From positions 1 through 27,973 of IMG/VR virus record IMGVR_UViG_3300028571_001490: 27,973 nucleotides of DNA; one strand, written 5' to 3'. Shown piece after piece: positions 1 to 27,973 of the stretch; the first letter of the stretch is position 1, and every line of letters starts with the position of its first letter. The notes under the pieces were generated by a model. The model was not told where the DNA came from. It saw only the letters and a list, made by a program, of their open reading frames with translations, and ran no database searches. The translations under genes were made by a program, and so were the position numbers. Source of the DNA: a virus.

Positions 1-104
1 GTTATCGTTGAAATATAAAAACAACCCGAACCATCCACTTGACACACGTATATGTCAAATGGAGTTTGTCCTGTAATATTGTTGATTGTTACTTGTACTT
101 CCAT
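1..104 (-). CDS. Partial small Cys-containing protein, N-terminus only
   Basis: The minus strand reads from an ATG at 104 for 34 codons to the window edge with no stop. It begins MEVQVTINNITGQTPFDIYV and then has two Cys (residues 21 and 28) in a CQVDGSGCF context. It starts 13 bases after the stop of the large Pro-Thr protein, on the same strand, so it is the next gene of the same transcript. There is no Shine-Dalgarno; the leader is A/T only (TTTAAATAAAATATAGAT). The beta-rich, Gly/Cys-bearing start resembles the small Cys modules of the upstream protein, which suggests another virion surface component. The function is not recognised, and most of the gene lies outside the window. Confidence 0.7.
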   Translation of the reverse strand, partial: MEVQVTINNITGQTPFDIYVCQVDGSGCFYISTI

Positions 105-117
105 ATCTATATTTTAT

Positions 118-3100
118 TTAACATTGAGTTGATGATAATCCGATTACAACACCAGATCCAGTTAAGTCCCAGTTAGCTCCTTGGTGGAATACATATATTT
201 CACTAACCACGTTCTGTAATGTAAAATCTGTGTATAATATACATCCAGGGCTAATTGTCTGACAATTTGAATATAATGTTTTCGGATTGATAATAGCGTC
301 GGAACAAGCGTCAGAAACACTTATATCACTAACCCCACTATTACCAAAGGTACCTGTATTAGCGGTTGCACAAGTTTCACAATTGGTATAGGTCTCACTC
401 GGAACACCTGTGAAATAGTTACCACCAAAATTGATTGGAGTAACTTTTGGAGATGGAATGTAAGATGTGTTGAACTGACCAACATAATACCAACAATTTC
501 CGTCATTGTCTTTGAATACCTCATTGACCGCAATTGTGAAAGATACTGGTTGTGTTTGAATAACTTGTTGTATCGTTCCTCTTCCTGCTCCAATACGAAT
601 ACATGACTGATAAACATATAAGAAGTTAGGTGTTGCCGATGGTGATGCCGTTATGGACGGTGTTGGTGTATTTGTTGCCGTTGGAGTTCTAGTTTGAGTT
701 GGCGTAGGTGGAGGTGTGGTTCCATTTGTCGCAGTTTGTGATGGTGTTGCAGTTTGTGTTGCAGTAACGCTAGGTGTGATACCTGCCGTCGCCGATGGTG
801 TCGGTGTTGGAGTTGATGTTACCGTTGCTGTCGGTGTTGGAACATTGCTACAGTATTCACAAGAAGAATAAATTTGAACAATATCCCCAAGATTACTATT
901 AGATGACAAGTTGTTATCATCTCTCGTATAAACCACACAACGATTAGTTCCATTAACCTGTACAAACATTGTCATACCAACTATCACAGGAGTTCCGCTA
1001 AATGATAATGAATCATTAGTGTAGAATTCTTCTCCTGTGTCGCAATCAGTCAATACTTTAACTGAGACACAACTGAATGTTTGGTCTAACATTTCAAATG
1101 TTCTATTACCTCCAATTGAAACTGTTCTTGTAAGTGTTACCGAAGGAGTCAAAGTTACCGTTGGAGTAGTTGAGGTATACCCACTCAAACTAAAATTAAT
1201 TCCAACTCCCGAACAGAAATTACCTGAAGGTGTTGGTGTTGGTGTAACACCAATAGAATCAATTATAAAATTAACATCATCACAAGCAACACTCGGAGTT
1301 GGAGTTGGAACTGGTTCCCAATCACAATCAAAGTAAGCGTTGAAATCAAAAGTAGAACAATCAATCGGAGTTGGCGTCGGAGTAGGACATATACCTCCCT
1401 CAAAATCATTAGCAGAAATGTCAGGACACTGTGAATTACATGGATTAGAACCTCTCAATATACAAGCACCCCCCAAAGAAGTACTCAAACACCAATATTG
1501 AGTTGTATGATAAATAACCGCAGAAGTTAATCCATCTCCAGAATAATAAATTCTTGAGTTGTATGTTCCTGCCGATTCATAATTTCCATTGTATCCTGAG
1601 AATGAAGGTAAAGTTGTGTAAAAACAAAAATCTGTGAACGCACAAGCCGATGGAGATGCTGAAACTGTTGGTGTTTGGGTCGGTGTAGATTGTGGAGTAT
1701 TAGTCGGTGTTGGAGTAGGTACACACAACAAACAATTATCATAATCAGGATCTCCCATGTAAGGACCACCTGGTCCAGAAAATTCAACAAAACTATAACA
1801 CTCACCATTGTAAAGATAGGCCGCCCCAACAAATGCGGTGTCCTCATTAACATTAGCATAAAATACACTACCGTTAGAACACTTATATAATAATGCCGCA
1901 GTTATATTTGTTCTCGGACACAGAGAATCTGCACAGTTTGGAACTTGTGTAAATGTAACCCCTAAGGAGTCATATATAGTACCTGTAGTAAATCCACTTA
2001 CAATTGTTGCACATCCTTCAAATTCCGAACTACCAGTAATGTAATATGTATTCCCAATTGTAACAGGTATACTTGGTCCTCCGAATCTGAATATGTTAGA
2101 TCCATTTGTACAATCTTGGAACTGTACAATAACACTATTCGTCGCACTCGGAGTTTGAGTTTGTGTTGGAGTTTGTGTTGAAGTATTTGTAGGAGTTTGT
2201 GTTTGTGTTGAAGTATTTGTAGGAGTTTGTGTTTGCGTAGGTGTTTGTGTTGGGGTCTCGGATGGAGTACTTGTGTTCGTCGATGTTTGTGTTGGAGTAG
2301 CTGTTTGTGTTGGAGTTTGAGTCGGAGTTTCCGTAGTAGTAGGGGTATTGGTAGGCGTTTCTGTAGGAGTACTGGTTTGTGTTTCAGTTGGAGTAGCTGT
2401 CAACGTAGTCGTTGTCGTAGGAGTTTGTGTAGGAGTCTCAGTAGGAGTCTGTGTTGGTGTATTGGTATTTGTTGCAGTTTGCGTTGGAGTTTCAGTTGGA
2501 GTCGGCGTAGAAGTTTCGGTAGCAGTTGGAGTCAATCCAACTGTTGCGGTTGTAGTGGGGGTACTTGTTGGTGTTTCTGTATTTGTCGGCGTTGGAGTTT
2601 CGGTTGGAGTTTGAGTTGGCGTTTCGGTGGGAGTTGAAGTCGGAGTTTCAGTTGGAGTTGGAGTTAATACTTCAATACAACCTCCACAAAAAGATTCATC
2701 GACTTGAATTATAGTCAGACCTGGAGTTTCGGCGTAACTACCAAGTATTGCACAAAAATATCCAGTTCCTCCAGGGAATGGGACGTTGTTTATAGATTGA
2801 GAAACGTGATTACAATCTAAATAAGTTATTGTATTGATACCGGTAGGTTCTCCATCATTGGTGTATTGATAACAAACACATGAATCAATAGGAGTAGGTG
2901 ATGGTGTGGGAGTTGGGGTTGGAGTTTCTACAGAACAAGGCTGACACCCTCCAGCAAAACTATCGTTTTGATATGCAATCGGAGCGGCAAATGGTCGCCA
3001 AAACTCCCTAATTTGTCCACCTGACGCAAGATAAAATTCTTGCCCCACAGCAACTTGAGATTCAAAGGGTGTGATATCACAATTTAGAATTTCATCAAGG

Positions 3101-3231
3101 TCACAAAACGCCGGGTTTGGATTACCAGGATCTCCATCAAATGATAAATTATATGATGTCGCGGTGCATGTCAGTGCCTTTAGGTATAGATCCGTTCCTC
3201 CACTATAAAAATTTACCGATATTATTCCCAT
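118..3231 (-). CDS. 1037-residue Pro-Thr-rich modular surface protein (putative fibre/adhesin)
   Basis: Cys-paired modules alternate with Pro/Thr linkers. Residues 1-100 form a module ending GGCQPC. A short PT linker follows, then a module at 116-188 ending FCGGC, a long TPTE/TPTQ linker at 190-365, and modules at about 366-503 (two CxxC-type pairs), 530-616, 625-680, 705-796 and 870-955. The C-terminal Cys-rich domain is at about 960-1037. Modules repeat the pattern C-x-G ... G-x-C-Y/W ... C-x-x-C. No signal peptide or membrane segment is visible, which fits a virion protein rather than a secreted host protein. Start ATG at 3231 has no Shine-Dalgarno; the upstream bases are ACGAACAATACTTAC. 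Pro-Thr-linked Cys modules are seen in large proteins of environmental tailed phages. A tail or capsid decoration fibre is the best guess. The Thr-dense linkers would be good O-glycosylation substrates, but that is inference. It reads away from the S74 gene at 3647. Confidence 0.8.
625..843 (-). repeat. Second Pro-Thr linker repeat
   Basis: Encodes residues 797-869 of the same protein, a more degenerate Pro/Thr/Ser/Ala tract of TATP, TPTP and SATP units joining two Cys modules. It uses the same GTTGGTGTTGGAGTT-type DNA words as the long linker and so could recombine with it, which would delete the modules between them. Confidence 0.7.
2137..2664 (-). repeat. Imperfect Pro-Thr codon repeat (long linker)
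   Basis: This stretch encodes residues 190-365 of the 1037-residue protein, built from [12 protein letters not shown] and TPTS units. At the DNA level (plus strand) it is a degenerate array of GGAGTTTGTGTTGGAGT-like words with 6-, 12- and 18-base periods. Two adjacent near-identical copies of GTTGAAGTATTTGTAGGAGT are visible at about 2187-2225. All periods are multiples of three, so slippage or recombination would change linker length without breaking the frame. Confidence 0.85.
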
Positions 3232-3247
3232 GTAAGTATTGTTCGTA

Positions 3248-3255
3248 TATAAATA
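3248..3255 (+). promoter_or_regulatory. TATAAATA, T4-type late promoter-like octamer (plus)
   Basis: An exact TATAAATA lies on the plus strand in the divergent spacer, about 85 bases upstream of the 56-residue gene at 3341. This is the T4 late-promoter consensus. In such AT-rich DNA the octamer can occur by chance, so the assignment is tentative. Confidence 0.3.
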
Positions 3256-3327
3256 ACCCGATTACAGGTTTTTACACATTTAATAATATAGTTTTGTTAA
3301 AAACTAAATAAAGTGGTGCCTCGATAA

Positions 3328-3335
3328 TATTTATG
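3328..3335 (-). promoter_or_regulatory. CATAAATA, late promoter-like octamer (minus)
   Basis: The minus strand reads CATAAATA, matching the relaxed NATAAATA late-promoter motif of T4-like phages. It sits about 97 bases upstream of the ATG of the Pro-Thr protein (3231) and points at it. A second minus-strand CATAAATA is at 3608-3615. Position and orientation fit a late structural gene, but the motif is short and the region AT-rich. Confidence 0.3.
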
Positions 3336-3340
3336 TGTGT

Positions 3341-3511
3341 ATGAAACTTCTAAACACAATTCAAAATATTATCAAAGAGGCTGAGGAACAATATAACAAT
3401 GCCTGTGATTCATGTGTGCCTGTAGAAGAATTGGATAGACTTGAAAAGCATTACAAAGATTCCCTCAAACTACTGAAGTTATATCAGTCTGAAGAAAAAA
3501 AGAAACGTTAA
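3341..3511 (+). CDS. 56-residue acidic/basic helical protein, unknown
   Basis: A complete plus-strand frame from ATG 3341 to TAA 3511. The product starts MKLLNTIQNIIKEAEEQYNN, has a CDSC pair (residues 22-25), a VEELDRLEKHYKDSLKLLKLY helix and a Lys-rich end (EEKKKR). The whole chain looks alpha-helical with a heptad-like spacing of Leu, so a small coiled-coil or DNA/protein-binding role is possible. It stands alone between the divergent large genes. No family is recognised. Codon use and the charged helix pattern argue that it is real rather than a chance frame. Confidence 0.6.
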   Translation: MKLLNTIQNIIKEAEEQYNNACDSCVPVEELDRLEKHYKDSLKLLKLYQSEEKKKR

Positions 3512-3646
3512 TAATAGATTTTTTATATTATCTTTCATATATTTTTCCAATATCAAAGACCCATTGTTGGATTTACACCAGTCATACACATAAATTTTAA
3601 TTTTATTATATTTATGTAAAACAAATCAATCTAAAAAAATAGAATT

Positions 3647-5581
3647 ATGAGAGCAGTTATTATAGGCACTGATTTTATGAAAGATACCGATGGTACTTTC
3701 AAAGCATTAGAAACAAATACAAACATTCAATTAGATACCCAATGGTCTCTTAACTTTGATTCCGAATTATTTGAGAACTTTGTACTTTCAAATAATTTTA
3801 CAGAAGTTGTATTGATTTCGAATGAACATAGTACATCCTCTGAAACATCTCACTCAATTAATTATGAAATTAATGAACTTCGTAGTACAAATGTAAATCG
3901 TACTGAGAACTCATTACCAACAATACCTTTCAATTTTACTTTTGATCAATATTTGAAATCATTTTTATCTGAAAGTAATATAGAATTAATAACTATAAGC
4001 ACAGATGCCACTTCTACTACAATTCCTTTTGTAGAAGATGCAGAAGATAAACTAATTATACGATTATCATTTGATACAACTGCATTGATAGATGATAACT
4101 ACACAAGAGATAATTGGGGATTTTTAAGATTAATGTATGATGCTGATAACAATTCTATTCCAAAATGTTATATTAATGATACTGAATTCGGTATAGATAG
4201 TATTGGAGATACATTAAGAGATAATGGTAATCATCCTAATTATTGTATTAAAAAAAGAGTAACACCATCGGATAATAAAATTTATCCAAAATTATTTAAA
4301 CTTTCTACTTTAGAACAATTGAATGATTTAAAGTCTAATTTGGAAGTTGATGAATATATCCAAGAATATATTTTTAACACTGATGATTTATTTGATGGTA
4401 GATTAAATACATATAGAAGTATAGATTTATTATATGGCTCAAATTTGGATATTATTAACTTACAAGTTATAGAAAAAACAAAAATTTTACCACTTCTATC
4501 TTCAGCAGATTTTGATGATACTAACCAAGTCCAACATTGGGATCGAATGAGATATCTTCAAAAATTTTATACATTTGCTTCCGAAGTTGCCATCGAATTG
4601 AGTGCTACCGATAACACTAAAATATTATTACCAAACGGTACTACTAAATTGGCAACAAGTTTAAAATTAGGGGATGAGGTTAAAACTCTAAATATTCCAA
4701 ATATACTTGATGATGATCTTATGTCAAATTTAGATGAATGGTCTACCTCATACGATTCGGTAATAAATGATTATCAATTATCTTCGACATTTCTAGCCCA
4801 TGAGGCGATAACTTCTGATTATTATGGAATTTTAGTAACCTTTAATACTGAATCGAATACAATATTTAGTGATGTAGGACACGCTAAAATAATGGTGAAA
4901 GATGGAGAAAACGTTAAATTCGAAAAGTTCGGTCTTCTGAAAATTGGAGACGAAGTTTTCATATATGACACGAATATAAGTCAATTAATTACTACTAAAA
5001 TAACTGAGGTAAATTTTAGATTTGATAAATTTACTGCTTATACTTTAGATTTTGAAGAAATAGATTGGTTCATAACTATGGAAGAAACTGAAAATCAAAG
5101 TAGGTATGGATTAATTACTCATAATTACACTTACGATTGTAGGTATTGGAGTGTTACATATAATAGTGGCCCTGGATATTGTGTTACTTGGTTCACTTGC
5201 ACAGGTGGTGGGCAGCTTACAACTTGTCCTTGGAATTATAACCTTCAGGGTCCATGTTCAAGAACTCTATTTGTCGGTGGAAAATCTCCTGCATCGTTTA
5301 CCTACTCACCTGGTAGTGCGAGCCTTAACATTGGGGCCTTCTGTAATAGCGAAAAACCATCAGATATTAACTATAAAGAAAATCTAACTTTAATTGGTGT
5401 ATCTGAACTCGGATTAAATGTTTATCAATATAATTACAAAAACGAAGAAGGTTTATATCAAGGAGTTATAGCTCAAGAATTGATTGGAACCACTTTTGAA
5501 AACGCGTTATCATTAAATATAGATGGTTTATATGAAGTAGATTATAATAAAATAGATGTGGAATTTAAAAAAATAAATTAA
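3647..5581 (+). CDS. Fibre-like protein: ATP-grasp-like start, Hint-like middle, S74 self-cleaving chaperone end
   Basis: The last 73 residues are a Peptidase_S74 intramolecular chaperone: S572-D573-x-x-x-K577-E-N, then LGLNVYQYNY and GVIAQEL. The Ser/Lys spacing of five matches the endosialidase-type self-cleavage dyad, so cleavage before S572 after trimer folding is expected. Just before it, residues about 495-568 are rich in Gly, Cys and aromatics (CRYWSVTYNSGPGYC), like a receptor-binding tip. Residues about 317-479 resemble a Hint/intein fold: S319-A-T-D-N-T-K-I, LKLGDEV, H412, a second LKIGDEV and YTLDFEEIDWFI. The C-terminal His-Asn is missing, so splicing is unlikely. Residues 1-310 contain ATP-grasp-like strings (DGTFKALETNTN at 15-26; IKKR at 201-204; YIQEYI at 237-242). 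S74 ends are typical of phage tail fibres and spikes. It is the first gene of the plus-strand operon. The overall architecture is unusual. Confidence 0.8.
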   Translation: MRAVIIGTDFMKDTDGTFKALETNTNIQLDTQWSLNFDSELFENFVLSNNFTEVVLISNEHSTSSETSHSINYEINELRSTNVNRTENSLPTIPFNFTFDQYLKSFLSESNIELITISTDATSTTIPFVEDAEDKLIIRLSFDTTALIDDNYTRDNWGFLRLMYDADNNSIPKCYINDTEFGIDSIGDTLRDNGNHPNYCIKKRVTPSDNKIYPKLFKLSTLEQLNDLKSNLEVDEYIQEYIFNTDDLFDGRLNTYRSIDLLYGSNLDIINLQVIEKTKILPLLSSADFDDTNQVQHWDRMRYLQKFYTFASEVAIELSATDNTKILLPNGTTKLATSLKLGDEVKTLNIPNILDDDLMSNLDEWSTSYDSVINDYQLSSTFLAHEAITSDYYGILVTFNTESNTIFSDVGHAKIMVKDGENVKFEKFGLLKIGDEVFIYDTNISQLITTKITEVNFRFDKFTAYTLDFEEIDWFITMEETENQSRYGLITHNYTYDCRYWSVTYNSGPGYCVTWFTCTGGGQLTTCPWNYNLQGPCSRTLFVGGKSPASFTYSPGSASLNIGAFCNSEKPSDINYKENLTLIGVSELGLNVYQYNYKNEEGLYQGVIAQELIGTTFENALSLNIDGLYEVDYNKIDVEFKKIN

Positions 5582-5582
5582 T

Positions 5583-5732
5583 ATGGCAACCGAAATTAAC
5601 AAAAATGTAACATACACAAATTTTACTGATTTGTTTAAAAGACAGAGAATTAATACCAGTTCATCGGTTAAAACTGCTCTTTTACAAAAAATTAATACAT
5701 TTGTAGATGCGGTAAAGGAAAAACATTTATAA
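5583..5732 (+). CDS. 49-residue protein, unknown
   Basis: Starts two bases after the S74 gene stop (TAATATG) and ends 18 bases before the zinc-ribbon gene. The product begins MATEINKNVTYTNFTDLFKR and continues with a Ser/Thr stretch and a C-terminal helix ending AVKEKHL. It has no Cys, signal peptide or membrane segment. Tight spacing inside the operon supports it as a real gene. A small partner of the preceding fibre protein is possible from position alone, but no family is recognised. Confidence 0.65.
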   Translation: MATEINKNVTYTNFTDLFKRQRINTSSSVKTALLQKINTFVDAVKEKHL

Positions 5733-5750
5733 TAATTAATAATTAGTTAT

Positions 5751-6032
5751 ATGTTTGATAAAGTAAGGGAAATAGGTGAATCTTGGATTATATCTAATAA
5801 CCCATCTGAAGCTCAATTAAAACTAGCTGAAGCACGATTGGATATATGTACAGGTTGTGATAAGATGGTAAAAGGTACTCTTGTAGAGTTTAAATGTTCG
5901 GAGTGCGGGTGTCCTATTCATAAAAAGATATTTTCACCTAAATTCGATGCATGTCCTTTACATAAATGGTTGGATGTTGAAAATACAAATTTATATCACG
6001 ATACACAAAAAAAATCAAAAAGTTTTTTATAA
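5751..6032 (+). CDS. Small zinc-ribbon protein (CxxC/CxxCxC/C)
   Basis: A 93-residue protein with C33-x-x-C36, C49-x-x-C52-x-C54 and C68-P-L-H-K-W, a likely four-ligand zinc ribbon. An N-terminal helix (residues 1-32) and a polar Lys/Ser tail flank it. Small proteins with a C-terminal CPLxKW-type motif behind two CxxC knuckles occur in many marine phages, usually without a known role. The stop is followed directly by the ATG of the next gene (TAAATG), so the two are probably translationally coupled. DNA binding, RNA binding or protein contact are all possible; the sequence does not decide. Confidence 0.75.
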   Translation: MFDKVREIGESWIISNNPSEAQLKLAEARLDICTGCDKMVKGTLVEFKCSECGCPIHKKIFSPKFDACPLHKWLDVENTNLYHDTQKKSKSFL

Positions 6033-6767
6033 ATGTCTTTATTGATAAATGATGAATTGATTTGGGTTAGTATCCCAAAAAACGCAAGTTATTCAATTGA
6101 GGAATCATTAATTAATTCTAATCTTAAAATAAATCATTCTTCTACTTTCTATTCAATAAAAAAAATGAATGAATCGATTGGTAGTGATATAATACCACAT
6201 CCGCATGTTGAAATGGGGAAACTAAAATTAGAATTTGGTGATAAGGAAACATTTTGTATAAAAAGAGAAATTGGTGATAGATTTAAATCTTCTATTGAAT
6301 TTATTTTTTCTACAATTATAAATTATAATAAACATACTCCAATAATTCCTATTTCAGAAATCGATAATAATTTTATATATTCATTTTTTAATTTAGAAAA
6401 TATCAATAATTTATTTGACACATCATTACAAAAACACAATTCATGGTTTCAAATTTACAATAAATTGATTAAAGAAGATTTAAAGTTTAGTGATGTTTAT
6501 TTTGATACATATCAAAATTTTTGTACTTTACTTCCACAAAATTTTTTTACTCTTTCTAAGAAATGCACCTATGAATTTGATATTTCAAATTTAGATGAAT
6601 ACGCTTTATTTATGAAAGACAAATTTAATGTCAATATAAAAGTAAAAAAAATAAATAGAAGCACAAATAAAAATGAATCTAATATAGAAAATAATACTGA
6701 ATTTAAAAATTGGGTTTTTGATAATTTTGAAAAAAGATTTGAAGTTAATAATAAAAAAATTATATGA
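6033..6767 (+). CDS. Sulfotransferase-like protein
   Basis: A 244-residue protein whose start (WVSIPKNASYSI, residues 11-22) matches the 5'-phosphosulfate loop of sulfotransferases (typically IPKTGSTSI). The 3'-phosphate region appears as IKREIGDRFKSSIEF, the equivalent of VRDPYERFLSSY. The normal Asp-Pro of that motif is replaced, so activity is uncertain. It is a distant relative of the pair at 10596 and 11345, with the same length and motif order. If active it would transfer sulfate from PAPS to a sugar or protein; no PAPS-making genes are visible here. The coding is extremely AT-rich with runs of A and T. Confidence is high for the gene and moderate for the family. Confidence 0.65.
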   Translation: MSLLINDELIWVSIPKNASYSIEESLINSNLKINHSSTFYSIKKMNESIGSDIIPHPHVEMGKLKLEFGDKETFCIKREIGDRFKSSIEFIFSTIINYNKHTPIIPISEIDNNFIYSFFNLENINNLFDTSLQKHNSWFQIYNKLIKEDLKFSDVYFDTYQNFCTLLPQNFFTLSKKCTYEFDISNLDEYALFMKDKFNVNIKVKKINRSTNKNESNIENNTEFKNWVFDNFEKRFEVNNKKII

Positions 6768-6783
6768 TAGAATTTTTCAATAA

Positions 6784-7167
6784 ATGAAAATTTTTAATAA
6801 AATTAAATTAGAAATCAGATATATAGATGATGTAAAGGGGTTTGGTGTATTTACATTGGAAAAAATTAATATAGGTGATATAGTTGAAACTTGTTATTTT
6901 TTACCAATTTATAATTCTAATATCAACCCATTATTAGATTATTTATTTCAAATTGATGAACATACAACCAAAAGAATCTTTCCCTTGGGATATGGTGCTA
7001 TTTATAATCATTCAGATTCTCCTAATATCAATTGGAAAGTAAAAGATGATAAATTCATTGAATTTTATTCATTAAAGGAAATTGAATCAGGTGATGAATT
7101 ATGTCATGATTATGGACCTAAATACTGGCAAACATATTGGGAAATTAGAAAAAATAAAATAATTTAG
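6784..7167 (+). CDS. SET-domain protein (putative lysine methyltransferase)
   Basis: A compact 127-residue SET domain. N-terminal strand KGFGVFTLEKINIGDIVE (18-35), the NHSxxPN motif at N75-H76-S77 ... P80-N81 and the GDELCHDYG motif at 103-111 with catalytic-type Tyr110 are all present. The family transfers a methyl group from S-adenosylmethionine to lysine side chains. The usual post-SET zinc Cys cluster is absent, as in many small bacterial and viral SET proteins. It lies between a sulfotransferase-like gene and a truncated duplicate, in a run of modification enzymes, so a virion or host protein target is plausible. The target is unknown. Confidence 0.85.
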   Translation: MKIFNKIKLEIRYIDDVKGFGVFTLEKINIGDIVETCYFLPIYNSNINPLLDYLFQIDEHTTKRIFPLGYGAIYNHSDSPNINWKVKDDKFIEFYSLKEIESGDELCHDYGPKYWQTYWEIRKNKII

Positions 7168-7179
7168 TATTAAAATTAG

Positions 7180-7427
7180 TTATTATTTTTAATGAAATTT
7201 TACATTCATCATTTTCATTCAATTTCTCTTTTTTATAAATTGTTTCATAAAACAACTAATAGAAGATATGAACTAACTAATAACATTGGTTCTATTTTTT
7301 GTAAATATGAAGAGTGTGATTTAGAATTAGTATTCAATCCAATTATAAATGATAATACCGATGGAACTCATATATTAGATTTTCTAACTTGTTTAGAACA
7401 GATAAATGAAGATGATAAGTTAAAAAA
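7180..7427 (+). repeat. Direct repeat, copy 1 (5' part of the gene at 8095)
   Basis: About 250 bases, including 12 leader bases TTATTATTTTTA and the first 78 codons, are repeated at 8082-8330. I count 14 base differences over the 78 codons and a one-base length difference just before the ATG. Similarity ends sharply near codon 79. Confidence 0.9.
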
Positions 7428-7440
7428 TAGGTTATACTAA
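7192..7440 (+). CDS. Truncated duplicate of the 426-residue gene downstream
   Basis: An 82-residue product identical to residues 1-78 of the protein at 8095 except H9 versus Y and K38 versus R, then a short new tail (RLY) and a stop. Of 14 base differences from the long copy, 12 are silent, so both copies were under selection for protein sequence for some time after they separated. The break does not coincide with a domain boundary that I can recognise. It may be a recombination scar left when the 2OG oxygenase gene at 7448 was inserted between two copies, a still-useful N-terminal fragment, or a pseudogene. Leader and start are intact, so it is probably translated. Confidence 0.6.
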   Translation: MKFYIHHFHSISLFYKLFHKTTNRRYELTNNIGSIFCKYEECDLELVFNPIINDNTDGTHILDFLTCLEQINEDDKLKNRLY

Positions 7441-7447
7441 ATATTTT

Positions 7448-8062
7448 ATGAATTATATAGAACAATTAAAAGAAACTCCTTTACAAATTGAAAATTTTTT
7501 ATCAATTGAAAGTGCAAATAAAGTTTATACCTTAATAGATAATTACAAAAATTGGGAAGTTAGTTCAATTTTCAAACAAACTTATGAATTTGAAAAAAGT
7601 AAATTTGAACAAGGTTATTTTTCATATTGGTATAACAATATTAGAGATAAAGAATTTATACATAATTTATTAAAAATACTAAATTTTGATTTTGAAATAA
7701 GTAGATTACTTAATGATAATTTTTTTGTTCCACAAGATATTTTTGTTTCAAAATACACAAAAGGACATTTTCTATCTCCACATGATGATAAAACACCAGA
7801 TAGGAAGTATGCATTTGTCTATAATTTAACTAAAGATGCTGATGAGAGTAAAGGTGGTTGTTTAAATTTTATTGATGATGATAATAATACCACTCATAAA
7901 TTACTACCAAAATTTAATAGTTTAAACATTTTTGATGTAATTAATATTAAAAATAGACACTTTGTTAGTGAAGTAACGGATATAGAATACAAACGATATG
8001 CAATATCAGGATGGTTAACTGAAACCGATACTAAAATGAAAAGTAAAAATAGTTTGATATAA
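7448..8062 (+). CDS. 2-oxoglutarate/Fe(II) oxygenase, prolyl 4-hydroxylase-like
   Basis: A 204-residue protein with the double-stranded beta-helix signature. H112-x-D114 (FLSPHDDKTPDRKYAFVYNL) and distal H171 (RHFVSEVT) are the iron ligands. R183 (YKRYAISGWL) is the 2-oxoglutarate salt-bridge residue. GGCLNF (136-141) is the usual hairpin between them. The family hydroxylates proline or other side chains, or small molecules, using O2 and 2-oxoglutarate. Its start follows the truncated duplicate by seven bases. It is one of three oxygenases in this operon. The substrate cannot be told from sequence; a phage or host protein is the usual suggestion for this type. Confidence 0.88.
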   Translation: MNYIEQLKETPLQIENFLSIESANKVYTLIDNYKNWEVSSIFKQTYEFEKSKFEQGYFSYWYNNIRDKEFIHNLLKILNFDFEISRLLNDNFFVPQDIFVSKYTKGHFLSPHDDKTPDRKYAFVYNLTKDADESKGGCLNFIDDDNNTTHKLLPKFNSLNIFDVINIKNRHFVSEVTDIEYKRYAISGWLTETDTKMKSKNSLI

Positions 8063-8081
8063 AAAACAAACATCGAAACGA

Positions 8082-8330
8082 TTATTATTTTTAAATGAAA
8101 TTTTATATCCATCATTTTTATTCTATTTCTCTTTTTTATAAGTTGTTTCACAAAACAACTAATAGAAGATATGAACTAACTAATAACATCGGTTCTATTT
8201 TTTGTAGATACGAAGAGTGTGATTTAGAATTAGTATTCAATCCTATTATAAATGATAATACCGATGGGACTCATATATTAGATTTTCTAACTTGTTTAGA
8301 ACAAATAAATGAGGATGATAAATTAAAAAA
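8082..8330 (+). repeat. Direct repeat, copy 2
   Basis: The full-length counterpart of the repeat at 7180-7427. It includes the leader TTATTATTTTTAA and the first 78 codons of the 426-residue gene. The two copies are about 900 bases apart and in direct orientation; recombination between them would delete the oxygenase gene at 7448. Confidence 0.9.
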
Positions 8331-9375
8331 CATTGATTGTGTAAATAGAAAAGAAGGAGATACGTCTCATCGTGGAAAATGGGGTGCTGAATTTGGTATT
8401 AATGATATTCCAATAATGAAATGGATATCCAATACTTTGGAAAATAAAAATAATTGGTTTATTTTTTTATTACGAACTGAAAAATCTATCATTAAATATG
8501 ATGGTATTAACTATCCAAATGTGATGGATTTGGAGGTTCAAATAGATAGATTAAAAAATCATTTTATCATATCAGATAATGTAATTTTTAATGAGTTTGT
8601 AAAAACCAAATACCCAAATCACTTTTTTTGTTTAACTAATACAATACACCAATGGAATGAACTCTTATCAATTCGTTGGTATTATGAATTTAAAAATATA
8701 TTTAGTAAATTAAACCAACCTTATGATTTGTGTTTTTCTATGAGATACCATAAGAGAAACAGAACTAATATCATAAATGGATTAGCAAAACTAAATGATG
8801 ATAGAATATACCTTTCAAGAGTAGATAATTGTATTAATAAAGAATTTGATATTTTCTCTAAACAATTAGAAAAAAATATCAACTACAATATTAATAAAGG
8901 AGATGATTTTGATGATATATCTTGGATTGAAAATATAGAACACTATTTAGACTATTTGATGAGAATTCTTCCTACGTCTAAAATGCATATATTGTCTGAA
9001 ACTTGGGATTGGAAAGAAGGTGATTTTACATCAAACTATTTATCTGAAAAAACGTATGGATTCTTACTAGCTAATATTCCTTTTATATCAACACATCAAT
9101 ATCCATTAGATGTGGTAGCCGAAATATTGGATACGCCTCCGCATCCATTTTATAATCAAATAAAAAAAGCAAATGGTAATCCTGAAAAATTTGTTTTATT
9201 CGTGGAAGAATTTATGAAAAATTATGAAATTAATAGACAAATGTGTATTAATTGGAGTAATAATACACATAATAAATTAATGAGTTTTATTAACTGTGAA
9301 AATTCATTTTTAAAAAAAATAATTCATAATAACTTTATTATAGAAAAAAATACTATATACAAAAACATTATATAA
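8095..9375 (+). CDS. 426-residue SEKT-family protein (glycosyltransferase-like)
   Basis: Its C-terminal half carries S317-E318-K319-T320-Y321, followed by a hydrophobic strand and a Pro (FLLANIPFISTHQYP). The same block occurs in the proteins at 13132 and 18145 of this window. Before it lies a block with a basic patch (DLCFSMRYHKRNRTNIINGL), also shared in outline. A conserved Glu-Lys followed by an aromatic/Pro strand near the C-terminus resembles the donor-sugar site of GT-B enzymes such as fucosyltransferases, so a glycosyltransferase is the best guess, held loosely. It has no membrane segment or signal peptide. Its N-terminal 78 residues are duplicated upstream. The next gene starts one base after its stop. 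Confidence 0.6.
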   Translation: MKFYIHHFYSISLFYKLFHKTTNRRYELTNNIGSIFCRYEECDLELVFNPIINDNTDGTHILDFLTCLEQINEDDKLKNIDCVNRKEGDTSHRGKWGAEFGINDIPIMKWISNTLENKNNWFIFLLRTEKSIIKYDGINYPNVMDLEVQIDRLKNHFIISDNVIFNEFVKTKYPNHFFCLTNTIHQWNELLSIRWYYEFKNIFSKLNQPYDLCFSMRYHKRNRTNIINGLAKLNDDRIYLSRVDNCINKEFDIFSKQLEKNINYNINKGDDFDDISWIENIEHYLDYLMRILPTSKMHILSETWDWKEGDFTSNYLSEKTYGFLLANIPFISTHQYPLDVVAEILDTPPHPFYNQIKKANGNPEKFVLFVEEFMKNYEINRQMCINWSNNTHNKLMSFINCENSFLKKIIHNNFIIEKNTIYKNII

Positions 9376-9376
9376 T

Positions 9377-10027
9377 ATGGAAAAACTATATTTTGATGAT
9401 ACAACATTTATATGGAAAACAAAACTTAATTTATTTGATAATAAAAATGAAATAATTAAACAAGCAAAACATGTTATAAAATCCCACATCGGTAATATCA
9501 CCGACGGTTTTGGGTATCTAACAACGGAAAATGATAAAGTGTTAGATATCGCAGCTTGTGGAAACCAACCCATATTAGATAAAATAATTGAATTAAGTAC
9601 CAATTATTGTAAGGAATTATATATTGAAAGTAATGATTATAACAAATTAAATGTAGAATCTTGGATTAACATAGTTAGATCAGAAAATCCAATACAACCG
9701 ACATATGTAGATAGAGACTTAGGAGGAGAGTTGAGGTATCATGTGCATACTAAACTTAATAAAATTACTAAATCATTTTTTCCACATTATACATACGTTT
9801 ATTATGTTCAAATGCCCGATGTAATGAATGGAGAGGATGGTGTTTTATACTTTAAATCAAAGAATGATATCACATACTGGGTAAAACCAGAAGAAGATGA
9901 TTTGATTATAATGACGGGAGATATGCCACACGTACCAAATAACTCACCCAACTCAACATTAGATAGAATAGTTATTGCAGGTAATGTTGGTTTTGAATTT
10001 ATTAAAAACTTTAAAACTATAATATAA
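9377..10027 (+). CDS. Putative 2OG-Fe(II) oxygenase fold protein
   Basis: A 216-residue protein whose second half looks like the jelly-roll of 2OG oxygenases. YHVHTKLNK (121-129) leads into VYYVQMPD, then GEDGVLYFKSK, VKPEEDDLIIMTGDMPHVPNNS with H185, and LDRIVIAGNVGF with R197. The order H ... G-x-L-x-F ... H-x-V ... R-x-x-x-x-x-N is that of the family. The first metal motif is H122-x-H124 rather than a clean HxD, so the iron site or even activity is unsure. The N-terminal 100 residues are not recognised. The stop TAA overlaps the next ATG by one base (TAATG), so it is coupled to the clear oxygenase that follows. Confidence 0.6.
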   Translation: MEKLYFDDTTFIWKTKLNLFDNKNEIIKQAKHVIKSHIGNITDGFGYLTTENDKVLDIAACGNQPILDKIIELSTNYCKELYIESNDYNKLNVESWINIVRSENPIQPTYVDRDLGGELRYHVHTKLNKITKSFFPHYTYVYYVQMPDVMNGEDGVLYFKSKNDITYWVKPEEDDLIIMTGDMPHVPNNSPNSTLDRIVIAGNVGFEFIKNFKTII

Positions 10028-10596
10028 TGTTTACCAAATACATTGAAAATTTTTTAACACAGGAAGAGTGCGAACAGATAATTCTTTTAGGGGAGTCTGT
10101 GGGCCTAATCCAAATGAAATCATCACTAATTGTAAATGGTAAACTAATTAAAAAGAATGTAAGTTATACTGGAAATAAAAGAATGGGTTGTTATTTTTTA
10201 GGTGATTTATTGGAAAATGAACTATTAAAAAATATTACAAATAAGATTGTCGAATTATCTAATAACCTAAATCCATTTAAAGGTTTATATTATACAAAAG
10301 TACCGAGTTATTCATTTAATAGATATGGAGAAGGGGATTTTTTAGAGTGGCATTCGGATAATCATGAAATTTTAAATGGTGCAACAATCACCTTCATTAT
10401 TCAACTTAACGATGAATATGAAGGTGGTCATGTTAAATATATTACAAATAGAACCAATCACACCACACCCAAAAAAACAGGAAGTGTATTAATATTCGAT
10501 TCAAATATAGTTCATTCAGTTGACGAGATAATAAAAGGAACTAGATATTCATTGAATGTATGGCCACGTAAGATAATTAAACAATCTATATTATAA
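10027..10596 (+). CDS. 2-oxoglutarate/Fe(II) oxygenase (PKHD/P4H type)
   Basis: A 189-residue protein with complete catalytic residues: H109-S-D111 in DFLEWHSDNHE, H163 in SNIVHSVDE and R173 in GTRYSLNVWP. GGHVKY (133-138) lies between them. The family hydroxylates protein or small-molecule substrates with O2, Fe(II) and 2-oxoglutarate. Start and stop are each coupled to neighbours through TAATG one-base overlaps, so it is co-translated with the oxygenase-like gene before it and the sulfotransferase-like gene after it. The N-terminal helix (TQEECEQIILLGES) is the usual lead-in of prolyl-hydroxylase-like enzymes. Confidence 0.88.
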   Translation: MFTKYIENFLTQEECEQIILLGESVGLIQMKSSLIVNGKLIKKNVSYTGNKRMGCYFLGDLLENELLKNITNKIVELSNNLNPFKGLYYTKVPSYSFNRYGEGDFLEWHSDNHEILNGATITFIIQLNDEYEGGHVKYITNRTNHTTPKKTGSVLIFDSNIVHSVDEIIKGTRYSLNVWPRKIIKQSIL

Positions 10597-11336
10597 TGTT
10601 AGTAGAAAATAAATTTATTTATGTATCATTACCACGTTGTGCCTCTTCTTCCTTTATGGCATCGTGTATAAACCAAAATCTAAAGATACAACATTTGAAA
10701 AAAGATTGGGATATTGAAACCCAAAATAAAAAATATAATGTAGATATAACTAAAGTAGATTACACTAATTTTGAAATTTTTCCACTTTATCATGGACATG
10801 AGCCAATAAATGAGTTACGAGATAAATTTGGTAATTCATATGATGTTATTTCTGTTAAACGGGATAAATATGACAGGTTTATTTCATTATGGGGACACTT
10901 TTTAAATTGGTCGTATGTTACAAATGATACTGATACATTTGGAAAATGTTTAAATCTAACTATGAATGATATTTTTTTTTATAAAACCAATGATTTGCAA
11001 ACATCCGATTCTATTAAAGAACAAGTTGAAATTTTTGTAAAGACTTATAAATTAGATAACCTCACAAAGGGCGCAAAGGGTATACTTCATGTTCTTTTAA
11101 CTCCATATTCGAGATGGCATAATCATGACCCAAATATAATATGGTTTGATTTTAATGAATTATACAAATTAGAAGAGTGGGTATCTAAAAAATTAGATAT
11201 TAATTTTAAATTAATTAAGTTGAATAGTAGTAAACATTTTCAACCCAACTTACTACTTAATGATGAATTTAAAGAAAAATATAATTCTATTTATTTACCT
11301 TATGATGAAATAAAAAATGTAAAAACATTTTTTTAA
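10596..11336 (+). CDS. Sulfotransferase-like protein, tandem copy A
   Basis: A 246-residue protein. YVSLPRCASSSF (residues 9-20) is the phosphosulfate-binding loop, and SVKRDKYDRFISLW matches the 3'-phosphate motif (R-x-x-Y-x-R-x-x-S-x-Y). A conserved block WHNHDPNIIWFDFNELYKLEEW lies near the C-terminus. The first 47 bases are identical to the gene at 11345, and 86 bases at 11115-11200 differ from it by one base, while the middle is much more divergent. A role in sulfating a glycan or protein is likely if PAPS comes from the host. The acceptor is unknown. No membrane anchor is visible, so it would act in the host cytoplasm. Confidence 0.7.
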   Translation: MLVENKFIYVSLPRCASSSFMASCINQNLKIQHLKKDWDIETQNKKYNVDITKVDYTNFEIFPLYHGHEPINELRDKFGNSYDVISVKRDKYDRFISLWGHFLNWSYVTNDTDTFGKCLNLTMNDIFFYKTNDLQTSDSIKEQVEIFVKTYKLDNLTKGAKGILHVLLTPYSRWHNHDPNIIWFDFNELYKLEEWVSKKLDINFKLIKLNSSKHFQPNLLLNDEFKEKYNSIYLPYDEIKNVKTFF

Positions 11337-11344
11337 ATATAATA

Positions 11345-12082
11345 ATGTTAGTAGAAAATAAATTTATTTATGTATCATTACCACGTTGTGCGTCAACTGC
11401 GTTTATGGCATCGTGTGTAAAACAAAATTTAGATATTAAACATTATAATAATGATTACAATATGGATAATCAAATTATTAATAGTCGGTATGATGATGTG
11501 AGTCAAATATATTTTCAAGACTTTGAAAAAGAGTTTGTTCATAACCATGAATCGATACGTGTTTTAAAAGAAAAATTTGGATATTATTATGATATCATAT
11601 CTGTTAGAAGAAATAAATATGAAAGATTTATATCCTTATGGAAGCACCTATTAAAAAAGTTTGATGGATATAATAATTTAGATGCAGTTAATAAATTATC
11701 AAATCTTACTATTGACGAATTATTATTCTATAAAACAAATGATTTACAATCAGTAGAAAGTGTAGAAGAAGTTATTGAAATTTTTATAAAAACCCATAAG
11801 TTAACGGTTCATGAGGTTGAAAAACAAATGTTAAGAATTTTGATATCTCCCTATTCAAAATGGCATAATCATGACCCTAATATAATATGGTTTGATTTTA
11901 ATGAATTATACAAATTAGAAGAGTGGGTATCTAAAAAATTAGATATGGATTTTAAGTTAATTCATTTAAATAGTAGTAATCACTTTGATTCAAAATTAGA
12001 ACTTAATGATAAATTTAGAGAAAAATATGATTCAATTTATTTACCTTACGATGAAGTAAAAAGTACAAAAACACTATTCTGA
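11345..12082 (+). CDS. Sulfotransferase-like protein, tandem copy B
   Basis: A 245-residue paralogue of the preceding gene, eight bases after its stop. It has the same loop (SLPRCASTAF), the 3'-phosphate motif SVRRNKYERFISLW and the HNHDPNIIWFDFNELYKLEEW block. The pair probably arose by tandem duplication. Their nearly identical ends but diverged middles suggest different acceptors with the cofactor-binding and C-terminal parts kept alike, or partial gene conversion. The stop TGA overlaps the next start (TGATG). Confidence 0.7.
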   Translation: MLVENKFIYVSLPRCASTAFMASCVKQNLDIKHYNNDYNMDNQIINSRYDDVSQIYFQDFEKEFVHNHESIRVLKEKFGYYYDIISVRRNKYERFISLWKHLLKKFDGYNNLDAVNKLSNLTIDELLFYKTNDLQSVESVEEVIEIFIKTHKLTVHEVEKQMLRILISPYSKWHNHDPNIIWFDFNELYKLEEWVSKKLDMDFKLIHLNSSNHFDSKLELNDKFREKYDSIYLPYDEVKSTKTLF

Positions 12083-12525
12083 TGAAAAACTACATTTTAC
12101 ATACAGATACTTTTATAAAAGAAGAATTAACTATACATCATATAGTAGATATCCAAAATTATATTTCCGATATTCAATCCCTAATCGATTCCTTTAATTT
12201 AGAATATAAATGGGATGGAATGTTTGATATAGATGAGTGTAAAAATAGAATCAATTCAGGTCAATATTTGTTTTTATTAAAACTAAACGATATCCCGATT
12301 GGATATGTTTGGTTTAAAGAAATTACGTCAGATACTTGTTTTGGATATAATCTATATGTTACTAAACAAACACCAAGACCAAAATACGCACCAACTTGGT
12401 TTTATAGAAAAGTTAGTGGTATTATACTAGAAAAATATAATTCAATTCATGTTGAAATAGAAGATTGGAATGATGTTGTGTTTGAATTAGTTGAAAGTAT
12501 TGGTTATCAAATGCAATATGAATAA
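12082..12525 (+). CDS. GNAT-like acyltransferase
   Basis: A 147-residue protein with the outline of the GNAT fold. A beta-hairpin LFLLKLNDIPIGYVWFKE is followed by a strand (FGYNLYV) and, near the end, a helix and WNDVVFELVESIGYQMQYE, which matches the C-terminal N-x-x-A-x-x-x-Y-x-x-x-GF motif of the family. The acetyl-CoA loop (normally Q/R-x-x-G-x-G/A) is not clear: TPRPKYAPTWFYRKVSG sits where it should be. An acetyl or other acyl transferase acting on a sugar or protein is a reasonable guess, held at moderate strength. It overlaps the previous gene by one base and the next by eight. Confidence 0.5.
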   Translation: MKNYILHTDTFIKEELTIHHIVDIQNYISDIQSLIDSFNLEYKWDGMFDIDECKNRINSGQYLFLLKLNDIPIGYVWFKEITSDTCFGYNLYVTKQTPRPKYAPTWFYRKVSGIILEKYNSIHVEIEDWNDVVFELVESIGYQMQYE

Positions 12526-13135
12526 GTTATGGACATTTGGAGATAGTAATACTGCAGGACATGGATGTCATTCGAGTGATGAGTATTATGAAAAGTATTA
12601 CAAATCAGGAGATGGGATTTGGCCAGTATGGTTAAGTGATAAATTAAATGTTGAACTAAAAAATCTTGGAAAGAATGGAAGTTCAAATGATACAATCATA
12701 GATACTATAATTGATAAGTGGGAAAAAATAAATAGTGGTGATTATGTGTTTATTGGAATGACACACCCCCATCGATTTGATGTACCAATTAATAATCATT
12801 TTGAATCCATAGTTCACGATTTTTCAAAAAGTAAAACCGAAAATGGATTAACTAATGATGAATTTGAAACCATCATAAATTTCCAGTATTACTTTGCAGA
12901 TAACATTCTATATAAGAATAGACAAATAAAAAGATTTGAATGGATTAAAAAACTCCTCATACAAAAGGGATGTGGAAAAGTAATTTTATGGAATGTTCAG
13001 ACTGATTTAAAAAGTCTTGAAACTATAAAAGATGCAACTAAAGGACAAATAGTAGATTATCATCTTTCATTCAAATCACATAAATCATTATCTGAAATTT
13101 TTTATAAGAAGTATTTTGAACCCGAATTGATATGA
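12518..13135 (+). CDS. SGNH/GDSL-family hydrolase
   Basis: A 205-residue protein starting MNKLWTFGDSNTAGHGC. GDS at 8-10 is block I with the catalytic Ser. GKNGSSNDTIID gives the Gly/Asn of blocks II-III, and DYHLSFKSHKSLSEIFYKKYF near the end supplies the Asp-x-His pair (compare DIHWS at the end of the protein at 23237). I chose ATG 12518 over an upstream TTG at 12491, because the longer form adds only nine residues deep inside the previous gene and the GDS block normally lies within about 10-15 residues of the start. The family removes or transfers acyl groups on glycans or lipids. It follows a GNAT-like gene, so acyl addition and removal may act on the same product. Confidence 0.75.
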   Translation: MNKLWTFGDSNTAGHGCHSSDEYYEKYYKSGDGIWPVWLSDKLNVELKNLGKNGSSNDTIIDTIIDKWEKINSGDYVFIGMTHPHRFDVPINNHFESIVHDFSKSKTENGLTNDEFETIINFQYYFADNILYKNRQIKRFEWIKKLLIQKGCGKVILWNVQTDLKSLETIKDATKGQIVDYHLSFKSHKSLSEIFYKKYFEPELI

Positions 13136-14283
13136 GTGATTTAAAAAACTTATTAATAAATGTTGGATATGATGATTTATCTCATCTAAATTTACACAAT
13201 TATAATATCGAACCTGATTGGATTATTGATGGTAAAACAAACATTTCAAATTTATTAGATAATACTTTAGGTAATTTCAAAGAAAATACTATTCATTTTT
13301 TTATTAAAAATAATTTAAATTTTATATATCCTATACTACTATTTGATGATAAGTTATTTGACAATCATAAAACTATTAAATTAGATGATAAATTAATAAC
13401 ATCAATTAAACTCAAAAAATGTAAAGTTGTTTTTGCTTATTTACTTGAAGGATATTTCAATACATCATGTGTGAATTGGATAAACGATTTATGTCAAAAA
13501 TATAATTTTTCTAAAGATGATGTTATTGTCATTACCTCAAACCTAATCCAATTTTTAAATAATAATTTTACTATAATCAATTACAATTATTTTGGTAACC
13601 ATATAAACTTTTTACCAGTATCCAAATTAGATTCCATAAAAGTAAAATTATATCAAACCGAATATGAGAAATTTTTAAATACTAATTTTGAATTCCATTT
13701 TTTGTGTTTTAATGGTATAGCTAGAGAAAATAGATTATTAATGTTTAATGAATTAACTACTAATTCAAAATTTAAAAATAAATCTATTACAACATTACGA
13801 GGTGTTGATAAAAACTATTATTATGATGTTCCGAGTTGGGATAATCAAAAAATAGGTGGAGGTGCACGACTAAATGTTGATGCACATTTGAAAAGTTTTT
13901 TAAATATAGTCACTGAAACTCTATATGATAGTGATTCAATTTTCATATCTGAAAAAACATATAAACCCATCTACCTATGTCAACCTTTTATTGTATTTGG
14001 AAATCCTTTTACTTTAAATAAACTACATGAGTTGGGTTATAAAACATTTGATAAGTGGTGGGATGAGAGTTATGATTCCGAACTTGACTTAAAAATCAGA
14101 TTTAATAAAATAGTAAAGGTGATGGAAACTATATCTGAATTAAATTTGGATGAATTGAAAGAATTAAAGAATGAAATGAGAGATGTAGTAGTACACAACT
14201 ACTTAAATTTTTTTAAAGTTAATGAACTTAAAGATTTGTTTAAATTACTTCAATGTGATTTTAACAAAAAAACATTAATTTAA
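13132..14283 (+). CDS. 383-residue SEKT-family protein (glycosyltransferase-like)
   Basis: Contains the same C-terminal block as the proteins at 8095 and 18145: S273-E274-K275-T276-Y277, then KPIYLCQPFIVFGNP, a helix, GYKTFDKWWDESYD and a helical end with RFNKIVKVMETIS. An earlier block (FHFLCFNGIARENRLLMFNEL) matches CYNRNLTMHRLGIL in the protein at 18145. This is a recurrent phage family with no proven role that I know of. The conserved Glu-Lys plus Pro-Phe strand is reminiscent of the nucleotide-sugar site of GT-B glycosyltransferases. It overlaps the SGNH gene by four bases (ATGA) and is the last gene of the plus operon, ending 20 bases before the shared hairpin. Confidence 0.6.
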   Translation: MSDLKNLLINVGYDDLSHLNLHNYNIEPDWIIDGKTNISNLLDNTLGNFKENTIHFFIKNNLNFIYPILLFDDKLFDNHKTIKLDDKLITSIKLKKCKVVFAYLLEGYFNTSCVNWINDLCQKYNFSKDDVIVITSNLIQFLNNNFTIINYNYFGNHINFLPVSKLDSIKVKLYQTEYEKFLNTNFEFHFLCFNGIARENRLLMFNELTTNSKFKNKSITTLRGVDKNYYYDVPSWDNQKIGGGARLNVDAHLKSFLNIVTETLYDSDSIFISEKTYKPIYLCQPFIVFGNPFTLNKLHELGYKTFDKWWDESYDSELDLKIRFNKIVKVMETISELNLDELKELKNEMRDVVVHNYLNFFKVNELKDLFKLLQCDFNKKTLI

Positions 14284-14303
14284 TATTGAAAATAATTAAT
14301 AAA

Positions 14304-14329
14304 AAAACCTCAACTTGCATTAAGGTTTT
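14304..14329. terminator. Hairpin between converging operons
   Basis: Arms AAAACCT (14304-14310) and AGGTTTT (14323-14329) form a seven-base-pair stem with a 12-base loop. Read on the minus strand the stem is followed by a run of seven T, and the hairpin overlaps the stop of the leftward gene. Read on the plus strand it follows the stop at 14283 and has A-rich then T-rich flanks. It is placed to stop both operons. The stem is short and only three pairs are G-C, so termination may be weak. Confidence 0.6.
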
Positions 14330-15312
14330 GAATTTGGGTTATATTGATTTTTATTTAATTTATACCATTCAATGGTTTCTTTTAAAGCTTCTTTTAAGTT
14401 TCTTTTTGGTTTCCAACCATATTCATTAATTTTCTTTGAAGATAATAAACGAACCGGAATCATTGGTGCTTTGTTGTTTACGAATTCAATTGGATTATCA
14501 TTTCCATCAATTTCTTTAATCCAACTCAATACTTCATTAACACTAAATCCTTCTCCATACGCAACATTAAATATATTAAATTTATCGTTATTTTCAGCAA
14601 CCCAAATAAATCCATCTACCATATCTTCAACATGAAGTAAATCTCTTACCTCCGTCCCATCTCCCCACACCGGAATCGGATTTAATCCATCGGCGACTTT
14701 ACGAATGTTTGCCGGAGTAACATGACATTTCTCATAATCAAATTTATCGTTTGGTCCGAATGCATTTGAAGGTCTTACAATCAAACATTGCATTGGATTA
14801 TGAATTTGATGTGAAAAATAATCACATAACAATTCACCATATCTTTTCATATTACCAACTGCCCCGTAAATAGGAAATGTAGGAGTCGCATGAACGTTTA
14901 TATCTTCAGTACAAAATTCATCTTTCATATCAGGATAAACTGTGTTAGATGAAATAAATAAAAATTTCTTCACACCATTTCTCCAAGATTGTTCCATAAG
15001 ATTTACATTCATCTCAACATTTGGAGTAACATGTAAAAGTGGATTTTCTTTTGTATCTAATGCATTCGAAGTATTTGCAGCGCAATGAAAAACTACATCA
15101 ACATCTTTTGTCACATTTTCACAAAAAAAATTTGTTTGTAAATCCCCTTGAAAATGTTGTATATCTTCCCAACCTTCAAAATCACCTCTTAAATCTCTAC
15201 TAAATGATGTTGAACGAAGGTTTTTATATCCCTTTTCCCAAAGTAATCTTAACAAATGTGATCCAATAAATCCACTTGCCCCTGTAACTAAAATCTTGTC
15301 TGTTTTTTTCAT
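14320..15312 (-). CDS. SDR sugar-nucleotide epimerase/reductase (GDP-fucose synthase/ColC-like)
   Basis: A 330-residue extended SDR. The Rossmann loop GASGFIGSH is at 11-19. The C-terminal substrate region has AFGPNDKFDYEKCHVTPANIRK and VWGDGTEVRDLLHVEDM, the layout of GDP-4-keto-6-deoxymannose reductases/epimerases. The active site is odd: where YxxxK is expected the sequence reads VGNMK (in IYGAVGNMKRYGE), so the Tyr is shifted or lost, and the Cys used for epimerisation in GDP-fucose synthase (SSCIYP) is Thr (SSNTVYP). A 4-ketoreductase without epimerase activity is my preferred reading. It is the last gene of the leftward operon, next to the hairpin. Start ATG 15312 follows TAAGTT. Confidence 0.75.
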   Translation of the reverse strand: MKKTDKILVTGASGFIGSHLLRLLWEKGYKNLRSTSFSRDLRGDFEGWEDIQHFQGDLQTNFFCENVTKDVDVVFHCAANTSNALDTKENPLLHVTPNVEMNVNLMEQSWRNGVKKFLFISSNTVYPDMKDEFCTEDINVHATPTFPIYGAVGNMKRYGELLCDYFSHQIHNPMQCLIVRPSNAFGPNDKFDYEKCHVTPANIRKVADGLNPIPVWGDGTEVRDLLHVEDMVDGFIWVAENNDKFNIFNVAYGEGFSVNEVLSWIKEIDGNDNPIEFVNNKAPMIPVRLLSSKKINEYGWKPKRNLKEALKETIEWYKLNKNQYNPNSKP

Positions 15313-15387
15313 AACTTATTTTTTATATTCATTTAAATAATAGTCAAAATTATTAATTTCCATATTTGTCTTTCTTTGTAAAATATA

Positions 15388-16356
15388 CTATGTCCTTGTG
15401 CCATAACCTAATGGAAATCCATTTCTATATTTTGATGATAAATCTTGTATTAAAATTGTGTATGTTTTAATTAATTCTTCAATCCCATCCTCTAAACTCC
15501 AATCAGGATGCCATCCAGTAGATTCTATTTTAGCATTTGAAACTAAATAATCTCGTTTATCAGGGTCTTGATAAAAATCAGAATAAGTGATTATAAAATC
15601 AGGAACAAATTCTTTAATTTTTTCTACCAATTGGGCCTTGGTTAAATTAGCAGATGTCAACCCTAAATTAAACACTTCTCCTTGAAATTTTTCGTAATTT
15701 TCTATCATATATTCGAATGTCTTCGCAACATCTCTAATATGAATGTAATTCCGTTTAAAATTTTTCTCAAAAATAGTAATGTACTTGTCTGTTAATGCCT
15801 TATAAACAAATTCATTAACCAATAAATCCATTCTCATTCGTGGTGATGAACCAAATACAGTGGCAAGTCTTATTGAAATTCCACCGATATTAAGAACCTC
15901 TTTCTCGGCAAGAACTTTGGTCACCCCATAGTGCGAAATTGGGTTAAGTGGACTTTCTTCAGTACACTCACCATTCTCATCTATCCCATAACCACTATTT
16001 GTATTTGGATATACTACTTTTATATTAGTACCACGAACTAAATCACATATTTCTTTAACGTGTTGGTAATTTACTGCGGTTGCAAGAACTTTATCTCTAT
16101 CACATGCAGGAAATCCTACGATTGCTGCAAGTGGAATAACCATATTAAATAGTGGCACGAGTTTTTTTAATAAATTAGTATCTCTGACATCCCCATAAAT
16201 AAAATGGAAATTCTTATTATAAGAATAATGAATTAGGGATGTTTGATTATACATCAAATTATCTAATACAGTTACTTCATAACCACTATTTAATAATTTA
16301 TCTACCAAAACCGAACCGAGGTATCCAGCTCCTCCGGTGATTAAAATTTGTTTCAT
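15388..16356 (-). CDS. NAD-dependent epimerase/dehydratase (UDP-glucose 4-epimerase-like SDR)
   Basis: A 322-residue extended SDR with a canonical GGAGYLGS loop (8-15), DNLMYNQ after the second strand, GDVRD, the VIPLAAIVGFPACDRD segment and an intact catalytic Y-G-V-T-K in SHYGVTKVLAE. The Ser/Thr of the triad is in NTNSGYG. The LAAIVGxPAC string marks a subgroup common in phage and bacterial surface-sugar clusters, whose exact substrate is rarely known. Epimerisation at C4 or a dehydratase/reductase step on a nucleotide sugar is expected. It starts eight bases after the stop of the 38-residue gene, with leader TTATAAA. Confidence 0.8.
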   Translation of the reverse strand: MKQILITGGAGYLGSVLVDKLLNSGYEVTVLDNLMYNQTSLIHYSYNKNFHFIYGDVRDTNLLKKLVPLFNMVIPLAAIVGFPACDRDKVLATAVNYQHVKEICDLVRGTNIKVVYPNTNSGYGIDENGECTEESPLNPISHYGVTKVLAEKEVLNIGGISIRLATVFGSSPRMRMDLLVNEFVYKALTDKYITIFEKNFKRNYIHIRDVAKTFEYMIENYEKFQGEVFNLGLTSANLTKAQLVEKIKEFVPDFIITYSDFYQDPDKRDYLVSNAKIESTGWHPDWSLEDGIEELIKTYTILIQDLSSKYRNGFPLGYGTRT

Positions 16357-16364
16357 TTTATAAT

Positions 16365-16481
16365 TTAATGATTATAAATAAAAGGGTCTCTCTTTTTCAA
16401 CTCTTCAATTTTCTTTTTTAATTCTTTTTTCCTTTTGCGGTCTTTAATTTTTTTAAGGAACCAATCTATAATTTTTTTCAT
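16365..16481 (-). CDS. 38-residue Lys-rich helical protein
   Basis: Complete minus-strand frame from ATG 16481 to TAA 16365. The product begins MKKIIDWFLKKIKDRKRKKE and continues LKKKIEELKKRDPFIYNH: an amphipathic, strongly basic helix with a hydrophobic N-terminal face (IIDWFLKKI). Its ATG overlaps the stop of the carbamoyltransferase (ATGA), and its stop lies eight bases before the next gene, exactly filling the gap, which argues it is real and translationally coupled. Membrane-surface or nucleic-acid binding could be imagined from the charge. No family is recognised. Confidence 0.6.
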   Translation of the reverse strand: MKKIIDWFLKKIKDRKRKKELKKKIEELKKRDPFIYNH

Positions 16482-18145
16482 AGTATTTTGTGTATTATAT
16501 AATTATCGATGACTAGTAAATCCAAATCAGTATCCTTGAAGGTTTCTACCGCGTCATTTGGAGTTAATACCATTGTCTTATCTTTTACATTAAAGGATGT
16601 ATTCAATATAATCGGAAATCCACTTAATTTTTCAAATTCCAATAATAAGTCATAAATCATGGTGTCCTTATATACCGTTTGTATTCTTGAGGTTCCATCA
16701 ACGTGAACGACTGCCGACAACTTATCAGCGTATTGTTCTTTAACTTTTACGATTTGATTCATATATGGTACATCATCGGCCACATAAAAAAACTCATCCT
16801 GTTTCTCTTTAATAACCATGGGAGCAAAAGGTCTAAACCCTTCTCTTTTTTTAATTAATCGATTTATTCTCGACTTCATATCTGCAAGTGTTGGGTCTGC
16901 TAAGATAGACCTGTTACCAAGTGCTCTCGCACCAAATTCAATTTTGTCTTGATACCAACCAATTACCTTACCTTCATTGATTTTTTCCGCGATAGATCGT
17001 ATTAATTTAATATTATCATCAAATTTTATAAAATTTAAATTTTTAAAATTATTAAGATAATCTTCAATATTATACTCAGGCCCTAAAAATGGGTTTTTTG
17101 TTACTCTCTTATTTAACTTTTTATTTTTCACAAGATAATGGATACAAGCTCCGACACATGAACCAGCATCTGACGGAGCAACTGGTATCCAAATTTTTTC
17201 AAAATCAGAATTAGGAACTATCTTTCCATTCGCAGTACCATTATACGCGGAACCTCCTCCTAAACAAAGATTTGTACTACCAAGATTCTTCAAACTTTTA
17301 ATAATATCGAACAAAACTTCTTCATATCTAAGTTGAACCGCAGCCGCGAGATTTTGATGAACTGGTTTGATTCCCTCTTCCGTGAGTCTTGGTAGAATAC
17401 CCAAAAACTCAGACAACTTTTCATCAAACATTAATCTATTCGATCTATCCCAACAAAAAATATTCATATCACAAAACAATTCACCCTTTTCAAACTTGAT
17501 TAAGGACCTTAGTTTTCCTATGTACTGTGATGGGTTTCCATAAGACGCTAATCCCATCAACTTATATTCCCCTTCATTAGGTTTAAACCCTAAAAAAGAA
17601 GTCATCGTAGAATAATAAAGTCCTAGTGAGTGAGGATATTTTCCTAAAGAATGATATTCAATTCCATCATCATCCGCTAACCCATAGGATAATGTATCAA
17701 TTTCACCAACACCATCAATGGATAAAGAAATTGCCCTTTCAAAATCGGAAGTGAAAAAAGAATAATACTGATGAGCCAAATGGTGTTCGGAGTAAAATAC
17801 TTTTCCCTTAAATGGTCTCAAATGTTTATTTACATCTGAGATATTTTTCAAGATTTTAACTAAAGATTTTAAAGAATATTTCGGTGATGTAAAAAAGTTT
17901 TTCTTGATGTTACTCAGTACTCTTTTTAGTTTCAGATTGAGGTCTTCATAATAACAAACCATTTCAATATCATCATAGGTTATACTATAATGACTAAAGA
18001 TGTATTCAATTGTATTAATTGGAAAAGAACTATCGTGTTTAATTCCCGTAAATTTTTCCTCTTCACAAGCAAACACCAACTCCCCGTCTTTGAATAGACA
18101 GGCGGATGAATCGTGATAAAACGATGAAATTCCGAGTATGTACAT
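16478..18145 (-). CDS. O-carbamoyltransferase, NodU/CmcH family
   Basis: A 555-residue protein covering both family domains. The N-terminal ASKHA-like part begins MYILGISSFYHDSSACLF with the EEEKFTGIKHD motif and has the metal-binding H121-H122-L-A-H125. The C-terminal part has GWYQDKIEFGARALGNRSIL and KKREGFRPFAPMVI, the carbamoyl-AMP transfer motifs. The family moves a carbamoyl group from carbamoyl phosphate, through carbamoyl-AMP, to a sugar hydroxyl. Length is normal for the family (about 550-600). Start ATG 18145 overlaps the stop of the upstream gene (TAATG). In this cluster it most likely carbamoylates the deoxysugar or its glycan. Confidence 0.92.
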   Translation of the reverse strand: MYILGISSFYHDSSACLFKDGELVFACEEEKFTGIKHDSSFPINTIEYIFSHYSITYDDIEMVCYYEDLNLKLKRVLSNIKKNFFTSPKYSLKSLVKILKNISDVNKHLRPFKGKVFYSEHHLAHQYYSFFTSDFERAISLSIDGVGEIDTLSYGLADDDGIEYHSLGKYPHSLGLYYSTMTSFLGFKPNEGEYKLMGLASYGNPSQYIGKLRSLIKFEKGELFCDMNIFCWDRSNRLMFDEKLSEFLGILPRLTEEGIKPVHQNLAAAVQLRYEEVLFDIIKSLKNLGSTNLCLGGGSAYNGTANGKIVPNSDFEKIWIPVAPSDAGSCVGACIHYLVKNKKLNKRVTKNPFLGPEYNIEDYLNNFKNLNFIKFDDNIKLIRSIAEKINEGKVIGWYQDKIEFGARALGNRSILADPTLADMKSRINRLIKKREGFRPFAPMVIKEKQDEFFYVADDVPYMNQIVKVKEQYADKLSAVVHVDGTSRIQTVYKDTMIYDLLLEFEKLSGFPIILNTSFNVKDKTMVLTPNDAVETFKDTDLDLLVIDNYIIHKIL

Positions 18146-19881
18146 TACTGAAAATTTATTAAACTTTGAAAAAAGTTATAGTCTGTTTTATCATCATATA
18201 AACTTGTAACAATATCTTTATTATGTTTGAATCTTTTTTTTGAACTTTGGTAAAATCCCTGTAATTGATTTTTTTTCTGACTAACTCTTACAATTTCATC
18301 AATAACCATTCTCATTCTTTTTTGTGGATTTGGTTCATTATCATAACTTAAATCAAAGAAATCTTCAAAAAAATCAAATCCATATAGTTCTTTTGTCTTT
18401 TTAATGTGATGATGGGTAGCAACAATTAATGGGAACTGTGAATAATAAAACGGAATTAATGTCTTCTCGGTAATGTGAATCAAATTATCTTTTTCAAACT
18501 GAGATTCATTAACAATATTAATGTATGAATGTTTGTAAGGATTTTTTTCAAACATTATATCCCAATCTTGACCTCCTCCAAGAGTATCAATATCATAATC
18601 TTCAAACTCACTTTTTTTAATATTAATATTTTTAAAAAAGTTTAAACTATTTTTTGTTTCATTGATTAAATCACTGTCAAACACGTTTAACAAAATATTA
18701 GAGTCTATATCCCCATTTTCTAATTTCACGTCCGCAAGTCTATTTCCTCGTAAGAAAGACCAATCGGTATCATCTAATAAATTATGGTGTTTTAATGCCG
18801 TAAGAATACCTAATCTATGCATAGTTAAGTTTCTATTATAACACATGAATGTTTTTTCTTTATTAATCTTAAAGGGATAACCGTCACAAGAATTTACAAT
18901 ATTTTTTGTAATTACCAATGGAAGTCTGTTCGACACATGAACATTTATTTTAGAATTTATCTCATTTTTTAATTGTGGTAGTAATTGATTACCATTAATA
19001 ATAAAAACTTGTTCTGTTGGTATACCAATCATCTTAAGTTGATAATCTGTAATTTTTATGACATCTTCCATGTCACATTCATGTTCTGTTAAAAAAATAA
19101 CTTTAAAGTTTTTATTTTTTTTCAATAAAAGTTTAATTTCTTCTGATAATGGTAGATCTTTATGCTCTATAATATATTGTGACAAATAATAATTTACATG
19201 TACCAAATGGTAAAAATTTTCATCTTTTCTCTCTGATATTTCACTAACATCACATATCTTATAATTTTCAATCTCATACCAACCATCCTTCATAAAATCT
19301 TCAACCATAAATGTGTTAGTACGTTCATTCGATTCATCGGTTATGAGATTTAAAATTGTTTTATTATGATACAATTCCGGATACTCATTTATAATATACA
19401 CACCAACATTATCTTTTGCAAATTGATAATGTAATTTTACATCTTCGATAGTTTTACAATCAAAAATTTTAATATGTTTACACATAGATTTGAATTCCTC
19501 TATGTAGTTTGCTTTATGTTGATGTCCCGGATCTAATGGTGTTTCAGACCCTTTGCCAACCCTAATGATAATGTGAACTTTTTCACCTGTTATTAACTCA
19601 TGTTTGTCTACATGGTTTACTAATTGATTTGACGCAGATATTAAAAAATCCCATCTTGGGTAAAATGTTATAACTCTTTTACCTGTCATCGCCAAACCCA
19701 AACTCATTCCCATTTGCGTTTCTTCCATAACTGGAACCTCAATCATCTTTTCTTTGGGTACATCATCAAGTGTTGTACTCATAGGATTCCCTCTGTAAAC
19801 TATTTGTTGACCAATAAAAACAGTGTTATCATCATTAGATAAATCGGTCATAATTTGTGAAAGTGTTTCTTTATATGTCAT
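18145..19881 (-). CDS. Fusion: TPP-dependent E1-beta-like domain plus SEKT-family domain
   Basis: Residues 1-190 are the pyrimidine-binding domain of transketolase/E1-beta enzymes: MTYKETLSQIM start, VPVMEETQMGMSLGLAM with the cofactor-activating Glu (53 or 54), DFLISASNQLVNHVDKHELITGEKVHIIIRVGKG and GHQHKANY. The usual C-terminal transketolase domain of E1-beta is missing. In its place residues about 195-578 carry the SEKT-family block: CYNRNLTMHRLGIL (347-360), I-T471-E472-K473-T474 with FYYSQFPLIV, and GFDFFEDFFDLSYDNEP, as in the proteins at 8095 and 13132. I chose ATG 19881, ten bases after the E1-alpha stop, over ATG 19920, which would overlap that gene by 29 bases and add 13 residues before the family start. 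The partner is the E1-alpha-like gene just upstream. Confidence 0.8.
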   Translation of the reverse strand: MTYKETLSQIMTDLSNDDNTVFIGQQIVYRGNPMSTTLDDVPKEKMIEVPVMEETQMGMSLGLAMTGKRVITFYPRWDFLISASNQLVNHVDKHELITGEKVHIIIRVGKGSETPLDPGHQHKANYIEEFKSMCKHIKIFDCKTIEDVKLHYQFAKDNVGVYIINEYPELYHNKTILNLITDESNERTNTFMVEDFMKDGWYEIENYKICDVSEISERKDENFYHLVHVNYYLSQYIIEHKDLPLSEEIKLLLKKNKNFKVIFLTEHECDMEDVIKITDYQLKMIGIPTEQVFIINGNQLLPQLKNEINSKINVHVSNRLPLVITKNIVNSCDGYPFKINKEKTFMCYNRNLTMHRLGILTALKHHNLLDDTDWSFLRGNRLADVKLENGDIDSNILLNVFDSDLINETKNSLNFFKNINIKKSEFEDYDIDTLGGGQDWDIMFEKNPYKHSYINIVNESQFEKDNLIHITEKTLIPFYYSQFPLIVATHHHIKKTKELYGFDFFEDFFDLSYDNEPNPQKRMRMVIDEIVRVSQKKNQLQGFYQSSKKRFKHNKDIVTSLYDDKTDYNFFQSLINFQ

Positions 19882-19891
19882 ATTATTTAAT

Positions 19892-20524
19892 TTAAAACAC
19901 AACCCATTTACCAGTTCCATAGTGCGGGTATTTTGATTTATATTGATACCAAATTACATCGTTTGGTATATCTTTTTTTATGTTATTCCATGTTGCCTCT
20001 GTTGGGGTATAGGTTGAAACTCCATTATCTTCCACAACAAAATAAAGTGGTAAATCAAAGTTTCTTGCATACTTATGTACTTCATAAAATATCCCGCTTT
20101 CAAAACTCATGTCTCCAACAAATACCCATACCTTTTCACCCCCACCACTTTGTTTAATACTCATCGCCACTCCTAATGCGATTGATAGTGTTCCTCCAAC
20201 AATTGCCGAAGAGTAAAACTTATCTTTTGGGTTACAAATTGTAATTGATTTGCCTTTTAAAATTTGGTCTTCTAACCAAATGGGACAAATACCTTTTACT
20301 AAGGCGTGATAATGTGATCTCCACGTAGAAAAAACCCAATCAGATGGATATATTCTTTTAGAGATTTCTATCAGCTGGTCTTCATTTCCGTTTGATAAAT
20401 GTACTGGTCCTCTGATTTTACCTCCTTCCCAATGACTAACAATTAAATCCTCAAAATTTATTAAATCTTGTGAAGTTAATTTTTGTTCCCTTACTATTGG
20501 ATAATTCTCTAAATTTTTAATCAT
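19892..20524 (-). CDS. TPP-binding E1-alpha-like subunit, short form
   Basis: A 210-residue protein matching the thiamine-diphosphate half of E1 dehydrogenases. HLSNGNEDQ is at 42-50. FSTWRSHYHALVKG (65-78) corresponds to the E1-alpha RxHxxxLAxG segment. SSAIVGGTLSIALGVAM is followed by the TPP/Mg motif G137-D138 ... D166-N167. It is much shorter than normal E1-alpha (about 320-380) and ends soon after the TPP motif. It overlaps the RmlC-like gene by four bases (ATGA) and is followed by the E1-beta-like fusion. No E2/E3 genes are visible, so oxidative decarboxylation is unlikely; transfer of a two-carbon unit to a keto-sugar is a better fit to the cluster (inference). Confidence 0.8.
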   Translation of the reverse strand: MIKNLENYPIVREQKLTSQDLINFEDLIVSHWEGGKIRGPVHLSNGNEDQLIEISKRIYPSDWVFSTWRSHYHALVKGICPIWLEDQILKGKSITICNPKDKFYSSAIVGGTLSIALGVAMSIKQSGGGEKVWVFVGDMSFESGIFYEVHKYARNFDLPLYFVVEDNGVSTYTPTEATWNNIKKDIPNDVIWYQYKSKYPHYGTGKWVVF

Positions 20525-21069
20525 TTGTCTTTCGTTTGAAGTATCGGGTTATTTGACGGCCACTCTATATTCCATTTTGGGTCGTTCCATTTTGCCACTC
20601 CATGGTTTATTGAATCAACATATTCTCCTTTATACAACATATTGTAATGAAACACACAATCAGTTAACGCATAATGCCCATTTGCAAAACCTGGAGGAAC
20701 TAAAACTTGGTCTCTATTTTTTTCTGAAATTAAAAACCAATCCCATTTTCCATAATTAGGTGAATTTTCTCTTATGTCCAACACAACTAAATATATGTCA
20801 CCAACTAACGCTTGTACTAGTTTCCATGTTTTATCATCGTAATGTAAACCTCTTAAAACTCCTTTGTATGATTTTGAAAATCTTCCGTGAATTGAGAGTT
20901 CGTTCTTATTGTAGTTAATTTGGCTCATCACAGGATGGTCCTCAGAATGATAGGTTGTAAAAATCTCACCCCTGAATTCTCTGAATATAGATGGAGTATA
21001 GACAGGAACTTCGTATCCAAAAATTTTAGATGGTCTTACATCAAAATCATTCCATTTTTTTTCATTCAT
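20521..21069 (-). CDS. RmlC-like sugar-nucleotide 3,5-epimerase
   Basis: A 182-residue cupin of the dTDP-4-dehydrorhamnose 3,5-epimerase family. R73-G-L-H76 in VLRGLHYDDKTWKLVQALVGDIYLVVLD carries the catalytic His. DxRxxSPxYGKW, LVPPGFANGHYALTD, the FHYNMLYKGEY region near the catalytic Tyr, and WNDPKWNIEWP near the end all fit. The length is normal. The family epimerises C3 and/or C5 of 4-keto-6-deoxy nucleotide sugars, and some members epimerise only C3 or isomerise. No RmlA, RmlB or RmlD partner is recognisable in the window, so it may act on another 4-keto sugar, such as the product of the GMD-like enzyme. Start and stop show four-base ATGA overlaps with both neighbours. Confidence 0.85.
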   Translation of the reverse strand: MNEKKWNDFDVRPSKIFGYEVPVYTPSIFREFRGEIFTTYHSEDHPVMSQINYNKNELSIHGRFSKSYKGVLRGLHYDDKTWKLVQALVGDIYLVVLDIRENSPNYGKWDWFLISEKNRDQVLVPPGFANGHYALTDCVFHYNMLYKGEYVDSINHGVAKWNDPKWNIEWPSNNPILQTKDK

Positions 21070-21809
21070 AAATTCCTGTATTTTGTTCTAATTTCATAGA
21101 CATCAAATGGTTCTCGTTTCATTTGTCCACCCTGTCTTAGGTTTGACCCAATTGTTTTATAGCTCATCACAATTGATCTTCTATAATTTTCACAATTATT
21201 ATCCTCAGAACCGTGAACTAAATAATTATGAGCAAATAAAACATCACCAGATTTACATTCATGATATATTTTATTAAAATTATGATTTTGCGGCATCACA
21301 CATCCCTTACCTCTTTCGTTTTTCCAAAATGTTGGGTTTGTTTTTATTCTTTCCTCATCAATTTCAGTGGGCAGTATAGGTAAAAAGTGTGATGATTCAT
21401 ATGACCACAGACACCCGTTTGACTGGTCGCTATCATCTAAACAAAAAATTACATTTATCGAATTTCCCCAACCAGATTCAGTATAAAAACCATCTTGATG
21501 TGCGTCTCTACCCATTTCACCAGGTGGTTTAAAATAAGCGTGGCTTTGTATCCCTTCAATTTTATTGTTTAATATAATCTCAAGAATTTCAATTACTTTA
21601 GGGTGCCCAAAATATTTTAAAATTAATTCAGATTCTTTGTGTGGGTGCGAATATATACCATATTCACCCCATGATGAATCTTTTTTATTTCTTTCAATTC
21701 TTAGATTATTCAGTTCGTTATTAATCTCATCAACATCATTTTGTGATAAGATATTTTTTAATAAATAACCCTTATATTTCCAATCAAAAATTTCTTTTTC
21801 GTTTAACAT
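21066..21809 (-). CDS. Phytanoyl-CoA dioxygenase (PhyH) family oxygenase
   Basis: A 247-residue 2-oxoglutarate/Fe(II) enzyme: H104-Q-D106 in GRDAHQDGFYTE, distal H199 in FAHNYLVHGSEDN and R210/R211 in NYRRSIVMSY. The middle strand INVIFCLDDSDQSNGCLW and the SHFLP motif are typical for PhyH enzymes. In sugar clusters such enzymes hydroxylate or oxidatively rearrange small substrates. Here a deoxysugar or its glycan is a natural candidate, but the substrate is not shown by sequence. It overlaps the RmlC-like gene by four bases. Confidence 0.88.
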   Translation of the reverse strand: MLNEKEIFDWKYKGYLLKNILSQNDVDEINNELNNLRIERNKKDSSWGEYGIYSHPHKESELILKYFGHPKVIEILEIILNNKIEGIQSHAYFKPPGEMGRDAHQDGFYTESGWGNSINVIFCLDDSDQSNGCLWSYESSHFLPILPTEIDEERIKTNPTFWKNERGKGCVMPQNHNFNKIYHECKSGDVLFAHNYLVHGSEDNNCENYRRSIVMSYKTIGSNLRQGGQMKREPFDVYEIRTKYRNL

Positions 21810-21819
21810 AAAATATTTT

Positions 21820-22230
21820 TTATTCCCAACTAATACCCCAATCCTTGAACTCTGAGGCTAAACAATCTGTCTTATAATCTTTTCTACCACCAACGATTTC
21901 TTGTATTTTATTTTTGGCAGTATTTCTAACACCGTTTAATCCGTGTGTTAATTCTAAATTAATATTTTCAGTTTTACCATATTTTCTATAGTTGGACTCG
22001 TTGTGCCAAATATGTAAATTAGTTTGAGCTAAAACTACAATCGCCCTTACTGTATCAGCACTAATTATTTCATCTGAATTTTCTAATATCAAATCAATAT
22101 CATGCTTTATATCTCTGATTTCTTGGGCATATTCTTCTTTATGTTCAGATATGAATTGCTCTTTTAATTGTGAAATACTTAATCTATCAATCAACTCAGC
22201 CAATGTTGGTAAGTACTTACGTTCTTTCAT
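21820..22230 (-). CDS. 136-residue helical protein with LAELIDRLSI motif, unknown
   Basis: A mostly alpha-helical protein. The N-terminal TLAELIDRLSISQLKEQF resembles the S/L-GELIDKLTIxxIK opening of a small protein family often seen in phage and bacterial surface-sugar clusters (DUF6165-like, from memory). The middle has several Glu/Asp/Lys heptads, and the end reads GGRKDYKTDCLASEFKDWGISWE. The gene fits snugly between GMD-like and PhyH genes (gaps of 2 and 10 bases). No catalytic motif is seen. A regulatory or scaffold role beside sugar enzymes is possible. Confidence 0.65.
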   Translation of the reverse strand: MKERKYLPTLAELIDRLSISQLKEQFISEHKEEYAQEIRDIKHDIDLILENSDEIISADTVRAIVVLAQTNLHIWHNESNYRKYGKTENINLELTHGLNGVRNTAKNKIQEIVGGRKDYKTDCLASEFKDWGISWE

Positions 22231-22232
22231 TT

Positions 22233-23240
22233 TTATCTATTTAAGAATTTACGACCATTATTTATTCTTTTTCTCCAATAATCCAAAAGGTCGTCCATTG
22301 TTTTATTGAAAGTTATTATGGGTTCCCATCCAGTTAATTCTCTAAATTTTGTTGTATCAGGTATTTGTAAATCTGCGTCAATCGGTCTAAGTCTATTTGA
22401 GTCTATGACTACTTCAATATCTTTTACGGTTGATTTAGATAATAGATAATTTAAAGTTTCTCCAACTTTACAAGTATATGTCCCACCAATGTTATAATAC
22501 GATCCAGGTGATGGATTTATAGTCAACAACATCCAATATGCCCTAACAGCGTCTCTAACATCCGCGTATGTTCTTGTCGACTCCAAATTACCAACCATGA
22601 TTTTTGGTTCTTGTAAACCACATTCAATCATTGCAATTTGTTTCGCGAATGTTGATTCATGAAAAACATCACCCCTTCTTGGTCCAGTATGAGTAAACAT
22701 TCTTGTTGTCATTACCATCATATTATACGCTTCACCATAATAACGACCAATTAAATCAGTACCGACTTTTGATATTGCGTATGGTGATGCAGGATGTAAA
22801 GAACATTCTTCATTAATCGGTAATTTATCTTTTGTCACCCTACCAAAAATTTCACTTGAAGAACAGACATGTATCATAGCATCTTTATATGGAGATTTTC
22901 TAAGCGCTTCTAATAAATTTGCAGTACCTAATATGTTTGTTTGTAAAGTCTCTAATGGCGAATCAAAACTTGTTTGTGGATATGATTGACCCCCCAAATG
23001 AAAAACATAGTCAGGTTTAGATATTTGTATCGCATTAACGATTGACGCATAATCATTTAAATCACCATATATTAATTCAATCTTTTCTTTTTTATTAATA
23101 ACATCTGTTAGGTGCTCGATATTATCCATAGATTCATTCCATCTACAAAATCCATAAATTTTAATGCCCGATTTTTCTAATAAAAAATCCAACATATGTG
23201 AACCAACCATACCTAAGACACCTGTTATTAATATATTCAT
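22233..23240 (-). CDS. GDP-mannose 4,6-dehydratase-like SDR
   Basis: A 335-residue extended SDR. Rossmann loop GVLGMVGSH is at 7-15. FHLGGQSYPQTSFDSPLET corresponds to the GMD/RfbB AAQSHVxxSFxxP segment. SSSEIFG holds the catalytic S-x-E, YAISK the Tyr and Lys, and FTHTGPRRGDVFHESTFAKQI the GDP-sugar-binding region of GMD (usually NHESPRRG). The VGNLESTRTYADVRDAVRAYWML block is characteristic of the GMD/RMD branch. The expected reaction is GDP-D-mannose to GDP-4-keto-6-deoxy-D-mannose; an RMD-type 4-reductase is the main alternative. Coupled to the SGNH gene before it by an ATGA overlap. Confidence 0.8.
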   Translation of the reverse strand: MNILITGVLGMVGSHMLDFLLEKSGIKIYGFCRWNESMDNIEHLTDVINKKEKIELIYGDLNDYASIVNAIQISKPDYVFHLGGQSYPQTSFDSPLETLQTNILGTANLLEALRKSPYKDAMIHVCSSSEIFGRVTKDKLPINEECSLHPASPYAISKVGTDLIGRYYGEAYNMMVMTTRMFTHTGPRRGDVFHESTFAKQIAMIECGLQEPKIMVGNLESTRTYADVRDAVRAYWMLLTINPSPGSYYNIGGTYTCKVGETLNYLLSKSTVKDIEVVIDSNRLRPIDADLQIPDTTKFRELTGWEPIITFNKTMDDLLDYWRKRINNGRKFLNR

Positions 23241-23938
23241 GTTGTAAATTTTTTATACAAATATTCAGAAAACAAATCGTTCATTCTGTAACTCCAATGT
23301 ATGTCATTCTCTAAACCATGTTTACCATTTGATTGGTAAAACACGTCCCTATGAGTTTCCCATTCTCCAATATTTTTTGTCAACACATCTTTGTCCTCTA
23401 TAACATGAGATTTAAAATCCATGTTGTCCCAAGAAAATACGAATGTTTTTCCATTAGTCAAATCATTAAGTGATTCAATTACCTCAATTTGATTTAATTG
23501 ACTTGCTTTAGATCCATTTATAATTTCTTGTATTCTTAAATCGTTTTCAAATGTTTTCCAATCATATTGTTTACCAAAAGTTTCAATTTCAGTATCCTTA
23601 TTATTGTACGATGAAGTCCCAACAAATCTATTTGTATATTTTACCCCATCTTTTTCAAATAATTGATAATCCTTTTCAGATAATGGTAATCTAGTTCGTT
23701 TGAAAAAAGGAATACAAATAACTAAATAATCTTCTGTATTAATTGATGAAAGTACCTTAATCCAATTATCAATAATGGTCTGTACATCTCTACTTGGTTC
23801 TCCATCACATATTAAAACCGTACCTAATTTATCAGATAGGTCTTGAGCCCAAAAACATTTATTTTGGTTTAATTCCGCTTTAACATAGAAACTATCTCTG
23901 CAAAAACTATCACCAATTACAAATAGATTATTTTTCAT
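23237..23938 (-). CDS. SGNH-family hydrolase
   Basis: A 233-residue protein starting MKNNLFVIGDSFC, with the block I GDS at 9-11, CDGEPSRDVQTIIDNW (block II-like), LVICIPFFKRTRLPL and a C-terminal NDIHWSYRMNDLFSEYLYKKF that supplies the Asp-x-His pair. It parallels the protein at 12518 and the partial gene at the right edge. I chose ATG 23938, which overlaps the upstream stop by 11 bases, over a TTG at 23980 that would add 14 residues inside the neighbouring gene. It probably removes or transfers an acyl group on a glycan, but block III is not clear. Confidence 0.7.
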   Translation of the reverse strand: MKNNLFVIGDSFCRDSFYVKAELNQNKCFWAQDLSDKLGTVLICDGEPSRDVQTIIDNWIKVLSSINTEDYLVICIPFFKRTRLPLSEKDYQLFEKDGVKYTNRFVGTSSYNNKDTEIETFGKQYDWKTFENDLRIQEIINGSKASQLNQIEVIESLNDLTNGKTFVFSWDNMDFKSHVIEDKDVLTKNIGEWETHRDVFYQSNGKHGLENDIHWSYRMNDLFSEYLYKKFTT

Positions 23939-24884
23939 TTTCGGTATACCATTTAATGGTTTCTTTGATTCCCTCTTCAAAAGTATATTTTGAATTAAAT
24001 CCTAATTCGTTTTTTATTCTATCAATACTAACCGCTCTAAATGGTATTGTAGTTGGTTTAGATTCATCCCATATAACCTCAGGATTTTTACCCGTAACTT
24101 TGAGTATGGTGTTCAATATTTCACCAATTGTGACTCCGTTTCCATATCCCAAATTATATGGTTTCATAGATTCACCCTTTTCCAAAATCAATAACGCACC
24201 ATTAACCACATCTTTCACATATAAGAAATCTCTTACAACATTTGGGCTACCCCAAGCAATAAATGGATTCTCACCACTAAGTACTCTTTTAATTAATGCA
24301 GGGACAACATGACAAGTTTTTAAATCAAAATTATCGTGCGGGCCAAATATTGCAGTACATCTTGCCAGCGCAATTTCTAAACCAGAGAATTTTGACACAT
24401 GTTCCATTAACTTTTCTCTATATCTTCTCATCCAACCATATCCATAGTATGATATGTAAGGTTCATCAACCCAATATTCATCTTCAGTTATTGGTCTTCT
24501 GATATCGGGATATCCAGTTGAACTATTTAAATCTAAAAATCGTTTTACTTTATTTTTTGCACATGCTTCTAACACATTCCCAATTAGATTTAATTGTTTA
24601 AGTGATATTTGTACATCGGTTGGCACTGAGGATGGGTGGGCAACTTCCCCCGCGCAATGAATTACATAATCAGCACCTTCGGTCAATTTAACGCAGTCCT
24701 CCAATTTCATTAAATCTATATCATGAAGAACTTGAATATGGTTATGTTCATATTGTAATGGATTTTTATGTACATGTGTTCTAATATCCGCTCCCATTTC
24801 CACTAATTTCATTAGGAAATGTGTACCAATAAATCCAGATCCACCGGTAACAACAACCTTTTTACCTTTGAAAAATTCACTCAT
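23928..24884 (-). CDS. SDR sugar-nucleotide reductase (GDP-fucose synthase/ColC-like)
   Basis: A 318-residue extended SDR. Loop GGSGFIGTH is at 14-22. FGPHDNFDLKTCHVVPALIKR and AWGSPNVVRDFLYVKDV are the hallmark regions of the GDP-4-keto-6-deoxymannose epimerase/reductase family. The catalytic site reads Y-G-W-M-R, with Arg in place of Lys, and the epimerase Cys position is Thr (SSTGYP), so reduction without epimerisation, or an altered mechanism, is likely. It is close in outline to the protein at 14320. It starts one base after the stop of the SDR at 24886. Confidence 0.75.
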   Translation of the reverse strand: MSEFFKGKKVVVTGGSGFIGTHFLMKLVEMGADIRTHVHKNPLQYEHNHIQVLHDIDLMKLEDCVKLTEGADYVIHCAGEVAHPSSVPTDVQISLKQLNLIGNVLEACAKNKVKRFLDLNSSTGYPDIRRPITEDEYWVDEPYISYYGYGWMRRYREKLMEHVSKFSGLEIALARCTAIFGPHDNFDLKTCHVVPALIKRVLSGENPFIAWGSPNVVRDFLYVKDVVNGALLILEKGESMKPYNLGYGNGVTIGEILNTILKVTGKNPEVIWDESKPTTIPFRAVSIDRIKNELGFNSKYTFEEGIKETIKWYTENEK

Positions 24885-24885
24885 A

Positions 24886-25860
24886 TTAATGGTTCACAAA
24901 TGGATTATATCGTTTATCTAAAATGTCTTTGTTGTTCAAAAACCACTCTGTAGTTTTTTTAACCCCATCTTCCAATGAAGTATGACTTTTGAACCCATAT
25001 TTGTTCATCTTATTCATACTCATCAATCTTTGTTTATCACCACTCGGTACATCGGTATACCACTTAACATCAATATCTTTTCCTGAATGTTTGATGACTA
25101 ATTCAACAAGTTCTTTAATTGAATTACCTTCACCCGAACCCAAGTTAACAGGTTCAGTAATTTTATTTTCGACTGTAAAAATCATTCCTTCCGCAACATC
25201 TTCAGCATAAATAAAATCACGAATTGGAGACCCGTCTCCAAAAACATCTAAAACATCGTTCTCTTGAGCTTTACGTATCAATGAAGGGACAACCATGGCA
25301 TTAGCAGGATTAAAGTTATCATAAGGTCCATAAACGTTTGCGGGTCTAACTATAGATATCCTGTCCCACCCGTATTGTTTTTTATAAGTTTCAGTTTGTA
25401 ATTCACCAATTCTTTTCGTCCATCCAGCATAAACGTCATTCGGAGAAGGAAAAGTCCCCCATACACTTTCTTCATAAAAAATTTCAGATGGTGCATATAC
25501 CCCCACTGAACTTGTAAACAAATACCATTTGACATCAGATTCAAATGCCGCTTGAGTCATGTTAGTATTGAACTGCAACATAGGAGTCATAAAATCAACT
25601 GGTTGATTTATACACATCTGAGGAGAACCTTTGACTCCCGCCAAATGAAATACATAATCTTTACCTTTACAAATCTCTAAACAATTATCAAAAAACCTTA
25701 AATCTGTCTTCACAAACTCAACATTATTAGGTAAATCTATAGGTTGCGTTAAATCCGCAATAGTGACTTTAGCCCCTTTCATCACTAATTTTTTAACAAG
25801 CTGTCTTCCAATCATTCCTGATCCGCCTGTGACTAATACTTTTTGATTCTCAAACATCAT
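24886..25860 (-). CDS. SDR sugar-nucleotide epimerase/reductase (GDP-fucose synthase/ColC-like)
   Basis: A 324-residue extended SDR. Loop GGSGMIGR is at 12-19, with VFHLAGVKGSP, VYGPYDNFNPANAMVVPSLIRKA and VFGDGSPIRDFIYAEDVAEGM. The last two closely follow GDP-fucose synthase. Catalytic YxxxK is shifted (VYAGWTKRIGE, Tyr one place early), and the fucose-synthase epimerase residues Cys and His are Gly (SSVGVYA) and Met (AMVVP). It lies directly after the ColD-like gene with an overlap (AATGATGTTTGAG), as a ColC-type reductase would. Two adjacent ATG codons (25860, 25857) could start it; the second makes the better family start. Confidence 0.78.
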   Translation of the reverse strand: MMFENQKVLVTGGSGMIGRQLVKKLVMKGAKVTIADLTQPIDLPNNVEFVKTDLRFFDNCLEICKGKDYVFHLAGVKGSPQMCINQPVDFMTPMLQFNTNMTQAAFESDVKWYLFTSSVGVYAPSEIFYEESVWGTFPSPNDVYAGWTKRIGELQTETYKKQYGWDRISIVRPANVYGPYDNFNPANAMVVPSLIRKAQENDVLDVFGDGSPIRDFIYAEDVAEGMIFTVENKITEPVNLGSGEGNSIKELVELVIKHSGKDIDVKWYTDVPSGDKQRLMSMNKMNKYGFKSHTSLEDGVKKTTEWFLNNKDILDKRYNPFVNH

Positions 25861-27037
25861 TCAATTTTTTTGTTAAGTTTATAATTTGTTCATCGGTCAA
25901 GTCCGTATGATTTCCAATATACAATGAATAGTTGTGGACATAATTAACATTATCCAATTCCCCAACAACTCGATAGTTACATTTCTCTAAATAGGGTTGT
26001 AACACTTGATTTCCACCACCCGAAGTCCCTAGTCTATACTCGACATCCTCTAAAAATAAAATGTCACACACACCATTAAAATCATCATTCTTATGAAATC
26101 TATTTTTGTAATCTTCTTTTATAATTAGAGGTAAAGCAAAATTACTATTACCCTCTAAATCAAAATCCGTTTTAAATTTATTTTTATCTAAATTATTTAA
26201 CCATACATTAATATTGTGCCTTCTTTTTTCAACGTTATAATCAATCCTTTTCATTTGTTCAATTCCAAGTACCGCATTCATTTCGGTACTTCTCATATTA
26301 AATCCAGGTACAACAAACGTAAAAAGTGGGTTTAGATTTGGGTAATTATTTTGGTAATGGTCTTGAGTCTCTTCTGAGACCTCTCTAGTCATTCCGTGTG
26401 ATCTGAATAGTTTAGCCAATTCATTTATTTTTTCATTGTTTGTCGATATCATTCCACCTTCAACGGTTGTTATATGATGTCCAAAGAAAAAAGAAAAAAC
26501 AGAAATATCACCAAATGAACCAACCTTTTTCCCGTTGTAGCATGCACCATGTGACTCACAACAGTCTTCTATCAAAATTATATTTTTTTCTTTTACAATT
26601 TGTAATAACTCATCATCAATCGCATTAAAACCTAAACAATGTACAATTACAATTGCTTTGGTTTTGTCAGTGATTGCTTGTTTAATGTTCTCTGTCGTTA
26701 TAGATAGGTTATCTAGTGATATATCAACAAAAACGGGAGTCATTCCAAGTTGTACTACCGATGAAACATCTGATACCCAACCAAGTGGTGGCACAATAAC
26801 CTCACCAATACCAAGTAATTCTTTTACTATAGCAATTGAAATATAATTTCCTGAAGACCCAGAATTTAACATTGTGGAACTTCTGACCCCTAACCAATTC
26901 GACCAAATTTTTTCAAATTCTTTTACCTTTTCACCATTCGTTAGCCGTTGATTTGATAATAAAAACTCACTGAGAGCAACTCTATCTGAATTTGAAATAT
27001 TGTCGTTTATAAGCGGCCATTTATAATTTAACTTCAT
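25850..27037 (-). CDS. colD-like: PLP-dependent sugar 3-dehydratase, ColD-like (DegT fold)
   Basis: A 395-residue DegT/DnrJ/EryC1-fold protein: LLSNQRLTNGEKVKEFE (26-42), NSGSSGN, VIVPPLGWVSD, EDCCESHG (157-164, with the PLP-pyridine Asp158), and FSFFFGHHITTVEGGM (181-196). The Schiff-base Lys of aminotransferases is replaced by His188 in GHHIT. The same Lys-to-His change defines the 3-dehydratases ColD (catalytic His188 in E. coli, from memory) and RfbH/E1. These remove the 3-hydroxyl of a 4-keto-6-deoxy sugar. The length is close to ColD (388). I chose ATG 27037 (MKLNYKWPL) over a TTG at 27070. With GMD- and ColC-like genes in the operon, a GDP-3,6-dideoxyhexose pathway is likely. Confidence 0.85.
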   Translation of the reverse strand: MKLNYKWPLINDNISNSDRVALSEFLLSNQRLTNGEKVKEFEKIWSNWLGVRSSTMLNSGSSGNYISIAIVKELLGIGEVIVPPLGWVSDVSSVVQLGMTPVFVDISLDNLSITTENIKQAITDKTKAIVIVHCLGFNAIDDELLQIVKEKNIILIEDCCESHGACYNGKKVGSFGDISVFSFFFGHHITTVEGGMISTNNEKINELAKLFRSHGMTREVSEETQDHYQNNYPNLNPLFTFVVPGFNMRSTEMNAVLGIEQMKRIDYNVEKRRHNINVWLNNLDKNKFKTDFDLEGNSNFALPLIIKEDYKNRFHKNDDFNGVCDILFLEDVEYRLGTSGGGNQVLQPYLEKCNYRVVGELDNVNYVHNYSLYIGNHTDLTDEQIINLTKKLNDV

Positions 27038-27066
27038 ATCTATAGTATAATAAAAAAACTTAGGTT

Positions 27067-27798
27067 TCAAAGGTTATTAATTGATTTATTTAAAATCAAA
27101 TCCAATAAATGTGGAGAGATATTGATTGGATTATGTAATCCAAATGTATTAGGGTGAAATAAAATTTCAGTACTAAATTTCATTGCGGTTTCAATATCAG
27201 GTAAGTTATAACTATCTAACCATTTAACAAAAAAAATATCTTCCCACCTTGGCTCATAGTCTTTATGATTTTTGGTTATTTCTAACATAACATCTTTGGT
27301 TCTTAATGATAGTCCTCCGTTACCTATAAATCTATTTTCTTTTGGTTTTGACCATGGTGCACCTATATAATCATACCCTAAAAATTCATCAATTCCGAAT
27401 CTTAGTAGTAAAGTATCTAATTGAAATGTTAGTATTTTTTCCCCTTCAACAAGTGACCAAAAATCATTAGATTTCATATATTGATTATATTCTATTTTAT
27501 TAAAATCTTTGACTCCCGTGTTAACATATTTCACATTCTCAATATCTTTTAAGATATCATAGATAAAATCTTGATTGTCAATTCCATGAAAAACTTGTAG
27601 CCCCCATTTTATGTTTGAGTTATTTTCATTTAAAAAAAATAAATGATTTTTTATTATTGATAACATTTTGGGGTCAATTCTTGGTTCGACTATAACCGCA
27701 TAGTAATTGGTTTCAGATGGCAAAGTAGGGTTATATCTACCAATTTTTTTTATAAAATCATTCAGATATTTTTCAATTAAATAATGCTGAGCTGTCAT
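27067..27798 (-). CDS. DUF5672-type glycosyltransferase
   Basis: A 243-residue protein with the family hallmarks: YAVIVEPR near the start, YNQYMKSNDFWSLVEGEKILTFQLDTLLLR, YDYIGAPWSKP, IGNGGLSLRTKDVML and WEDIFFVKWL. The FQxDT motif takes the place of the DxD metal site, and the Gly-rich NGGLSLR follows, as in GT-A enzymes. It presumably transfers a sugar from a nucleotide donor in the host cytoplasm. It has no membrane segment or signal. It overlaps the partial SGNH gene upstream (ATGA) and ends 29 bases before the ColD-like start. Confidence 0.82.
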   Translation of the reverse strand: MTAQHYLIEKYLNDFIKKIGRYNPTLPSETNYYAVIVEPRIDPKMLSIIKNHLFFLNENNSNIKWGLQVFHGIDNQDFIYDILKDIENVKYVNTGVKDFNKIEYNQYMKSNDFWSLVEGEKILTFQLDTLLLRFGIDEFLGYDYIGAPWSKPKENRFIGNGGLSLRTKDVMLEITKNHKDYEPRWEDIFFVKWLDSYNLPDIETAMKFSTEILFHPNTFGLHNPINISPHLLDLILNKSINNL

Positions 27799-27973
27799 AT
27801 TTTATCTGCTATACTCTCATATATGTATTGTCCAATTATTTTGTACCCAAGAAGATTTGGGTGGTAATCTCCTTCGTAAAAATTTTGTTCGTCATTCCAT
27901 ACTAATCTACTATTGTGTTCCCAAACAGATATATCATTATTTAGTTCATACTCTTTTAATACGTCTGAAACGG
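27795..27973 (-). CDS. Partial SGNH hydrolase, C-terminus
   Basis: The frame is open from the right edge to a TGA at 27795-27797, giving 58 residues. GDYHPNLLGYKIIGQYIYESI is the Asp-x-His-Pro-Asn block V of SGNH/GDSL hydrolases, where the catalytic Asp and His lie. The N-terminal GDS is outside the window. The stop overlaps the ATG of the DUF5672 gene (ATGA), so the leftward operon extends beyond the window. This is the third SGNH-type gene seen here. Confidence 0.75.
   Translation of the reverse strand, partial: VSDVLKEYELNNDISVWEHNSRLVWNDEQNFYEGDYHPNLLGYKIIGQYIYESIADKI

Follow-up and report, generated by a model that had tools for sequence, protein, structure and literature searches.

The window is the whole stretch of viral DNA analysed here, 27,973 nucleotides in length. 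On its plus strand, positions 3647–5581 form a single uninterrupted frame of 644 residues, which had been predicted exactly so, without stops, and every string named in that prediction (LETNTN, IKKR, YIQEYI, S319, H412, both GDEV strands and S572/K577) is found in the sequence. The product, hereafter the precursor, comprises an ATP-grasp-like N-terminal region, a Hint domain, a hypervariable cysteine tail and an S74 domain, and its gene is followed on the same strand by a very short frame, a Zn-ribbon gene and a series of enzyme genes. On the minus strand, positions 118–3231 encode a 1037-residue protein with long Thr/Pro repeats (TPTPTPT) between Cys-containing segments and no Pfam family, and positions 14320–27798 hold a long run of NDP-sugar epimerase-like, carbamoyltransferase, transketolase-like and aminotransferase-like genes, all without the C-terminal tag described below.

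Peptides of the window protein retrieved ten further loci that share the arrangement at 41–96% identity, and relatives of full length with identical part order are encoded on other viral contigs. Conservation was counted over 62 distinct proteins, and tail cysteines over 62 distinct tails; five loci (L177, L182, L193, L195 and L209) were left out of the tail cysteine count because another Hint or a longer sequence comes after their first His-Asn. Searches of 50,697 phage records by tblastn with full-length, N-terminal and Hint queries gave chance-level matches at most, and no relative was found in the cultured-phage collection. One relative (L097) lies on a 3.7-kb contig of a Candidatus Pelagibacterales MAG; this contig is probably viral sequence binned with the MAG, and as a pointer to the host it is a weak hint only. 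Neither the architecture nor the gene cassette was found described in the literature.

The Hint domain

Residues 1–500 were modelled with AF2 using 29 diverse relatives (pLDDT 75.6, pTM 0.58), an earlier run with 11 close relatives having been discarded (pLDDT 40.7). In the model, residues 319–493 (positions 4601–5125, plus strand) adopt the horseshoe Hint fold. VIA-align matched them to the TvoVMA intein (4o1s) with a Z-score of 16.2 over 144 aligned residues at 1.9 Å; inteins matched at Z 12–16, all 50 rows were Hint domains, and several rows equated residues 319–493 with an intein from residue 1 to its last Asn. Foldseek against the PDB returned inteins, Hedgehog or BIL domains in all of its best 44 rows, headed by 4o1s (7.7e-7), and a profile of the Hint alone found 4o1s among PDB sequences at 2.3e-4.

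The original prediction had placed an intein-like stretch at about 317–479 and had reported no C-terminal His-Asn. The fold was right, but the domain continues to N493 and the His-Asn is present: the end reads ...RYGLITHN-Y, that is, H492-N493 followed by Tyr, and the His-Asn pair never varies, whether in the first alignment, among the 29 diverse relatives or across the distinct proteins (62/62). The remaining landmarks are S319 at intein residue 1, D409-x-x-H412 in block B and D473 in block F, with H492-N493 constituting block G. S319 and H412, proposed as nucleophile and block-B His, do occupy these positions in the window protein but are not conserved in the wider family, where position 1 is Lys in 21, Ser in 17, His in 13, Asp in five, Thr in five and Gln in one of the 62 proteins, and the block-B His occurs in 21/62. 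Block F carries Asp in 42, His in 18 and Arg in two (Asp/His in 60/62). Position +1, Tyr in the window, is Cys in none, Ser in three and Thr in two of the 62.

In intein chemistry, retention of His-Asn without the splicing nucleophiles corresponds to C-terminal cleavage by Asn cyclisation. Because His-Asn is kept here while the nucleophiles at positions 1 and +1 are not conserved, C-terminal cleavage, putatively after Asn493, would be expected instead of splicing. The retention of His-Asn and block F, with position 1 and block B drifting, is moreover the pattern expected under selection for C-terminal cleavage only, and judged by these residues the domain looks like a C-terminal-cleaving Hint, not a dead one. 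BIL domains, among which 2lwy and 6y75 are structural matches, similarly combine the Hint fold and His-Asn with the lack of a splicing +1 nucleophile; the precursor differs from them in having no conserved Cys at position 1 and in the fusion of its Hint to ATP-grasp-like and S74 domains.

Homologues with canonical Hints were sought and found among remoter members of the family, at three loci (L177, 5269–7533; L182, 5292–7556; L193, 1104–3371), which match PT-HINT at 1.8e-18 and Intein_splicing at 5.8e-17. There, a degenerate Hint is followed by two canonical Hints, and the proteins end in VHNK without a Cys-rich tail. Going by these sequences, extra canonical Hints stand in place of the Cys tail, which is not universal in the family.

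The variable tail and the S74 domain

The tail, residues 494–571 (positions 5126–5359, plus strand), links Asn493 to the S74 serine. The original prediction had passed over this hypervariable segment between two putative processing sites, which proved to be the most informative part of the protein. It is also the most variable, with a mean pairwise identity of 22.6% (gaps counted). Relative to the 96% identical homologue it shows 17 nonsynonymous and seven synonymous codon differences, against 2/7 for the N-terminal 318 residues and 0/2 for S74. The tail contains six cysteines in the window protein and 6, 8, 10 or 12, never an odd number, in 62/62 distinct tails of 25–109 residues. When mapped onto a tree built from the remainder of the protein, the cysteine number changed at least 13 times with zero parity changes, 13 being the parsimony minimum on one tree and the tail counts being related by descent; on the same tree, ten other residues gave 14–23 parity changes and Cys outside the tail gave 14. 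Since the number is always even, the simplest explanation is pairing, and the counts are best explained by predicted disulfides formed outside the reducing cytoplasm.

The S74 intramolecular chaperone spans residues 572–644 (positions 5360–5578, plus strand). PF13884 matches the window protein at an E-value of 3.6e-4 (21.2 bits; cut-off 22) and 10/11 close relatives (best 3.2e-5), and PHROG 6121 matches down to 4.7e-11. Across Pfam, PHROGs and NCBIfam, S74 was the sole family matched, apart from a single relative with a weak match to Hint. S572, D573 and K577 are invariant in the alignment of relatives, in keeping with the predicted S74 end and with the S74 chaperones of phage fibres and MYRF-type proteins, which have the same Ser at the domain start and Lys at +5. 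Unlike in those proteins, the S74 of the precursor is preceded by a short Cys-rich module and not by a long beta-helix. It is also missing in many relatives: it is present in 22/62 and was gained or lost at least three times on the tree, and relatives without it terminate in a comparable tail of about 25–68 residues.

The Hint fold, the motifs, the cysteine parity and the gene linkage detailed below are computed observations, and the reading we favour, at a probability of roughly 0.6, is that of a self-processing phage precursor from which a variable module with disulfide-paired cysteines is released or exposed. The principal competitor is an ordinary fibre or virion protein in which a degenerate ATP-grasp and an uncleaved Hint serve as shaft or connector and S74 folds the Cys stretch into a receptor-binding tip. 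S74 domains usually terminate fibres and spikes, the PHROG families matched are those of tail fibre or virion proteins, and the variable part lies immediately N-terminal to S74, where receptor-binding tips sit. We nevertheless regard this as unlikely: a universally retained His-Asn and an ATP-grasp catalytic set that is likewise invariant in 62/62 speak for chemistry, clades devoid of S74 retain both the Hint and the Cys tail, and the neighbouring genes are of tailoring-enzyme type rather than tail genes. Of the original picture of two autoprocessing-derived modules in one fibre, the Hint and S74 modules stand, but the fibre appears doubtful, given the many relatives without S74 and the enzyme neighbours.

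Neighbouring genes and a shared C-terminal tag

At nearly all loci read, the precursor gene is followed 3' by a cassette consisting of a frame of 25–49 residues and a Zn-ribbon gene. In the window, the small frame (positions 5583–5732, plus strand) encodes 49 residues, MATEINKN...KEKHL. The KEKHL ending in 49 residues is the variant of the S74 clade, and frames of 25–30 residues ending in ..NS occur in another clade. The Zn-ribbon gene (positions 5751–6032, plus strand) encodes a DUF6171-like protein of 93 residues with the C-terminus ...KSFL; it adjoins the precursor gene in 25/25 loci and lies just upstream of it in some clades. An independent scan of viral contigs with the Zn-ribbon alone yielded 80 loci, with a precursor within 600 bases of 63/80 ribbon genes; the remaining ribbon genes include some at contig ends and a distinct set without a precursor gene. 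As a strong cassette marker, the Zn-ribbon has relatives encoded by 528 stretches in viral contigs.

Beyond the ribbon, positions 6033–14283 (plus strand) carry sulfotransferase-like, SET, 2OG-Fe(II) oxygenase, GNAT-like and unknown genes, most of which end in K[T/S/N/K]-phi-phi. Across the loci the neighbours also include GDSL, Trp halogenase and radical SAM genes, with family scores beside the precursor of 2.3e-91 for Trp halogenase, 5e-16 for 2OG-Fe(II) and 2.1e-5 for radical SAM; the labels sulfotransferase-like and GNAT-like rest on strings in the sequence and not on a matched family. Within the window, the sulfotransferase-like genes are duplicated in tandem at 10596–12082 (SLPRCASSSF / SLPRCASTAF), and an 82-residue frame at 7192–7440 is a truncated near-copy of the beginning of a 426-residue gene (8095–9375), which by sequence is a recent partial duplication.

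A C-terminal K[T/S]-phi-phi ends 73/197 frames located up to 10.5 kb downstream of a precursor gene, compared with 2/151 other plus-strand frames and 0/22 minus-strand frames; the internal rate of the tetrapeptide is 0.0012. Variants of this tag (KTLF, KTII, KSFL and KTLI) are common to at least a dozen unrelated families in the window (5751–14283) and its relatives. Ribbons beside the tandem-Hint variants L177, L182 and L193 and beside L195 lack it, and it was not seen in comparable halogenase and oxygenase genes of cultured HTVC008M or P-SSM2. Translational coupling was considered as an artefactual source and is unlikely, with Ser/Thr codons that vary (AGT, TCT, ACA, ACT) and a tag that is nearly absent upstream. 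In its form, the tag recalls short docking peptides at protein C-termini, for example PDZ ligands.

The diversity of tailoring families that share this tag next to the precursor, together with a tail that is hypervariable and a separable unit, would also suit a system akin to peptide natural products, in which the N-terminal part acts as leader plus enzyme and the Cys tail as core; the tagged proteins (oxygenases, halogenase, radical SAM, sulfotransferase and SET) would modify this core before its release by the Hint. We consider this rather improbable, as enzyme action on the tail is putative, enzymes of these kinds occur widely in marine phages, the cultured ones having them without the tag, and S74 in one clade suggests a folded trimer over a small peptide. 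An equally low standing is given to intracellular metal binding (Zn or Fe) by the even cysteines without disulfides, an idea favoured by CxxC and CxC pairs in some tails and by the ever-present Zn-ribbon gene. Metal binding appears less likely because counts of six and ten are common: they occur in 37 tails, against 25 with eight or twelve, so that parity is kept while multiples of four are not, and cysteine spacing is not conserved either.

The ATP-grasp-like region and the proposed pathway

On the strength of the model and the motif matches, residues 1–310 very probably adopt an ATP-grasp fold with the metal hairpin first, in agreement with the permuted ATP-grasp-like N-terminus originally predicted, which the profile of residues 1–36 and the invariant residues support. 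The hairpin, residues 1–30 (positions 3647–3736, plus strand), contains D9, G16 and E22-x-N24-T25. It is followed by a variable alpha/beta stretch of low conservation, residues 31–125 (3737–4021, plus strand; AF2 strands 53–59 and 113–119 plus helices), which may occupy the pre-ATP-grasp position, and by the core, residues 126–308 (4022–4570, plus strand), with R139, K202, the hinge YIQEY and R257. D9, E22, N24, R139, K202 and R257 are each found in 62/62 distinct proteins, and residues 126–318 share 69.5% mean pairwise identity among relatives (gaps counted). The core includes model strands 199–203, 236–240, 252–263 and 268–278, and by strand order K202, R257 and R139 would fall on ATP-grasp nucleotide-site positions.

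The hairpin and the core (residues 122–308) were queried as separate pieces, the permuted order being kept as found. Against PDB sequences, the profile of residues 1–36 gave 19 matches at E≤10. ATP-grasp enzymes (biotin, pyruvate and 2-oxoglutarate carboxylases and D-Ala-D-Ala ligases) account for 15 of them and for all of the top 11; E22 and N24 align with metal ligands, as does D9 in the D-Ala-D-Ala ligase alignments. With a wider 31-sequence profile, 4/4 matches at E≤10 were ATP-grasps at the metal motif. These matches are individually weak (E 0.02 to 3), so that the weight lies on their pattern, which appears to be more than chance. In structural searches, the VIA-align list was occupied by Hint domains, and the sole non-Hint row among the best 50 of Foldseek was GSS22 (5oev; E 4e-4, rank 45), a eukaryotic-type glutathione-synthetase-like protein. 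Bacterial eukaryotic-type glutathione synthetases carry an equivalent string, RTDFMDD...VEFN, at 118–139, which hhalign pairs with residues 4–25 of the precursor (P 0.0034; reversed control 0.84). In this family (PF03917), too, the metal motif precedes the lysine half. Judged by motif order, metal-first is therefore not unique to the precursor, whose version begins at residue 1. The precursor differs in placing the motif (9–24) at the extreme N-terminus, with K202 later, and in its Hint fusion, and sequence similarity was undetected beyond the motif.

A different alpha/beta fold in which ExN occurs by coincidence would fit the failure of Pfam ATP-grasp models to match any family member and of residues 122–308 alone to find an ATP-grasp among PDB sequences. 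It is nonetheless quite improbable in view of the ATP-grasp majority among the metal-motif matches to both profiles, the GSS22 match and the corresponding conserved Lys and Arg. The R2K clade comprises ATP-grasps of peptide-ligase type in bacteria and some phages (Burroughs et al. 2015, PMC4431377), and the text of that paper mentions neither permutation nor Hint. Alignment by hhalign to three R2K.3 proteins was no better than the reversed control, and a search for RimK in the window record and six related viral contigs found none. Finally, a splicing intein inserted into a host gene would account for the Hint fold and is practically negligible, as the position 1 and +1 nucleophiles are not conserved and an insertion-free homologue was not found.

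Under the self-processing reading, the steps proposed for enzyme activity, modification, cleavage, disulfide formation and product destination would run as follows. The N-terminal 310 residues would fold as an ATP-grasp enzyme with the metal hairpin moved to the front. The Hint, having lost the N-terminal splicing chemistry and kept His-Asn, would cut off the downstream part through cyclisation of Asn493. The freed part would be a short hypervariable module whose cysteines pair outside the reducing cytoplasm; in this clade, S74 would trimerise and fold the module and then cut itself off before Ser572. What emerges would probably be a disulfide-rich module, variable in sequence and either released or displayed, on which the ATP-grasp domain (in cis) and enzymes encoded nearby may have acted beforehand. 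More tentatively, the whole may constitute a dedicated, undescribed phage system in which a precursor with a permuted ATP-grasp and a Hint in cis, a shifting set of tag-recruited enzymes and the Zn-ribbon modify the hypervariable disulfide mini-protein, which the Hint (and S74) then free for virion display or secretion.

A close parallel is found in polymorphic toxins, in which a Hint sits just before a variable C-terminal module that it is thought to release (Zhang et al. 2012, PMC3482391). The precursor shares with the HINT-processed toxins (Pfam PT-HINT) a Hint that precedes such a module, but it is encoded by a phage gene, has an ATP-grasp-like N-terminus and an even-Cys tail of 25–109 residues, carries S74 in one clade and shows no toxin-like domain. 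The locus has the look of a hitherto undescribed phage strategy for producing variable disulfide-rich modules and releasing or displaying them. If this is right, phages would produce such modules via self-cutting precursors, a route until now tied to bacterial polymorphic toxins, with a catalytic permuted ATP-grasp added in cis to the Hint, and a natural family of C-terminal-cleaving Hints would become available to protein engineering. It would also provide a hypothesis for the 2OG oxygenases, halogenases, sulfotransferases and radical SAM enzymes found in many aquatic phages, one that the shared tag makes directly testable.

Follow-up and report, generated by a model that had tools for sequence, protein, structure and literature searches.

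Homology-facilitated illegitimate recombination has been described in bacteria as an exchange with homology at one end and none at the other (PMC5361080), and the accessible parts of the reports place it in naturally competent bacteria and in E. coli conjugation (PMC3240628; PMC5361080). For gene additions in T4-related phages, an illegitimate exchange or the invasion of a 3'-end has been proposed in the available part of that account (PMC2993671). On truncated copies at gained genes, the portions of the literature accessible to us contained nothing useful. Here we analyse an entire IMG/VR virus record (27,973 bases, GC 29.7%, without N), referred to as the window, in which a gene start is present on both sides of a putative oxygenase gene. 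We propose, with a probability of about 0.85, that this repeat was left as a scar when two related phages recombined in a one-sided (homology-facilitated illegitimate) manner. These phages are probably T4-like, as the contig of the relative L004 has baseplate wedge, SbcC-like and primase matches.

An initial annotation had described a direct repeat around a 2OG oxygenase gene at 7448, and both the repeat and the oxygenase were confirmed. The repeat (7186-7427 and 8089-8330) comprises 242 nt with 94% identity, without gaps and with a start-to-start spacing of 903, which is far beyond chance. Allowing a single 1-base gap in the leader extends it to 7180-7427 and 8082-8330 (249 columns, 94.0%). 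Copy 1 (7180-7429, plus strand) is colinear with the near-identical phage L003 and holds the native leader and codons 1-79 of a glycosyltransferase-like gene; copy 2 (8082-8330, plus strand) holds the leader and gene start of the presumed donor. A recount over codons 1-78 returned the figures given before, 14 base differences with 12 silent changes and two replacements (H9Y and K38R), and codon 79 contributes a silent 15th difference. The 82-aa ORF that starts in copy 1 (7192-7440, plus strand) consists of the 79 native codons followed by RLY, which is probably the end of a donor gene.

The middle ORF (7448-8062, plus strand) is assigned by Pfam to the 2OG-Fe(II) oxygenases, since its predicted 204-aa product matches PF13661 with 67.9 bits (1.1e-18) and PF13640 with 57.7 bits, the cut-off being 27 for each. 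The protein contains H112-D-D114 (HxD), H171 and R183, and we take an HxD...H iron triad with a distal basic residue to be the motif of this superfamily. The full-length gene on its right (8095-9375, plus strand) encodes a 426-aa protein that had no Pfam or PHROG match at E 0.1 or better, and the gene had no match in the named phages searched. The AF2 model of this protein reached a mean pLDDT of 72.9 and a pTM of 0.77. In Foldseek its best match was WaaG (8b5s, E 1.8e-4) at a modest TM of 0.37-0.42, with UDP-GlcNAc 2-epimerases matching nearly as well, which points to a GT-B-like glycosyltransferase or a related fold.

The first IMG/VR scan for the 426-aa gene yielded 22 loci, near-identical contigs included, and a wider scan yielded 54 loci including all of the first 22 contigs. 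The gene is single copy in 22 of 22 whole contigs of the first scan, and the oxygenase of the window is absent from all 22; weak matches of ~30% were seen in two of them only and fall on a different oxygenase. The N-terminus of the gene is present in 52 of the 54 loci (missing in L185 and L208), and in L207 the gene is present twice, each time in a frame of >400 codons. The sole copy at L172:3418, on the same contig as L020, is interrupted at codon 86 by an in-frame TAA while the remaining gene is intact, which is either a sequencing error or a recent loss.

The slot before the 426-aa gene is variable among the relatives. The gene directly upstream encodes a Zn-ribbon protein in 12 of the 22, a SET protein in four and other kinds of oxygenase in five; in the remaining one, L010, the contig end cuts the slot and a partial oxygenase match is left. 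The left border of the slot in the window is a Zn-ribbon-like 93-aa gene (5751-6032, plus strand; phrog_13558, 2.5e-9), and the native left neighbour of the repeat is a SET-domain gene (6784-7167, plus strand; PF00856, 6.2e-12) that is 99% identical in L003. In L003 this SET gene runs straight into the 426-aa gene, so that L003 provides the empty site. The 60 bases upstream of its gene start are identical (60/60) to those upstream of copy 1, and the distance from the SET gene to the gene start is the same as in the window from the SET gene to copy 1.

Comparison to L003 also separates the two copies. The window is 97.1% identical to L003 over 3572-7429, where the match stops at 7429, and 93.9% identical from 8082 on. 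Differences amount to 23/1830 in the left flank (5600-7429), 11/241 in copy 2 and 39/551 in the unique gene part (8331-8881), then drop to 12/600 at 8882-9481, a value that does not differ from that of the left flank (p 0.23), and climb again to 81/1108 at 9482-10590. Silent divergence is 0.030 for the SET gene, 0.074 for copy 1, 0.353 for copy 2 and 0.294 for codons 80-200, the single-copy gene part outside the repeat; copy 2 differs in its divergence from the left genes with p 2e-5. Since copy 2 is as diverged as codons 80-200, it belongs with the DNA on its right. Since copy 1 and the left DNA are L003-like while copy 2 and the next ~500 bases are diverged, the copies represent the gene versions of two parents. 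This agrees with the earlier suggestion that the repeat came together with the oxygenase from a diverged relative, given the empty site in L003 and the divergence that copy 2 shares with the gene. The other suggestion, that the short copy was full-length until recently, holds insofar as copy 1 is the native gene start, once full-length, and was cut at codon 79.

A fit with two change points places the diverged tract between the joint and a putative switch back to L003-like sequence at ~8857 (dlnL 26.3, compared to a maximum of 11.0 in 100 shuffles on a coarser grid). The contrast between the gene halves differs from that against L004 (p 0.006) and L014 (p 0.005; p 0.066 for L005), therefore the switch is not merely a conserved gene end. 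The renewed divergence at 9482-10590 indicates a mosaic structure of the region, and the right switch may have arisen separately. In a tree built from the 237 shared bases, copy 1 goes with L003 or with copy 2 at nearly the same support (37/32), hence the case rests on the steps in rate and not on tree shape.

We propose that co-infecting relatives exchanged DNA. In the recipient the 426-aa gene would have come after the SET gene, an order still seen in L003, and in the donor some upstream gene would have preceded the oxygenase and a diverged 426-aa gene of its own. At the left, an A-rich tract behind codon 79 of the recipient gene would have been linked, with no real homology, to donor DNA immediately before the oxygenase. 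At the right, the exchange would have been anchored by homology within the 426-aa gene, where the recipient type resumes, and the cut-off start of the recipient gene would remain as the 82-aa ORF. Since such a product duplicates sequence and does not delete it, one complete copy of every gene is kept, and the product survives. Similarity on the left side to six loci ends at 7427-7429, as expected for a one-sided joint at 7429/7430, and the context of copy 2 has no more in common with it there than a short A-rich run. The A6 tract adjoining this joint is a candidate for microhomology in an AT-rich window that has 63 runs of A6 or longer. A homologous right joint is consistent with a switch inside the gene, although more weakly, as the region is mosaic further right. 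As to the presumed donor genome, no relative of the oxygenase was found in IMG/VR or GTDB by peptide patterns, and none close in the 111 pieces. A Campbell-type insertion of a circle by single crossover was rejected, because 8331-8881 is diverged as compared to the left flank.

A second scar of the same design is present in L003 (6502-7292; also in L039, L075 and L155), and it is independent of that in the window. Between an oxygenase gene of L003 and the next gene lies a 41-aa ORF that includes 35 codons of the start of this next gene, followed by a 215-aa oxygenase (PF13759, 55.4 bits) and then the full gene. For this insert the window in turn represents the empty site. The donor-type order is found in L004, where this oxygenase (78% identical) immediately precedes a paralog of the next gene of L003, and the joint in L003 passes, within an A-run, into the end of the upstream gene of L004. 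The 35-codon fragment differs from the full copy by 10.5 replacement and 1.5 silent changes and has lost the PRCAS motif. Among the 111 pieces, some of which are redundant (the L003 contig is represented at least three times), only the window and this contig carry scars, and a DNA scan of the window and 37 pieces found partial gene starts beside full copies only at the same two scars.

The title of the initial annotation had the truncated copy kept by purifying selection, and the 82-aa product could accordingly act, e.g., as a regulator or decoy of the full enzyme. Start, leader and frame are intact over 79 codons, only two of the 15 differences between the copies change residues, and the N-terminal ~80 residues are modelled as ordered (block pLDDT 73-90). 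However, the 12:2 excess of silent changes follows from the divergence between two full-length lineages. It is copy 2 that differs from L003 over codons 1-79 by 12 silent changes and no replacement, while copy 1 differs by three silent changes and two replacements (Fisher p 0.07 for the two ratios). One of these two replacements changes residue 9, His in copy 1, where 21 of 22 relatives have Tyr; position 38 is freely variable. The title is therefore not supported: the small counts for copy 1 give no sign of a special constraint on the fragment, and they comprise too few changes to prove relaxation. In addition, no relative in the 111 pieces or the 54 loci carries a stand-alone or truncated copy beside a full 426-aa gene, the sister fragment in L003 has accumulated mostly replacements, and the 82-aa ORF does not carry the C-terminal tail of the enzyme island described below. 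We consider a functional fragment improbable, and the 82-aa ORF is probably a leftover of the scar without function.

The repeat could also have arisen in place, by tandem duplication of the window's own gene start (or of the whole gene, later cut) with insertion of the oxygenase in between. The short tree does not reject copy 1 and copy 2 as sisters (AU test, p 0.387), both copies share position 193 against L003, and tandem duplication is known in the window from the paralogs at 10596 and 11345. Yet this requires that silent changes accumulated in copy 2 several times faster than in the DNA on its left, and that the single-copy part of the gene past the repeat shared this rate by coincidence, which makes such an origin very unlikely. 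Just as unlikely is a fusion of two strain variants in one contig by the assembly, although the copies do resemble variants of a single gene from two strains. The window is free of N, no exact match across 7429/7430 was found among the known sequences searched, and the same design recurs independently in the contig of L003; moreover, the longest exact stretch common to both copies is 38 nt, which offers little for an overlap-based assembly jump. Least credible is a functional switch, in which recombination between the copies excises 903 bases with the oxygenase and restores an intact gene, so that phages flip between both states. The geometry, with copies in the same frame, would permit it, but no second member with the insert of the window was seen among the relatives scanned. 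L003 as an excision product was rejected, since it is copy-1-like through codon 79 and the rest of its gene differs from that of the window. Passive loss of the oxygenase by ordinary recombination is likely. One-sided recombination between two phages thus remains our preferred reading.

A C-terminal tail of the general form [K/N]-[S/T]-hydrophobic-hydrophobic-COOH is common to unrelated proteins of the enzyme island (5751-14283 of the window, plus strand, and L038-L208). Proteins of the window end in KSFL (the Zn-ribbon-like protein), KKII, NKII, NSLI, KNII, KTII, QSIL, KTFF, KTLF and KTLI, of which KKII, NKII and KNII fit the loose pattern only. The strict pattern, [KNQ][ST][ILFM][ILFV]-COOH, was counted in 1,429 distinct ORFs of the 111 pieces and occurs in 209 of them; internal positions predict 3.7, and shuffling of the C-terminal columns gave 40.5 on average (maximum 56). 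When ORFs were clustered after trimming of the last six residues, 32 of 394 families had the strict tail in at least one member, and in 23 of these at least half of the members also had the loose tail. The Ser/Thr codons of the tail come from the AGY, TCN and ACN boxes, therefore the peptide rather than the DNA appears to be conserved. The loose tail peaks at the Zn-ribbon gene (39/48), is found in 51-70% at the next five genes and is zero in the few genes seen eight to twelve places upstream (33 ORFs). Families with the strict or loose tail include several 2OG oxygenase types, glycosyltransferases, SET proteins, an O-methyltransferase and a tryptophan-halogenase (PF04820, 2.3e-91). By labels from sequence reading and a weak Pfam match, the strict tail is rare in acetyltransferase-like (1/32) and hydrolase-like (0/43) neighbours. 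In stretches of three named phages, two of which have the same enzyme types, it was counted in 1/41, 0/39 and 0/46. The gained 204-aa oxygenase carries the tail (NSLI); RLY at the end of the 82-aa ORF was rejected as a tail of this type, since it lies outside both patterns.

Runs of A6 or longer are present at 113 of 209 tail-coding ends compared to 389 of 4777 internal windows, and they may offer joints for cassette gain. The tailoring enzymes of the island comprise 2OG oxygenases, sulfotransferase-like proteins, glycosyltransferases, a halogenase, SET proteins, O-methyltransferases and a Zn-ribbon protein. Tentatively, and at somewhat less than even odds, we suggest that the shared tail is a docking or sorting tag that directs each of these unrelated but interchangeable enzymes, once gained, into one phage-encoded complex, which perhaps decorates the virion, and that its A-rich coding ends serve as cassette joints. 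The accessible parts of the literature contained no report on a shared C-terminal tail in phage enzymes and nothing useful on enzymes that might decorate virions.

Several other genes were noted in and around the island. The window encodes, at 118-3231 (minus strand), a 1037-aa protein in which long stretches are PT-rich (207 Thr and 103 Pro), which is a possible substrate for the adjoining oxygenases and glycosyltransferases. The tandem paralogs at 10596-11336 and 11345-12082 (plus strand) are sulfotransferase-like, with PF00685 below the cut-off, and most of the paralogs and relatives compared are nearly identical over the first ~45 bases. The halogenase gene lies in the island of a relative (L057:8753-9985), and most of its own relatives in 85 phage records belong to cyanophages. 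A 591-aa protein (18145-19920, minus strand) has, as its sole assigned part, a weak N-terminal match to the transketolase family PF02779 (25.4 bits, cut-off 27).

The scar event itself is ordinary, and the shared tail may matter more: should it serve as a docking tag, it would mark the set of phage cargo enzymes that work jointly. Nevertheless, the locus is a clean example of phage gene addition, with an empty site and a second independent case. It suggests that lopsided exchanges which duplicate a gene start survive, and that their decaying fragments would be annotated as small genes. Likewise, a low ratio of replacement to silent changes, when a fragment is compared with its full copy, is not in itself a sign that the fragment is used.

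With homology-facilitated illegitimate recombination, as far as the accessible parts of the bacterial reports describe it, the locus shares one anchored and one non-homologous end and the orphan gene pieces left behind; it differs in that two phage genomes are involved and the event is known from its product alone. With the mosaic gene gain of T4-related phages it shares an addition in a variable segment of a T4-like genome, again in the available part of that account (PMC2993671), whereas here the left joint, the empty site and the parallel scar can be placed with single-base precision or close to it. Finally, in the merodiploids of S. pneumoniae transformation, recombination with a partly repeated fragment likewise duplicates sequence, but those duplications, in the portion of the report available, are ~100-900 kb and arise by unequal crossing-over (PMC3784515), while here a gene start of 0.25 kb is duplicated together with the addition of a foreign gene.
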